The notes below the pieces were generated by a model. The model ran no database searches and was not told where the DNA came from. It saw nothing but the letters and a program-made list of their open reading frames with translations. A stretch of 51,481 nt of DNA from a virus: positions 1-51,481 of the IMG/VR virus record IMGVR_UViG_3300020020_000043. The stretch is one strand, 5' to 3'. Below, piece by piece: positions 1 to 51,481 of this stretch; the first letter of the stretch is position 1; each line of letters begins with the position of its first letter. The position numbers and the translations under genes are program-made.

Positions 1-1
1 T

Positions 2-313
2 GGATTCCCTCATGCCGAAGGCTTGTCGCGGGTTCCATTCAATAACTATCCTGCGCTGCTTCATAAAGAGGAAATGGTCTTGCCGCAGCAAGAGTCGAAC
101 TTCATCCGTGGTCTGCCGGACTTCTCAGGGGAGTTACGGGCATTGCGAACAGAAGTAGCAGCTCTACGCAAAGAGAACAGACAGGACGCCGGCAATACAA
201 TAGGGGCCACGTTTACGGCGGCCCAGCAAGCAGCTCAAGTGCAAAGCGAGGCGACCATTCGGGCCGCTCGTCAGCGAACCTATCAATCTCGTTCACGGCC
301 TGTACTGGCCTAA
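2..313 (+). CDS. Tail tape-measure protein, C-terminal end (partial)
   Basis: The frame is open from base 2, so the N-terminus lies outside the window. The first visible residues (GLSRVPFNNYPALLHKEE) match the conserved GLxxVPxDNxPAxLHxGE motif found near the C-terminus of siphophage tape-measure proteins. It is followed by a short heptad-like stretch (LRALRTEVAALRKEN) and an Ala/Gln-rich tail. Tape-measure proteins fill the tail lumen and set tail length. The position directly upstream of tail-tip genes fits this role. Only about 103 residues are visible, so size and upstream domains are unknown. Confidence 0.75.
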   Translation, partial: GFPHAEGLSRVPFNNYPALLHKEEMVLPQQESNFIRGLPDFSGELRALRTEVAALRKENRQDAGNTIGATFTAAQQAAQVQSEATIRAARQRTYQSRSRPVLA

Positions 314-325
314 GGAGTTCATTTA

Positions 326-766
326 ATGCCAGCAGCACAAAAATTCAACGACTACAGCGAACAAAAGAATCGCGGCGTCCACAATTGGGGTAGCCATACC
401 TTCAAACTGTTCCTGACAAATACCGCACCGACAGCCGCTAATTCACTTCTCAGTGAAATTACGCAACTCACAACGGGCGGCGGCTACACAGGTGGCGCCG
501 GTGGCGGTGTTGCCCTGTCCGGCGTGACCATTGCCGAGACGGCAGGCACCACGACGGTTCAGGCCAATCAGGTTGTTGTGACGGCAACGGGCGCCGCCGT
601 GGGTCCGTTCCGCTATTACGGTCTCTACAACGACACCGCGACATCTCCTCTGGATGCTCTTGTGATGTTCTGGGACCACGGCTCTGCTGTGACCCTGAAC
701 GACGGTGACTCGTTCACTGTGAAGTTCAACAACGCGAGTCCCGGCACGATCTTCACCGACTCGTAA
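326..766 (+). CDS. Putative tail structural protein
   Basis: A 146-aa protein starting 13 nt after the tape-measure stop, preceded by AAGGAG. It opens with a short polar segment, then becomes Gly/Thr/Ala-rich with predicted beta character and no Cys or membrane segment. The pattern NxFKLFLTNTAP and the late FRYYGLYND...W segment recall small phage structural proteins next to the tape measure. No enzymatic motif is visible. A tail or tail-tip role is inferred from position only. An octamer CGGTGTTG lies inside at 505-512. Confidence 0.6.
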   Translation: MPAAQKFNDYSEQKNRGVHNWGSHTFKLFLTNTAPTAANSLLSEITQLTTGGGYTGGAGGGVALSGVTIAETAGTTTVQANQVVVTATGAAVGPFRYYGLYNDTATSPLDALVMFWDHGSAVTLNDGDSFTVKFNNASPGTIFTDS

Positions 767-770
767 GCCG

Positions 771-1010
771 GTGCAGTACACGCCAACCTGCGACCCGTTC
801 GTAGTCATCGAGTCGCAGACGCCAACTAGTGTCATCTATCTCGTCCCTCATACGGGCGAGAGGTGGCGCATTGACGGCGTGTGTTCGCGGTGTGGAGCTT
901 GTACTAGCTGGCCGCAAGATATGAAGCGCGAGCCTTATCTCGACTGTCCGGTGCGACCCGAAATTAAACGCGACTTCCCTATGTGTACTCTTAGTGGGGA
1001 GTATCTGTAG
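771..1010 (+). CDS. Small Cys-rich protein between tail genes
   Basis: A 79-aa ORF with a GTG start 4 nt after the upstream stop. Its TAG stop shares a base with the GTG start of the next gene (TAGTG), which suggests translational coupling. A central CSRCGAC cluster plus later Cys residues could bind zinc or an Fe-S cluster. Siphophages often carry a small Cys-containing protein between the tape measure and tail-tip genes, sometimes a tail assembly factor. That role is an inference. No signal peptide or membrane helix is seen. Confidence 0.6.
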   Translation: MQYTPTCDPFVVIESQTPTSVIYLVPHTGERWRIDGVCSRCGACTSWPQDMKREPYLDCPVRPEIKRDFPMCTLSGEYL

Positions 1011-4000
1011 TGGCAACCATATTCTATTTTGCCTCTGCTGAATTAGCGTCGCCGACGATTGCTGATGGCACTTATTTCAATCAGACGAGTGTTCTGCACA
1101 CTCCTGCTCCAATAATTGCGACAGGGCAAGGCAATCTGTATCGCAAGAAGTTTGCGACGACGATGGTGACGTCGCAGAAGAACATAACGCTCGTAAATTC
1201 CATCACTGAATTCCGTGGGATGTTCTTCGGGCGCTTTCAGTCCGACCCACTTGCAGCTCAGACGATACCAGCGCAGACATGGAACTTCGGTATAAATTGC
1301 GGCGAGGGTGTTACCTCAGCCAATACATTTCATTGGCCTTATCTCGCTATCTATCGGCCATCGACAGGCCAGATTGTTTTCACGTTTCTTGACGGTACTA
1401 GTTCAGCCGGTGGGGTTGAGTGGTCAGGCGGTCAAACCGCAGGCGTTCCTAACAACTACGCTTGCCCTAGCTTTACTTGTCAGGACGGCGACGTTCTTAT
1501 CTACGAAGCATGGGCTGCTTTGCAGACTGCGGCTGCGGCTGTGCCGTCGATGCCTGGGACGCACTTATGGGCCATTGACGACACTAGTTCGAAGATAACT
1601 TCTCCGCACACGTTCACGTTCTACACCGGGCCTGTAGGCGCGAACACTCCGAGCACTGCGGACACACTGGCCTATGAACCGATGGTTCCGATGGCGACAG
1701 CAGACCGTGCTGTCCTCAGCAGTGTTGCTTCCCCGATGGCCTATGCGCCAATGGCGCCAAGTGCGAACACAACAGCAACGATCACGCGTGCGCCGGTCCT
1801 GACAACAAGCGTCGCGGACCCAATGGCCTATGCGCCGATGGCACCGACATCGGCAACGGCGGTTGTGTCCAAGACGTACACGAGCGTTGCATCGCCTCCT
1901 GTTTACTCACTGGCACCTGCCGCGTCGAAGGACCATGTCGCATCGCGAGCTTCGTCGCTTGCCTATGAGCCAATGGTTCCTGTTGACGCGGTGTCGACTG
2001 TGGTTATCGGTGTTGTTAGTCATACCAGCACAGCACTGCCGGCAGCGTACCTGGCCACGGCAACACCGGCTACGGTTGTTCGCCAGGCGTACAGCACCGC
2101 AACGCCGTACACCTACTCCGTGACGCCTGCTGCTGCGGTAGCAACAGCGGCGCGCGTTCTTATCAGCAGTGGCGATGCGGCGGTCTATGCGCCGATGGTC
2201 CCAACGCCCGCGAGCGTAAACGTCACGAGTGCTGCGTCACCCGCGACGTTTGCGGTTGCAGCTTCGTCCATTGATGTCTTCTTCAGTGGGACGACAAGTC
2301 TTTTTCCTATTGCCCATGCATCGAATGTCGTCGTCGGTGCACGTAGGGCATCGGCTGCCGCTCTTCTGGCCCCGACGCATACCGCGACAGGTACGGGCAC
2401 AGATTCTTCTGGCCCTTCTGTTGACGGCGTGCTCAGTTCGTTCTGGGGCGGTGCCGGCAATATCAACGATCGCTTCGTTGACTTGGCGGCGAACACAAGC
2501 CAGCAGACGCAATACTTTGGACGATTCATTTCTCGTCCACTGGCCGCTCAAACCATCCATGCGCAGACATGGAACTGGGCCTTCGTTGTTGCTGCAACGA
2601 ACCTTGATGCGAACACGTATCTCTGGCCGGTCATGTATGTGTACCGGCCGTCGAACAACACCGTTGTCGGACATATCTTCGATGCAGCCGGACCTGCCGG
2701 TGCGGTGTGGCCTGCGGCGATTGCTGCTGCGCCGACTCGTAATTTAACAGGCGCACGAGTAGATGCGGAAGAAGGTGACGTTCTTGTTATCGAATGCTAT
2801 GCTGGAAGCACGTCGTCCACAGGCATAGCACGGCGTCAAACTTGGCGGATGACGGCGAACACGTCGCGCGTTATCTCGCAGTACAAGATTCTTTATAAGC
2901 CAACGTCGACGCTGTGGTTCACGTCAAGTACAGCGCCTGTGGCACCTACTGCTGGCAAGAAGGCGAGCAGTCTGCCGCTGGCTATTACTAACAGTGCGGC
3001 GACGATAGCAACTGAATACCTGTGGTCCGAGACTGCACCGAATGACACACAGCAGACAGCACGATCCAGCGCCTCTCAATCTAATACAGCAGCGCCGCAG
3101 TCTTACTACATAGGACGATTCACGACTCCTGCGCTGGCGGCACAAACAATTCCGGCGCAGACGTGGAGCTACGAGGTATCAACGGCCTCGAGCAGTGTCA
3201 ATGCGAACACGTACTTCTGGCCGGTGATGTATGTGTGGCGTCCATCGACGAATCAGGTTGTCAGCCCGTACATCTTTAACGCATCCGGCCCGGTAGGCAA
3301 CAAGTGGCTTGTTAGTGATGATCCACGACTGGATCAACAGTTCGCGGGCGCAGCAGTTAACGTTCTCGACGGGGACGTACTCGTTGTTGAAATCTGGGGT
3401 GCAGGTCAGCAGACAACGACAGGCGGCACGTATCAACAGCGGATGTGGACGAATTCGTTCAACTCGCGTATTGTCTCGCCTTACAAGCTGCAATATTACA
3501 CAGGACTGAAGCAGTCGATTCAATCGTCGGCTGACGCAGCCGCATATGCTCTTGCTGCGGCCGATGCGACAAGTAGCACAAGGCAGTTAGTCCAGTCGGT
3601 AGCAGAACCGGCTGTATGTGCCCTTGCTGCGGTCGACGCAACAAGTGTTCTCGGAATCTTCTTGCCACTGATTTCGACGCTCACAGAGAACTTCGAAGCA
3701 CCGCTCAATACCGATAAGTGGACTACGTCCGGCGTGAACGGCTCGGTCACTGTCTCTGACGGTGTTGCCAACTTCGCAGTAACCAATGGAATCACAGGTG
3801 CGAAATGCAATCTTACCTCGAAGAACTTCTTCGATCTTAGAGGTACTCGCGTATTCGCGAAGGTTGTCCAGCCATTACGGCAGACAGGTGATCCACCTAA
3901 CAACAGTTATTCAGTCGGCGTTAAATCGGCCGGTGAAAACTATGTCGCGTGGGCATTCAACACTGCCGGCATTCTAGCAATTCACAAGTTCACAAACGAT

Positions 4001-7000
4001 GCGTGGGACGGCGAACTTGCACAAATAGCCACCGGCATCTACGCGACTCCCGATACCTTCAGGTGGTTGGCAGTTAGAGAGAATGCAGGAACAATATATT
4101 TTGAGTCGGCACCGGGTACTGCTTCCAACCCGCCGACTGAAGGTCAATGGGTTGTTCGTCATTCTGTTCTTGCTAGTACGTTGTCGCTTGACCCATCGGC
4201 GTGTCAGTTAATCGCTTGGATATACATCGGCCTCGGTGCGACAACGACGGCTCCTTTCCAGATCGACGCGGTCAACACCGCTACTGCTCCTGCTGCGGCT
4301 ATTACATCAACAGCGCTCCCGACCACATACACGCTTACCGCAGCCAACGCGACAGGTATCAAGGCGGCAGTCGTTCAATCGTCAGCGCTCCCGGCCACAT
4401 ACGCGCTTGCCGCAGTCGATGCGACAGGTGTCAGAGTAGGACTTGGACGGCCGCTAATCGGGACGCTCACTGAAAACTTTGAAGCAGCGCCCGATGTCAA
4501 CAAGTGGATTTTGGCCGGCACCAATGGTACGGTCACTTTTACAGGCGGGGTTGCCAACTTCGCAGTCACCAATGGAATAAGCGGCGCGAAGTGCTCGATT
4601 GAATCGAAAGAACTTTTCGACCTCAGAGAGAGTCGTGTATTCGCCAAGGTCGTTCAACCCTGGCGGTTAGTCGGTGATCCTGCTGCCAATACTTTTCAGG
4701 TTGGCCTTCATTCGGCCGGCGGTAACTATATACAGTGGGCGGTCAATACTGCCGGTGCAATAGAACTACATAAATTCACGAACGATGCTTGGGGGTACGT
4801 TGCAGATATAGTCGCGGCTCCAGCCGGTTTCACCGATACCTATAAATGGCTCGCCATTAGTGAGCGAGCTGGAATCACGTACTTCGAGTCCGCACCGGCC
4901 ACTGCTTCTAATCCGCCGACTGAAGGTCAGTGGGTCGTTAGGTACTCTGCTCCTACTAACACATTACCGATCGACGCGTCGGCGTGTCAGTTCATCACCT
5001 GGATATATGTCAACGCTGGTGGCACAACGTCGCTGCCGCTGCAGATCGATGCGGTCAATACTTCTACCTCGGTCATAGGCGCGGCAATCACATCGGTTGC
5101 AGACCCGCTCGCCTTTGCGCCGATGGTGGCGTTCGATGCTACGTCCACAGTTACGCGGCAAACAGTTAGCAATGCACTGACTGCTGGCTATATCCTGGCA
5201 CCGGCTGCGTTGACGACCGTGAATAGAGGGTACACCAGTACCGCCAGCTCTACCACGTACAACCTGCTTTCAGGGGTAGGGAGTACCGATACCCTTAACC
5301 GGGTAACGAACGCAGTACCTGGCTCGTTTTCACAAGCCCTGGCCACGAGTACGGTGGACCTGGCCGGGTACAACAGCCAGGCCGGGCCGGTCACGTACAC
5401 CTATAGCCCGACGGCTGCCACGGTTAGCGTCTTCATCGCTCCGGTTGACGTGCCAAGTGTCGCGTTGCCGGTAGTCTTTACCCTGGCGCCGCAGAGCACG
5501 ACGGTATCGCTCGGACGGGTTTATACATCGAACGCTGTTCCAGCATCGTTTAGCCATGTGTCACCTGACACCGGGTTTAATTTTGGGCGCATTGCCGTTG
5601 CCCTGCCGAGTGCGTATAGCTCGGCCCGCGCACCCGCGGTGTCGACCTGGACCGCAACTTCCGCTGCCCTGCCAGCACTCTACGCTGCCGCTGCCCAGAG
5701 CACGACTGTCTACCTCGGACGTGTTTATACATCCAATGCTGTTGCGGCTGGCTTTACTGTTACGGCATACGACACCGGAACGGCTGGACTGCCAATTTCT
5801 TCCGCTGTGCCGTCTGCGTACAGTCTGGCTGCTGCCGCTGCAGTATCGAGTGTAGCCAGGCCATCGGTCGCGCTGCAGGCGAACTACGCCTACACAGCCC
5901 AAAGTGCAACGGCATCGCTCGGTCGAGTCTTCACATCTGTTGCTACAGGGACGTCGTTCTTCTTTAATGGAACGATCGAACCGTGGCCATTCTTCGCGCG
6001 TGTTTCCAGTGCATCTGCCGCGGCGTACAGCCTGGCGGGTACAGTGGCAACGAGCGGGTCGCTTCGCAGCACGTTCTCGAATGCACTAGAGGCAACGTAC
6101 AGTTATGCTGGGCTGAGCGCAACCGGCAGCGTCGTATTGGCAGGCGCCGGTGCCGCAACACAGGCAACGTACACCAGCATCGCACGTGAGTCGTATGGTT
6201 ATGCCTCGCGTGCGTCGGTTGCGCTGCCCCTCACCTTTGTCGGTGTTGCCGGGACCGTAACGAGCAGTCGTACGGATCGTGTTTCGTACGCATTCCCGTT
6301 CGAATTCGTCATAGAAGCGTTCCCAACTAATATTGCCGGCGCTGCTCTTATCCGGTATACGAGCATAGCAGAACCCACGACATATTTGTTGTCCGGTGCT
6401 TGGGGACATGACGCACATTCTCGAAAGGTAAATGGATTCCCGCCGGTATACAGTACAACACCGACGGCAGCGACAAGTGTCCCGACGAAGAATTCGATTG
6501 CGGTAGCGGCGGGCTATTTGATGTATATGCCGGACGTGCGGTCCGGTCGTGATACGTTCTCTGTTGCACTGCCGACATCGTACAGCGTCGCGACGCCAGC
6601 AACCTATGTCCCGAACAAATACGTGTCGGCAGCATTGCCGCCATCGTACAGTGTCGTACGACCTGCAACAGGGTCTCAACGTGGACGTGCATCGAAAGCA
6701 AATCCGGCAACGTATGTATTTGGGCTCTGGCCGACGTTTGAGTATATACCGAGCCTGATTAAGCCGCCGCTTGTCTTCCCGCAGCCTGTACTTAAACCTG
6801 TAATCACCGACGCGCAGTTTGCGAATTGGTTGGAAGACGAACATGCGATCCGTGTTGTGCTCATTGAGACAAGATGCATTGAGTCCGTTTCGGGCAGCAT
6901 TGAACTCGTGTACTTTGCATCACATGGCTTCGTCACAAAGGTCGAAGACGGTCCGCCTATTTACTACGCACCGCTGATGCGTGGTGGACTTGATTTTGCG

Positions 7001-8833
7001 CAGAGCTTGGACATTAACTTGTCAGGCAATTACTCTTATGGGGATATTGAGTTAGACAACAGTGACGGCGACTTGGATTGGATGTTTGATCGCGTGTGGC
7101 AGTTCAAAGAACTCAAAGCCTATGTTGGCGATGCGACATGGCCGCGCAGAGACTTCAGACAGATATTCGATGGCACCATTGAAGACGTAGACAGTAGCCA
7201 GCGCGACACCGTCAACATGCGTATACGCGACAAGCTCTATCGGCTTGATTCGCCACTACACGAACTAACGATTGGCGGTTTTGGCCCGAATGCGGATCGG
7301 CTAGCTCCCGTTGCATTAGGTGAATGTCACAACATCACGCCCATACTTCAAAGCGTAAATAACCTGATCTATGCATATCATGTGCGCGTTGGAGAAGGTG
7401 CGTTTGAAGTTCGTGATAACGGAATTCCGATTGCAATCACATTACTGCAAGGCGCACCGGCATCGTTCAAATTGAACAAGCAACCTTATGGCCGGATTAC
7501 ATGCAGTGTGCAGGGAGACAAAGTAGTTGCCACCAATGGCTATCTCAACACGGTGGCAGAACTCGTTCGACGTTTAATGAAAGAATGGGGTACTGAAAAA
7601 GAAAATCGTTTTGTGGAATCAGATATCGATATGATCAATTTCACAGAGTTCGATGCGCTGAATAAATATCCTGTTGGCTTGTGGGCAACGGAGCGTCTAA
7701 CAGTGCTTGAAGCATGTCAACAGCTCGCTGCGTCTGTGGGTGCGCGTTTAACAATGACAGCACTCGGTAAAGCCCAGCTCGTGAAGTTGCAGTTGCCGCC
7801 AGTGAGCACCGGCCCGGTGAATCTGGTATACAACGGCGATTTCATTATGGGCTTAGACACTTGGGCAGTGGCTAATTACGGCATCGGCGTAAGCATCTCT
7901 GGAACTAATCTTGATGCCTCGTGGACGCTGATAGAGCCAGGTACTAGCACGTTCTACGCAGGCCAGGACGGTTGCGTAAATAATCAGAGCGCGTACTATG
8001 AATATTCGGGCAGACAGATACCGGCTATCCAGGATGCGACCTATACCATCGGCGCATACACAGGCGCGCACCGTTGCAAGGTGGAAATTCTTTTCCATGA
8101 ATACGATGAATATGGCAATAAGCTCGGATCGTCAATAAGTGTGCCAGCACAGAGCACTAACGTTGCCGAGAAGAATGGTGGAACAGCGCTCTCGGGCTAT
8201 AAGTACATTTACAGTTCGAAGAAGCTACAGTCGGGCGTTGCCTATATCAAACCTGTCCTGCGTAAATATGATACCTTCTCGCCCACCGACGTGAACTCGT
8301 ACCTCTTCGCCACGAAGGTCAGGGTAGAGCGTGAAGGCAGCGGTGTTGTTATACCAATCGAAGTCACTGAGTCGGACATGGTTCTTGGTTCGCTGCACAT
8401 TGCGGATCGGCTACCCGTCGTTGCCGGTTGCCGTCTTGGCTACTGCAAGAATTGGACAGTGCAAGAAGACACAGCCTCTGGTGTGCCGGAAGATCACAAG
8501 TCGATGTACGCACGTGAATGGCTAACGGTGCTGGTAACTGATTCACTTGTTAAAGAAAAATATGGTTTGTGGAGCGAACCAGAACAAGAGAATTGTTTGC
8601 TTATCGATAGCGATAGCGCAACAGTTGAATGCAATCGACGTGTGCGCCTACGTTCGGAGCAACGACACGTTTATGAGTTCGTCGGTTTTGCTAATTTGAT
8701 GTTCACGCCAGTAGGTGCTGCCATGAGAATCAAGCATCATCGCTTTGGTTTATCCGCTGGCAAGGTTGGACAGGTCATTTCTGTCTCGGTAAACTGGCTA
8801 ACCTCTCACGTCACAATTAAAGTGCTGATCTGA
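1010..8833 (+). CDS. Giant multidomain tail-tip / receptor-binding protein (2607 aa)
   Basis: GTG start coupled to the upstream stop. Four kinds of region are visible. (1) Three copies of a beta-rich module marked by AQTIxAQTWxx, near residues 84, 515 and 710. (2) Two copies of a LamG-like module of about 210 residues beginning LTENFEA, near residues 890 and 1153. (3) Many degenerate repeats of about 20-25 residues resembling S-A-x-P-x-x-Y-x-x-x-P, concentrated at about 220-430 and 1360-1920. (4) A non-repetitive C-terminus from about 1925, with acidic tail-hub-like segments and a carbohydrate-binding-like insert at about 2270-2440. It is probably a virion tail-tip protein binding the cell surface. 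The repeats suggest growth by internal duplication. The fold assignments are inferences. Confidence 0.7.
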   Translation: MATIFYFASAELASPTIADGTYFNQTSVLHTPAPIIATGQGNLYRKKFATTMVTSQKNITLVNSITEFRGMFFGRFQSDPLAAQTIPAQTWNFGINCGEGVTSANTFHWPYLAIYRPSTGQIVFTFLDGTSSAGGVEWSGGQTAGVPNNYACPSFTCQDGDVLIYEAWAALQTAAAAVPSMPGTHLWAIDDTSSKITSPHTFTFYTGPVGANTPSTADTLAYEPMVPMATADRAVLSSVASPMAYAPMAPSANTTATITRAPVLTTSVADPMAYAPMAPTSATAVVSKTYTSVASPPVYSLAPAASKDHVASRASSLAYEPMVPVDAVSTVVIGVVSHTSTALPAAYLATATPATVVRQAYSTATPYTYSVTPAAAVATAARVLISSGDAAVYAPMVPTPASVNVTSAASPATFAVAASSIDVFFSGTTSLFPIAHASNVVVGARRASAAALLAPTHTATGTGTDSSGPSVDGVLSSFWGGAGNINDRFVDLAANTSQQTQYFGRFISRPLAAQTIHAQTWNWAFVVAATNLDANTYLWPVMYVYRPSNNTVVGHIFDAAGPAGAVWPAAIAAAPTRNLTGARVDAEEGDVLVIECYAGSTSSTGIARRQTWRMTANTSRVISQYKILYKPTSTLWFTSSTAPVAPTAGKKASSLPLAITNSAATIATEYLWSETAPNDTQQTARSSASQSNTAAPQSYYIGRFTTPALAAQTIPAQTWSYEVSTASSSVNANTYFWPVMYVWRPSTNQVVSPYIFNASGPVGNKWLVSDDPRLDQQFAGAAVNVLDGDVLVVEIWGAGQQTTTGGTYQQRMWTNSFNSRIVSPYKLQYYTGLKQSIQSSADAAAYALAAADATSSTRQLVQSVAEPAVCALAAVDATSVLGIFLPLISTLTENFEAPLNTDKWTTSGVNGSVTVSDGVANFAVTNGITGAKCNLTSKNFFDLRGTRVFAKVVQPLRQTGDPPNNSYSVGVKSAGENYVAWAFNTAGILAIHKFTNDAWDGELAQIATGIYATPDTFRWLAVRENAGTIYFESAPGTASNPPTEGQWVVRHSVLASTLSLDPSACQLIAWIYIGLGATTTAPFQIDAVNTATAPAAAITSTALPTTYTLTAANATGIKAAVVQSSALPATYALAAVDATGVRVGLGRPLIGTLTENFEAAPDVNKWILAGTNGTVTFTGGVANFAVTNGISGAKCSIESKELFDLRESRVFAKVVQPWRLVGDPAANTFQVGLHSAGGNYIQWAVNTAGAIELHKFTNDAWGYVADIVAAPAGFTDTYKWLAISERAGITYFESAPATASNPPTEGQWVVRYSAPTNTLPIDASACQFITWIYVNAGGTTSLPLQIDAVNTSTSVIGAAITSVADPLAFAPMVAFDATSTVTRQTVSNALTAGYILAPAALTTVNRGYTSTASSTTYNLLSGVGSTDTLNRVTNAVPGSFSQALATSTVDLAGYNSQAGPVTYTYSPTAATVSVFIAPVDVPSVALPVVFTLAPQSTTVSLGRVYTSNAVPASFSHVSPDTGFNFGRIAVALPSAYSSARAPAVSTWTATSAALPALYAAAAQSTTVYLGRVYTSNAVAAGFTVTAYDTGTAGLPISSAVPSAYSLAAAAAVSSVARPSVALQANYAYTAQSATASLGRVFTSVATGTSFFFNGTIEPWPFFARVSSASAAAYSLAGTVATSGSLRSTFSNALEATYSYAGLSATGSVVLAGAGAATQATYTSIARESYGYASRASVALPLTFVGVAGTVTSSRTDRVSYAFPFEFVIEAFPTNIAGAALIRYTSIAEPTTYLLSGAWGHDAHSRKVNGFPPVYSTTPTAATSVPTKNSIAVAAGYLMYMPDVRSGRDTFSVALPTSYSVATPATYVPNKYVSAALPPSYSVVRPATGSQRGRASKANPATYVFGLWPTFEYIPSLIKPPLVFPQPVLKPVITDAQFANWLEDEHAIRVVLIETRCIESVSGSIELVYFASHGFVTKVEDGPPIYYAPLMRGGLDFAQSLDINLSGNYSYGDIELDNSDGDLDWMFDRVWQFKELKAYVGDATWPRRDFRQIFDGTIEDVDSSQRDTVNMRIRDKLYRLDSPLHELTIGGFGPNADRLAPVALGECHNITPILQSVNNLIYAYHVRVGEGAFEVRDNGIPIAITLLQGAPASFKLNKQPYGRITCSVQGDKVVATNGYLNTVAELVRRLMKEWGTEKENRFVESDIDMINFTEFDALNKYPVGLWATERLTVLEACQQLAASVGARLTMTALGKAQLVKLQLPPVSTGPVNLVYNGDFIMGLDTWAVANYGIGVSISGTNLDASWTLIEPGTSTFYAGQDGCVNNQSAYYEYSGRQIPAIQDATYTIGAYTGAHRCKVEILFHEYDEYGNKLGSSISVPAQSTNVAEKNGGTALSGYKYIYSSKKLQSGVAYIKPVLRKYDTFSPTDVNSYLFATKVRVEREGSGVVIPIEVTESDMVLGSLHIADRLPVVAGCRLGYCKNWTVQEDTASGVPEDHKSMYAREWLTVLVTDSLVKEKYGLWSEPEQENCLLIDSDSATVECNRRVRLRSEQRHVYEFVGFANLMFTPVGAAMRIKHHRFGLSAGKVGQVISVSVNWLTSHVTIKVLI

Positions 8834-8847
8834 AAGAAGGCGGACAA

Positions 8848-9390
8848 ATGGCAAGCGTAGTTAACGAGCGAGACAAGATCATGCGGCAATCGGCGCAGCG
8901 TGTTGTGTCTGTTCAACCGACAGAGCAGATCGTTGTTGAGGGCTACACCGGCTTAAAGCTCGTCAGCGACAATGGCTATTGGGCCTCTGGCGGCTCTATG
9001 TATCCTTACCATGTTGTCCCGAACGGGATGTATAAAGGCCAGGATAAAGAGTCAATCGCCGTGGTGCTAACTGGCATTCCAGGGAACACGCCTATAACTT
9101 GGAAATGCGGCACAGGCACTATTCATTGGGACGCTTCAAAGAGCCAATGGATTCAAGACACGTTTATCGAAAAGCCATTTGGGTATGGCGACCCGAATGT
9201 CTATACCGGCATTATTCTAACGCCGACTCCTGATCCGCTTGTTGTCACAGTTAACGCTGCAAGCTATCCGAAGACTACGCCCTTGCCGCCGAATGGAAGT
9301 CTCTACAATTGGGGCGGCGCTGTGCGTGCCAGCGTTGTATGGGGCGGTAAAGAATTTTGGATGTTCAAAATGATTTCAATCGGCATGTAG
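8848..9390 (+). CDS. Putative tail-tip accessory protein
   Basis: A 180-aa protein starting 14 nt after the giant tail protein, with a GAAGG-type ribosome site. It is soluble and rich in Gly, Trp and Tyr, and looks beta-rich. There is a GTGTIHWDASKSQW segment in the middle and a Trp-rich end (YNWGGAVRASVVWGGKEFW). I do not recognise a family. Lying between two tail proteins, it is likely a tail-fibre or tail-tip component. Confidence 0.55.
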   Translation: MASVVNERDKIMRQSAQRVVSVQPTEQIVVEGYTGLKLVSDNGYWASGGSMYPYHVVPNGMYKGQDKESIAVVLTGIPGNTPITWKCGTGTIHWDASKSQWIQDTFIEKPFGYGDPNVYTGIILTPTPDPLVVTVNAASYPKTTPLPPNGSLYNWGGAVRASVVWGGKEFWMFKMISIGM

Positions 9391-9402
9391 TGGAGTGCTT
9401 TC

Positions 9403-10257
9403 ATGAACAATATAAGATTGATCTGGGACAACGCGGTAGATCGCGCTTCACTCATTACCTCGAGCGAATCTGGATCGCTTGTCGCTACTAACCTGTTATC
9501 GAATCTTAAGGGTAAGGTATGGCGCTCGTTAGATGTGAATGCAGGTATCGTGTGCACATGGCCGAAACCTGAGCCGGTGAGTTGTGTCGTGGCTGCATTC
9601 AATAATTTAACGCCGCAAGCTACGATGCGCATATTCGGATATACGTTTGAAACAGACACTCAACCGGCTTTCGACACCGGCGCGGTAGAGTGCGCACCAG
9701 CACCGGCACTCGGGCAATTCATGTGGGGCACGCCGCTCGGTGAGAACTTCTATCAGCGAGGCGGCGCATCTCTGTTCGCACATGGCTATGGTGGCTACGG
9801 TGTTGTCTGGGTGCCAGGGTCACATGCCGTTCGCAAACTTGAAGTGCACATCTTCGACTTGAATAATCCCGAGACGTACATCGAGGTCGGACGATTGATT
9901 GCTGGATCGGTCTGGTCGCCTAAATACAATTTCAGCTTCGGGCACAGTGTCACGTTCATCGATTCAAGCAAGAACAAGCGCACAGAGTCTGGGGACTTGC
10001 GTGGTGAACGTGGTCCCAAGTGGAGGCGCATCGAGTTTGAGCTAGGTAACATGGACTCTGAGGATCGTGCCGCTCTGCTTCGTATGCTTCGTTTGAACGG
10101 TACGACAGAACCTTTCTTCGTGAGCTTGTTCCCGGAGAGTGATGACAAGTTGCTTGAACAGAGTTATCAGCTCTGGGGCAAGTTTACGGACAACGCTGCG
10201 CTATCTCAACCCAATTACGATGTGTACGCCTCCAGATTAACGATAGAGGAAATGTGA
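9403..10257 (+). CDS. Tail structural protein
   Basis: A 284-aa protein with a GGAG site before ATG. The N-terminal half resembles a beta-sandwich domain (LLSNLKGKVWRS, FNNLTPQATMRI). The C-terminal half contains RRIEFELGNMDSEDRAALLRML followed by FVSLFPE, a pattern seen in conserved siphophage tail proteins encoded beside tail hubs. No catalytic motif is visible. Its stop overlaps the start of the next gene by one base (TGATG). Placement in the tail tip or baseplate is inferred from context. Confidence 0.6.
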   Translation: MNNIRLIWDNAVDRASLITSSESGSLVATNLLSNLKGKVWRSLDVNAGIVCTWPKPEPVSCVVAAFNNLTPQATMRIFGYTFETDTQPAFDTGAVECAPAPALGQFMWGTPLGENFYQRGGASLFAHGYGGYGVVWVPGSHAVRKLEVHIFDLNNPETYIEVGRLIAGSVWSPKYNFSFGHSVTFIDSSKNKRTESGDLRGERGPKWRRIEFELGNMDSEDRAALLRMLRLNGTTEPFFVSLFPESDDKLLEQSYQLWGKFTDNAALSQPNYDVYASRLTIEEM

Positions 10258-10667
10258 TGCCTACTACCCTGCGCCCGTTTGACTACGGCATGAAGAATTA
10301 CATCGACAGACTGAATGATCTTTACAACACCGGCGTTCCGCGTGTGCGTACTGATTCGGCGGACCCAGATTCACCTGGCTCAGACGTTACTGTTAGCAGG
10401 CAGATGCGCTTGGCCGACAATGGGTGCTGCGCTGATTGTAGAGGTGCTACCATCACCATCACGTTTCATCCCGAGTGTCTGGTCGATGGTTTTTCTATGC
10501 TCATCAATGCCGTATCCGGCGGTAGTGTCACAATGAGCGTCGCCGGTGTTGGCTTCTTTATAGATGGTGCAGGGACACAAACATCAAAGACGATTGCTGT
10601 AGGAAACGCAGCAATCATATCTAGTGACGGTATTGGCTTTCGCATTTTTAGAATGTCTTCTGCATAG
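10257..10667 (+). CDS. Small putative tail protein with CCADC motif
   Basis: A 136-aa protein. I choose the ATG at 10257, overlapping the upstream TGA, over the in-frame GTG at 10254. The N-terminal region contains a charged linker, then a CCADC cluster around residue 60, then a hydrophobic Gly/Ser-rich beta segment ending in FRIFRMSSA. The Cys cluster could bind metal or form a disulfide. No family is recognised. Position between tail genes suggests a minor virion component. Confidence 0.5.
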   Translation: MPTTLRPFDYGMKNYIDRLNDLYNTGVPRVRTDSADPDSPGSDVTVSRQMRLADNGCCADCRGATITITFHPECLVDGFSMLINAVSGGSVTMSVAGVGFFIDGAGTQTSKTIAVGNAAIISSDGIGFRIFRMSSA

Positions 10668-10675
10668 GATTAATT

Positions 10676-12721
10676 ATGTCTCGTCGTCTTTTTGCTACCT
10701 CGGCGCTTAGGTTGCCTCCGACGGGCATCCCTGTGAACGCGCCACCAATCAACACCGTGCCAGCAGCACAAACAACCTTTCTCGACACAGCTAAGCTATT
10801 CTCGGATGTAGGCGGTAATCAGGTCAAGGTCGGCGATGTAGATACGCCAATCGTCACCGCAACACTCACTGCATCTAATGGTATGACGATTGCTGCAAGT
10901 CCACATCAGGGCGTGATGATTTCGAATAACGGGACATCTAAAGTGCTGATTGTTGGTTCGCCTGAAAACGTAAACCGTGCAATGAATGGCATGCGTATAG
11001 CACCGGCATCCGGCTTCAGTGGCACGGCAACAGTGACGTTGCGCACAAGCGACGGTCTCAATGTGGATGAGGATTCGTTTAGCATTGTTGTGTCCGGTAC
11101 GGCACCTCCACCTGTGGCACAAGCACCTCAAAACTATGTGCCTTCCACGAAGACAACGGGTTTTCAGACAGCGCTCAATTTATCGAGCGACAACATTACT
11201 GTGTATGATTCCGATACGGAAAATCTTAGTGTTACGCTGACGGCAACGAACGGAACAATCAGCGTGTCGGCGGCTGCTGGTTCAGCCACAATCACCGGCA
11301 ATACGACGGCTCTGATGACGATCTCGGGACCGCAAGTGCAGATTAACGCGGCCCTGGCTACTTTGATCTTTCAGCCGACTCCTGCTTACTCAGGACCAGC
11401 CAGCATAAGACTGGTGACCAGTGACGGTGTGCTGACAGACACCGACACGATCGCCATCACAGTTCAATCGTCGCCTGTTGCTCTTGGCCCGACGCTCTCT
11501 GTGGGAGCGCCGCTTCAATCAGTGTTTTCAGTGTCTTCGAATCCCGGTGTTAAATATCACTTCTATAACGCAGGCGCAGGCAACGATAGAAGAGTCCAGC
11601 TTGCTGCAGCGTATAAACCTAATCTTCAAGTCACGATGTCATCGAATCGCGGTGTGTTCACGTCGGACGATCAAGGCACCGGGCCTACTATCTTGGCTGA
11701 CGGTCTTCCGTCTAGAGCTACTGGCGGTTATTGGTATGGAGCCGGCGGACAGAACATCAAGAATATACACACGGACTACAACTTCATTAGTCTTGTCATG
11801 ATGCGCAATTCCGGAAATGGTACGGACAATGGCGCGGTGTCGTGGCCTTGGCCTGGATGGCCTTCACCGGCCGATGTTCAGTTTGTGCGTGCGCGTGGCC
11901 AAAAAATTATCATCGTCATTGGTTGGCAGGGATACGGCTTTAACTACACAACGCGCGCTCAATCCAATAACTTGCTGAACTCAATCATACCTTTCATCAA
12001 TTCATTGGGCGGTGTGGACGGCATCGACTTCCGGAACTATATCGGCAACTTGATTGGATATAACCTAAGCACTGAAGCAATCTATATCGTGCAGCAGCTA
12101 AGAACAATATTTGGCCCTACGTTCATGATTGTGTATACATACGATGTGATTGACGCGTATATCTCCGGGCATCGTGCATTAGCGAAGGCGTTGAATGACG
12201 CTGGTTGTTTGACGCTGTGCCAAGGTCTATATATCGAGTGGGCTGGATTCAAGGCCGCAGGCGCATGCTCTAGTCGCGGACTTGATTTCGCAGCGCAGAC
12301 AGGTATACCGTACTCTAAGATGATGCTTAGCTTCACCACGAACTACAACTATACAGACAATCTAACCGTCGCAGAATGCACACGTGAAGTCACTACCTGC
12401 AAAAACACACAGCCAACTTGGCGCGGCGCAAGTGTATACAGCACCGAACTAGACGGGGCGTTCTATTGGGACTGGATCGGTTATATCAGGAATCAAGCCT
12501 TGGGTTTTTGGGAAACATACAGAGGTCGTTCAACAATCACCGGCGCCGGCACAAAGACCATCGTCTTCACTGGCAACATGCAACAGATAAATTATTCGTT
12601 GGACTCGATGTACTATGATGCCGACGACTACTATATAGGTGGCGACACGATCACAGTCGTCGCCACCGACGGCACGTTGTCCGACACGAAGACAATGTCG
12701 GTCAACATACCACCTGGATGA
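10676..12721 (+). CDS. Tail protein with cadherin-like repeats and a GH18-like barrel lacking catalytic residues
   Basis: A 681-aa protein. Residues ~20-280 hold two cadherin-like or Ig-like repeats, with matching segments TATLTASNGM and SVTLTATNGT and terminal SDGLNVDEDSF/SDGVLTDTDTI. Residues ~360-600 look like a GH18 chitinase-type TIM barrel: strand YNFISLVMM, then GQKIIIVIGWQG, then GGVDGIDFRNYIG. In active GH18 enzymes the last motif is DxxDxDxE. Here the third Asp and the Glu are replaced (DGIDFRNY), so hydrolysis is not expected. A further repeat-like segment (TITVVATDGTLSDT) closes the protein. It is likely a glycan-binding receptor protein that reuses a hydrolase fold. Confidence 0.65.
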   Translation: MSRRLFATSALRLPPTGIPVNAPPINTVPAAQTTFLDTAKLFSDVGGNQVKVGDVDTPIVTATLTASNGMTIAASPHQGVMISNNGTSKVLIVGSPENVNRAMNGMRIAPASGFSGTATVTLRTSDGLNVDEDSFSIVVSGTAPPPVAQAPQNYVPSTKTTGFQTALNLSSDNITVYDSDTENLSVTLTATNGTISVSAAAGSATITGNTTALMTISGPQVQINAALATLIFQPTPAYSGPASIRLVTSDGVLTDTDTIAITVQSSPVALGPTLSVGAPLQSVFSVSSNPGVKYHFYNAGAGNDRRVQLAAAYKPNLQVTMSSNRGVFTSDDQGTGPTILADGLPSRATGGYWYGAGGQNIKNIHTDYNFISLVMMRNSGNGTDNGAVSWPWPGWPSPADVQFVRARGQKIIIVIGWQGYGFNYTTRAQSNNLLNSIIPFINSLGGVDGIDFRNYIGNLIGYNLSTEAIYIVQQLRTIFGPTFMIVYTYDVIDAYISGHRALAKALNDAGCLTLCQGLYIEWAGFKAAGACSSRGLDFAAQTGIPYSKMMLSFTTNYNYTDNLTVAECTREVTTCKNTQPTWRGASVYSTELDGAFYWDWIGYIRNQALGFWETYRGRSTITGAGTKTIVFTGNMQQINYSLDSMYYDADDYYIGGDTITVVATDGTLSDTKTMSVNIPPG

Positions 12722-12731
12722 TTGAGTTGTA

Positions 12732-13031
12732 ATGTGGGACATCCAGCAATTGATGGTTCACTTGTCCGGTGTGGCAGGAGCGCTCGCCTCGATGCGATTC
12801 GTGAGTGGGACGCTTTGGCAGCGTGTGATCATGGTTATAGGCGGCGCATTCTTTTCTTTCTACGCTATGGATTGGACCGCGCAGTGGCTTGCGTTGCCGA
12901 TAGGGCTTGCAGGCTTCTTGTTGGGCCTGTTCGGTATGTCGGTACTCAGTCGCGTGTGGGAATGGATGCAGTCGACAACAGCTATTCGAGACTTTCTTGA
13001 TGCATGGTTGCGTAGGCCAAGGGACAAGTAA
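12732..13031 (+). CDS. Putative holin or lysis membrane protein
   Basis: A 99-aa protein with a short amphipathic N-terminus, then two or three hydrophobic segments (about residues 32-46, 52-69 and nearby) and a charged C-terminus (WLRRPRDK). Its size, topology and place directly before an endolysin fit a holin, which forms inner-membrane lesions to release or activate endolysin. The stop is followed immediately by the ATG of the next gene. Two other membrane candidates follow, so which one is the true holin is uncertain. Confidence 0.6.
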   Translation: MWDIQQLMVHLSGVAGALASMRFVSGTLWQRVIMVIGGAFFSFYAMDWTAQWLALPIGLAGFLLGLFGMSVLSRVWEWMQSTTAIRDFLDAWLRRPRDK

Positions 13032-13340
13032 ATGGACTTCGAATTCGACATCACGCATCTCTCTGCGTTCTGCTGGTTCTTCGTTAGCATCACGGCTCTT
13101 ATTGCGAGCTTCTCCGGGTACGTGCGCAAGACGATCATGGAAGTCGTCGCGCTGGCCGGTGTGAGCCTGGGCTCGATTTCGCGGGCCTATTACGTATACA
13201 TCCGAGAAACGATTCAACCAGATGCGCTGTGGATTTCAATCGCACTTGCGCTCTACTGCCTTGCCATGTGGCATAAGATGCTGTGGGTTGTTCCACACCG
13301 GCCGGACTACAAGCCGCCGAAGAAGTCGAAGTTTTATTGA
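13032..13340 (+). CDS. Three-helix membrane protein of the lysis cassette
   Basis: A 102-aa protein that begins directly after the upstream TAA, with AGGGA in the preceding coding region. Three hydrophobic stretches are visible (about residues 9-30, 37-58 and 69-88), followed by a basic, Pro/Lys-rich tail. Its TGA overlaps the endolysin ATG by one base. It may be a holin, antiholin or other lysis membrane protein. I see no lipobox or spanin-like coiled coil. Confidence 0.55.
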   Translation: MDFEFDITHLSAFCWFFVSITALIASFSGYVRKTIMEVVALAGVSLGSISRAYYVYIRETIQPDALWISIALALYCLAMWHKMLWVVPHRPDYKPPKKSKFY

Positions 13341-14590
13341 TGTCGATAACATTAACAGACTACATCGTCAAGAGGAATGTCCGTGCGTTCCTCTGGGCGT
13401 TGCGCTATGGTGAAGGCACGCAGGGTGAGGATGGGTACCGCACGCTGTTCGGTGGCAAGCTGTTCTTGGGCGCGGACGGTGTCTACAGCACGTTCGATGA
13501 CTTCGCCGATCACCCGCGCATCCGCACAACGGTCACGCTACGGAACGGCAAACGGCTGACGTCTACCGCGGCCGGTGCCTACCAATTCCTCGAGAAGACC
13601 TGGCTTGCCCTGTGTGGTGAATATGGGTTTATCAACTTCGAACCACCGACACAGGATCTGGGTGCTATAGCCTTGATTCATGGGCGCAAGGCCCTCGAGG
13701 ACGTCGTTGAAGGCCGTATCCATATCGCGGTGTTGAAGTGCAATAAAGAGTGGGCGAGCTTGCCAGGTTCACCCTACGGTCAGCCAGTCGTTACGCTGGA
13801 GGAATTTTTACGTGAGTACGAAGAGGCAGGCGGACTGTTGATGAACGAGGAAGCAGCTAAAGAACCGATGATGCTGCCGGTCAAAGAGCTTCCCGCTAAG
13901 TTGCCACACATTGCCAGCAAGACGGCGGAGATAGCACGTGGCAGCACGGACACCGGCGTTGAATTGCAACAGGAGAAAGCCATGCCCATTCCAGCCATCG
14001 TAGCAGCACTACTGCCGTCGCTCATCCAGCTTGTGCCGCAACTCACAAAGATATTTGGTTCTGGCTCTGAAGTGTCCCAGCGCAATTTAGCCGCGGCTGA
14101 AGCTGTCTTTACTGTAGCGAAGGATGCCATTGGTGCTAAGAATGAACAAGAGGTCATTGAAGCTATCAAGGCCGACCCTGTCCAGGCTACGGCTGTGAAG
14201 CAGGCCATAGAGAAAAACTACCTGAACATCCAAGAGGCTGGTGGCGGAGGTATTGCGGCAGCACGCAATTACAGTATTGCCGTTGCGCAAATGCGTACAC
14301 CACAAGGCGAGTCACTCTCGCTCATGTCACAGCCAGCCTTTGTTATTTCGATGGTCATGCTTGGGCTCGTTGTCATGATGGTGCTTGTCGTGCTCTTCCC
14401 GTGGGAAATATTTAGAGAGGGCGGTGGACAAATCTACACCGACGAGGTTAGACTAATCGTTGTGACAGCCATCATTGGTTCGCTTTCTACGATCGGGGCC
14501 TTCTGGCTCGGGTCGTCGTTCGCCGGCAGCCGTCAATCTGCGCTTGGCTCGCGCACCACACGTTCAACTGATCAAGGAGCACTACCATGA
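13340..14590 (+). CDS. Lambda-R-type endolysin fused to a 3TM-holin-like domain
   Basis: A 416-aa protein. I choose the ATG at 13340 because it overlaps the upstream TGA and starts the conserved domain; an in-frame ATG 57 nt upstream would lie inside the previous gene. Residues ~10-170 match lambda R / GH104 lytic transglycosylases: catalytic Glu in RYGEGT (E25), GYRTLFGG, DHPR, TAAGAYQFL and WASLPGSPYGQ. After a linker comes a second module of about 200 aa with PSLIQLVPQLTKIFG and two membrane helices (FVISMVMLGLVVMMVLVVLF; VRLIVVTAIIGSLSTIGAFW), resembling phage 3TM holins. The end overlaps the next gene as ATGA. An enzyme tethered to its own holin-like part is unusual. See the internal start at 13982. 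Confidence 0.75.
   Translation: MSITLTDYIVKRNVRAFLWALRYGEGTQGEDGYRTLFGGKLFLGADGVYSTFDDFADHPRIRTTVTLRNGKRLTSTAAGAYQFLEKTWLALCGEYGFINFEPPTQDLGAIALIHGRKALEDVVEGRIHIAVLKCNKEWASLPGSPYGQPVVTLEEFLREYEEAGGLLMNEEAAKEPMMLPVKELPAKLPHIASKTAEIARGSTDTGVELQQEKAMPIPAIVAALLPSLIQLVPQLTKIFGSGSEVSQRNLAAAEAVFTVAKDAIGAKNEQEVIEAIKADPVQATAVKQAIEKNYLNIQEAGGGGIAAARNYSIAVAQMRTPQGESLSLMSQPAFVISMVMLGLVVMMVLVVLFPWEIFREGGGQIYTDEVRLIVVTAIIGSLSTIGAFWLGSSFAGSRQSALGSRTTRSTDQGALP
13982..14590 (+). other. Possible internal translation start for a separate holin-like protein
   Basis: Within the fusion gene, an in-frame ATG at 13982 is preceded by AGGAGA at 5-10 nt spacing, better than the site of the full-length gene. It begins MPIPAIVAALLPSLIQLVPQ, which is exactly where stand-alone 3TM holins start. 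Translation here would give a 202-aa two-helix membrane protein without the enzyme. The same reading frame could thus supply both a free holin and an endolysin-holin fusion. This is inferred from the sequence only. Confidence 0.5.
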
Positions 14591-14799
14591 AGATCGAAGT
14601 CAGCGAAGGTTCCAGCGGTGTATGGTCCTGGCGTTTCAAGTCCGACAATGGTGAAACCACCATCGCCGAGGGCGTGAAGACCTTCGAGTCGAAGGCCGAA
14701 GCACAAAAGGCGGTCGCGTCGTTTGCTACGTCAGTCGGCGTAAAGGCGAACGCTGTCACCTATGTCCCGCTCAACCCGGAAGAAGAAGAGGAAAAGTAG
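14587..14799 (+). CDS. DUF1508/YegP-like small protein
   Basis: A 70-aa protein whose ATG overlaps the endolysin-holin TGA (ATGA). The pattern WSWRFKSDNGETTIAEG followed by FESKAEAQKAVASF resembles the DUF1508/YegP fold, small alpha-beta proteins of unknown function. The C-terminus is a run of Glu residues. Its last 40 nt overlap the end of the convergent nuclease gene on the other strand. It marks the right end of the first rightward block. Confidence 0.6.
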   Translation: MKIEVSEGSSGVWSWRFKSDNGETTIAEGVKTFESKAEAQKAVASFATSVGVKANAVTYVPLNPEEEEEK

Positions 14800-15266
14800 G
14801 GATCAATCCTGGGCAGTCTTTCTATCAGGGCTAGGGGTAGGGTACCGCCCATACGTTGCCCGCAATGCCAGGTCGCGACCTGGCGAAGCCTGGCGGCACT
14901 GGCAACCGACAGGGCACCCAGGTCCTCGGGGGTCATTCCCCGTAGGTCCACCAGCCAGGTTGCCGCCGGGTTGCCAATAAGACACCAGCATCTACCACCA
15001 GCCCAGGTCCGGCGGGAAGCGTAGATGATCTGTGAGCGCCGTAGACCGTAGGCAACGCCCAGCACCTGTGCGGTGTCGCCCCGAACGAAGTCGCTGAACT
15101 TCAATTCTATTCCGCCCTCAACACCGTCGACACAATAATTGACGTCGGGTGTGCCGTCGGCCACTACATTCTCAATGCGTTCGAAGTGGAAGCGCAGACC
15201 TAATGCCTGGCAGCTCTTGGTGAGGTTGGGCCGGATGCGCTCGGCCCAGAAGCCGACTTCATCCAT
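14760..15266 (-). CDS. VRR-NUC / PDDEXK-type nuclease
   Basis: A 168-aa protein with the PD-(D/E)XK core GTPDVNYCVDGVEGGIELK: D41, then E54-x-K56, with upstream Glu at 29 and 32. The G-T/I-P-D spacing is typical of VRR-NUC domains in phage replication modules. Such enzymes act on branched or flapped DNA, so a role in recombination or replication intermediates is likely. The start overlaps the upstream stop by 8 nt. The Ser-rich C-terminus is encoded antisense to the Glu run of the convergent gene, and the last residues may be dispensable. Confidence 0.7.
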   Translation of the reverse strand: MDEVGFWAERIRPNLTKSCQALGLRFHFERIENVVADGTPDVNYCVDGVEGGIELKFSDFVRGDTAQVLGVAYGLRRSQIIYASRRTWAGGRCWCLIGNPAATWLVDLRGMTPEDLGALSVASAARLRQVATWHCGQRMGGTLPLALIERLPRIDPYFSSSSSGLSGT

Positions 15267-15492
15267 GTCTCTTAAGCAGTGCCTCGAACTTGGCTTGCGC
15301 TTCTTCAGCGCGACTTTGTTGCTTAGGTGAGTCGCTGTCTGCTAGTCGCCAGTAGTCCTGCCCGAGTTGGAATGCCTGCTTTAATTCTTCACGGGATGCC
15401 TCGAGTAGTGCGTGGGCAAATATACGTACAGCAATAGTTGCTGGCGTGCCGACCTTCAGATGCCAGATTGTGTCGATTTGTTCGTCAGTCAT
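15259..15492 (-). CDS. Small helical protein of the replication block
   Basis: A 77-aa protein joined to its neighbours by overlaps: one base upstream (TAATG) and 8 nt downstream. It is predicted to be all-helical and charged (ALLEASREELKQAF; SRAEEAQAKFEALLKRHG), with no Cys, membrane segment or catalytic motif. It sits between DNA polymerase and nuclease genes and may be an accessory replication factor. I do not recognise it. Confidence 0.6.
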   Translation of the reverse strand: MTDEQIDTIWHLKVGTPATIAVRIFAHALLEASREELKQAFQLGQDYWRLADSDSPKQQSRAEEAQAKFEALLKRHG

Positions 15493-15815
15493 TAGTCACT
15501 GCTGCCTGTTTGATTTGGCTTGTTGATATAGAACATTTGTGCCAGGCTGGGACGCTCCAGCTTGGGAGCGAAGCCCTCGAGCTTTAGCACAAAGTAGAGC
15601 GGCAGGTTTGTCTCGAGTGCCCAATATTCTTTGCCGTTGATTTTCATCCTGCACACGAGAGCCTCGATGGCGTTGTACTTCTTGCCGTTAGATGCTTCGA
15701 CGTAGCCTTTTAGCTTGAGAGGCACACGCTCGCCAATCTCTTCGCTGACGTGCCGTGGGACATCGATTGTTCCCAGCAGGCGATCTGTTTCGGTACTCCA
15801 CAATTCGAAGTTCAT
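15492..15815 (-). CDS. Conserved-looking hypothetical downstream of DNA polymerase
   Basis: A 107-aa protein. I choose the ATG at 15815 because it overlaps the polymerase stop as ATGA; an in-frame upstream start would extend into the polymerase gene. It begins MNFELWSTETDRLL, with a beta-rich middle (ALVCRMKINGKEYWALET) and a Pro/Lys-containing end. No motif is recognised. Tight coupling to the polymerase suggests a replication-associated role, but none can be named. Confidence 0.6.
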   Translation of the reverse strand: MNFELWSTETDRLLGTIDVPRHVSEEIGERVPLKLKGYVEASNGKKYNAIEALVCRMKINGKEYWALETNLPLYFVLKLEGFAPKLERPSLAQMFYINKPNQTGSSD

Positions 15816-17857
15816 GAACACAACCCCCAATTAGCACCGACGGTCCGGTCGGCTCGGATTGGAACACTCAGCGTCATACAGTGTTCCATTATGTGAGTCA
15901 CCTCTGCTACGGCCTCTTGATGAATCTTGCTGGCTGTATTGGCGCTATGGCCAAGTTCGTCGTGACAGGTGAGCTTCGGAGGGCCAATGACCTTTGTGGC
16001 ACCGCTACGATGGAGCTGCCGCATAGCTTCCTTCATAAGGTCCGCAGCACTGCCCTGTAGCAATGCGTTCAGGGCCTTGTGCGTGTAGGCACGGGACACA
16101 CGCGGTCCCCAGGCCTCTATAGCGTCGTCGTACCGCTTGGCCTTGCCGTTGTAGTCCTCATGACCCCAGCGTGGTTCGAACAAGTCAAAGCGCGCACGGC
16201 GACCTCCGAAGGTTGTGATGAAGCCACGTTCGGCCGCACGCTTCTGTGCGGTGTTGTACGTGGCCCGGACAAATGGCAGGGCCTGGTGATACTGGTTAAT
16301 GATGTACTGAGCCTCTTCGCGGGAGAGATTAAGCTGGGCGATCATGGTGTCGACGCCCATGCCGTACACGAGTCCGAAGTTAATACCCTTCACCGGCTTG
16401 CGCCAACCTTTGCGTAGAGACGGACTGCTGATGTCCCAGCCAGTGAACGGTGCCACGAAGTCCAGAGTCATCTCGTGGAAGTCCGTGGTCGGGTCTGCGT
16501 TGTAGCGTTGACGTACAACCTCACCAGATGGCCCGCGGGCGTAGTGGGCAAGGAACCTGTACTCGATCTGGCTCCAGTCGTGACGCACCCACTCTTCGCC
16601 CTCTTCTGGTATGAACAAGGCCCGCAGCTTCGGACCCCAATACTCGTCACGCGACGGAATGTTCTGGAGGTTCGGCAGGCTACTCGAGAACCGTCCCGAC
16701 ACCGTGCCATTTGCGTCGCCCTTGAGTTGATGGAAGAGCGCGTACAGCCGGCCGTTGATATGCTTGTCCAGCACATACGAACGGACAAATGTGTTGCGGT
16801 ACTTCTGCAACTGCCTGCGGTGTCGCACAAGCTCACCGGCTGGGTGTTGCACACGTTCTAGCCATTCCTTGACGAACGAGGGGGCACCTGCCGCGGTCTT
16901 TGGATAGACAACACCGGCCGCGTCGAACAGTGCTGCCAGGTCGCTCTTGCTAATATCTTTGTCTGGGTCCAAGTTGTTGAGGACGCCACCGGACACGGCC
17001 TTGAGACGCATGTCGGCCTCGAGAATGCCAGCGGTAAGCTCGTCGTCCAGCAGCTTAGCGTAGCCAATGTCCACACGCACACCGGCCTGCCGCATCTGCA
17101 CCATCATTGGAATGAGCTCTGTCTCAAGGTCGAACAGACCCAGCATCAACTGCTGCTCAAGGATTGGCTGCTGTTTGGCCCAGATGCGTAGCGGGAGGTC
17201 CACGTCGCCCTCGGCATACGGCCCTACGAGACAGGGCGGTGCAGCCCAGATGTGTGCACGGTAGTTGTCGCCGTCACCGTAGGCACGTTCAATCCATGCT
17301 TGGAGTTCGTTCTTAACCTTGGACTCACCCAGGTACGACATGGACAGTGCGTCCAAGTTGTACGTGAATCTGTTCGTGTCGATTAGTGCTTCTGCGTGCT
17401 GGACGTCTATGAACGGGCCGGTGACGGGGACGCCCTCGCTCCACAAGGCGTCCACGTCATAGGAGAGGTTCGCACCGACCTTAGCCTGACCCTCGGTGCA
17501 CAGGTTGTCACGTGCCCATGCCAACACATGGCCAGGGTCGAGGTTCTGCTCTGGTGCTATCTTGTGGCGCATGGGGAAGTACCAGCGGCCACCGTCCAAC
17601 GTCCCGACGCTGATACCTACGATGTGAGCGCCTTCTTCGCCTTCTCGACGGAAGCCTGGACCCTTCTCCACAAGGGCGCGGTCCTTTGTCTCAGTGTCCA
17701 GACCCAATATCTTAGCCTCACATAGCCGCGGAAAAGCGCCCGGCGCCACCCATCCTGTATCTGGAATAGGTGGCGTCGGCCGATCATAATTGATTCGCTT
17801 CTCTTTGACCTGGAGCTCTTCCCAGAAGAAGCCAATCGAGTCATCGCGCTGGAGCAT
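15812..17857 (-). CDS. Family A DNA polymerase with 3'-5' exonuclease domain
   Basis: A 681-aa replicative polymerase. The N-terminal DnaQ-like exonuclease has DTE at residues 54-56 and later conserved Asp-containing motifs (DVQHAEALID, YNLDALS). The polymerase domain contains SGRFSSSLPNLQNIPSR, motif A (HDWSQIEYR, ~425), motif B (KGINFGLVYGM) and motif C (CHDELGHS, ~634). All catalytic acidic residues look intact. There is no 5'-3' exonuclease domain, as in T7-type and other phage PolA enzymes. It is coupled to its neighbours by abutting or overlapping ends and probably replicates the phage genome. Confidence 0.95.
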   Translation of the reverse strand: MLQRDDSIGFFWEELQVKEKRINYDRPTPPIPDTGWVAPGAFPRLCEAKILGLDTETKDRALVEKGPGFRREGEEGAHIVGISVGTLDGGRWYFPMRHKIAPEQNLDPGHVLAWARDNLCTEGQAKVGANLSYDVDALWSEGVPVTGPFIDVQHAEALIDTNRFTYNLDALSMSYLGESKVKNELQAWIERAYGDGDNYRAHIWAAPPCLVGPYAEGDVDLPLRIWAKQQPILEQQLMLGLFDLETELIPMMVQMRQAGVRVDIGYAKLLDDELTAGILEADMRLKAVSGGVLNNLDPDKDISKSDLAALFDAAGVVYPKTAAGAPSFVKEWLERVQHPAGELVRHRRQLQKYRNTFVRSYVLDKHINGRLYALFHQLKGDANGTVSGRFSSSLPNLQNIPSRDEYWGPKLRALFIPEEGEEWVRHDWSQIEYRFLAHYARGPSGEVVRQRYNADPTTDFHEMTLDFVAPFTGWDISSPSLRKGWRKPVKGINFGLVYGMGVDTMIAQLNLSREEAQYIINQYHQALPFVRATYNTAQKRAAERGFITTFGGRRARFDLFEPRWGHEDYNGKAKRYDDAIEAWGPRVSRAYTHKALNALLQGSAADLMKEAMRQLHRSGATKVIGPPKLTCHDELGHSANTASKIHQEAVAEVTHIMEHCMTLSVPIRADRTVGANWGLCS

Positions 17858-18088
17858 TTATTTCTTCAGGATGTTTGGCGGTAGTGTGCCCGCGAGTACA
17901 TGCATGTTTGCCGGGTCAGCATAGGCGACGTGATGCACTGGTTCACGTGTTTCTGCCGGAATGGGCGTGGTGCCCTCGTTGACGATGACTAGAGCTTCTT
18001 CCAAGAGCCTGTCCAATTGTGCGTTGCGCTCTTTGATCTCACGACCCAGCACAACCATCTGATGATATATCTCTTCGATGCGTGTCAT
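17858..18088 (-). CDS. Small coiled-coil protein between clamp and polymerase
   Basis: A 76-aa protein. Its ATG at 18088 overlaps the clamp-gene stop as ATGA, which decides the start. Its TAA directly precedes the polymerase ATG. Residues 1-45 form a probable helix (MTRIEEIYHQMVVLGREIKE), followed by a Pro-rich segment. It could bridge polymerase and clamp, but only position supports that. No family is recognised. Confidence 0.65.
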   Translation of the reverse strand: MTRIEEIYHQMVVLGREIKERNAQLDRLLEEALVIVNEGTTPIPAETREPVHHVAYADPANMHVLAGTLPPNILKK

Positions 18089-19044
18089 CTTTGACCTCCG
18101 AATAGCCCAATCACTTCGCCGGCTTTGAAGGCGTGTGTATCGGGTTTGATATGCCACTGGATAGCCGTGGCGTGCTCGAACACAAGCGCAGCCATGCGCG
18201 CGTTCAACTTCCCTGTGGCCGGCAACTCGAGGTCGTCGGCTTCGAATGTTTCGTCTAGTAGCCTCAACCCAGCCTCTCGGAACTCGACGATGGGTATGCG
18301 CATGTCCGCCAGCTTCACCGCCGCATCCAGGACACCGGCCAATGCGCTGTGCGGTGTTGCCCAATTGACCTCTTCCAGTCCGGCAACGTAGCCATCGACG
18401 ACGTGTGTGGGCCATTGAGCGGCGATGAGTTGTGTCTTTACCCAGCAGCCGTCTTCAAAGAAGAAGGTGACGCTGTTCTCGGCCACGCCCATGTCCACAG
18501 GTTCGCCCTTCGTTGTTACTGCGTCGAAGCAGGCTGATGGCACGATGACCGTCGTGGGCAACACCGTGGGGAATGGCACTCGACACAGAATGACGTTGTT
18601 CGTGGCGTAGGCAAACCCGTTGTGTAGGCAGATGCCATTGGCCCAGATCTTCGAAGAGTCGGTTGCCACGAACGGTCGGAGCTGCTCAATGAGGGCGGCG
18701 ACACCGGGCGCTGTGTGGGAGGTTTTGGGCGTGGGGTCGGTACGTGGGTATTCCCTGGCGTCTGTTAGACCGATACGGGAGCGCCTGGCGTGTCCCACGA
18801 CCATTAAACTTGCGTCGGTTACCCGGAAGGTCGGGTCGCCATCACAAACGCCCCATGCGCTGGCCAGCTTCACGGCGTCTACCGTGCAGAGAGGCATGCT
18901 GCATGGAACGTCCACCGTGTAGCGCCCGTTATTCACCTGCGCGCGTCGTTCACCGTACTCATCGTCATAGACGTGTAGCTTCTGGAAAGCTGGCAGAAGC
19001 GTACCTATGTGAGCACATAAGTATTTGAGTGTTGTAAGGTCCAT
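18085..19044 (-). CDS. Beta sliding-clamp-like protein
   Basis: A 319-aa protein. The middle segment VATDSSKIWANGICLHNGFAYATNNVILCRVPFP resembles the conserved inter-domain region of DnaN-type clamps, and the pattern of repeated beta-alpha-beta units fits. It is a little shorter than bacterial DnaN (about 366 aa). A clamp encircles DNA and raises polymerase processivity. The gene is coupled to dpdA upstream (TAATG) and to a 76-aa gene downstream (ATGA). The identification rests on pattern similarity alone. Confidence 0.6.
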   Translation of the reverse strand: MDLTTLKYLCAHIGTLLPAFQKLHVYDDEYGERRAQVNNGRYTVDVPCSMPLCTVDAVKLASAWGVCDGDPTFRVTDASLMVVGHARRSRIGLTDAREYPRTDPTPKTSHTAPGVAALIEQLRPFVATDSSKIWANGICLHNGFAYATNNVILCRVPFPTVLPTTVIVPSACFDAVTTKGEPVDMGVAENSVTFFFEDGCWVKTQLIAAQWPTHVVDGYVAGLEEVNWATPHSALAGVLDAAVKLADMRIPIVEFREAGLRLLDETFEADDLELPATGKLNARMAALVFEHATAIQWHIKPDTHAFKAGEVIGLFGGQR

Positions 19045-19982
19045 TAGAAGAAAGTCACTGCTGACCGCATGAAGGTCGGGCGTCCGAGCTTCTTCATGTA
19101 GTGTTTGAAATAACGCAAGTTCCAGGCGTCGCGAGCGCCATAGTTTGTAGCGAGGTCCTCCGGTTTGAATCCTTCAGCATGTAATAGGTCGGTGACGTAC
19201 TTCTGCGTCACACTGTCCAGGCTCCAGAAGCTCTTGTCTTCCGTCTTCACGTTTGGACTTTTCTCGGAGAACGAGATGGCCCGACGCTTGCCACCAATGT
19301 CCATGATGCAGCTACCGAACATCGAGATCATGACCCACGACGTCGAGTCCACGGAGTACCATGGATAGCGTTCCATAAGCTCGAAGGTTGTCAGGCCGAA
19401 GCCGTGGACCTTCACCCGCGGGCTGCCGTCTGGGTTTGCCAGGTACTTGTCGAAGATGTGGTCAAGCCATTCAATGAGGTACGGTGTTGGCTCCGGTACC
19501 ATGCCGCCGATAAAGATGTAGTCGTAGCCTTCGTCCAGGTACCGCACCAGCCATTCATCACGGTCGCGTGCATGGTGTACGGGGCAGACCTGTACCGGGA
19601 GCTTGAGCGACTCTAGGTACTTCTGGTTCTCGTAGCTCTTGGCCTCAAGGCCCGCACCTATGGCGTCCACGTTGGATGCTATCTCAATGTAGTCTTGCGC
19701 CCCCACGATGTAGCGGGCGTAACGGTCCAGGTCCACTTTGATGCCCAGAGTGAACATCGAGAACGCACCTGAGTCCATGAATATCTTGTGCCCGTTACGG
19801 CGGATTATTTCATCGCATTGTCCTTTGCCGATGTAGTGATAGCTTTCAAGGTGGAACGGGTACGATTCGGCGGCAGCAGCAATCTGCATTGGATTGCCAC
19901 TTGTAGAGTCTGCCCGATGACCGTTGTAACGAGCAGCAGCATAAATCTTAATGCAGTCATCAAAACCCTCTGTATGGTTCAT
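19044..19982 (-). CDS. dpdA: DpdA-like DNA 7-deazaguanine transglycosylase
   Basis: A 312-aa TGT-superfamily protein. FMDSGAFSMF (D70) matches the DSGGFQ motif of tRNA-guanine transglycosylases, and a second Asp in VDSTSW (D212) is placed like the nucleophile. A GG-containing strand (YIFIGGMVPEP) and KVHGFGLTT also fit the barrel. In phages, DpdA exchanges guanine in DNA for preQ0 or its derivatives. Here it lies directly downstream of folE and a small zinc-ribbon gene, in one operon with queE, queD and queC. I choose the ATG at 19982, which overlaps the upstream stop as ATGA, over a GTG at 19988. Confidence 0.8.
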   Translation of the reverse strand: MNHTEGFDDCIKIYAAARYNGHRADSTSGNPMQIAAAAESYPFHLESYHYIGKGQCDEIIRRNGHKIFMDSGAFSMFTLGIKVDLDRYARYIVGAQDYIEIASNVDAIGAGLEAKSYENQKYLESLKLPVQVCPVHHARDRDEWLVRYLDEGYDYIFIGGMVPEPTPYLIEWLDHIFDKYLANPDGSPRVKVHGFGLTTFELMERYPWYSVDSTSWVMISMFGSCIMDIGGKRRAISFSEKSPNVKTEDKSFWSLDSVTQKYVTDLLHAEGFKPEDLATNYGARDAWNLRYFKHYMKKLGRPTFMRSAVTFF

Positions 19983-20155
19983 GGGCACTCAGTGAAGATA
20001 TATCTTGTGAAGCTCATTCCACATTTGAGGCAGTGGCTGGGTTCTTCGTCGACTCGCCCGTCTTCCATTCGCGTTTGGATATAAGCCCATTCGTGCTGAC
20101 ATCCAGGGTGATAAGAAGGAGACACATGAATAACAGTGCCCGAACTAGCATCCAC
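19979..20155 (-). CDS. Small zinc-ribbon-like protein between folE and dpdA
   Basis: A 58-aa protein read from a GTG at 20155, 8 nt after GGAGG at the folE end. An in-frame ATG at 20209 lies inside folE and lacks a good site. It contains CQHEW, then HCLKCG and a late Cys, a likely zinc-binding arrangement. Its stop overlaps the dpdA ATG. A second ORF in another frame uses the same ribosome site (see findings). Position suggests a link to preQ0 insertion, but this is speculative. Confidence 0.55.
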   Translation of the reverse strand: MDASSGTVIHVSPSYHPGCQHEWAYIQTRMEDGRVDEEPSHCLKCGMSFTRYIFTECP

Positions 20156-20159
20156 ATGA

Positions 20160-20750
20160 TCAGCCTCCGTTGCAGGCGGCGAGGAACTCGGCACGTGCTT
20201 TTGCGTCATCTTTGATGGCTCCCTTTAAGGCGTTTGTGATGGTGTAGTGTCCCTGCTGGCAGACGCCCCGACTCTCCATGCACAAGTGCCTGGCGCGTAC
20301 CTGTACGCCGACACCGAGGGGCTTGAGGTTACGGTCAATGGCCCCGGCAATCTGTGCTGTAAGCCGTTCCTGGACCTGTAGGCGCCTGGCGAATGCGTCC
20401 ACGACACGGTTGATCTTCGACAGCCCCACGATGCGGCCGTTCGGGATGTAGGCCACCGTAGCTGTGCCGAAGATGGCGGCGAGGTGATGCTCACAGTGAG
20501 AGTAGAGTGGAATGTTCTTCACCACGATCATCTCGTCAACACCGTCGGCGCCGTCCAGGAACGTCTTGAGCAGGCTATCCACGTCGACACGGTAGCCGGC
20601 TGCCCAGAAGTCGTGCCAGGCGTCAGCCACTCGTTGCGGTGTTTCCTGGATGCCCTCGCGTAGACCTTCTGAACGGCTCAGCCCTTCTATATGGCGTAGT
20701 TGTTCTTCGATCGACATCGACATGCGTAGTAGATCGTCGTCCAGCTTCAT
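20160..20750 (-). CDS. folE: GTP cyclohydrolase I
   Basis: A 196-aa FolE protein, the usual length. Signature stretches are present: SHCEHHLAAIFG (zinc ligands Cys and His), IPNGRIVGLSKINRVVDAFARRLQVQERLT, and the second zinc Cys in RHLCMESRGV. It converts GTP to dihydroneopterin triphosphate, the first step of preQ0 synthesis. It is coupled to queE by an ATGA overlap. A phage copy beside queC/D/E and dpdA indicates a boosted precursor supply for DNA modification rather than for folate. Confidence 0.95.
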   Translation of the reverse strand: MKLDDDLLRMSMSIEEQLRHIEGLSRSEGLREGIQETPQRVADAWHDFWAAGYRVDVDSLLKTFLDGADGVDEMIVVKNIPLYSHCEHHLAAIFGTATVAYIPNGRIVGLSKINRVVDAFARRLQVQERLTAQIAGAIDRNLKPLGVGVQVRARHLCMESRGVCQQGHYTITNALKGAIKDDAKARAEFLAACNGG

Positions 20751-21580
20751 TCAACACCTCCGAACAAGTGTGTCTGACACGTCATACGCCGGTTGTAGTC
20801 CATTGCCAGCCGGGCTGCGTGTCTGTAGTTGAGGGCCGTTGCCTTCTGGTCTATGAGTGTGTCGTCCCAGATGGTGGCTACCTCACCTGGCAAGGTGCTA
20901 CGCTTGTAGACGGCCATGCCGCTGATGTAGATGTTGTTCTCGGCAACCAGTGCGTCCTCTGGTACGTCGTGATACGAAGATGAGCTGTCTGCTGTCACCA
21001 CGTACTTGAGGTCCAGCACGTCGGCACTGTTTAGCCAGAGGTGCGGTATGGCCGGGTACGTGCTACGAGTGTGCGGCACTTTGGGTGAGCACACGAAGCG
21101 CATGTGGCCGTGCTTGCGCGCGGTGTCGATCATTTCTTCGCGTAGCAGCAACCCGTTCGTCTCAAACTGCCAGGTCGGCCGGCTGAGCATTCCGAAGTGT
21201 GGGTCGACCTGGGCAATGATGTGCTTGATCTGTTGCCACTGCAATAACGGCTCACCGCCGGTGAACACAATGAGGTCGCACTTGTGCGCTTGCAGCTCGT
21301 GCATAATGGCGTCGTGTGCCTGTGTCACCCGGCCATCCGCCAGGTGGAACTTTGTGTCGCACCATGGACAATCTTGCTTTAGTCCAATGTTGCAGCCGGC
21401 CAGCCGTATGAACAGAGCGGGTTGGCCGGCATACGGGCCTTCGCCTTGTATGGTGTGAAACATACTGTGAATCAGGAGCTGGTCGGGCTGTAGCATTTCG
21501 TACGAGGTCTTCGTTGCGTTGACGTCTGCGTTGATGACGGGGAATTTTCGCTTTGTGGGTGGATCAAGAAGGCTGTGCAT
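20747..21580 (-). CDS. queE: 7-carboxy-7-deazaguanine synthase
   Basis: A 277-aa radical SAM enzyme. After MFHTIQGEGPYAGQPALFIRLAGC come C63, C71 and C74, giving a CX7CX2C cluster motif rather than the usual CX3CX2C. The conserved WCDT follows. VFTGGEPLLQ is the SAM-binding GGE motif. It turns 6-carboxy-tetrahydropterin into 7-carboxy-7-deazaguanine. The Cys spacing is unusual, but variant spacings are known in this family. It starts 3 nt after the queD stop, with GGAA upstream. Confidence 0.9.
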   Translation of the reverse strand: MHSLLDPPTKRKFPVINADVNATKTSYEMLQPDQLLIHSMFHTIQGEGPYAGQPALFIRLAGCNIGLKQDCPWCDTKFHLADGRVTQAHDAIMHELQAHKCDLIVFTGGEPLLQWQQIKHIIAQVDPHFGMLSRPTWQFETNGLLLREEMIDTARKHGHMRFVCSPKVPHTRSTYPAIPHLWLNSADVLDLKYVVTADSSSSYHDVPEDALVAENNIYISGMAVYKRSTLPGEVATIWDDTLIDQKATALNYRHAARLAMDYNRRMTCQTHLFGGVE

Positions 21581-21582
21581 CG

Positions 21583-22041
21583 TCAGTTCCTAGGGTTAAT
21601 ATAGATTCCCGAGTTCTTGTCGTTCTCACGTACCTCGACGCTGATGACCCAGCATCGGCCTAACGACTTCGAGATTAGATGTCCGTTCACCCATTCGCAA
21701 ACCCATTGTGCCGTGCTTTCCATGCCAACACCGTAGGGCAGCAAGCGGATCTTGGCCCCGCCTGCTTGCTCGATAGCGCGGAACGCTGGCAGCAGCGGGT
21801 CGTCCTCACACAGTAGAAGCGTGTGGTCGAAGTATTCATCGAGGAACGACTTCACCCAGCCGAGCTGACCGAAGTCCACCACGAAACCGCAAGCGTCGCG
21901 ATCGCTGGACCCGAAGACGAAGTGGAAGCTGCGCGAGTACCCATGCACCAGCGCGCAGACCCCCTTGTGCCGGTGTTGCCTGTGCGCGCAAGGGTAGTTC
22001 CAATAGATTTTGGTACTCTGGTGTGGTGTGGTGTCGTTCAT
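21583..22041 (-). CDS. queD: 6-carboxy-5,6,7,8-tetrahydropterin synthase, variant QueD
   Basis: A 152-aa protein of the 6-pyruvoyl-tetrahydropterin synthase fold. H20 (PCAHRQ), catalytic-type C29 and H33 fit the CxxxHG motif, but the usual second His of HGH is Tyr (HGYSRSFHF); H40 may complete zinc binding. VVDFGQLGWVKSFLDEYFDHTLLL is the typical second half. This HGYSRSFHF form also occurs in a bacterial QueD subfamily, so it is probably active. The start overlaps the queC stop as ATGA. It supplies the QueE substrate. Confidence 0.85.
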   Translation of the reverse strand: MNDTTPHQSTKIYWNYPCAHRQHRHKGVCALVHGYSRSFHFVFGSSDRDACGFVVDFGQLGWVKSFLDEYFDHTLLLCEDDPLLPAFRAIEQAGGAKIRLLPYGVGMESTAQWVCEWVNGHLISKSLGRCWVISVEVRENDKNSGIYINPRN

Positions 22042-22913
22042 GCTTCCTCCGCATCTTTGTCGGTTGCTGTGCCAGGTGGAGGCGTGTGCTTCCAGTGTGT
22101 CGGGTCCCGTTCGAACTCCACAATCTCTCCCAAGGTAATGCCACTCGCCATTGCTGCCGGCCAGCGAGCTTTAATCGCTGCCCAGCGCTCTACAAGCGGG
22201 TCGGGAATACCAGCCTGACGGAACCCCTCTGCCCGCAGCACACAGGCGTGACACTTACCGCAGGGGGGCGTTTCGCCGGCATAGCAGGTATGACTCATGC
22301 CCATGACCTTCTTCCAATCTGGGAAGCTGGCAGCGAGCTTGACAGTCTCGGCCTTTGTGAGGCTGATGAGTGGGGTTAGTACACGGAGCTGCGGTCGGTC
22401 CGCCTTGATGTAGTCCGGCCGGTTCATTCCAAGGGCCTCTTGCATGGCAAACGTCGTGGCCGAGATGAAGTCGTCGGTGCAGTCCGGGTAGTTGGCGTTA
22501 TCCATTTGACACACGCCGGTGACGATGTCGTAGCAGTCCAGGGACAGTGCGAAGTTCGCCGCCAGGGTGAGGAACAGCATGTTGCGTAGCGGTACAAACG
22601 TGAGCTCAACGCGGTCCTGGATCACCTGCTCCATCTGGTTGAAGTTGCTGTACGTCTCGAGCTCCGCGTGTGGGTTGATGAGTGGGCTGCGGCCGCGGAG
22701 GGTGCCGGCAACGTTGATGATGCGGTGGAGGTCAACACCGACCATGCCGGCGATACAGGTCGCCGCGTCAATCTCGATACGGTGCTTCTGACCGTAGTCG
22801 AAGGTGACGGCGAACACCTCCTTATAGCGTTCCTTGGCCCATAGTAGGCACGTGGTTGAGTCCTGGCCACCTGACAATACGACAACGACCTTGTCGCGCT
22901 TATGCTCATTCAT
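22038..22913 (-). CDS. queC: 7-cyano-7-deazaguanine (preQ0) synthase
   Basis: A 291-aa protein with the PP-loop ATPase motif SGGQDSTTC near the N-terminus and the zinc cluster CYAGETPPCGKCHAC near the C-terminus. It makes preQ0 from 7-carboxy-7-deazaguanine, ammonia and ATP. There is no fused glutamine amidotransferase (Gat) domain of the kind that gives archaeosine-type bases in some phages. I choose the ATG at 22913, 6 nt after GGAG, over longer in-frame starts that overlap the previous gene. Confidence 0.92.
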   Translation of the reverse strand: MNEHKRDKVVVVLSGGQDSTTCLLWAKERYKEVFAVTFDYGQKHRIEIDAATCIAGMVGVDLHRIINVAGTLRGRSPLINPHAELETYSNFNQMEQVIQDRVELTFVPLRNMLFLTLAANFALSLDCYDIVTGVCQMDNANYPDCTDDFISATTFAMQEALGMNRPDYIKADRPQLRVLTPLISLTKAETVKLAASFPDWKKVMGMSHTCYAGETPPCGKCHACVLRAEGFRQAGIPDPLVERWAAIKARWPAAMASGITLGEIVEFERDPTHWKHTPPPGTATDKDAEEA

Positions 22914-23547
22914 TAACATCTCCATTTGACGGTGTTTCCTTGAGCTTCTTTTTGACGGCGGCGAAGCTGATACCGTTGTTGCGTGCCCAGACGCCGGTCT
23001 GGGTGACTGCGGTACCCTCCTTGCTGCCATTGGCGATGAGGGTTTCGATGAGTTCTTTACGACCGACAACGCCCTTGCGGATGTCGTTGAACCGTGAGTC
23101 CAGGTACTTGTGAATTGTGGCGACCGGGCCGTCTGGCTTTCGGAACCCCTCGTCTTTTGCTGCTGTCATGATTTGCTCCATGTGGGATGAGGCAGGTACC
23201 GAATCGCCGGCACCGTCCTCATCGTCCGTGGCCGACTGACTACCGCGAAGAATAGCTGTCAAAACCCGGAGAGCTGACGGGGCAATGGGCAGCATCTTGC
23301 GTGCCTCTGCCTTCATGTAGCTGGTCGCAAAATCAACCGGAGTGTACTCAAGGTCAACACCGGCTACCTTCTTGACTGGGATGTGGGAGAACTCGCGTTC
23401 GAAGTGATCGTTGTCGACTGTGCAGACTGCGAGTTGGGGACCGCTGATGCCGACGTAGTGTGTTAGCTTGGGACCGCGCTTGAAGACGCAGACCATGTTC
23501 CGATGTCGGTTGGCCCTGATGGCCATTCCATTCTGTTCTGTGGACAC
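22906..23547 (-). CDS. Hypothetical protein at the head of the preQ0 operon
   Basis: A 213-aa protein with a GTG start after AGAAAGG. The N-terminal half (residues 1-95) is mixed alpha-beta. After an acidic linker, the C-terminal part reads like a helical DNA-binding domain (GRKELIETLIANGSKEGTAVTQTGVWARNNG). I do not recognise a family. It is first in the leftward block leading into queC, with a TATAAT box and a hairpin directly upstream at 23574-23597. It could be a regulator or processing factor, but this is only positional. Confidence 0.6.
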   Translation of the reverse strand: MSTEQNGMAIRANRHRNMVCVFKRGPKLTHYVGISGPQLAVCTVDNDHFEREFSHIPVKKVAGVDLEYTPVDFATSYMKAEARKMLPIAPSALRVLTAILRGSQSATDDEDGAGDSVPASSHMEQIMTAAKDEGFRKPDGPVATIHKYLDSRFNDIRKGVVGRKELIETLIANGSKEGTAVTQTGVWARNNGISFAAVKKKLKETPSNGDVNE

Positions 23548-23573
23548 GTTTATTGCCTTTCTGTGGAGGTTTA

Positions 23574-23597
23574 ATTATAGGGGCAAAACGCCCCTAT
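23574..23597 (-). promoter_or_regulatory. Promoter-like TATAAT merged with a GC hairpin
   Basis: On the minus strand ATAGGGGC-GTTTT-GCCCCTAT is immediately continued into TATAATTAAACC. The 3' arm of the hairpin thus supplies the first bases of a perfect -10 box about 27 nt before the GTG at 23547. TTGTTT lies upstream at about 18 nt spacing. It looks like a terminator-promoter fusion separating the small early genes from the preQ0-replication operon. Confidence 0.55.
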
Positions 23598-23605
23598 AAA
23601 CAAGG

Positions 23606-23872
23606 TTAGAGGGGCACAATGCGGTGGCTGTATTCCCGGAACGCTACGAGGTGAGGCACCATGACTTGCAGTCCAGGGCGGAACGATTCTTGCTGCCCGC
23701 CGAAGACGTGGCGGGTGACCTCGAGGATGTATGCGTCGAAGCCATGTTCGCGGTTGCACGTTTCGACGACCTTGCCTTCGTGGTAGCAGTCGTCACGGCC
23801 CGCCATCGGTTGGAATTCGTATGCACGAATGATGTCGCCGACCTTGAACCGATTTGCATGGGAGATTTTCAT
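23606..23872 (-). CDS. Small early-type hypothetical protein
   Basis: An 88-aa protein. The ATG at 23872 is chosen because it follows AGAAAGG and overlaps the upstream stop as ATGA. MKISHANRFKVGDIIRAYE resembles a small beta-barrel opening, and there are two Cys residues in the middle. No known family or catalytic motif is seen. It belongs to the row of short leftward genes typical of phage early regions. Confidence 0.6.
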   Translation of the reverse strand: MKISHANRFKVGDIIRAYEFQPMAGRDDCYHEGKVVETCNREHGFDAYILEVTRHVFGGQQESFRPGLQVMVPHLVAFREYSHRIVPL

Positions 23873-24078
23873 GATGTACCTTTCTGTGTTGATGCACAAT
23901 TATAACCCGGATTCATCTCGGGTTCGTAGTTCCTCGCGTATTCTTTTGCGACGGTAATGTTCTTCGCGTAGGTGATGAACTTGCCGTCCGGCCCGTAGAC
24001 GGCGTAGACGCCAGGCTTGGAGACGGACAGGTTCGCCGTGAGGCCGTTGGCCAGGGAGTGAGTGATTGCGTAGCCCAT
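23869..24078 (-). CDS. Small early-type hypothetical protein
   Basis: A 69-aa protein with GAGGA before ATG. The core GVYAVYGPDGKFITYAKNITVAKEYARNYE is a compact strand-strand-helix unit like other tiny early proteins here. The final codons run through a CCGGGTTATAATTG stretch that looks like the promoter elements between neighbouring genes, so an embedded promoter for the next gene is possible. Function unknown. Confidence 0.55.
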   Translation of the reverse strand: MGYAITHSLANGLTANLSVSKPGVYAVYGPDGKFITYAKNITVAKEYARNYEPEMNPGYNCASTQKGTS

Positions 24079-24085
24079 ACCGTCC

Positions 24086-24532
24086 TCAGTCTACGTAGCG
24101 TGCGCCAGTAAGGCCCAGGCGTCGGTCCAGGGCGTCGAGTAGGTTGTGTGCCTTGGCCCTAGCATCCCGCGCCAGGGCGGCGTTATCTGCCGTGCCGTAG
24201 GGGTTGACACCGACGCACAGTCGTAGCACGCGCCTGGCTTGCCGTAGCAGTTCTTCGTCTGTGTGTTGTTTCTCGTTTGATGCTGGCATAGTGTTCTCTT
24301 TGAGGTGTTCACATGAGGGGCTGATGCTTCGGACGTCGGCGAAGATGTCGCGTACAAGCGTGTCGTAGGCAGGGTCTTTGATGGCGTAGGGGTAAAGCTC
24401 GTAGAGCACGGCGTGGATGACTTGCGGGCGCTCTTCGATGCAGCGCAAGCCCAGAAGTACCGTGATTTCTTTACGCACACGGCCCTTCTGTTCTTCGGGC
24501 CATTGTGCCCAGGGAATGTTCGTGTTAGTCAT
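24086..24532 (-). CDS. Hypothetical helical protein
   Basis: A 148-aa protein. I choose the ATG at 24532, inside the last codons of the upstream gene, over an in-frame start about 126 nt further upstream that gives a Ser/Thr-rich leader antisense-like to real coding. It begins MTNTNIPWAQWPEEQKGRVR and is predicted mostly helical, ending in a Leu/Arg-rich helix (LLDALDRRLGLTGARY). An internal ATG near 24289 could start a shorter form. No family is recognised. Confidence 0.55.
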   Translation of the reverse strand: MTNTNIPWAQWPEEQKGRVRKEITVLLGLRCIEERPQVIHAVLYELYPYAIKDPAYDTLVRDIFADVRSISPSCEHLKENTMPASNEKQHTDEELLRQARRVLRLCVGVNPYGTADNAALARDARAKAHNLLDALDRRLGLTGARYVD

Positions 24533-24776
24533 TGTAGACCCGGATGGTGACGCAGCCGAGGTTCTGCCTGTAGTCGACGGCAATGAGGTCGCGGTCGTTG
24601 CCCTCGAAGTGGTATTCGGTGCGGTTGAAGTGCTGGCCGTTGCCGAGGAAGTCGACAAACGTGAAGGCGACGGGCCAGGTGCCAGGGGGCCAGCCCAGGC
24701 TGGAGGCCTCGGCCGTGTAGCTGTGAAGGCTGGCGACGGTAAGGACGTCGAGGGTGTTGCAATCGGAGGTGATCAT
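24525..24776 (-). CDS. Small early-type hypothetical protein
   Basis: An 83-aa protein, probably beta-rich, with PPGTWPVAFTFVDFLGNG and a C-terminal DLIAVDYRQNLGCVTIRVYND. It overlaps the downstream start by 8 nt. A TATAAT box followed by a GGGGC-TTCG-GCCCC hairpin lies directly upstream (24796-24815). No function can be assigned from sequence. Confidence 0.6.
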   Translation of the reverse strand: MITSDCNTLDVLTVASLHSYTAEASSLGWPPGTWPVAFTFVDFLGNGQHFNRTEYHFEGNDRDLIAVDYRQNLGCVTIRVYND

Positions 24777-24795
24777 TTCTGGTGCTTTCTGTTGT

Positions 24796-24815
24796 GGGGC
24801 CGAAGCCCCATTATA
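24796..24815 (-). promoter_or_regulatory. TATAAT box followed by GGGGC-TTCG-GCCCC hairpin
   Basis: Reading leftward, TATAAT (24815-24810) is followed at once by a five-pair GC hairpin with a TTCG loop, then ACAACAGAAAGC and the ATG at 24776. The hairpin would lie at or near the 5' end of the transcript, where it could protect the mRNA. No good -35 box is seen. Confidence 0.5.
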
Positions 24816-24820
24816 GTTGA

Positions 24821-25627
24821 TTACTTGGCCACGATGTCCAGAACACGGTTGGCGAAGTTCCAGATGCCGGCGTTGAAGTCGATGTCCCGGTTCACGGCGT
24901 TGATACCGGACACGGTGATGGTGCGACCGCCGCGGTCCTGGGCGACGTACCCGCCCTTCATGGCGTTCTCCTGGACCCGGTTAAACACCGACCAGAGGGT
25001 GTTGCTATCGTCTTCTGCCCGGCGGATGGACAGGAGGCCGTCGACGTGGTCTTCGCGCTTCTCGCCCCACTTCAGGAGGGTTGCGCCCGTAGCGAACTCG
25101 ATGGCTTGCTGCTTGGTGAGCTCCACCTGCTTCATTTTCTCGACCCGCAGGAGCGCAGTGTTAGCGTGGACTTCGCGGATGATGTTCGTGCCGTCCAGAA
25201 TGTGGTCCATCATCTTGGGGTCGTTGTGCAGCACGCGAATGCTACCGTATTCGGCCGAGGGAATCATGAGGCCGTTGAGACAGGCCAGCACCTTGAGGGC
25301 CGCCATCATTTGATACGACGACGTGCGGTTGTGGCTGTTCGTCATGGCGATTTCAGGGACGAAGTCACCTACGGCCAGCTTGCCGTTGAGGTAGTCGTTG
25401 TGCACCAGACGCACGAGGTGCTTGGCGTAGGGCTTCTTTTCCGAGTTCATGGTGCGCGACTGGGACACCTGAACGACTTCCCAGCCTTCGGTGCGCATGG
25501 TGTCGATGACGTCGGCGGTGCGAACGAACTGATAACGGTCGGAAGCGCCGGGTGCGGGTTCGTTGGCAAACACGCTGGGAGCTGCGCGGGCGATGTCGGA
25601 ATTGGTAAGGGCGATGAGCTTGGACAT
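24821..25627 (-). CDS. DUF932 family protein
   Basis: A 268-aa protein matching the DUF932 / phage-plasmid-like pattern: WEVVQVSQSRT early, then PEIAMTNSHNRTSSYQMMAALKVLACLNGLM, and a C-terminal helical part. These proteins occur in plasmids and phages, often among early genes, and their function is not established. The ATG follows AGAAAGG. Upstream is a TACAAT box with a near-perfect CGCAACAC-c-GTGTTGCG dyad. Confidence 0.75.
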   Translation of the reverse strand: MSKLIALTNSDIARAAPSVFANEPAPGASDRYQFVRTADVIDTMRTEGWEVVQVSQSRTMNSEKKPYAKHLVRLVHNDYLNGKLAVGDFVPEIAMTNSHNRTSSYQMMAALKVLACLNGLMIPSAEYGSIRVLHNDPKMMDHILDGTNIIREVHANTALLRVEKMKQVELTKQQAIEFATGATLLKWGEKREDHVDGLLSIRRAEDDSNTLWSVFNRVQENAMKGGYVAQDRGGRTITVSGINAVNRDIDFNAGIWNFANRVLDIVAK

Positions 25628-25654
25628 GGTAGGCCTTTCTAGTTACTGGTTAAC

Positions 25655-25685
25655 CGCAACACCGTGTTGCGATGTACGTATTGTA
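25655..25685 (-). promoter_or_regulatory. TACAAT box with downstream 17-bp odd dyad
   Basis: TACAAT (25685-25680, minus strand) followed by ACGTACAT and the dyad CGCAACAC-c-GTGTTGCG (25655-25671). The dyad lies near the expected start site, an operator-like position, ahead of the DUF932 gene at 25627. One arm plus centre contains the octamer CAACACCG that is repeated through the window. A 19-bp dyad of the same design is at 27438. Confidence 0.5.
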
Positions 25686-25760
25686 TCGGGAAAAGTGGGC
25701 AACGGGCATGGGTTGCCTCACTTAGATGTAACAGTTTGTGTCAGTGGGATTTGTTGGATT

Positions 25761-26540
25761 TCAGTTCAGCCGACCCTGCTTGGTGACGTCATTGCCAACG
25801 GCCCGGCGGTTGACGTCAATCTTTTTACCTGCGGCGTGGCCGTCGTGGTACGCAGTGAAGTCGACCTTGGCCTTGGACTCTTTGGTGGCGTACTGGAACG
25901 CACCGAACTTCTCGGCGATGGCATCTTTCTTCACCACGACCAGCGCCCGGCTGGCGACCGCCTGCTGTTGCTCATGGTGGCGTTCCGCGGCCATAGCCTT
26001 GATGTTGTGCAGTATGCCCATTGCCATGCCGCTGCGGTAGGAATTCATGACCACGCGACCGCCGGCAATGTACCGTGCGTCCTTGCGGAACGCCTTGCAC
26101 AGGCGGTTGACGGTGGAGATGAGGTACTCGTACGTCCAGGCGGCGACCTTGACGTCGGTGTCGTACCCGAAGAACCGGATGCAGGCTTCCTGGCCCTTGG
26201 CGGTACGCATGTGAGCGTTACGTGCACCGCAGTCGTGCATGTCGGCCACCGCTACGGCAATCCACTGTGCCCAGCCTGGGACCTGCTTGCACAGCATGGG
26301 GCCGACTGTAGCGGTCGCCATGACGTCCACGGTCGTCATGTTCTCGCCGTGGCCCTTGCGGATGTCCTGGGCGATGGCATCAGCGTAGTCAATGTCGAAC
26401 TTGCGCATGAGCTTTTCGGCCTGGCCGGCAGCTGCGGCTGCTTCGTGCTCGTTGGCACGGTTGTCTTCGGCGATGGCCAGCAGCTTCTGGATGCGGCGCA
26501 GGACGGAGGCGCGCTCGGTGTTGAAATTTTGGTCGTTCAT
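25761..26540 (-). CDS. DUF2786 domain protein
   Basis: A 259-aa protein. Residues 8-55 (VLRRIQKLLAIAEDNRANEHEAAAAAGQAEKLMRKFDID) match the DUF2786 pattern of a KLLALA helix, then an N-EA-A-A helix pair. The rest contains a Cys/His patch (DMHDCGARNAHM) and a conserved FFGYDTDV segment seen in longer DUF2786 proteins. The family is common in phages and actinobacteria; its function is unknown. It has its own promoter-like region at 26574-26610. Confidence 0.75.
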   Translation of the reverse strand: MNDQNFNTERASVLRRIQKLLAIAEDNRANEHEAAAAAGQAEKLMRKFDIDYADAIAQDIRKGHGENMTTVDVMATATVGPMLCKQVPGWAQWIAVAVADMHDCGARNAHMRTAKGQEACIRFFGYDTDVKVAAWTYEYLISTVNRLCKAFRKDARYIAGGRVVMNSYRSGMAMGILHNIKAMAAERHHEQQQAVASRALVVVKKDAIAEKFGAFQYATKESKAKVDFTAYHDGHAAGKKIDVNRRAVGNDVTKQGRLN

Positions 26541-26573
26541 GGTAGCCTTTCTGGCGGGGTTGATTTCTGGGGT

Positions 26574-26610
26574 TCGAAACCCCCTATGGGGTTTCGATAC
26601 CTGGATTATA
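26574..26610 (-). promoter_or_regulatory. TATAAT box followed by 10-bp-stem hairpin
   Basis: TATAAT at 26610-26605 (minus strand), then CCAGGTA, then TCGAAACCCC-ATAG-GGGGTTTCGA, then the AGAAAGG site and ATG at 26540. The perfect ten-pair stem lies in the predicted 5' leader. No T-run follows, so it is not a simple terminator. Confidence 0.5.
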
Positions 26611-26619
26611 GCTCAACTA

Positions 26620-26820
26620 TTAGAGCGTTTCGTTGATGGCTCTATCAATTGCCAATTTTCGCATCTCGAAGCGACGGATGGCCTCCACCAGACCGTCGGA
26701 CTTGAGGTCGTCCAGGATGCGCTTGCGGGCGGCCTCGTAGAGGGGTTGCATGGCGGCCAGGGCAGCTGCCCGTGCCTCTGCCTTCTCGGCAATGGTCTGT
26801 GCGTATTGTTCGAAGCTCAT
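26620..26820 (-). CDS. Small helical early-type protein
   Basis: A 66-aa protein starting at the ATG preceded by GGAGAAC, which decides against an in-frame ATG 36 nt upstream. It is nearly all helix (EKAEARAAALAAMQPLYEAA; AIRRFEMRKLAIDRAINETL). It could be a small binding or inhibitor protein. No family is recognised. Confidence 0.6.
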   Translation of the reverse strand: MSFEQYAQTIAEKAEARAAALAAMQPLYEAARKRILDDLKSDGLVEAIRRFEMRKLAIDRAINETL

Positions 26821-26830
26821 TTTTGTTCTC

Positions 26831-27157
26831 CTAGTGGTGATTGGTTTTGCATTCATGGGCGACGCCCTTGCCCAGGTCCACCGCGGTGAACGTGACCTTG
26901 CCTTTGTACTGCGGATTCATCCGGGTAAGGTAGTCCGCCATCGACACCGCGCGGGCCATTGTGGTGAGCTTGACGGAGTAGATGATGGACAAGTCCCCCT
27001 CGGTCATACGGACAGCATAGCGTCCGTTCGGGTGGGACAGCATGCAGTTCGGGCCGTAACTGAACCACGAGTAGGACTCCTCGTCCCAGGCCTCGTCGGC
27101 CACCGGCTTGCCGCAGTAGATGCAGTTCGGGCGTGCTGGAATATTCTTGAAATACAC
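26831..27157 (-). CDS. Small protein with CxxC zinc-finger-like start
   Basis: A 108-aa protein. I favour the GTG at 27157, 6 nt after GAGGA, over an upstream in-frame ATG that lies in the previous gene. It opens VYFKNIPARPNCIYCGKPV with a CxxC pair, and another Cys occurs in GPNCML, suggesting a treble-clef-like metal site. The rest is mixed alpha-beta. Function unknown. Confidence 0.5.
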   Translation of the reverse strand: MYFKNIPARPNCIYCGKPVADEAWDEESYSWFSYGPNCMLSHPNGRYAVRMTEGDLSIIYSVKLTTMARAVSMADYLTRMNPQYKGKVTFTAVDLGKGVAHECKTNHH

Positions 27158-27197
27158 TGTTGTTCCTCGAGGGGCACTTGGCCCCTTCTCTTTTGAT

Positions 27198-27419
27198 TTA
27201 GTTTGCAACGCAGAAGGTGAAGTGGACGCCAGCTTGAAGTGCACGCTCGCCAAGGAACACCGGGAAGAAACGCCCTGCCGCGTTGACGCTCAGGATGTAG
27301 GACAGGCGTTCGCCGTTCTGGGCCGTCACGCGTTCGCCAAAGGCCTTTTCAACGGCCTTGACTGCGTTCTCGCGGGTTGCGTAGGTCTTGTTCGGGTTCA
27401 GTTCGATGTGCTGGATCAT
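27198..27419 (-). CDS. Small early-type hypothetical protein
   Basis: A 73-aa protein beginning MIQHIELNPNKTYATRENAVKAVEKAF, an alpha-beta start where an AxxA helix follows a strand, as in several short early genes of this window. The C-terminal half is beta-rich with FFPVFLGERALQAGVHF. The ATG at 27419 is chosen because AGAAAG precedes it. Function unknown. Confidence 0.55.
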   Translation of the reverse strand: MIQHIELNPNKTYATRENAVKAVEKAFGERVTAQNGERLSYILSVNAAGRFFPVFLGERALQAGVHFTFCVAN

Positions 27420-27437
27420 TTCTGGCTTTCTGTTGTC

Positions 27438-27469
27438 CGACACAACCGTTGTGTCGATGGGTTAATGTA
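27438..27469 (-). promoter_or_regulatory. TACATT box with 19-bp odd dyad
   Basis: TACATT (27469-27464, minus strand), AACCCAT, then the perfect dyad CGACACAAC-g-GTTGTGTCG (27438-27456) ahead of the ATG at 27419. It has the same architecture as the site at 25655, with a related but not identical dyad. A CCCCGGAGT-CATT-CCGGGG-type hairpin just upstream (about 27481-27500) may terminate the preceding transcript. Confidence 0.5.
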
Positions 27470-27514
27470 CCCTAGATTCACCCCGGAATGACTCCGGGGC
27501 CAAAATAATTTGTG

Positions 27515-27769
27515 CTAGTCGTTTATTTCCAACTGCACCTCGATGTCACGAGCGACACGGTTGACCCAATTGACAATGTGGGACAGGGGAGCGTCGTCGG
27601 GTAGTATGCCAGCCAGTTCGGCCACGACGGATGCGGTTTCCAGCTCCTCGTCGTCGAGAATGACTTGATTGATTACGGTGATGAGCTCCTGTTCGTTGCC
27701 CGTAGCCGTGAGGGGGTAATAGGGGTGCTCCTGGGAGTTCCGTGTGGTGGGGATGACAAGCAATTTCAC
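27515..27769 (-). CDS. Small acidic early-type protein
   Basis: An 84-aa protein with a clear AGAAAGG site. MKLLVIPTTRN opens a strand; the rest is acidic and helical (LDDEELETASVVAELAGILPDD; IVNWVNRVARDIEVQLEIND). Small acidic early proteins in phages often bind host factors, but no family is recognised here. Confidence 0.6.
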   Translation of the reverse strand: MKLLVIPTTRNSQEHPYYPLTATGNEQELITVINQVILDDEELETASVVAELAGILPDDAPLSHIVNWVNRVARDIEVQLEIND

Positions 27770-27797
27770 GTGTAACCTTTCTGGTGTTGGGGATTAA

Positions 27798-27843
27798 ATT
27801 ATAGCCCGAAAGTACCCCATTTTGAGGGTACTGTCGGGCTATA
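27798..27843 (-). terminator. Large hairpin merged with TATAAT box
   Basis: TATAGCCCGA and TCGGGCTATA (27800-27809 and 27834-27843) form an outer stem, with an inner GTACCC/GGGTAC stem and a short loop. It directly follows the 57-aa gene, and its 3' arm runs into TATAATTTAATCC, a -10-like box for the gene at 27769. It may both end the upstream transcript and start the next one. Confidence 0.5.
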
Positions 27844-27846
27844 TTT

Positions 27847-28020
27847 TTACCACCTGACGCTCGGGTCCTTGGCTGCCCACTTGGCCAGGGCTTGGTACTG
27901 TGCTTCTGAAATCCAGCCCCGTTCGCCGTACTGGACGGCAATGGAGCTGAGGAACTGGCTGCGCTCGCAGTTGGAGGCGAGCCACTTCTGTTGCAGGTCT
28001 GAGAGGGTACGTTTGTTCAT
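27847..28020 (-). CDS. 57-aa protein, possibly made from a leaderless mRNA
   Basis: Begins MNKRTLSDLQQKWLASNCER and ends AKWAAKDPSVRW. The second half (FLSSIAVQYGERGWISEAQYQALAKWAAK) resembles part of the 179-aa protein at 44971-45510 (FAKSLSESYDNRGGLSEGQMNAARGMMAK), so the two may share a domain. No ribosome site is present; TATAAT ends 6 nt before the ATG. Function unknown. Confidence 0.6.
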   Translation of the reverse strand: MNKRTLSDLQQKWLASNCERSQFLSSIAVQYGERGWISEAQYQALAKWAAKDPSVRW

Positions 28021-28026
28021 GTGCTA

Positions 28027-28032
28027 ATTATA
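28027..28032 (-). promoter_or_regulatory. TATAAT box 6 nt before a start codon
   Basis: A perfect -10 hexamer on the minus strand with only TAGCAC between it and ATG. Transcription normally starts about 6-7 nt after the hexamer, so the mRNA would begin at or next to the start codon. The same geometry occurs at 46427. No clear -35 box. Confidence 0.5.
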
Positions 28033-28070
28033 CAGCAGAACTTCGTGGCTTTGGTTCCGGTGGCCTAGAA

Positions 28071-28120
28071 GGCTTGTCGCGTGTTGGACCTGGCTTGTCG
28101 CGTGGCACTGGCTTGTCTTG
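28071..28120. repeat. Short direct repeats GGCTTGTCGCGTG
   Basis: Two exact 13-bp copies (28071-28083 and 28092-28104) and a third partial copy GGCTTGTCTTG (28110-28120), spaced 21 and 18 bp apart, in a gene-free stretch of about 105 bp. GGCTTGTCGCGG also occurs at 19-30. Iteron-like spacing, roughly two helical turns, is compatible with protein binding. Confidence 0.5.
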
Positions 28121-28125
28121 TTGCT

Positions 28126-28332
28126 TCACTTGTAGAGCAAGAACAAGACAATGCCGGTGATTATCGTGATGGCGGCACAGGTGAGGGTCCACGCCAGCAG
28201 CCCGCCAGACACGCCCGGTTTTGGGGGCGCCCTCATGGGGTCCAGGTAGGTGGGGTCCACCGGCCTACTGAACGTCGTGCCTGGCGCGTTGTCGTTGGGG
28301 TCGTAGGGTTTGTTTGCGCGGTGGATGGGCAT
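28126..28332 (-). CDS. Small membrane protein with a C-terminal anchor
   Basis: A 68-aa protein with a Pro-rich polar N-terminus and one strong C-terminal membrane helix (LLAWTLTCAAITIITGIVLFLL) followed by YK. A tail-anchored topology with the N-terminus in the cytoplasm is likely. It overlaps the upstream stop by one base. A role in superinfection exclusion or another host-envelope function is possible but not shown. Confidence 0.6.
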   Translation of the reverse strand: MPIHRANKPYDPNDNAPGTTFSRPVDPTYLDPMRAPPKPGVSGGLLAWTLTCAAITIITGIVLFLLYK

Positions 28333-28739
28333 TACAGAACCTCCAGGAGTTTGTGCAGCTCGGCCAGCTCAGCTTTAAGCCGGTCCTTGTTCGGGGTGTC
28401 GGTGTCGAGCAGGGCGTAGGCGCAAAGCTGGGCCACGACCTCGGTGAGCTTACGCAACACCGCGTCACTGTTGCCGTTAGCCGGTGTTGCACGCGGCTTC
28501 CTGGTGCGAGTGAGCTTGTAGCCGAGCGAGACCATTGTGTGTGAGATGCTGCTGAGAGAAGCTGGCTTGTCCAGCACCTTCAGCTCGTTGACCTTGTCCA
28601 GGACGTCTTGGTAGGTGCCCAGGCCCTCGAGGTGGCCAGGAGTACGTAGCCAGTCACTGAGCTGGATGAGTTCGCGGGTATTGAGGATGCGCTTCGTGGC
28701 GCGCGTCTGGGCGGAAGCACGGGATTTGGTTGTGTTCAC
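28332..28739 (-). CDS. Basic helical protein, possibly DNA-binding
   Basis: A 135-aa protein. The N-terminus is basic (SRASAQTRATKRILNTRELIQLSDWLR). The middle resembles a helix-turn-helix with a basic wing (SSISHTMVSLGYKLTRTRKPRATP), and the C-terminus is a Leu/Glu helix that might dimerise. It could be an early regulator. No named family is recognised. Confidence 0.55.
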   Translation of the reverse strand: MNTTKSRASAQTRATKRILNTRELIQLSDWLRTPGHLEGLGTYQDVLDKVNELKVLDKPASLSSISHTMVSLGYKLTRTRKPRATPANGNSDAVLRKLTEVVAQLCAYALLDTDTPNKDRLKAELAELHKLLEVL

Positions 28740-28800
28740 TTCTTGACCTTTCTAGGTGGGGATAATTCTAAGAGCGGGGCACTTGGCCCCGCGGGTTGAG

Positions 28801-29793
28801 TTAGGCTTTGGCTTCCTCCTTGGCAGCAGCACGTTCTGCGTCAACCTTGGCTTTGGCCTCGGCACGCTCCTCGTCGAGCTTGGCCTTGGCAGCTGCCCGT
28901 TCTTCGTCCAGCTTTTCCTTGGCAATTTGACGGTCACGTGCGGCTTGTTGGCGGTCCTGCTCGAGCTTGACCTTGGCTTCCTCGCGTTCCTTGGCCCGCG
29001 CCTCGCGGTCGGCCTGGGACTTGGCCTTGGCAGCTGCCCGTTCTTCTTCCTTGGCTAGGGCACGCTCCTTGGCCTTGGCCTCGCGCTCGGCCTTGGCCTT
29101 TTCCTTTTCCTCGGCTTCCGCCGCCTTCTTGGCAGCACGGTCCTCGCCGCTGTTGCCGCGCTTGGCAGCACGTTCTACGTGGGCTTCCCACTTGGAGCTG
29201 CGGGCGAATTGGTACTGCGAGCTCACGGTTGCCGGGCTGATGCCGAGACGTTGTTCTTCCACGAGCTGGATGACGTCGCCGCGGGTGAGGACACGGTTGT
29301 TCCACAGGGCCAGTTCCCGAGGGAAGCTGACTTTGTTGAGCTGGGCGGTGCGAACCAGCTTGGCCAGCTCGGTTGCGTGTTCGCGGGCCTGGGCCATTAC
29401 CTCGTCCGACGTTTTGACACGCTTGGGTTCTTCCTTGGCCTTCTTGCCAATCGTGGTGCGCTTGGCTTGTTCGCCGGCCACTTCTTCGGCTGCGTCCATG
29501 ATGGAGCTGGATGCCTTCGGGTGTTCTTCGGGAGCGGTCACATTGGTGATGACGTCGTCGGTCTTGTCTGCGGCGGGGCTGGTTTCGTGGGTCATAATGG
29601 GTTCCTGGGTTGCGGTGGGGGAGGCGATGGGGGCGATTTTCAAGTCCGTTGTCAGCTGAGCGAATTCAGCATCGTTTTTGACCGAACCTTCGTTGCTACG
29701 GGCGAACTCACGAGCTGCCTCACGGTTTTCGAACTGTGCCAGCAGGGTGCGCTCGTTGTTGGCGTTGAAGGTTTTGGTGATGACGTAGAACAT
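28801..29793 (-). CDS. Long Ala/Lys/Glu-rich coiled-coil protein
   Basis: A 330-aa protein. Residues 1-60 form an alpha-beta start like other small early genes (MFYVITKTFNANNERTLL). A Thr/Pro-rich linker follows, then a domain at about 130-215 that may bind DNA (LTRGDVIQLVEEQRLGISPATVSSQYQFARSSKW). Residues ~220-330 are a highly repetitive charged helix built from variants of ERAxAKxKxDEER. The repeat favours expansion and contraction. A structural or nucleoid-like role is possible; no family is recognised. Confidence 0.6.
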   Translation of the reverse strand: MFYVITKTFNANNERTLLAQFENREAAREFARSNEGSVKNDAEFAQLTTDLKIAPIASPTATQEPIMTHETSPAADKTDDVITNVTAPEEHPKASSSIMDAAEEVAGEQAKRTTIGKKAKEEPKRVKTSDEVMAQAREHATELAKLVRTAQLNKVSFPRELALWNNRVLTRGDVIQLVEEQRLGISPATVSSQYQFARSSKWEAHVERAAKRGNSGEDRAAKKAAEAEEKEKAKAEREAKAKERALAKEEERAAAKAKSQADREARAKEREEAKVKLEQDRQQAARDRQIAKEKLDEERAAAKAKLDEERAEAKAKVDAERAAAKEEAKA

Positions 29794-29912
29794 GGTGTGC
29801 CTTTCTGGTGGGGTTTGTTGGTGTATCGCTTGGGCGACCTATGTAATGTACCCCACTTGCCTGCCCCATCCGCGACCCAGGCGGAAAAGAATTGGAACCA
29901 GTTGTTCCAGAG

Positions 29913-30221
29913 CTACACCCTACTATTAGGGGACAACCATTTCCCCAGGTATTCCTCGGCCCGTTTGTTGAATACGGCTACTTTAGTAGTAAAAACGATA
30001 ACCCCTCGCCTTTCAAAGAAGGCTGACTGCATGGCCGACACAACCATGTCGTTAGCGGGCGGTTGCCCGTACAGCCAGTCGGCATTGTTCGTTTCGACGG
30101 TGTTGGCGGTCACTATGTAGCAGTCGCCCAGGCGGTGCAGGTCGCCTCGCACAAACTTGGCTTCGAGTGGGCTGTGGAAGTAGCAGCCGGTCAGAATGCA
30201 ATCGGGGAGATTCGTCGTCAT
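29913..30221 (-). CDS. Small early-type hypothetical protein
   Basis: A 102-aa protein. The ATG at 30221 is chosen because it overlaps the stop of a 35-aa membrane peptide gene as ATGA. It starts MTTNLPDCILTGCYFHSP with two Cys. The central part is beta-rich (GDCYIVTANTVETNNADWLYG), and the end is basic. Function unknown. Confidence 0.55.
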   Translation of the reverse strand: MTTNLPDCILTGCYFHSPLEAKFVRGDLHRLGDCYIVTANTVETNNADWLYGQPPANDMVVSAMQSAFFERRGVIVFTTKVAVFNKRAEEYLGKWLSPNSRV

Positions 30222-30325
30222 GGGAGTGAAAAGAAGAATAGGTAGATGAACACTGTAGCGCATACGATGACCGCAACGAGCAGCAGGACGCGTGCGGCAC
30301 AGACTGTGATTTCGGTGAATGACAT
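30218..30325 (-). CDS. 35-aa single-pass membrane micropeptide
   Basis: Starts MSFTEITVCAARVLLLVAVI and continues through a hydrophobic helix to FFFSLP. Its TGA overlaps the ATG of the next gene (ATGA), and GAAG lies 6-9 nt upstream of its ATG. Tight coupling to a downstream gene is the main evidence that this short ORF is translated. Confidence 0.5.
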   Translation of the reverse strand: MSFTEITVCAARVLLLVAVIVCATVFIYLFFFSLP

Positions 30326-30338
30326 ATTTGTCTTCAGT

Positions 30339-30377
30339 GCTCATGGGGTCCGTGGAGACCATCAACGCCCCATGAGC
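30339..30377. repeat. 10-bp perfect inverted repeat between genes
   Basis: GCTCATGGGG (30339-30348) and CCCCATGAGC (30368-30377) surround 19 nt in the gap between the SSB-like gene and the 35-aa gene. A second GCCGC/GCGGC hairpin lies at about 30380-30402, right after the SSB stop on the minus strand. They may act as a terminator and a 5' leader structure. No T-run is present. Confidence 0.45.
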
Positions 30378-30407
30378 TTACGCCGCTGTCGCCCGGCGGC
30401 GGTGATG

Positions 30408-31274
30408 CTAGAAGGGGATATCAGAGTCATCGCCAACAGCACCTTCAGGTGCCTTGGAGTAGTCTGGCTTGACGGTACCGGACTTGACACTCTTGGCGAA
30501 CTTCAGGGCCTCGACGAACACCGGGTCTTGTGGGCCACTTAGATAGCCCTCGTGGGAGAACGCCCAGCCCATCCAGCTGCCCTTCTCGTTGGACTCGGGG
30601 ACGGTGTTGACCCGCCACTTGCTGGCGAACATGGGAGGCGTGTAGGGACCATTCGGACCCTTGAGCTTGAGCAGGTTCTGTTGCATCAGCCACTGCTTGG
30701 CCTTCTTGATCTGCGTCGACGTCATGGTAATGAGCGCAGGTGTCGCGTAGCCTTCTTCCTTGTCGTAGATCATAACGAAGAACGTCCGTGTGTCGTTGAG
30801 CTGGTTACCCGACTCAATGATGTCACGGTTCTTGTCGTCGCGCATGGACTTCTCGAGCAGCTTCAACCCGTCCTCGACGCTGTGCTGGCCTTTGAACCCG
30901 CCGCCGTTCTCACGGATGCGCCACTCGACGAAGTGCCGGTCGTAGGCACAGGGCACGACAAAAATGTGCTTGGCCACAGGGTCCATGACCTCGCGGGTGA
31001 CGCTGTTGTAGAGCATGCCCTCGGCGGCGCCTGGGATGTACTCGCCCTCGCTGCGCTTGAGCTGCGGGGAACCAGACTGCAGGATGGTCAGGAACGGGAT
31101 TGCCAGGTCTTCTTTGCTCAAACCCTGGAACCCTTCGCCGGCAAAGCCGCTGAAGTCGTCCGACGCCGTGGTCGTCACAGCATTGTCTGGACGTACTGCG
31201 ACATCGCCATTGGCGGCAGGCTGCTCCTGCGGCGTTGCCTTGGGGATGGTGGAGGTGGTTACTTCGTCGGTCAT
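30408..31274 (-). CDS. SSB-like DNA-binding protein
   Basis: A 288-aa protein starting at the ATG that overlaps the upstream stop (ATGA). Residues 1-60 are low complexity. The core contains a Trp/Phe-rich beta domain (IFVVPCAYDRHFVEWRIRENGGG; SKWRVNTVPESNEKGSWMGW). The last residues are DDSDIPF, like the acidic C-terminal tip of single-stranded DNA-binding proteins that recruits partners. It is much longer than bacterial SSB. A ssDNA-binding role in replication is plausible and fits the location. Confidence 0.6.
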   Translation of the reverse strand: MTDEVTTSTIPKATPQEQPAANGDVAVRPDNAVTTTASDDFSGFAGEGFQGLSKEDLAIPFLTILQSGSPQLKRSEGEYIPGAAEGMLYNSVTREVMDPVAKHIFVVPCAYDRHFVEWRIRENGGGFKGQHSVEDGLKLLEKSMRDDKNRDIIESGNQLNDTRTFFVMIYDKEEGYATPALITMTSTQIKKAKQWLMQQNLLKLKGPNGPYTPPMFASKWRVNTVPESNEKGSWMGWAFSHEGYLSGPQDPVFVEALKFAKSVKSGTVKPDYSKAPEGAVGDDSDIPF

Positions 31275-31834
31275 TTGGATTTCCTTGCTTTCTGCTCTTT
31301 GAGCTCTGCCTTTTTGAACTGGAACACGTTGATAGAAGGTGGCAGAGCGGTACCTTCTTCCAACAACTCTTTGACGAGAGACTTGAGCGTCGCGGCGTGA
31401 ATTGATTCGATGCTCTCTGGGGTTACGCCGAACTCCATTATCGCGCTGCGAAGCCAAGTGCGCTGCTCCTCTGTTAGTGTACGAACGTCTACGTTGAATG
31501 CTTCCTTGATGACACCGCCATGTCCGTGCAGGCGTAGCCAGTCGTGGGCATAGGGACGGTTCTCGATTGTGATGTTCGCCTTGAGGTCCGGGCGTACCAT
31601 GAGGGTCGTGCCGTCTGAGAGTGTGTAGTTGGCAACACCGGCCAGCTCCATGGCCTCGGGGAGCACGCTGAGCTGGAACTGGTTGAGGTCCGCCGTGAGG
31701 CGGTCGAGCTCGGCTTGTGCGTCGGCCACGGCGTTGAGTTTCGCCCGTAGCTTGTCGGCCATGCTCACCAGCATCTGCAGGTGGTCCTCGCGTGGCGGGC
31801 CGGAGTCAACGTCGCTGAAGTCTGGTCCGCTCAT
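31271..31834 (-). CDS. Hypothetical protein coupled to the SSB-like gene
   Basis: A 187-aa protein. An N-terminal coiled coil (MLVSMADKLRAKLNAVADAQ) leads into a core with AGVANYTLSDGTTLMVRPDLKANITIENRP. The C-terminus is basic. Phage genomes often place a protein of this shape before an SSB-like gene, so an accessory replication or recombination role is inferred. It is linked to both neighbours by ATGA overlaps. Confidence 0.6.
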   Translation of the reverse strand: MSGPDFSDVDSGPPREDHLQMLVSMADKLRAKLNAVADAQAELDRLTADLNQFQLSVLPEAMELAGVANYTLSDGTTLMVRPDLKANITIENRPYAHDWLRLHGHGGVIKEAFNVDVRTLTEEQRTWLRSAIMEFGVTPESIESIHAATLKSLVKELLEEGTALPPSINVFQFKKAELKEQKARKSK

Positions 31835-32064
31835 GGTGTGGCACTCGGGCTGAAGTCTTGGCGGAATGCTGCTTCGGAGACGACGATGGTCTTGGAGGCG
31901 TCGCTCGTACTGTAGTAGACCACGGCTGGGAGCTCGGTGCCCAGCACCTTGAGCACCGTCGTTGTGTGCTTGCCGTCGTCCTCGGTGCCGGAGAGCACGG
32001 TGAATATTTCACCAGTGGAGTCCTCGACGTACTCGGTGTCCTGTGTGATGGGTCCGTCAATCAT
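31831..32064 (-). CDS. Small beta-rich early protein
   Basis: A 77-aa protein from the ATG at 32064, which overlaps the stop of a 59-aa upstream gene (ATGA). It is acidic and beta-rich (EYVEDSTGEIFTVLSG; LPAVVYYSTSDASKTIVV). No Cys or catalytic motif. Function unknown. Confidence 0.55.
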   Translation of the reverse strand: MIDGPITQDTEYVEDSTGEIFTVLSGTEDDGKHTTTVLKVLGTELPAVVYYSTSDASKTIVVSEAAFRQDFSPSATP

Positions 32065-32240
32065 GGTGCTAGTTTCCCTGCTCTGTTGTTGAATTCGCGT
32101 CGGCCGCATGTTGAGCAGATGCGGTAGTTGCTTTCGTTGCTCTCCCACTGCCAGTAATGCGGGCGAGAGTGCTGGTCCGGTGGATCGGAGTCAACGGTGC
32201 AGTTGTTCTCGGTGTTGTCTGCGCGTAGGTCTTCGTTCAT
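32061..32240 (-). CDS. 59-aa zinc-ribbon-like protein
   Basis: Begins MNEDLRADNTENNCTVDSDP and contains RICSTCGRREF near the end. The CxxC with an upstream Cys/His pair suggests a metal site. Both ends overlap neighbouring genes as ATGA, which supports real translation. Function unknown. Confidence 0.55.
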   Translation of the reverse strand: MNEDLRADNTENNCTVDSDPPDQHSRPHYWQWESNESNYRICSTCGRREFNNRAGKLAP

Positions 32241-32536
32241 GGCAACTCGCCCTTCACATTACCTTCGCCGTCGACAATGATCACGGTCTTACCAGCCGTC
32301 GAAGCAATCTTCATGAGGTCGGTCGGGTCGATGTTGTCTTCGTCGCCGAAGGCTTTTTCCCATTCCTCCTCGGTCACACCTGACATGAGGAACTGCCGTT
32401 GGATGGGTGTGAGGCCAGGGAAGACATCCTGGATGAGCATGCCGCTCGTCCTCCACTTGTTCACCTGCTCCCGCGTCACCGGGAGGTCCATGGTGTTCAT
32501 TTTATCCGTGAGCACACTTTTCTTGTGAATCAACAT
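32237..32536 (-). CDS. Hypothetical early protein
   Basis: A 99-aa protein with an AGAAAGG site. The N-terminal half may contain a helix-turn-helix-like unit (LPVTREQVNKWRTSGMLIQDVFP). The middle is helical and acidic, and the end is a beta hairpin (GKTVIIVDGEGNVKGELP). A role in regulation or in host takeover is possible. No family is recognised. Confidence 0.6.
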   Translation of the reverse strand: MLIHKKSVLTDKMNTMDLPVTREQVNKWRTSGMLIQDVFPGLTPIQRQFLMSGVTEEEWEKAFGDEDNIDPTDLMKIASTAGKTVIIVDGEGNVKGELP

Positions 32537-32561
32537 CTTTCATCCTTTCTAGGTTGAGGAA

Positions 32562-32933
32562 CTACGCGGCCAATTCTTCGGATGGCCTTACCGCGTGGAT
32601 GTCTACCACGATTGCAAGATACTTCTTGACCTGGCGATCCCAGACAAGCACTGGAATAACACCGCCATTGACACTGGCGACGATCGCGCTGGCCGCGGCA
32701 ATGACTACAGGGTCACCCAGGCACAGCAGCCAGTCGTTCGGCTTGAAGTCACGGAGCTGCTGCCGCATCTTCACGATTGCAAGCTGCGGGGAGATCAGCA
32801 CAGGGCCGGAGGGCAACAGCACCTCGAGGCTGCCGTATTCGCGGGCTGCGGTGAGGTCGTACTTGTAGACAAGGTCGTTATAGACGTTCCGACGCATCGG
32901 ATTCTGAGTGATGAAAACGCGACCGGGTTTCAT
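32562..32933 (-). CDS. Hypothetical early protein
   Basis: A 123-aa protein from the ATG at 32933 after AGAAAGGG; an in-frame extension upstream has no ribosome site and enters the helicase gene. It reads MKPGRVFITQNPMRRNVYND, then an alpha-beta core with LLCLGDPVVIAAASAIVASVNGG and a strand pair (VIPVLVWDRQVKKYLAIVVD). It may be a small regulator. A TACAAT box lies at 32964-32969. Confidence 0.6.
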   Translation of the reverse strand: MKPGRVFITQNPMRRNVYNDLVYKYDLTAAREYGSLEVLLPSGPVLISPQLAIVKMRQQLRDFKPNDWLLCLGDPVVIAAASAIVASVNGGVIPVLVWDRQVKKYLAIVVDIHAVRPSEELAA

Positions 32934-32963
32934 GGTGATACCCTTTCTAAATGGTAAGTGGTT

Positions 32964-32969
32964 ATTGTA
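32964..32969 (-). promoter_or_regulatory. TACAAT promoter-like box
   Basis: TACAAT on the minus strand 17 nt downstream of the helicase stop and about 30 nt before the ATG at 32933. It is followed by AACCACTTACC and the AGAAAGGG site. No strong -35 box is seen. It fits the pattern of repeated boxes in the early region. Confidence 0.4.
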
Positions 32970-32985
32970 GTGGAAAAGCTGGGTT

Positions 32986-34557
32986 TCAGTGTTCCCATAC
33001 GTGCGCGACCGCTGCCCGTAAAACAACGTCACTGACATCCTCGGCTGATCTGAGGCAACGAACAATGTCCTCGTCAATTGTGTGCTGCGCCATGAGGTCG
33101 TAGACCTGCACGGTGTTGGCCCCGTCTGTACGGGCGAGACGGCTAATGGCCTGGAGTCGCTCGAGGTACGAATAGTCATTCGAGTAGAAGACCATGTATG
33201 AGGCGACGCCTTGTAAGCCGTCCAGGCCGGTGCCTCCCGCTTTTTGTTGCCCTACGAAGAAGCGGCACGTCGGGTCGTGGATGAACCGGAGCTTGCTGGC
33301 GTCCTTTTCTTTTGCCGTCATGCGGCCGTGGTACTCGGTCACCGCCTCACCGCCACAGACACGCCTTAGCGTGTCCGCGACTGTGTCTATCTCGGCACTG
33401 AACCGGCACCAGACGACCAGCTTCTCGCCTTCGCATTCCAAGGCAAGTTGAAGCAGCTCCTGCACCTTGGGGTTCTCGCCGTCCTGGGTGATGGGCTGCG
33501 CTTGTGGGTCGTCGTCAGACGGAGCAAAACCGCCGACAACCTGCGCCAGGCGGATAGCCAGGGCCAGGGCACCCTCTGTAGTCAGTTGTCCGCCGGGTGC
33601 CTGGGCCACGCCCCATCTTAAGAGCTCGTCGTACAGCACCTGCTGGTGACTACAGAGCTTGACGTAGCGTGAGTTTTCGTTCACGATGGGTTCAACACCG
33701 TTGACGTCTGCTAGCGTCAAGAATGCGGACAGCCGTTCGATGCGCTTGCGAAGGTCACCGAGGTTCCGGTAGACAGGCTTGTCCTCATCGTCCTTGGCAA
33801 TGATCTTCGGGTAGATGGGGTTGCCCATGGAATCCCGCCTCACACGACCCTTCGCGTTGAGGTTCTTCATAATGTGCTGGACCAGCGGGTTCGTTGGGGC
33901 CAGCATGGCCGCGTAAGTGGACTTGAACGACGCGAGACTGGCAAAGCCCAGCATAGCATCGCCCATAAGCTCAAACTGTCCCCAGGCGGAAAACGGGTTC
34001 TGCCGGATGAGTGTGCCTGTCCCTATGCGCCGCACCCTGGCGCCACGCACAACAGGCTTCACGGCCTTATAGACGTCACTACGCGGGTTGCTGGTGCGGT
34101 GTGACTCGTCGACATCCACCATGTAGCGTTTGACGGACTGCAGCAGCTTCACGATCTTCTTGCCTCGAGGTGTCTGCAAGGCGTCGAACGACATGGTGAG
34201 AATGAACAACGTGTCATTCGGCGGTGTTGCCAGGACAAGGCGTTCAAGCTTCTCGTACGCAATCTTACGCATCCGTGAGTAGTAGTTACAGCAGACCGCG
34301 GGCACGGCACAATGCTTCGGGACGCCTTCGTCGAGCCATTGGCGGTCCACACCGTCGGGACAGATCACCAGAAGAGCATCAATACGGCCCGCCAGGAAGT
34401 TCATGGCGGCGTGGTCGAGACCGATCTTGGTCTTGCCAGTGCCCGGCCTGCATAAATAAGCCAATGCAGGCCGGTCCCAGGTGTCCTCGATGACTTCCTT
34501 TTGCTTGCCTCGAGGCGCGGTCTTATATTTGAACCGTGGCGGGAGTGGTTCGGTCAT
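32986..34557 (-). CDS. SNF2-type superfamily 2 DNA helicase/ATPase
   Basis: A 523-aa protein. Motif I is CRPGTGKTKIG (~36-46), motif II is VDVDESHR (DExH), and the SNF2 block PFSAWGQFELMG follows. The C-terminal helicase half has VVWCRFSAEIDTVADTL, GGTGLDGLQGV and the motif VI-like LERLQAISRLARTDG. SNF2-family enzymes translocate on duplex DNA and serve replication, recombination or fork handling in phages. It lies at the start of the leftward block with only four genes before it. Confidence 0.88.
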   Translation of the reverse strand: MTEPLPPRFKYKTAPRGKQKEVIEDTWDRPALAYLCRPGTGKTKIGLDHAAMNFLAGRIDALLVICPDGVDRQWLDEGVPKHCAVPAVCCNYYSRMRKIAYEKLERLVLATPPNDTLFILTMSFDALQTPRGKKIVKLLQSVKRYMVDVDESHRTSNPRSDVYKAVKPVVRGARVRRIGTGTLIRQNPFSAWGQFELMGDAMLGFASLASFKSTYAAMLAPTNPLVQHIMKNLNAKGRVRRDSMGNPIYPKIIAKDDEDKPVYRNLGDLRKRIERLSAFLTLADVNGVEPIVNENSRYVKLCSHQQVLYDELLRWGVAQAPGGQLTTEGALALAIRLAQVVGGFAPSDDDPQAQPITQDGENPKVQELLQLALECEGEKLVVWCRFSAEIDTVADTLRRVCGGEAVTEYHGRMTAKEKDASKLRFIHDPTCRFFVGQQKAGGTGLDGLQGVASYMVFYSNDYSYLERLQAISRLARTDGANTVQVYDLMAQHTIDEDIVRCLRSAEDVSDVVLRAAVAHVWEH

Positions 34558-34724
34558 TTCATCACCTCCGCGCAGACACCAGCGTCGCGAACAACACCGG
34601 CTCGGTGATTAAAGACCAGTCGTACCTTCTCACAAGCAGCCTCGGATTGGAATGGACCGATCATACGGCCCTTGGACTCGCCGCCAGTCATGACTAGCAT
34701 CCAGACTAGAACAACGGTAGTCAT
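34554..34724 (-). CDS. 56-aa putative exported or membrane-anchored protein
   Basis: Begins with a hydrophobic segment (MTTVVLVWMLVMTGGES) that could be a signal peptide or anchor, followed by a small polar domain with two Cys (EAACEKVRLV; DAGVCAEVMK). Both ends overlap neighbouring genes as ATGA. It could act in the envelope, for example against superinfection, but no family is recognised. Confidence 0.5.
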   Translation of the reverse strand: MTTVVLVWMLVMTGGESKGRMIGPFQSEAACEKVRLVFNHRAGVVRDAGVCAEVMK

Positions 34725-35254
34725 GCGTACTTCGGGTGATAGGCAGCACGGCGCTGGATGGGTGTTAGCCAGCCAACGTTGCCAGGTTCGTAGTGCTTGG
34801 ACCTGTCCAGCCGGCAGAACATGGTCCCTGCTGGCCGTGCTCCGACGTCCTCCAACCAGTTTTCAAACGTATACCAGCGTTCACAGACACGAACGCCGTG
34901 TGCGCCGCAGTTGGCGTAGCCGGTGTGCCACCATTTGGAGGTCCGCAGAATCATGTTCTTCCAAATTTGGTAGAGTGGGTGCTTGCTCTTCTTTTCGCCG
35001 TCTATGGTCCTGACGTTGAGACAGCCGCAGGACTTGGCCTTACCGAGACGGAGGTACCGACCTTGGATGGGTTTGACAACACCGCAGTCGCACTGCACCA
35101 CGAAGGCGCGGTTGCTGCCGACATTGGGTGCGCGCTTGAGGACGGTGAGTGAGCCGAAACGGGTGCCAGGTTGCAAGTCGATGGTACCGAAGGGTGAGTC
35201 GGATTTGGTGGCCCATGCTGTATTGGGCCAGTTGCTGGTGACGGGATTTTGCAT
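34721..35254 (-). CDS. Putative HNH/AP2-like homing-endonuclease-type protein
   Basis: A 177-aa protein. The N-terminal unit RFGSLTVLKRAP...FVVQCDCG...LRLGKAKSCGCL matches the zinc/AP2-like DNA-binding module found in phage endonucleases. The C-terminal RLDRSKHYEPGNVGWLTPIQRR matches the D-x-x-x-x-Y-x-P-G-N-x-x-W tail of HNH domains. The usual catalytic His pair is not obvious, so activity is uncertain. It may be a mobile endonuclease or a regulator derived from one. Confidence 0.65.
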   Translation of the reverse strand: MQNPVTSNWPNTAWATKSDSPFGTIDLQPGTRFGSLTVLKRAPNVGSNRAFVVQCDCGVVKPIQGRYLRLGKAKSCGCLNVRTIDGEKKSKHPLYQIWKNMILRTSKWWHTGYANCGAHGVRVCERWYTFENWLEDVGARPAGTMFCRLDRSKHYEPGNVGWLTPIQRRAAYHPKYA

Positions 35255-35281
35255 TTCTTTGCTTTCTGAGTGGTGAAGAGG

Positions 35282-35536
35282 TTAGTGGAGCACAAGAGGG
35301 TTCGCGTTCAGCACTAGGAACTGTTCCAGGCGTGCTTCGACAACCGCCTCCTCTGGTGTATGTTCGCGCCAGTCGGCCACCTGCCGCATGAACAGTTTAC
35401 GCATGCCGCCGGTGAGGTACGCGGTCATGTGGTTGTCCTTGCTGACGACCTCAATGCCCTCCGTATGTAAGGCGCCGCTGCCCTTGACCTGGCAGACAAT
35501 GAAGTGTTCGTTTTCAAACAAGCAATTGAGTTCCAT
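35282..35536 (-). CDS. DUF3567-like protein
   Basis: An 84-aa protein that fits the DUF3567 family pattern along its whole length: an opening strand with FENEHFIVCQV, a middle EGIEVVSKDNH followed by a MRKLFMRQV helix, and a C-terminal helix ending NPLVLH (bacterial members end PVVLH/PLLLH). The family is known from Betaproteobacteria with unknown function. It is the first gene leftward from the divergent promoter region at 35537-35673. Confidence 0.65.
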   Translation of the reverse strand: MELNCLFENEHFIVCQVKGSGALHTEGIEVVSKDNHMTAYLTGGMRKLFMRQVADWREHTPEEAVVEARLEQFLVLNANPLVLH

Positions 35537-35673
35537 TCGTAGCTTTCTGGGGTTGGGGATGACTGGACTGTACCAGGAAAAACAGGGAGGGCAACGGGTC
35601 CGCCCTCAAAAAATTGGTGGTAAAGTGGGGGGTTAAATTGTACGTGTTTTACTGACAAGAAAGGCTAGAAAGC
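35537..35673. promoter_or_regulatory. Divergent control region between left and right blocks
   Basis: This 137-bp gap separates the leftward early block from the rightward primase operon. Leftward, TTGCCC-16 nt-TACAGT lies about 30 nt before the ATG at 35536. Rightward, AAGAAAGG precedes the ATG at 35674 and TTAAAT-type boxes are present. A GAGGGC-9 nt-GCCCTC hairpin with a following A-run lies in the middle. It is likely a main early switch point. Confidence 0.5.
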
Positions 35674-36642
35674 ATGCCCGCCCTCGTTGGCATTTCAAAC
35701 GAAATTGTTCTCGCAGAATTATTTAAGGGCCTAGCACCAGACGAACGTGCTGTCCTTTGCTCCGTCAGAGGCAACCCGAGCGAAGCTGACCCGCAGGCGT
35801 GGGCCGGTATACCGTGGGGCGGCGGGTCCTGTCCCCTCCACCACGACCGCAACAACTACGTAGCCATCAGCAGCTTCAAGGAAGAAGATGGACGGTTCAA
35901 GCGACGCAAGTCACAGTTCAGCCGCACGTGGGCCATTATGATCGATGACCTTGGCACGAAGCTCCCGCTGGACTTGTTGAACAAGCTCGGCATTGTGCCC
36001 ACACTGGTCGTCCAGACCTCGCCCGGCAACCACCAAGCCACTTACTTCTTAGAACAACCGATAGACAATGCCGACCGTGTCACCGACGCCATACGACAAA
36101 TCATTGTCCGACTTACTGGAGACGGAACGGACCCTGGCATGGCTGGGGTTACGCGCGTGTTGCGCCTGCCTGACGGTGTTAACGGTAAGCCTACTAGCAT
36201 AGTCGACGGCAAGCCCTGGCGCTGCCAGGTCATGCACTGGCGTCCAAGTATGCGAACGTCGTGGCGTGAGTTGCGCGACGAGTTCGGACTCATTGAACAC
36301 GTCAAAGTCTTTGTGGAACCGAACGACGGTGTCACACTGGAACGCAAACGCTGCTACGAGCTAATCAAGTACGCACTCAAACGACTTGGACGTATCAAGA
36401 GTACGTCTATGACAGGTTGGATGGACATTAAGTGTCCATGGATCGACAGTCACACCGCACGCAGCAACACCGGCGCTGCGGTGGCCCCTCCCATGCAGAA
36501 GAACGGCTATATGGGTGGTTTCAAGTGTCATCACGGGCACTGTGAGACTAAGAATTGGGGCGACCTCGAGTCATGGGTAACCGAGCAAGTGATTAAGGAA
36601 GGCCAGCGCAGACGCGGCCCATTCTATGGAGATAACACGTGA
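35674..36642 (+). CDS. RepB-like / AEP-type DNA primase
   Basis: A 322-aa protein. The motifs NNYVAISSFKEEDG and WAIMIDDLGTK match the RepB-like primase domain of phages (archaeo-eukaryotic primase fold); DD in IDDLGTK is the likely metal site. TSPGNHQATYFLEQP is the next conserved block. A Cys/His cluster near the end (CHHGHC) may be a zinc finger for template recognition. It would prime phage DNA replication. The end overlaps the primase-helicase start as GTGA. Confidence 0.8.
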   Translation: MPALVGISNEIVLAELFKGLAPDERAVLCSVRGNPSEADPQAWAGIPWGGGSCPLHHDRNNYVAISSFKEEDGRFKRRKSQFSRTWAIMIDDLGTKLPLDLLNKLGIVPTLVVQTSPGNHQATYFLEQPIDNADRVTDAIRQIIVRLTGDGTDPGMAGVTRVLRLPDGVNGKPTSIVDGKPWRCQVMHWRPSMRTSWRELRDEFGLIEHVKVFVEPNDGVTLERKRCYELIKYALKRLGRIKSTSMTGWMDIKCPWIDSHTARSNTGAAVAPPMQKNGYMGGFKCHHGHCETKNWGDLESWVTEQVIKEGQRRRGPFYGDNT

Positions 36643-38414
36643 CCGACCCATTTGATGACTTAAACGAACGATCGGATGAGAATGAACGACGCAAACGCCT
36701 CGAGCCACAAGATGATGTACCTAACATACCGTCGCCGGACGTCGCCGAGTACGTTGAGGCCGTCGGTGCAGGGCGTCAAGACACAGACATCATGCGCGAG
36801 TTCCACGACAAATATAGACATCTGTTTTGCATGGACGACGCAGGTGAGAAGGGTTCGGAAATATTCCTGTACCGTAAGGAGACGGGGACGTGGACAAGCT
36901 ATTCGATCCGAGAACAGATCAATACGTATGTCTCGACCATCGTCACGGACTACACGCGCGAGCTCGTTGACATACAGATACGACTCCAGGCGACAAACGA
37001 CGCTACCGAGCGTGAAGCACTATCTCGGAGCCAGGCTGGTATCATTAAGTTGATCCAGCGTTGTGGCAAGGGCAATACGATCAGCACCATTGGCAAGCTA
37101 CTATACGAGCACCTGAAAACCATCCATTGGACAAAGCGGCAGCAAATGAATCCCGGCGACACGGTGTTGAATTGTGCGAATGGATTGGTCGACCTCAACA
37201 CCGGCAAGCTACATCATCGCAAGCCCGAACACTACCTCACACGATGTACGGGCACGGACTACGACCCAGACATTGACTATTCGCGGTGGGAGAAGGCAGT
37301 CTGGCGAATGTGCGGCGAAGATGAGGAGCTCTACGAATTCCTTTGTATGTGGATAGGTTATAGCATTACCGGGAAACGAAACGATCGTTCACTTGTCGTG
37401 ATGTGGGGCAGCGGTAGCAACGGCAAGAGCCTGTTGATGGACGCACTCGGTTACGCGCTCGGCAACACTGGTGGCGGGTACGCATGTCCTCTACCTAGTG
37501 GTTTCCTGGAGACGAGTCGCAACGGCTCCGACAACAATGACTTCTATGCGAAGATGGATCTTTACGGCGTGCGTTTCGCCTACGGGTCCGAAACGGCAGA
37601 GGGAGCGGAACTCAAGGCCGAAATGGTTAAGTCGTTGACTGGCGAAGCGACGCTAAAGGGACGTCATGCTTTTCAGAACTTCAAAGTGTTTCATGCCACA
37701 CACAAGTTCACCCTGGCCACGAACTTCAAGCCAAAGTTAAATGCCGACGACGATGCCATGTTCGCACGGTTGAAACTGTTCCCATGCGAGAAGAAGTTTG
37801 GCCCGCTAGAGGATACCGAGGCCGACTATGTCTGGGACCAGACACTGCTGGAATGGACTCGAAGCAAGAAAGGCTGTAGTGCGGTGTTGCGTTGGGCTGT
37901 GGAGTGCTCAATTAAATATCTTCAGACGGACGGGATAGTAAAAACACCGCAGAAGATTTTGAACCAGATTGCCGACCATCGCAGCACACTAGATTCGGTG
38001 TCTAACTTCATTACTGCGTGCACAGTGTTTATTAGCAAGCCCGAGTGTGAAGAATTGGAAGCGTTGAGTGCTCGCGGTGGTACCAAAGAAAAGATGGACA
38101 AGTGGCTGGCCATCAAGGACCAGAACATGATTGAGAAGGACGCGTTCTATCGGATGTACCGGCTATGGTGTACGTCTAGGAGTATCGACAAACACAAGAC
38201 ACCGTTCACGTTTGCCGATACTCTTAAGACGAAGAAACGGCGTTGGACAGAAGAAACAGAAGACGGCAATAAGGAGGACTACAGCATGGACGCAATGAAG
38301 GATAAGAAGGTTGGTGCTGTGTGGAAATGGAAGTGGGTACGCCTGTCGGAGCTTGGTAAGCAGTTCTATATTCAAGCGAAGCCGGAGCGTTCCCATAGCG
38401 GAGACGATATGTGA
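36639..38414 (+). CDS. P4/D5-type primase-helicase, superfamily 3
   Basis: A 591-aa protein with a GTG start overlapping the upstream TGA. A D5_N-like middle region (VLNCANGLVDLNTGKLHHRKPEHYLTRC) leads to the SF3 Walker A GSGSNGKS at about 257-264. Later SF3 blocks are ETAEGAELKAEMVKSLTGEATLKGR and LATNFKPKLNADDDAMFARLKLFPCEKKF. Such proteins unwind the replication origin or fork as hexamers and work with an AEP primase, here the adjoining gene. C-terminal residues are charged. Confidence 0.88.
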   Translation: MTDPFDDLNERSDENERRKRLEPQDDVPNIPSPDVAEYVEAVGAGRQDTDIMREFHDKYRHLFCMDDAGEKGSEIFLYRKETGTWTSYSIREQINTYVSTIVTDYTRELVDIQIRLQATNDATEREALSRSQAGIIKLIQRCGKGNTISTIGKLLYEHLKTIHWTKRQQMNPGDTVLNCANGLVDLNTGKLHHRKPEHYLTRCTGTDYDPDIDYSRWEKAVWRMCGEDEELYEFLCMWIGYSITGKRNDRSLVVMWGSGSNGKSLLMDALGYALGNTGGGYACPLPSGFLETSRNGSDNNDFYAKMDLYGVRFAYGSETAEGAELKAEMVKSLTGEATLKGRHAFQNFKVFHATHKFTLATNFKPKLNADDDAMFARLKLFPCEKKFGPLEDTEADYVWDQTLLEWTRSKKGCSAVLRWAVECSIKYLQTDGIVKTPQKILNQIADHRSTLDSVSNFITACTVFISKPECEELEALSARGGTKEKMDKWLAIKDQNMIEKDAFYRMYRLWCTSRSIDKHKTPFTFADTLKTKKRRWTEETEDGNKEDYSMDAMKDKKVGAVWKWKWVRLSELGKQFYIQAKPERSHSGDDM

Positions 38415-38486
38415 ATACGGACTATGGTTTTCGGTTTCAACACCGTCGAGCTGTACCGAACAACCAAAACACCAGAGATTCCCTGT

Positions 38487-38535
38487 TTTCCCCATCCTAC
38501 GTGTGGCGGAGGTATATAAGGGAGGGATGGGGAAA
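38487..38535. repeat. 11-bp inverted repeat around a TATATAA core
   Basis: TTTCCCCATCC (38487-38497) and GGATGGGGAAA (38525-38535) are exact inverses separated by 27 nt holding GGAGGTATATAAGGG. A run of five T follows at 38541 on the plus strand. It lies in the 200-bp gap after the primase-helicase, where two CGGTGTTG-type octamers also occur (38438, 38578). Candidate terminator, operator or origin element. Confidence 0.5.
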
Positions 38536-38614
38536 CGGCGTTTTTATTGGTCGTTTGGTCGATGGTTACTTTAGTTGCGGTGTTGACTGTTGTGTTTTTA
38601 TTCAGGAGCAAAGT

Positions 38615-38938
38615 ATGAAGCTTGATCAAGCTAGACAAGATAAAGCAGTTAAAGAAATATTGGAAAGGCTAACAGCACTGTTTCCTGGTGCGGTGTGGAA
38701 GATTGGACAAAGCCGATATAGCTTGCGTGAGTCAGCGCTCTGTACGGACATATCGAGTAAAGGAGTTCACGTGGCGGTGAATGGTCATGGTGCATTTATG
38801 GTGGTTTCAATAGATAAGAAATCGAATGGCATGACTAAGTCGGAATTAACTAAACACCTTCGCAACGACATTGACTCTAACGTAAAGATTGCGCCGTTTA
38901 TGTTTTATCGCCTTAGACAAAGTGGCGGTGTCGATTAA
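38615..38938 (+). CDS. Small basic hypothetical protein
   Basis: A 107-aa protein. The ATG at 38615 follows CAGGAG at good spacing, so the longer in-frame reading upstream is not used. It starts MKLDQARQDKAVKEILERLT, with a helical N-terminus, a beta middle (GVHVAVNGHGAFMVVSIDKK) and a basic end. It looks more A+T-rich than its neighbours and stands alone between replication and packaging genes, so it may be a late acquisition. Confidence 0.55.
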   Translation: MKLDQARQDKAVKEILERLTALFPGAVWKIGQSRYSLRESALCTDISSKGVHVAVNGHGAFMVVSIDKKSNGMTKSELTKHLRNDIDSNVKIAPFMFYRLRQSGGVD

Positions 38939-39028
38939 GAACGTGGGCTGCGCTTGTCGCCTCGTGGTTTTCGACCTATACTTTTCACCATTTGACGTGA
39001 AACAAACGTTTGCTAACGATCTAAGGCT

Positions 39029-39445
39029 ATGAGTGAAGACCGCGACCCCGAAGACCGTTCTCGAGGCTGGAATTTTCGTGGCCAGAGGCCGGAAGGTGCT
39101 GGACGCACGAAGGGAGTGCCGAACAAAGTGACACGCGAGTTCAAGAGCATCATCCAAGACCTCGTGGACGAGAACGGCGACAACGTGCGCTTGTGGCTCT
39201 CGCAGGTGGCGAACGGCGTGCCTGGCCAGTACCAGACCAGCCCAGAGGGTGTCCGCGAGACTGTGCACATCCCAGTCGTAGCGGACCCAGCCAAGGCCCT
39301 AGACCTGCTGAACAAGCTAGCCGAATACGTGGCTCCGAAGCTCACACGCACCGAAGTCACAGGCCCAGGAGGCGCGCCACTAGCCCCGCCGGTGTTGACT
39401 GTCCACATCGAGGGCAAGCCTAGTGACGATGAATCCAAGTCCTGA
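39029..39445 (+). CDS. Terminase small subunit
   Basis: A 138-aa protein beginning with an acidic-basic stretch and the motif EGAGRTKGVPNKVTREFK, the G-R-P/T-K-G-x-x-N-K helix start of many small terminases (DUF5681-like). A helical middle follows, and the C-terminus is Pro/Gly-rich. It recognises the packaging site and recruits the large subunit. It overlaps the large-subunit start by 23 nt. A CAAACGTTTG palindrome lies about 20 nt upstream of the gene. Confidence 0.75.
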   Translation: MSEDRDPEDRSRGWNFRGQRPEGAGRTKGVPNKVTREFKSIIQDLVDENGDNVRLWLSQVANGVPGQYQTSPEGVRETVHIPVVADPAKALDLLNKLAEYVAPKLTRTEVTGPGGAPLAPPVLTVHIEGKPSDDESKS

Positions 39446-40880
39446 CCTCGGGACCATTCTTCGTCTGCAATATAAGCAGGGACTCGCGTTCCTGTCTAAG
39501 GCAACAGAGCTTCTCTATGGTGGAGCCGCGGGCGGCGGCAAGAGCTTCCTCATGCGAGTGGCCGCTATTGCATGGTGCGTGCTGATACCTGGCTTACAGG
39601 TCTACATATTCCGAAGGACGTTCCCCGACCTCAACAAGAATCACATGGAAGGGCCAACGTCCTTTCCTATGCTGCTGGCTTCTTGGATACTGTTCCGATG
39701 GTGCAAGATCAATTACGGGCTAGGACAGATACGCTTCTACAATGGCTCTGTCATTCACCTCTGTCACTGCCAATACGAGCATGACATCTATAACTATCAA
39801 GGTGCTGAGATTCATGTGCTGCTTATCGATGAGATCACGCACTGGACCGAGTCGATGTATACCTACCTCAGAGGCCGTGTCCGCATGGTGGGTCTTGCGG
39901 TGCCTCCCGAGTATGTTGGCCTCTTCCCGCGAGTGCTCGTCTCCGGCAACCCTGGCGGCATTGGGCATACTTGGGTCAAGGCCTGCTTCATCGACAACGC
40001 TTCGCCGTTCCAACTTAGGCAGATGGAAGAAGAGGAGGGCGGTCTAATACGCTCCTTCATACCAGCCAGGCTCGCGGACAACCCTGCACTCCTCAAGGCC
40101 GACCCGACCTACAGAGCGCGCCTGGCGGGGCTTGGCAACCCTGCCCTTGTGCGTGCCATGCTGGAGGGTGACTGGGACATCGTGGCCGGCGGTATGTTCG
40201 ACGACGTGTGGAGCAGGGAGAGGCATGTACTTGAGCCATTCGCCATTCCGCCTTCGTGGACAGTGGACCGTGCGTTCGACTGGGGAAGCAGTAAGCCCTT
40301 TAGCGTGGGCTGGTGGGCCGAGAGTGATGGCACGGAATGCTACCTTGCTAGCGGCAAACGCTGGAGCTATCCTCGAGGCACACTGTTCCGCATTGGTGAG
40401 TGGTATGGCTGGAACGGTAAACCGAATCAAGGCTTGCGCCTCTCGGACCGCACCATTGCCGCGGGCATCATTGAGCGGCAGAAGGAGTGGGGCATTCACA
40501 TGCGCTGCGTGCAAGGCCCCGCTGACTCGAGTATCTTTGACGAGATCAACGGCGACAGCCCCGCTAAGCAGCAGGCTGCGCTCGGTGTTTACTGGTCGAA
40601 GGCGGACAAGACGCCAGGCTCACGGATGCGGCGCTGGGCGTTGATGCGTGGGCGTATGGCAGCGTCCCTAAAGCCTCGCATGGAAGACGCGGGCATATTC
40701 ATATTCAACACGTGCCCGCAGTTCATTCGCACCATACCTGTGCTGCCACGTGATGAGAAGAAGCCGGACGACATTGACACGGACGCGGAAGACCACGTTG
40801 CGGACGAGAGTGGCTATAGGCTGCTCAAGGAAGCCACAGACGCAATGACGATCAACATGGGTTTCAGCACGAACGGCTAA
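39423..40880 (+). CDS. terL: Terminase large subunit
   Basis: A 485-aa protein. Walker A is GGAAGGGKS (~33-41), Walker B is VLLIDEITHW (~130-139), and the nuclease domain carries FDWGSSKPFS (~286) with later acidic residues. The ATPase moves DNA into the prohead and the RNase H-like nuclease cuts concatemers. The start could be the GTG at 39423 or the ATG at 39429. The FDWG-type nuclease suggests relation to headful-type packaging enzymes, which would fit a circularly permuted genome. Confidence 0.93.
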   Translation: MTMNPSPDLGTILRLQYKQGLAFLSKATELLYGGAAGGGKSFLMRVAAIAWCVLIPGLQVYIFRRTFPDLNKNHMEGPTSFPMLLASWILFRWCKINYGLGQIRFYNGSVIHLCHCQYEHDIYNYQGAEIHVLLIDEITHWTESMYTYLRGRVRMVGLAVPPEYVGLFPRVLVSGNPGGIGHTWVKACFIDNASPFQLRQMEEEEGGLIRSFIPARLADNPALLKADPTYRARLAGLGNPALVRAMLEGDWDIVAGGMFDDVWSRERHVLEPFAIPPSWTVDRAFDWGSSKPFSVGWWAESDGTECYLASGKRWSYPRGTLFRIGEWYGWNGKPNQGLRLSDRTIAAGIIERQKEWGIHMRCVQGPADSSIFDEINGDSPAKQQAALGVYWSKADKTPGSRMRRWALMRGRMAASLKPRMEDAGIFIFNTCPQFIRTIPVLPRDEKKPDDIDTDAEDHVADESGYRLLKEATDAMTINMGFSTNG

Positions 40881-40890
40881 GGAGCACGCT

Positions 40891-41094
40891 ATGCTATCTG
40901 AAGAACAACGCCTACTCATGATCGAGGTGAGAGAATTCATGGAGGGCTTACCTGCTGGGTCATGGAGTGGACGTCCTGAATGGCGAGACGTGCTTGTGTC
41001 GCGCATCGTGAGCACACTGGCAAAGGATGCAGAGCGCACCGAGATGGTCGGTGGCATCCGTGGCGCGTTCACACGTTGGCTTTCAAAGAAGTAG
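40891..41094 (+). CDS. Small helical protein between terminase and portal
   Basis: A 67-aa protein with GGAG before ATG. Entirely helical by pattern (MLSEEQRLLMIEVREFMEGL; FTRWLSKK), with two Trp in the loop. Many phages have a short helical protein here. It may be a packaging or prohead accessory factor. No named family. Confidence 0.6.
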   Translation: MLSEEQRLLMIEVREFMEGLPAGSWSGRPEWRDVLVSRIVSTLAKDAERTEMVGGIRGAFTRWLSKK

Positions 41095-41103
41095 GGCGGC
41101 ATC

Positions 41104-42750
41104 ATGGCTGTTGTCACAAGCATCACAACCGACGTCGGCTTTAACCGTGTGCCGCAACCCATCCGTGAGCGTTGGATGGTCGTGCGCGACGTGGTGTCCG
41201 GGGACAATGCCCTGCGCACGGACATCTATCTGCCACAGCTCAACGCCGCGGACGCCAGTGTCGAGAACGTAGCACGGAACAAGGCCTACCGTCAGCGTGC
41301 TGTCTGGTACCCTGCGACGCAGTTCACACTCGAAGGGCTAGTCGGCCTGGCCTTTCACCGTGACCCTGTGACCGAGCTGCCCAAAGAGCTCGAGTACCTG
41401 CTGGAGGACTGTGACGGCCTGGGCGTCAGCCTGTACCAGCAGTCGCAGAGCGTACTGCAGAACAACCTGGCAGTCGGGCGACATGGCTTGTTCGTGGATT
41501 GGTCCGAGGCGCTTGGCCATCCTCTCATCAAGGCCTACCATGCTGAGGCCATCATCAACTGGCGCTACCAGATTGTGGATGGCAAAGCGTCTCTTGTGAT
41601 GGTTGTGCTGGAAGAGGAAGCAGAGATAGAAGACGGTGATTGGGGTATTGTGCTTGTGAAGCAGTGGCGCGAGATACGACTTAACGACGCCGGCAATGTC
41701 GAGGTGCGCTTATGGCGCGAGGACACCGGCGTCACGAAGCACAAGCGGCTTGTGTCCCTTGGCACAGTGAAGGACGAGGCTACGGGGGAGGAGCAACTTA
41801 TCGAGGCGGTAGAGCTCCGCAGCCGAGGCGCGGTGTTGACGGAGATACCATTCACGTTCATTGGCTCGAATAACAATGACGCGAGCATCGATCCGGCACC
41901 GCTCTATGGACTGGCGCAACTTAATCTGGCTCACTATCGCAATAGTGCTGATTATGAGGATAGCGTGTTCTTCTGCGGACAGGTCCAGCCCTGGATCAGT
42001 GGACTTACCGAGCAGTGGCGGGACTTCATGCAAAACCCTTGGGTGCTAGATGCCAATGGGGAGCGCCGCTACACAGGGCAGAAGATGTATATCGGTTCAC
42101 GCAGTCCCTTGTTGCTGCCACAGGGCGCGTCATTCGGTATGGCGCAGGCCCAGCCTAACTCGCTCGCGAAAGAGGCCATGGAGCACAAAGAAGCGCAGAT
42201 GGTAGCAGTGGGTGCGCGCATGATCGAGGCAACGAAGGTCAACAAGACAGCAACAGGTGAGAACAACGATCGTGAAGCTACGACGTCTGTCCTGTCCCTC
42301 TGTGTCGTGAACGTGTCTGAGGCATACCAGCGTGCCATCGGCTATTGCGCACGCTTCCTAGACATGGCAGAACCGAAGGACGGATATGCCGACGCGTTTA
42401 AGATACAGCAGGACTTCGTCCAGCTACAAGCCAATCCGCAACTCATGGCCGAACTCACAAAGAGCTGGCAGAGCGGTCTTCTGGCGAAGAATGACGTTCG
42501 TGATTTCTTCCGTCGTCTTGGGCTTATTGCTACTGAACGCAGTAATGAGGACATCGACAAGGATGTCGAAGCAGAAGAGCCGCTAGGCACAATGGGCTTG
42601 CCAGGCATACCGCCGATGCCAGGCGTGACACCGCCGCAGCTTGCCGCGACAGCCGCTGCTGCAGCAGGAGGTAAGCCACCGCCCCAGATCAAGGTCGTGC
42701 CTCCTGTACCACCGCAGAACGAACGTAGAGCGAAGGCGCGAGCACGCTAA
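41104..42750 (+). CDS. Portal protein (DUF4055-like)
   Basis: A 548-aa protein. NKAYRQRAVWYPATQFTLEGLVGLAFHRDP near the start and FIGSNNNDASIDPAPLYGLAQLNLAHYRNSADYEDSVFFCGQV in the middle match the DUF4055 portal family. The C-terminus is Pro/Ala-rich. Portals form a dodecameric ring at one head vertex, through which DNA passes. The order terminase-portal-Mu gpF-like protein supports the call. The stop overlaps the next start (TAATG). Confidence 0.85.
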   Translation: MAVVTSITTDVGFNRVPQPIRERWMVVRDVVSGDNALRTDIYLPQLNAADASVENVARNKAYRQRAVWYPATQFTLEGLVGLAFHRDPVTELPKELEYLLEDCDGLGVSLYQQSQSVLQNNLAVGRHGLFVDWSEALGHPLIKAYHAEAIINWRYQIVDGKASLVMVVLEEEAEIEDGDWGIVLVKQWREIRLNDAGNVEVRLWREDTGVTKHKRLVSLGTVKDEATGEEQLIEAVELRSRGAVLTEIPFTFIGSNNNDASIDPAPLYGLAQLNLAHYRNSADYEDSVFFCGQVQPWISGLTEQWRDFMQNPWVLDANGERRYTGQKMYIGSRSPLLLPQGASFGMAQAQPNSLAKEAMEHKEAQMVAVGARMIEATKVNKTATGENNDREATTSVLSLCVVNVSEAYQRAIGYCARFLDMAEPKDGYADAFKIQQDFVQLQANPQLMAELTKSWQSGLLAKNDVRDFFRRLGLIATERSNEDIDKDVEAEEPLGTMGLPGIPPMPGVTPPQLAATAAAAAGGKPPPQIKVVPPVPPQNERRAKARAR

Positions 42751-43853
42751 TGGTCCGCTCAGTCAACACCGAACTACGGGACGCACAGATTGATCACTCT
42801 GTGGACCTGCGCAACTACTCCAACACCGTCGTGCGCCGCATCATTGGCGTCCTTAACCGTGCTGATGCTGCATTGTTCTCTGAGCTTGTTCAGAAGCTAG
42901 AGCACATGACGCCGGAGCGCTTCACCATCAAGCGCCTAGAGGTCATGCTTGAGAGTGTACGGGACATGAACCATGCTGCGTATGCCGCGGTTGACAGCAC
43001 GCTACGGGAGGAGATTAAAGGCCTCACGGCCCTCGAGCTACAGTTCCAGGAAGGGATGCTAGCCAAGAACATGCCACCGTCTATAGACATCGCACGCGTG
43101 GACATCAATCAGGTCTACGCTGGTGCCATGTCGCGCCCATTCCAAGGCGGCCTGTTGTCCGAGTTTCTGAAGGACCAAGAAGCTAGCAAAGCTCGCCTGA
43201 TACGGCGGACCATAGCAGACGGCTACGTGCAGAACAGAACAACAGACCAGATCATTCGGGACTTGCGTGGCACAAGGGAGAACAAGTATAGAGATGGTAT
43301 TCTTGAGGTCACGAGGCGTGAGGCAGCCGCCGTTGTAAGAACGGCTCTGTCTCATACAGCACAGTTCGCCAAGGACAAGTTCACAGAAGAGAACAGCGAC
43401 ATCCTTGGCAACTTGCAGTGGTTGTCGACCTTGGACGCTCGCACAACACCAGAGTGCCAAGTGCGAGACGGCAAGGTCTACACACTGGACCACAAACCAG
43501 TCGACCATGAATACCCTTGGGGCGCCGGGCCAGGGCGGTTGCACTGGCAGTGCCGCTCGACCTACGTGCAGCTCACGAAGTCCTGGAAGGAGCTCGGTGT
43601 TGACGTGGAAGAATTCGACGTGGGCGATCGTGCTAGCATGGACGGCCAGGTGCCAGGCAAAACCGACTATGAGACCTGGCTGGCGGACCAGTCCCCAGCA
43701 CGCCAGGTCCAGGTGCTGGGTGCCACGCGGGCGAAGCTCTTTAGCGAAGGCGGCCTCACGTTCGAGGAGCTGCGTAACGCCCGAGGTGAGGACTTGACCT
43801 TGGACGAGCTCCGAAAGCGGTATGGGGAAGCGTTTAAGCGGTCTGGTGCGTGA
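42750..43853 (+). CDS. Mu gpF-like minor head / head morphogenesis protein
   Basis: A 367-aa protein. The long helical N-terminus leads to LSTLDARTTPECQVRDGKVYTL and P-WGAGPGRLHWQCRSTYV, the conserved C/H-containing core of the phage Mu gpF (MuF) domain. It lies immediately after the portal, as usual. MuF-type proteins are minor head components, sometimes injected with DNA. The C-terminal region (GLTFEELRNARGEDLTLDELRKRYG) is a helical extension. Confidence 0.85.
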   Translation: MVRSVNTELRDAQIDHSVDLRNYSNTVVRRIIGVLNRADAALFSELVQKLEHMTPERFTIKRLEVMLESVRDMNHAAYAAVDSTLREEIKGLTALELQFQEGMLAKNMPPSIDIARVDINQVYAGAMSRPFQGGLLSEFLKDQEASKARLIRRTIADGYVQNRTTDQIIRDLRGTRENKYRDGILEVTRREAAAVVRTALSHTAQFAKDKFTEENSDILGNLQWLSTLDARTTPECQVRDGKVYTLDHKPVDHEYPWGAGPGRLHWQCRSTYVQLTKSWKELGVDVEEFDVGDRASMDGQVPGKTDYETWLADQSPARQVQVLGATRAKLFSEGGLTFEELRNARGEDLTLDELRKRYGEAFKRSGA

Positions 43854-44059
43854 AGGAGAAGCTCGCCACAAGACTACGACGGCAGGTAGACCAGCTTATA
43901 GCCCTCGACGAGGCTAAACGGGTCAAAGCTCAAGGAGAACAGTGTGCCACTCAAAAAGTCATCCTCAAAGAAAGCGCTCGCCAAGAACATCAAGACCGAA
44001 GTCAAGGCGGGCAAGCCGGTGAAGCAAGCGGTCGCAATCGCATACGCCGTCAAGCGTAA
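43850..44059 (+). CDS. Possible small basic protein overlapping the next gene
   Basis: A 69-aa ORF with a GTG start that overlaps the Mu gpF-like stop as GTGA. The first 35 residues are a plausible basic helix (RRQVDQLIALDEAKRVKAQ). The rest is out of frame with the better supported 51-aa gene at 43944, which it overlaps by 116 nt, and looks like shadow sequence. It may be translated as a coupling leader. Doubtful. Confidence 0.3.
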   Translation: MKEKLATRLRRQVDQLIALDEAKRVKAQGEQCATQKVILKESARQEHQDRSQGGQAGEASGRNRIRRQA

Positions 44060-44099
44060 AGCGGCCGCTAAGAAGGGGGCAAAGACCAGGAAGAAATAG
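43944..44099 (+). CDS. 51-aa Lys-rich conserved phage protein
   Basis: A GTG start after AAGGAGAAC. The sequence begins with a PLKKSSSKKALAKNIKTEVK pattern and continues KPVKQAVAIAYAVKR, which matches a small protein found in many phages near portal and head genes (PLKKGxSxKxxxxN... QAVAIA). Basic and Ala-rich; its function is unknown, perhaps DNA or head binding. It ends the rightward head block before the accessory island. Confidence 0.65.
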   Translation: MPLKKSSSKKALAKNIKTEVKAGKPVKQAVAIAYAVKRKAAAKKGAKTRKK

Positions 44100-44110
44100 C
44101 CCGAGTGGGG

Positions 44111-44116
44111 TATAAT
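44111..44116 (+). promoter_or_regulatory. TATAAT promoter-like box
   Basis: TATAAT 12 nt after the stop of the 51-aa gene and about 31 nt before the ATG at 44147. No good -35 box is seen. It would let the DUF6884-like gene be expressed on its own, as is common for accessory morons. Confidence 0.45.
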
Positions 44117-44146
44117 TATTTCCCTCTCTTTCTTTTTGGAACCCCT

Positions 44147-44593
44147 ATGTCATTGGACGAACGCCCGATTGTGCTGGTAGCATGTTGTGGCCCTAAATTG
44201 CCACACGCGGCACCTGCTCAGGACCTGTATCAATCTATGCTGTTTAAGAAGGCCCGTGCCTATGCCGAGCGGGAGGGTGATGCTTGGTACATCCTGTCCG
44301 CGCTCTACGGCGTGGTGGACCCGCAGTCGGTCATAGAACCGTACGACGTGCGGCTCAACACCCTCAGCAAGGGTAAGCGGGACGCCTGGCAGCAAAAGGT
44401 CGCCAGGCAGCTAGCAGACAAGGGCCTGGCGGGTCGCAGGCTGGTGATCCTCGCCGGTGCCCACTACCGGGCGTGGGTGCCCGCCTGGCGCGCCCGGTCG
44501 GGCGGCATAGAGCTGCCTCTCGAGGGGCTGCAGATCGGGTATCAAATGCAGTGGCTGAAAGAGGCTAACGCCCGACCAGAAGCATATCGATAG
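44147..44593 (+). CDS. DUF6884-like accessory protein
   Basis: A 148-aa protein from the ATG at 44147 after GGAA; an ATG 42 nt upstream lies in the promoter box. The pattern VLVACCGPKLPHAAPAQDLYQSMLFKKARAYAE, WYILSALYGVVDP and VIEPYD is that of DUF6884-type proteins (C-x-K, then LYxSxxFxxA, then LSxxxGxxxP). Such proteins occur as single accessory genes in phages and mobile elements; the function is not established. It has its own TATAAT box and faces a convergent leftward cluster, overlapping its last gene by 29 nt. Confidence 0.65.
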   Translation: MSLDERPIVLVACCGPKLPHAAPAQDLYQSMLFKKARAYAEREGDAWYILSALYGVVDPQSVIEPYDVRLNTLSKGKRDAWQQKVARQLADKGLAGRRLVILAGAHYRAWVPAWRARSGGIELPLEGLQIGYQMQWLKEANARPEAYR

Positions 44594-44885
44594 CGGTGTT
44601 GACGGCACGCATGGCGAGGCACATATCCGTATATTCCGGGTCGTCGCCGTCGTCGTCCAGGGTGCCTTCGTCCCCGCCCTGGGACTCGCAAGCGTACTGC
44701 AGGGTCGCAAGTTGCAGCAGGCCGAGGTCGACGGACGTGCTCTTGGCCAGCAGCGGAACCATTTGTTCGGCCGCCTCGACCATTGGACTTTCGTCACAGC
44801 CCTTGTCGTGCTCGTTGTCTAGGAACCCGCCAAGGGCGGTGAGTGCTGCGTTGGCTTGGAATTGGGTGAGGGTGAGAATGAACAT
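44565..44885 (-). CDS. Small acidic early-type protein
   Basis: A 106-aa protein. It begins MFILTLTQFQANAALTALGG and carries an acidic stretch in the middle (ESQGGDEGTLDDDGDDPEYTD). The start overlaps the stop of a 28-aa membrane peptide gene (TAATG). Last gene of the leftward accessory cluster. Function unknown. Confidence 0.55.
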   Translation of the reverse strand: MFILTLTQFQANAALTALGGFLDNEHDKGCDESPMVEAAEQMVPLLAKSTSVDLGLLQLATLQYACESQGGDEGTLDDDGDDPEYTDMCLAMRAVNTAIDMLLVGR

Positions 44886-44971
44886 TATTTGGCCTTGCGA
44901 AGGGTAAGGATGGTGAGGGTGATCATGGTGAGCAGGAATAGGACGGCAGAGGCCGTCAGGGCCTCTAACAT
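44885..44971 (-). CDS. 28-aa membrane micropeptide
   Basis: The whole product is one hydrophobic helix with a basic end (MLEALTASAVLFLLTMITLT, then ILTLRKAK). Its start overlaps the stop of the previous gene and its stop overlaps the start of the next, both as TAATG. This double coupling is the main reason to believe it is translated. A toxin-like or envelope function is possible. Confidence 0.5.
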   Translation of the reverse strand: MLEALTASAVLFLLTMITLTILTLRKAK

Positions 44972-45510
44972 TACAGCACCTTCGGACGGTTGATGGTGGT
45001 CTGGGCAACACCGTTGTAAGCGCCATGCTCCTTGACCGTGGCCTTGACCCGGACGGTCGCGCCCACTTCGCCGAGCTCGGTGGTGCCCTTGTAGACGATG
45101 ACCGCGCCCGCGACGTCGGTGCACGTGTGGAAGTAGGACACGCCGTACATGCCGTCCATTTCCATGACGCGGTTGATGGTGAGGGTGAACTCTTCGCGCC
45201 CGCCAATGGTGCCGACGTGTTGGCCCGAGCTGGCCGGGGCGTTACGCTGTGCCAGGCGTTCTGCGGCGCGGGCCTGGGACTTGGCCATCATGCCGCGGGC
45301 TGCGTTCATTTGGCCTTCCGACAAACCGCCGCGGTTGTCGTAGGACTCGCTCAGGGACTTGGCGAACTCCGACCACGATGCGGCCGACTGGAGGAACGAC
45401 ACGACTTCGAAGTGGTCTGGGTTCATGCGCTCGAACTTGGCGCGCATGTTGCGGCGGATCTTGGCGGCGACTGCGTTGTCGTAGGCGTATTCATCGTGGA
45501 CGTAGGACAT
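44971..45510 (-). CDS. 179-aa two-part protein, probable OB-like C-terminus
   Basis: Begins MSYVHDEYAYDNAVAAKIRR. Residues ~35-75 hold a helical unit (FAKSLSESYDNRGGLSEGQMNAARGMMAK) resembling the 57-aa protein at 27847-28020. The C-terminal ~80 residues (EFTLTINRVMEMDGMYGVSYFHTC...GATVRVKATVKEHG...QTTINRPKV) look like a small beta-barrel. A nucleic-acid-binding role is an inference. Confidence 0.6.
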   Translation of the reverse strand: MSYVHDEYAYDNAVAAKIRRNMRAKFERMNPDHFEVVSFLQSAASWSEFAKSLSESYDNRGGLSEGQMNAARGMMAKSQARAAERLAQRNAPASSGQHVGTIGGREEFTLTINRVMEMDGMYGVSYFHTCTDVAGAVIVYKGTTELGEVGATVRVKATVKEHGAYNGVAQTTINRPKVL

Positions 45511-45545
45511 TCTATGCTTTCTGTTGTGGGTGGGCTGAAGTACGT

Positions 45546-45551
45546 AGTGTA
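45546..45551 (-). promoter_or_regulatory. TACACT promoter-like box with TGG extension
   Basis: On the minus strand CTGG-TACACT-ACGTACTTCA precedes the AGAAAGC site and the ATG at 45510. TGG directly before the hexamer gives an extended -10. Near-identical copies stand at 45765 and 46261. Confidence 0.5.
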
Positions 45552-45556
45552 CCAGA

Positions 45557-45730
45557 TTATTTGCTGATGTGGGTGGCTTCGTGTGCCTTGCAAGCAGCCA
45601 GGGCTTGCCTGGTCGTCTTGCGTTCGCAAACCCAGGTGACGAGCATGAGGCCGTCTTGCAGGGTGCGCTCGATGGCGATGTACGAGCGGCGGGTTTCGTC
45701 GTTGCGGCGAACTTCGTAGGTGACGGTCAT
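45557..45730 (-). CDS. 57-aa early-type protein
   Basis: ATG at 45730 after AGAAAGC. The sequence MTVTYEVRRNDETRRSYIAI continues to a VTWVCERKTTRQALAACKAHEATH helix, a strand-strand-helix design common to short genes here. Function unknown. Confidence 0.55.
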   Translation of the reverse strand: MTVTYEVRRNDETRRSYIAIERTLQDGLMLVTWVCERKTTRQALAACKAHEATHISK

Positions 45731-45764
45731 TTCGTGCTTTCTGTTGTGGGTGGCTGAAGTACGT

Positions 45765-45794
45765 AGTATACACCAGAATCGGGCCGAAGCCCGA
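45765..45794 (-). promoter_or_regulatory. Hairpin plus TATACT promoter-like box
   Basis: Minus strand: TCGGGC-TTCG-GCCCGA (45779-45794) right after the preceding gene, then TTCTGGTG and TATACT (45770-45765), then ACGTACTTCA. The hairpin can end the upstream transcript, and the box can start the gene at 45730. It is almost identical in design to the other cassettes in this cluster. Confidence 0.5.
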
Positions 45795-45799
45795 ATCAT

Positions 45800-45991
45800 T
45801 TATTTGAAAGGGTTGAAGGCTGGGCGCCCGTCAACCACGGAGTAGAAGTAGGGGTTGAACGATTTGTTGTTGAGGGCGGTGGCGTGCTTCAACGCCTCCG
45901 CACGTGTGGGGAACCGGAACCCCTCGAGGTAGTGGTTGCGGGCGTGGCCCGCTGCGTCGGTGCCGAGGTAGGTTGCGAAGATTTTGAACAT
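45800..45991 (-). CDS. 63-aa early-type protein
   Basis: Begins MFKIFATYLGTDAAGHARNH, then FRFPTRAEALKHATALNNKS and a Phe/Tyr/Pro-rich end. The -T-R-A-E-A-L-K-H-A helix resembles helices in other tiny proteins of the early regions. AGAAAGG precedes the ATG. TATAAT lies at 46019-46024. Function unknown. Confidence 0.6.
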   Translation of the reverse strand: MFKIFATYLGTDAAGHARNHYLEGFRFPTRAEALKHATALNNKSFNPYFYSVVDGRPAFNPFK

Positions 45992-46018
45992 GGTGGGCCT
46001 TTCTGGGTTGAAGTGTCA

Positions 46019-46024
46019 ATTATA
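46019..46024 (-). promoter_or_regulatory. TATAAT promoter-like box
   Basis: TATAAT on the minus strand, 27 nt before the ATG at 45991, followed by TGACACTTCAACCCAGAAAGG. TTGTTT is found 16 nt upstream as a partial -35 match, making this one of the better promoter candidates of the cluster. Confidence 0.5.
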
Positions 46025-46032
46025 CATCAGAA

Positions 46033-46227
46033 TCAAGAACAAACAAACAGGACGACGTGATTATTGGCTTTTGCCCACGAAATAGCCGCACGTTTGGCCT
46101 CGCTGTAGGTGCCTCGGAACCTGTATGTAAGATGCGGCTCATTGGCACTTTCGAACGCCCAATAACCGAAACCCTTGGGGGCGCGGCCGTGGGCGAGGAC
46201 GTAGAGGGCGGTGTCGATACGGGTCAT
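46033..46227 (-). CDS. 64-aa early-type protein
   Basis: ATG at 46227 after AGAAAGC. MTRIDTALYVLAHGRAPKGF opens, followed by a YRFRGTYSEAKRAAISWAKANNH helix and a hydrophobic end (VVLFVCS). Small alpha-beta protein of unknown function. Confidence 0.55.
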   Translation of the reverse strand: MTRIDTALYVLAHGRAPKGFGYWAFESANEPHLTYRFRGTYSEAKRAAISWAKANNHVVLFVCS

Positions 46228-46260
46228 TCGATGCTTTCTAGTGGGTGGGTTGAAGTACGT

Positions 46261-46266
46261 AGTGTA
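46261..46266 (-). promoter_or_regulatory. TACACT promoter-like box with TGG extension
   Basis: Minus strand TTCTGG-TACACT-ACGTACTTCA ahead of the AGAAAGC site and ATG at 46227. The block from TTCTGG to CTTCA is repeated nearly unchanged upstream of the genes at 45510 and 45730. Confidence 0.5.
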
Positions 46267-46276
46267 CCAGAATAAT

Positions 46277-46420
46277 TCAGGCGATGTTCTTAAGGGCGCG
46301 AATTTCAGCAACCAGTGCGACCTTGAACCGTAGGGGGCAACGGGCGGTCAGGTTGTTCATCAGGTTGTTCAACTGGCCTTCCAGGAGGGCGATACGGCGG
46401 GCGACTTGTGCTTGGTTCAT
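46277..46420 (-). CDS. 47-aa helical protein, possibly leaderless
   Basis: Begins MNQAQVARRIALLEGQLNNL, an ideal leucine-rich helix, then a basic middle with one Cys and a second helix (FKVALVAEIRALKNIA). No ribosome site: TATAAT ends 6 nt before the ATG, as for the gene at 28020. First gene of the leftward accessory cluster. Confidence 0.55.
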   Translation of the reverse strand: MNQAQVARRIALLEGQLNNLMNNLTARCPLRFKVALVAEIRALKNIA

Positions 46421-46426
46421 GGCCCA

Positions 46427-46432
46427 ATTATA
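46427..46432 (-). promoter_or_regulatory. TATAAT box 6 nt before a start codon
   Basis: Perfect -10 hexamer on the minus strand with only TGGGCC between it and the ATG at 46420. The transcript would start at or next to the start codon. Lies in the 178-bp divergent gap with the secreted-protein gene. Confidence 0.5.
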
Positions 46433-46598
46433 TGTCGGAATTGTGCTGCCTGGGCGCTGTCCCCGAAATACGACGCATTCAAGATGTGATCGCCAACCTG
46501 CTACGGTTGTGTTAGGAAAATAAGCCTGGAAATTTGTCCCGGCTTGGAGTATTGTTGCCTGGGCTGTCCGCCCTCCCAACTCAACTACAGGAACAAAT

Positions 46599-47123
46599 AT
46601 GATCAAAACAACGGCCGCTCTGGTCACAGCAAGCCTAATTGCGTTCTCGGCGGTTGCCGCGAATGTCCACTTCAAACAGAATCGAAACCCGACCCTGATT
46701 GACAATGGCTTGTCCATCTCGGCCACCGGGTCACTGGCAGGTCTGGGTGAGGGCGACGTCGTTGTGAACCTCTCCGCTACTGGCACCATCAGCGCAACGT
46801 GCACGAACCCCAGCGGACAGAACCAGCCTCCCGGCCAAGTGCCGCAGCCTGTGACCCTCTCCGGGTCCGTGGCCATTCCCGACGAGCAGTTCAAGAACGG
46901 CAACGTCGGCTTCAGCGTCACGACAACACCGCCGACGAGTCCAATCCCAGGTGCACCTGATTGTCCGAACGCGAACTGGACCGAGACAATCACGGACATT
47001 CAATTCACCTCTGTGACGCTCACGGTGCAGCAAGACGGTCAGACTGTGCTGACGACGACTTGCACAACTGCGGCAACGACTGGCGGCGTGGTGCCGCGTA
47101 GCGCTGTGAACTGCACACGCTAA
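46599..47123 (+). CDS. Secreted protein of bacterial type
   Basis: A 174-aa protein with a clear signal peptide (MIKTTAALVTASLIAFSAVA, likely cleaved after AVA). The mature part is Thr/Val/Pro-rich and beta-like (LSISATGSLAGLGEGDVVVNLSATGTISATCTNP), with four Cys that could form disulfides. Similar exported proteins occur in bacterial genomes. It sits next to a cluster of accessory genes and upstream of the scaffold, probably a moron that acts outside the cytoplasm. AGGAAC precedes the ATG. Confidence 0.65.
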   Translation: MIKTTAALVTASLIAFSAVAANVHFKQNRNPTLIDNGLSISATGSLAGLGEGDVVVNLSATGTISATCTNPSGQNQPPGQVPQPVTLSGSVAIPDEQFKNGNVGFSVTTTPPTSPIPGAPDCPNANWTETITDIQFTSVTLTVQQDGQTVLTTTCTTAATTGGVVPRSAVNCTR

Positions 47124-47419
47124 TGTCCTCCTGTCCTGTCCTGATTGCAGGGAAGCCGCCTTCAGCGAGGGTGGCCGTATTGCTACGTGCCAAGACGTCG
47201 TCAATTCGCCCAGGACAGTTGCGGTGTCGCCGGTGTGGTTCTCAGACTTACGCGCGTGTCGTCAATGGTGCTGTCCGCGGTAAGAAGGGGCCAACCGGAG
47301 GCACCGTTATCTACGCTTGTATTTGCTACGATTGTTTGATGGGCGGAGTCATGATACCGATGTTTTGGGACGTACAATCGGTCCCAGCAACGCCAGGTCC
47401 AACTCCCAAGGGGATTTGA
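47123..47419 (+). CDS. Small zinc-ribbon-like protein
   Basis: A 98-aa protein whose ATG overlaps the previous TAA (TAATG). CRRCGSQTY near residue 36 and CICYDCL near residue 70 give four Cys in two pairs, a likely zinc ribbon. The first ~30 residues look less conserved, so a later start is possible. Lies just before the scaffold gene. Function unknown. Confidence 0.6.
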   Translation: MSSCPVLIAGKPPSARVAVLLRAKTSSIRPGQLRCRRCGSQTYARVVNGAVRGKKGPTGGTVIYACICYDCLMGGVMIPMFWDVQSVPATPGPTPKGI

Positions 47420-47422
47420 AAA

Positions 47423-48226
47423 ATGTTCTTGACCCGCAACGTCATGATGAAGTATCGGTACCCAGACCCCGATGGCGGTGCTGGTGGCGGTGCTCCTCCG
47501 CCGCCCCCGCCTCCTCCTGCTCCGCCCCAGATTCCTGACAACCTGAAACCCGTCGTGCAAGGCATGATCGAGGCAGCAGTTAACGAACAGGTTGCGGGGC
47601 TGAAGGCGAAGAACGGTGAGTTGATTGGCAAAGAGAAAGAACTCAAGACTGCGCTTGCGCAGTTCGAAGGCATTGACCCCGAAGCCGTTCGCACCATTCT
47701 CAAAAGGTTCGTGGACGACGAAGAAGCCACGCTCATCAAGCAGGGCAAGTTGGACGAGGTGCTCAACAAGCGCACCGAACGCATGGCGGCGGACTGGGAC
47801 AAGAAGCTCAAGGCTGAACAAACACGTTCCGAGAAGCTGAAGGCGAAAGCCGATAAGCTGGCTGAGCGTGCAATGGCCGAGTCCATCATCAAGGCATCGC
47901 AGAAGGCAGGAGCATTGCCCGAAGCAACAGAAGACATCGTGCTGCGCGCTAAGGGCGCCGGCTGGACCATCGACGACGACGGCAATGTGATCGCCATGAG
48001 TGGCGACACGGTTGTCTTCGGAAAGGATGGCAAGACGCCCCTGACACCTGAAGAGTGGGCGGCTTCTCTGCGCGAGAACGCGCCTCACCTCTGGCCAAGG
48101 GCACAGGGTTCCGGTGCAATGGGCACCAACGGCGCTACCAAAGGTGGCCCGGACCTATCCAAACTCTCGCCCGAGGCTCGTATCACTCACTTCCGCGGTC
48201 AGCAAGCGGTAGGTGGTTCGCGCTAG
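47423..48226 (+). CDS. Capsid scaffolding protein
   Basis: A 267-aa protein. A Gly/Pro-rich N-terminal arm with a run of prolines is followed by a long charged coiled coil (residues ~45-165) and a small C-terminal region. The length, composition and position directly before the major capsid gene are typical of phage scaffolds, which shape the prohead and then leave or are cleaved. GGGG lies upstream of the ATG. No protease motif is visible. Confidence 0.8.
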   Translation: MFLTRNVMMKYRYPDPDGGAGGGAPPPPPPPPAPPQIPDNLKPVVQGMIEAAVNEQVAGLKAKNGELIGKEKELKTALAQFEGIDPEAVRTILKRFVDDEEATLIKQGKLDEVLNKRTERMAADWDKKLKAEQTRSEKLKAKADKLAERAMAESIIKASQKAGALPEATEDIVLRAKGAGWTIDDDGNVIAMSGDTVVFGKDGKTPLTPEEWAASLRENAPHLWPRAQGSGAMGTNGATKGGPDLSKLSPEARITHFRGQQAVGGSR

Positions 48227-48252
48227 AGGTGACATCCTTTTAAGGTGAACAA

Positions 48253-49179
48253 ATGGCACTGACCCTCGTCGAAGCCGCCAAGCTGAACTCTGGCGACATC
48301 GTGCGTTCGGCTGTCATCGAAATGTTTGCGCAGGAATCGGACATCCTCCAGGTCCTGCCATTCGAAGACATCGCTGGCAACGCATTGAAATACAACCGTG
48401 AAGGCTCCCTGCCAGGGATCAGCTTCCGCGGCGTGAACGAAGCATTCCCGGAATCGTCCGGCGTGCTCAACCCACAAACCGAGGCGCTCGTCATTGCTGG
48501 CGGCGACCTGGATGTGGACCGATTCATCATCCAGACTCAAGGCCAGGGCGTACGTGCGACACACGAACGCATGAAGGTCAAGTCGCTTGCGGCGGGCTGG
48601 ACGCAGAAGTTCATCAAGGGTGACTCGTCCACAAACCCGCGTGAGTTCGACGGTCTGCAGAAGCGTCTGGTCAATGCCCAGGTGATCTCGGCCGGTGCCG
48701 CCTCCGGTGGCTCACCGTTATCGCTCGGTGTGATCGACGACGCGACCGACACCGTGGACAACCCGACGCATTACCTGATGTCCAAAGGCATGCGGCGCAA
48801 GTTCACCGCGGCAGCGCGCACGACCTCAGTTGCAGGCTTCGTGACGTACAACGCGGACGCATTTGGCCGGCGCATCTCGAACTACAACGACATCCCCATG
48901 CTGGTTGCATACGGCGCGAACGGCGGCGACGACATTCTCGGCTTCGATGAAGCAGCAGCCAGCGGTCCAGCAACGGCTACGTCCCTCTACATCCTGAGCA
49001 TTGGCCCCGGACGTATTCAGGGCATCCAGAACGGTCCCATGGACGTTCGCGACCTGGGCGAGCTACAAGCCGCACCAGTGTTCCGCACTCGGGTCGAATG
49101 GTACAACGGCATCGTGATCGAACACGGTCGCGCTGCTGCTCGCATTCGGCACATCAGCAACGCAGCACTTGTTGCGTAA
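48253..49179 (+). CDS. Major capsid protein
   Basis: A 308-aa protein. The opening MALTLVEAAKLNSGDIVRSA and the N-arm/E-loop-like pattern ILQVLPFEDIAGNALKYNREGSLPGISFRGVNE are typical of HK97-fold capsid proteins of phages with a separate scaffold. The C-terminus reads VEWYNGIVIEHGRAAARIRHI, a usual last-strand ending. It should assemble the icosahedral shell. AGGTGA precedes the ATG. Confidence 0.88.
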   Translation: MALTLVEAAKLNSGDIVRSAVIEMFAQESDILQVLPFEDIAGNALKYNREGSLPGISFRGVNEAFPESSGVLNPQTEALVIAGGDLDVDRFIIQTQGQGVRATHERMKVKSLAAGWTQKFIKGDSSTNPREFDGLQKRLVNAQVISAGAASGGSPLSLGVIDDATDTVDNPTHYLMSKGMRRKFTAAARTTSVAGFVTYNADAFGRRISNYNDIPMLVAYGANGGDDILGFDEAAASGPATATSLYILSIGPGRIQGIQNGPMDVRDLGELQAAPVFRTRVEWYNGIVIEHGRAAARIRHISNAALVA

Positions 49180-49190
49180 GGAGAACAAAT

Positions 49191-49568
49191 ATGGCTTCTC
49201 GCACCTACGACAATCTGACCCTCCTGAAGGACGCCGGTGTTGTCACCGTGGACGCTGCTGCTCAGGTCGGCGGCTCTGCCCGCGTCGTTGACCTGGGCGA
49301 CGCACACATGGACGCCGTTGCTGTGGTTGACACCAGCGCCGTCGACACCGCACAGGGTACCTATACCGTGCGCATTCAAGGCGCTTCTGCTTTGAACTTT
49401 GCTACTCCAGTTGAACTCGCAGCACGTGAGATCAAAGCAACTGGACGCACAGAGATTCCGTTCAACAACGAAGTCGCTGGCACCTACTATCGGTATGTCC
49501 GTGCCTTCCACGACACCGGCGGCGCGGCACCATCGATCAACAACACGATCTTCCTCGCGAAGCCGTAA
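49191..49568 (+). CDS. Capsid cement / decoration protein (Bbp16-like)
   Basis: A 125-aa protein after AAGGAGAAC. The pattern YDNLTLLKDAGVVTVDAAAQVGGSARVVDLGD and the beta-rich remainder resemble the Bbp16-type cement proteins of Bordetella phage BPP-1. Such proteins trim the outer shell and stabilise it. The gene directly follows the capsid gene. The assignment is by pattern and context. Confidence 0.65.
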   Translation: MASRTYDNLTLLKDAGVVTVDAAAQVGGSARVVDLGDAHMDAVAVVDTSAVDTAQGTYTVRIQGASALNFATPVELAAREIKATGRTEIPFNNEVAGTYYRYVRAFHDTGGAAPSINNTIFLAKP

Positions 49569-49578
49569 GGAGCACTCA

Positions 49579-50145
49579 ATGAAAATCGGACTACGCTATA
49601 CCGGCGATGACGAAGCGCTCAACAAGAAGTTGGAGGCCACCGACGGCGTCCAATACTTCGAGCCCATCGACGCACGCGAGATTCTCTCGTCGCCTGGGCA
49701 AGATTACGAGATCGACGAAGAGTCTCGCAAGATGATCGGCATGCAATTCGACCCGCGTCTAAAGGGCGAGGGCGACGATGCTGTCAACATCCCACAACTG
49801 CAAAGCGAGGACGCTGAGCTGCAGACGGGACTGTCCGCGGAGAAGTACGGCCGCAGCCAGGTGGTGAAGGCTGTGCCCAACGCAGCACAACCGACAGCCA
49901 TGAACCCACTCACCACGTCTGGGCGCCCGCTCAACATCGACGAAGTAGGCACTCAGGCCGCAGTCGATGCACGTATGGGCTATCAGACGGCGCCAGAGAC
50001 GAAACCATCAGGCGGCGCGCCGGCATCCGAGGGCATGACGTCCGACGAGATGCGGACGGCCCTGAAGGCCAAGGGCGTGCAGTTCCCAGCCGACGCAAAG
50101 AAGGCTGAGTTCGCAGAATTGGTCGACCGGCACAACGCACGCTAA
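49579..50145 (+). CDS. Head-associated protein with C-terminal HeH/LEM-like motif
   Basis: A 188-aa protein. The N-terminal 60 residues are alpha-beta; the middle is Gln/Ser/Pro-rich and likely flexible. The C-terminal 35 residues (TSDEMRTALKAKGVQFPADAKKAEFAELVDRH) resemble a HeH or SAP-like helix-turn-helix found in phage head proteins. It may anchor DNA or capsid parts. AAGGAG precedes the ATG. Confidence 0.6.
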   Translation: MKIGLRYTGDDEALNKKLEATDGVQYFEPIDAREILSSPGQDYEIDEESRKMIGMQFDPRLKGEGDDAVNIPQLQSEDAELQTGLSAEKYGRSQVVKAVPNAAQPTAMNPLTTSGRPLNIDEVGTQAAVDARMGYQTAPETKPSGGAPASEGMTSDEMRTALKAKGVQFPADAKKAEFAELVDRHNAR

Positions 50146-50207
50146 GGTGCTCCGTGTCTTCCGCTCGGGGTAACACCCGAATTTTTACTATTCAAGGAGA
50201 ACTTTTC

Positions 50208-50447
50208 ATGGCAAAACCAGACGATCCCGGAAGCCAAGGCCGTAGCAATGCACCCGGTCAAGGCGGCGGCGCACCCGGCAAGTCCGGCGAAGCTGGGCGC
50301 GGTCATTCGCCCGAAGCGAAGGCAGAACGTGCAGCACGTCGCGCTCGCGGCGAAGATGTGCCCGAGCCACCGGAAGATGAACAGAGCGGTCCGACGACGG
50401 CGCCCGGTGGTGACACACCGCAGATCAACCCGCTGAACAAACCCTGA
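50208..50447 (+). CDS. Small disordered Gly/Pro/Glu-rich protein
   Basis: A 79-aa protein, low in hydrophobic residues and probably disordered. It begins MAKPDDPGSQGRSNAPGQGG and ends with a Pro/Gly-rich segment. AAGGAGAAC precedes the ATG at good spacing. A terminator-like hairpin follows. The role is unknown; it may be a capsid-linked linker protein. Confidence 0.5.
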   Translation: MAKPDDPGSQGRSNAPGQGGGAPGKSGEAGRGHSPEAKAERAARRARGEDVPEPPEDEQSGPTTAPGGDTPQINPLNKP

Positions 50448-50488
50448 CGCGTGTTCTCCTGTGACCGATGTTGGTCGGTCGTAAGTTA

Positions 50489-50514
50489 CTCCGGACTTCG
50501 GTCCGGAGGTTTTT
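50489..50514 (+). terminator. Rho-independent terminator inside the head operon
   Basis: CTCCGGAC-TTCG-GTCCGGAG forms a perfect eight-pair stem with a TTCG tetraloop, followed by GTTTTT. A weaker GACCGA/TCGGTC hairpin precedes it (50463-50480). It sits just before the ATG at 50531, so it should reduce expression of the neck genes relative to capsid genes. Confidence 0.8.
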
Positions 50515-50530
50515 AATCGAGAGGCTCAAG

Positions 50531-50890
50531 ATGACCGCAGCAAAGAAAGCGTCGAAGTCCGCATCTATCTTAGATGACGAACAACAGATGGTCGAGAAGA
50601 TTGCCAAAGACATTCATCCATCGTCCACCAGTCTCGAGCGGGAGAATGTCAGAGCTAGACCGGCCCATGCAAGTGAGCACTCTAACGGCGAACCGTCGGA
50701 GGGACCGAATCCAGATGTTGGCATGACTCTGGTTGTGGATAGCGCGCTTCAACAAGAGACAGCTGAGCAAGGCGACGAGGTCGTTCGCATGGTGGATGTG
50801 GCCGGCAATGAGATGGACGTGGAAGGCTTGGCCAATGTGAAGCTTCATGAGCGCTCTGGTTGGAAGCGACTCAAGGAAGAAGAGGCGTAA
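50531..50890 (+). CDS. Hypothetical protein downstream of the terminator
   Basis: A 119-aa protein. It begins MTAAKKASKSASILDDEQQM; the N-terminal half is charged and likely flexible. The C-terminal half is a beta unit (DVAGNEMDVEGLANVKLHERSGWKRL). The end resembles segments of small phage head or neck proteins. AGAGG precedes the ATG. Possible neck accessory protein. Confidence 0.55.
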   Translation: MTAAKKASKSASILDDEQQMVEKIAKDIHPSSTSLERENVRARPAHASEHSNGEPSEGPNPDVGMTLVVDSALQQETAEQGDEVVRMVDVAGNEMDVEGLANVKLHERSGWKRLKEEEA

Positions 50891-50896
50891 CGCATC

Positions 50897-51358
50897 ATGG
50901 CTGTGGCCGTCTACCCGGCTCCGGGCTATGACAGCTTCATCAGCCTCGAGGATGCCAACAAATATCTGACTGATCTCGGCTTTGCAAAGAACGTCTGGGA
51001 CAACAAGTCAACGACCGAGCGCGAAGCAGCATTGAGGCGTGCAACACAATTCATCTATGCTCGTCGTCTTCTTACCGCGGCATTGTGGGACACCACGGTA
51101 ACACCGCCAGTAGCGCGTGTTCACCCGAACGTAGCCGCTGCAACGGCCGAGGCGGCGCGGCGCCACGTTGAGGGCACTTTGTACCGGGACCTGGATGCCG
51201 CCCCGATACTTGAAAAGACGGTAGGGCCTCTGACACTGCGCTACGCACAGCCTGCCGCGATTAAGCCAGCGGAATATTATCCGGTGATCGGCGACCTGCT
51301 GTATGGCCTGATTGAGTTGACTGGCGGAGTCGGCTCTGTGACCTTTGAAAGAGTGTGA
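50897..51358 (+). CDS. Head-tail connector / DnaT-like adaptor protein
   Basis: A 153-aa protein. SFISLEDANKYLTDLG at the start, the ALRRATQFIYAR helix and the Ala-rich helices that follow match the phage DnaT-like/head-tail adaptor pattern seen in neck regions (HK97 gp6-type position). It would bridge portal and tail. The TGA overlaps the ATG of the last gene. Confidence 0.7.
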   Translation: MAVAVYPAPGYDSFISLEDANKYLTDLGFAKNVWDNKSTTEREAALRRATQFIYARRLLTAALWDTTVTPPVARVHPNVAAATAEAARRHVEGTLYRDLDAAPILEKTVGPLTLRYAQPAAIKPAEYYPVIGDLLYGLIELTGGVGSVTFERV

Positions 51359-51481
51359 TGGCATCCGCACTGTACGACGAGCTAGCACAAGCTGCGGTAG
51401 ACCTGCTCAATGAGCTGGGACAGCTTGTGCTTTTATCTCGTGCAGGGGCAGGTGGCGGCTACGATCCGGACAGTGGCTTCG
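51358..51481 (+). CDS. Putative head-closure/neck protein (partial)
   Basis: Starts at the ATG overlapping the upstream TGA and is cut by the window end. The visible 41 residues begin MASALYDELAQAAVDLLNEL and reach RAGAGGGYDPDSG. The opening helix then a -YDP- turn resembles the N-terminus of small phage neck proteins. No more can be said without the rest. Confidence 0.55.
   Translation, partial: MASALYDELAQAAVDLLNELGQLVLLSRAGAGGGYDPDSGF

What the first reader, a model, noticed from the sequence alone, without database searches (positions are those of the whole stretch)
19044..22913. Complete preQ0 pathway plus DpdA: DNA probably carries dPreQ0
Seen: folE, queE, queD, queC and a TGT-like dpdA in one overlapping operon together with polymerase and clamp. 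Established: phage DpdA exchanges DNA guanine for 7-deazaguanines, protecting against restriction; FolE-QueD-QueE-QueC make preQ0 from GTP. No QueF, no Gat-QueC fusion and no obvious amidase or methylase partner is in the window, so dPreQ0 is the simplest prediction. The full four-gene supply suggests the host may not make enough, or that replacement is extensive.
Basis: partly seen in the sequence, partly recalled or inferred. Interest (0 to 1): 0.72.

Follow-up and report, generated by a model that had tools for sequence, protein, structure and literature searches.

The report
Phage operon for preQ0-modified DNA
This uncultured phage carries the full set of genes that known phages use to make the guanine analogue preQ0 and swap it into their own DNA, a known anti-restriction strategy; the one unusual part is a QueD enzyme whose zinc-binding site is altered in a way shared by many related phages and bacteria.

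Summary
On the minus strand, queC, queD, queE, folE and dpdA (22913 to 19044) overlap or abut, followed by a sliding clamp and a family A DNA polymerase. The DpdA model has the TGT fold (Z 18-19, including the solved DNA preQ0 insertase 7ui4) with both active-site aspartates. No QueF or glutamine-amidotransferase domain was found in the 51,481-base viral record or in four relatives. The same gene order is the commonest among 80 viral contigs with DpdA, and phage CAjan, with this gene set, has about 32% of G as dPreQ0. "Extensive replacement" and "host supply too low" are untested. One real oddity: QueD carries CxxxHGY, not the published QueD signature CxxxHGH (a zinc His replaced by Tyr). The variant occurs in 32 of 72 DpdA operons sampled, swaps with the canonical form at least 6 times on the DpdA tree, and is the only QueD-family gene found in two bacterial draft genomes that have QueC, QueE and TGT. 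It is most likely a working QueD with a remodelled metal site.

The parts
22038..22913 (-). queC, 7-cyano-7-deazaguanine (preQ0) synthase, 291 aa, no Gat domain
   Evidence: PF06508 E 1.2e-58, TIGR00364 equivalog 187.8 bits over cut-off 150.3; SGGQDS, YGQKHRIE, VPLRN, YPDC and Cx7CxxCxxC present
21583..22041 (-). queD-like 6-carboxytetrahydropterin synthase with CxxxHGY (C29, H33, Y35) in place of CxxxHGH; catalytic Cys and Asp72-His73 kept
   Evidence: PF01242 E 7.6e-18, phrog_2389; below the NCBIfam QueD cut-off, 31.5 vs 89.25 bits; model pLDDT 94 matches E. coli QueD 4ntk/4ntn, TM-score 0.82-0.85 by target; alignment A3
20747..21580 (-). queE, 7-carboxy-7-deazaguanine synthase, radical SAM with Cx7CxxC cluster motif
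   Evidence: phrog_2076 E 1.5e-35, Radical_SAM over cut-off; Cx7CxxC in the window's clade, Cx3CxxC in most others
20160..20750 (-). folE, GTP cyclohydrolase I
   Evidence: PF01227 E 2.2e-61, TIGR00063 equivalog over cut-off
19979..20209 (-). small ORF of at most 76 codons with a Cys-His...CxxC arrangement; overlaps the dpdA start by ATGA; function unknown
   Evidence: no family hit above cut-off; conserved with the same Cys/His in L003 and L004 but not found in more distant relatives
19044..19982 (-). dpdA (DpdA1 type), DNA guanine to preQ0 transglycosylase; D72 and D214 (numbered from the GTG at 19988) are the TGT-type active-site aspartates
   Evidence: phrog_887 E 7.4e-53; AlphaFold model pLDDT 90, VIA Z 18-19 to TGTs and 18.3 to DpdA 7ui4; D72, D214 and H195 invariant in 31 sequences
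18085..19044 (-). sliding clamp / DNA polymerase processivity factor
   Evidence: phrog_947 E 1.3e-28; clamp follows dpdA in most related loci
15812..17857 (-). family A DNA polymerase
   Evidence: PF00476 E 3.7e-57, phrog_17 E 1.7e-109

Best explanation
This is a phage 7-deazaguanine DNA-modification operon of the dPreQ0 kind. FolE converts GTP to dihydroneopterin triphosphate, the QueD-like protein makes 6-carboxytetrahydropterin, QueE makes 7-carboxy-7-deazaguanine, and QueC converts that to preQ0. DpdA then exchanges guanine in phage DNA for preQ0, probably during or after replication by the adjacent polymerase and clamp, so that cutting by host restriction enzymes is weakened. Shown here: gene identity, order, intact motifs in QueC and DpdA, the TGT fold of DpdA, and absence of a detectable enzyme for further conversion in this record. 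Inferred: enzyme activity, the modified base, its amount and its protective effect. The QueD member belongs to a CxxxHGY variant that most likely performs the normal QueD step with an altered metal site.
For: Family matches. QueC motifs complete against the published catalytic signature. DpdA model fits TGT and the solved DNA preQ0 insertase 7ui4, with D72, D214 and H195 invariant across 31 homologues. The operon QueE-QueC-QueD-FolE-DpdA-clamp is the commonest layout among 80 DpdA viral loci, and the same set, with a few differences in order and inserted small genes, lies next to clamp and polymerase in CAjan, RHEph04, ART and ply2008005c. CAjan carries about 32% of its G as dPreQ0, and this is lost on dpdA deletion (PMC6884629). 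No QueF or GATase in the window or in four relatives; the only QueF-like signal is the folE gene itself, a T-fold relative.
Against: No chemistry has been done on this virus. QueD fails the published CxxxHGH signature and the NCBIfam QueD cut-off, so one of the four supply steps rests on fold and context. QueE also scores below all NCBIfam QueE cut-offs. The record is linear and may lack genes. Six-base palindromes are still avoided in this genome (O/E 0.77), so selection by restriction seems not to be abolished.
Confidence: 0.85

Rival explanations
1. The DNA carries a different or further processed 7-deazaguanine (dADG, dG+, dPreQ1) because a later enzyme is missing from the record, supplied by the host, or not recognised, or because QueC stops at the amide.
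For: The record is linear and 51 kb, while the closest relative's contig is 59.9 kb. Several proteins of the replication block have no known family. Related DpdA phages do carry Gat-QueC.
Against: No GATase or QueF in the window or in G016-G019. All QueC motifs and zinc ligands intact. The window's DpdA subclade lacks Gat-QueC.
Confidence: 0.1
2. The genes raise preQ0 for host tRNA queuosine rather than for phage DNA.
For: Some phages with preQ0 genes but no DpdA are proposed to do this (PMC6884629). DpdA shares the TGT fold.
Against: DpdA is of the phage DNA-modifying type and lies in one operon with polymerase and clamp. 9g dpdA did not complement an E. coli tgt mutant, and CAjan dpdA deletion removed the DNA base. 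No QueF is present.
Confidence: 0.04
3. The QueD-like protein is not a carboxytetrahydropterin synthase, so the phage pathway is incomplete and depends on host QueD.
For: CxxxHGY instead of CxxxHGH, loss of one zinc His; below NCBIfam cut-off. In Synechococcus-type genomes the HGY gene coexists with other PTPS genes.
Against: Catalytic Cys29 and Asp72-His73 are invariant. HGY and HGH forms alternate within the same operon at least 6 and up to 17 times on the DpdA tree. Gammaproteobacterium HIMB30 and MAG MED759 have only one PF01242 gene, the HGY form, in genomes with QueC, QueE and TGT.
Confidence: 0.15

Closest known systems
Escherichia phage CAjan 7-deazaguanine operon (NC_028776, Seuratvirus, dPreQ0)
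   Same: DpdA1, FolE, QueD, QueE, QueC without Gat domain; dpdA followed by clamp and DNA polymerase; DpdA 35% identical
   Different: CAjan QueD has CxxxHGH; CAjan has a putative preQ0 transporter gene and a different small gene before dpdA; window QueD has CxxxHGY and window QueE Cx7CxxC
Enterobacteria phage 9g dG+ operon (KJ419279, Nonagvirus)
   Same: Same gene order QueE-QueC-QueD-FolE-DpdA-clamp-polymerase; DpdA 36% identical
   Different: 9g QueC is fused to a glutamine amidotransferase domain, which gives dG+; absent here
Rhizobium phage RHEph04 and Achromobacter phage ART operons
   Same: Same gene set and the same CxxxHGY type of QueD
   Different: Their QueC lost the four zinc Cys residues; the window's QueC keeps them
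Bacterial DpdA (PDB 7ui4) of the dpd island
   Same: TGT fold, VIA Z 18.3 over 268 residues
   Different: About 15% identity; the NCBIfam DpdA model scores only 24 bits against a cut-off of 200; no dpd restriction genes seen here

Membership tests
Phage dPreQ0 group (Hutinet et al. 2019, second group) | DpdA or DpdA2 homologue present | tested here: met
   phrog_887 E 7e-53; TGT fold Z 18-19
Phage dPreQ0 group (Hutinet et al. [quoted passage not shown]
   QueD assigned by fold, family profile and context, not by signature
Phage dPreQ0 group (Hutinet et al. 2019, second group) | No Gat-QueC, QueF or ArcS | tested here: inconclusive
   No QueF (beyond the folE cross-match) or GATase in the record or four relatives, none seen in the Pfam/PHROG annotation; ArcS not searched with its own model; record linear, may be incomplete
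Phage dPreQ0 group (Hutinet et al. 2019, second group) | dPreQ0 in virion DNA | not testable with these tools
   needs LC-MS of DNA
DpdA1 (as opposed to DpdA2) | Conserved histidine near residue 196 | tested here: met
   H195, invariant in 31 sequences; definition from PMC6884629
DpdA1 (as opposed to DpdA2) | TGT-type catalytic Asp pair | tested here: met
   D72 in DSGAF and D214 in VDSTSW invariant in 31 sequences; assignment to TGT Asp102/Asp280 is from general knowledge, as the tools gave no residue-level superposition
Canonical QueC | SGGxDS, YxQxHxxE, VPxRN, YPDC, Cys zinc site with the Tyr189 equivalent | tested here: met
   SGGQDS, YGQKHRIE, VPLRN, YPDC, CYAGETPPCGKCHAC; first spacing C-x7-C rather than C-x8-C
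Canonical QueD (PTPS-I) | CxxxHGH signature | tested here: not met
   CALVHGY in the window; signature from PMC5041015
Canonical QueD (PTPS-I) | PTPS/QueD fold | tested here: met
   model pLDDT 94; E. coli QueD 4ntn TM-score 0.85 by target, A. baumannii QueD2 7v0f 0.71 by query
Canonical QueD (PTPS-I) | Carboxytetrahydropterin synthase activity | not testable with these tools
   needs complementation or assay

The most novel reading that the evidence does not exclude
A CxxxHGY form of QueD, in which one zinc-binding histidine is replaced by tyrosine (and in many members another by Phe or Tyr), is a second, metal-remodelled kind of 6-carboxytetrahydropterin synthase. It is used interchangeably with canonical QueD in phage DNA-modification operons and as the sole QueD in some bacteria, and it breaks the published rule for annotating QueD.
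Probability: 0.7. Interest if true: 0.42.

Novelty: new member of a known kind. Interest (0 to 1): 0.33.

Why it matters
The virus adds a divergent uncultured lineage to the known phages that protect DNA with 7-deazaguanines, so its DNA can be predicted before any isolate exists. The more useful by-product is the QueD variant: the current annotation rule (CxxxHGH) misses an enzyme form found in close to half of the DpdA phage operons sampled, and the NCBIfam QueD cut-off misses the window's member. It offers a simple test of how few of the zinc ligands QueD chemistry needs.

Tried and rejected
1) Genome-only test of DpdA activity through relief of restriction-site avoidance. In the window, palindromes containing GA are less avoided than others (O/E 0.94 vs 0.70), and pooled DpdA loci differed from controls (1.22 vs 1.00). 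With de-duplication and GC matching the difference became small or overlapping (1.22 vs 1.16 at GC 0.45-0.55), fell further with the higher Markov order, and relative G018 went the other way. Rejected as evidence. 2) The small Cys/His ORF before dpdA as a conserved DpdA partner: found only in the closest relatives; CAjan, RHEph04 and ART have unrelated small ORFs there. 3) QueF-like signal in the window and in G016: in the window it lies inside folE. 4) A GATase_4 hit on 31271-31834 at E 0.017 is below cut-off and on a Pam3 gp33-like protein: not taken as an amidotransferase. 5) A link between HGY-type QueD and Gat-QueC or zinc-less QueC: HGY occurs with all of them. 6) Rosebush could not be fetched, so its QueD type is unknown. 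7) Vid5 and Dp-1, two further phages with a measured base, have HGH QueD, as have CAjan and 9g, so no phage with a measured base and an HGY QueD was found.

Full report
What was checked. The window is one whole IMG/VR virus record of 51,481 bases, classed linear. It carries terminase, portal, head, endolysin, primase, helicase, clamp and polymerase genes, so it is a tailed phage genome or most of one. The operon region (14000-28000) has no DNA-level match in 50,697 phage records.

The operon. On the minus strand queC (22913-22038), queD (22041-21583), queE (21580-20747), folE (20750-20160), a small ORF (20209-19979) and dpdA (19982-19044) overlap by a few bases or lie 2 bases apart (the small ORF overlaps the end of folE by 50 bases if its first ATG is used), followed by a sliding clamp (19044-18085) and a family A polymerase (17857-15812). 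Pfam, PHROGs and NCBIfam support the identities. DpdA, QueE and QueD score under the NCBIfam equivalog cut-offs; divergent phage forms often do.

DpdA. The closest phage homologues in GenBank are 35-44% identical; uncultured relatives reach 94%. An AlphaFold model built on 31 homologues (pLDDT 90) matches tRNA-guanine transglycosylases (Foldseek E 4e-7; VIA Z 18-19) and the solved DNA preQ0 insertase 7ui4 (Z 18.3, 268 residues). D72, D214 and H195 (numbering from GTG 19988) are invariant. The His marks DpdA1 rather than DpdA2 (PMC6884629).

The product. QueC has the motifs defined as the catalytic signature of E. coli QueC, several of them tested there by mutation (PMC13329287), and the four zinc cysteines, with no Gat domain. 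No QueF or GATase is detectable in the window or in the records of four relatives, G016-G019, and no methylase or amidotransferase was seen in the Pfam and PHROG annotation. Hutinet et al. [quoted passage not shown] Their dpdA deletion in CAjan removed the base. That replacement is extensive, or that the host makes too little preQ0, cannot be judged.

How common. Among 80 DpdA viral contigs fetched, QueE-QueC-QueD-FolE-DpdA-clamp is the usual order. The window falls in a clade of seven DpdA sequences without Gat-QueC where QueC was seen. In that clade QueE has a Cx7CxxC cluster motif where most others have Cx3CxxC.

The QueD variant. The published QueD signature is CxxxHGH (PMC5041015); its two histidines are zinc ligands in E. 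coli QueD (general knowledge). The window has CALVHGY. Of 72 DpdA viral loci with a detectable QueD, 32 have HGY and 40 HGH. In an alignment of 28 HGY proteins the catalytic Cys29, His33, Tyr35 and the Asp72-His73 pair are invariant, and the position of the first zinc His (H20 in the window) is often Phe or Tyr. The model still has the QueD fold. On the DpdA tree the two forms change place 17 times by parsimony, at least 6 times on well-supported branches (a quick tree), so they replace one another inside the same operon. The closest bacterial homologues are HGY too (80 of 80, though chosen by similarity). Gammaproteobacterium HIMB30 and MAG MED759 have a single PF01242 gene, the HGY form, together with TGT, QueC and a QueE gene next to queC. 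These are drafts, so a missed paralogue is possible. Taken together, the variant most likely does the QueD step. No phage with a measured base and an HGY QueD was found: Vid5, Dp-1, 9g and CAjan all have HGH.

A test that failed. Six-base palindromes are avoided in the window (O/E 0.77). Relief at GA-containing palindromes looked like a footprint of DpdA but did not survive GC matching and de-duplication. It is not used as evidence. The continued avoidance does suggest that the modification does not remove selection by restriction enzymes.

Verdict. A real and well-formed dPreQ0 operon; a new member of a known kind, with one noteworthy variant enzyme.

Noticed in passing
window 21583-22041 (-): QueD has CxxxHGY instead of CxxxHGH; the variant is shared by 32 of 72 sampled DpdA phage operons and by bacterial homologues that may be the sole QueD of their genomes.
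   Followed up: yes
L100, L104, L106, L115, L116, L118, L122 and others: About a third of QueC proteins in DpdA phage operons have lost the four zinc cysteines (for example SHTSYDGKYPPTDMNHANVLRA) while keeping the rest of the operon. Whether they still make preQ0 is unknown.
   Followed up: partly
window 20747-21580 (-): QueE of the window's clade has a Cx7CxxC iron-sulphur motif (CNIGLKQDCPWC) where most phage QueE have Cx3CxxC.
   Followed up: partly
window 19979-20209 (-): Small Cys/His ORF overlapping the dpdA start, conserved only in the nearest relatives; possible zinc ribbon.
   Followed up: partly
whole window: Strong avoidance of some 6-bp palindromes: ACCGGT 0 observed of about 18 expected, GGGCCC 0 of 10, TGTACA 0 of 9, AGTACT 0 of 8, pointing to restriction pressure despite the predicted modification.
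   Followed up: partly
window 1010-8833 (+): A 2,607-codon ORF with only a partial match to phrog_8917 of unknown function, the largest gene of the phage.
   Followed up: no
window 30408-33179 (-): Three nearby proteins match phage Pam3 gp34, gp33 and gp32-like families.
   Followed up: no
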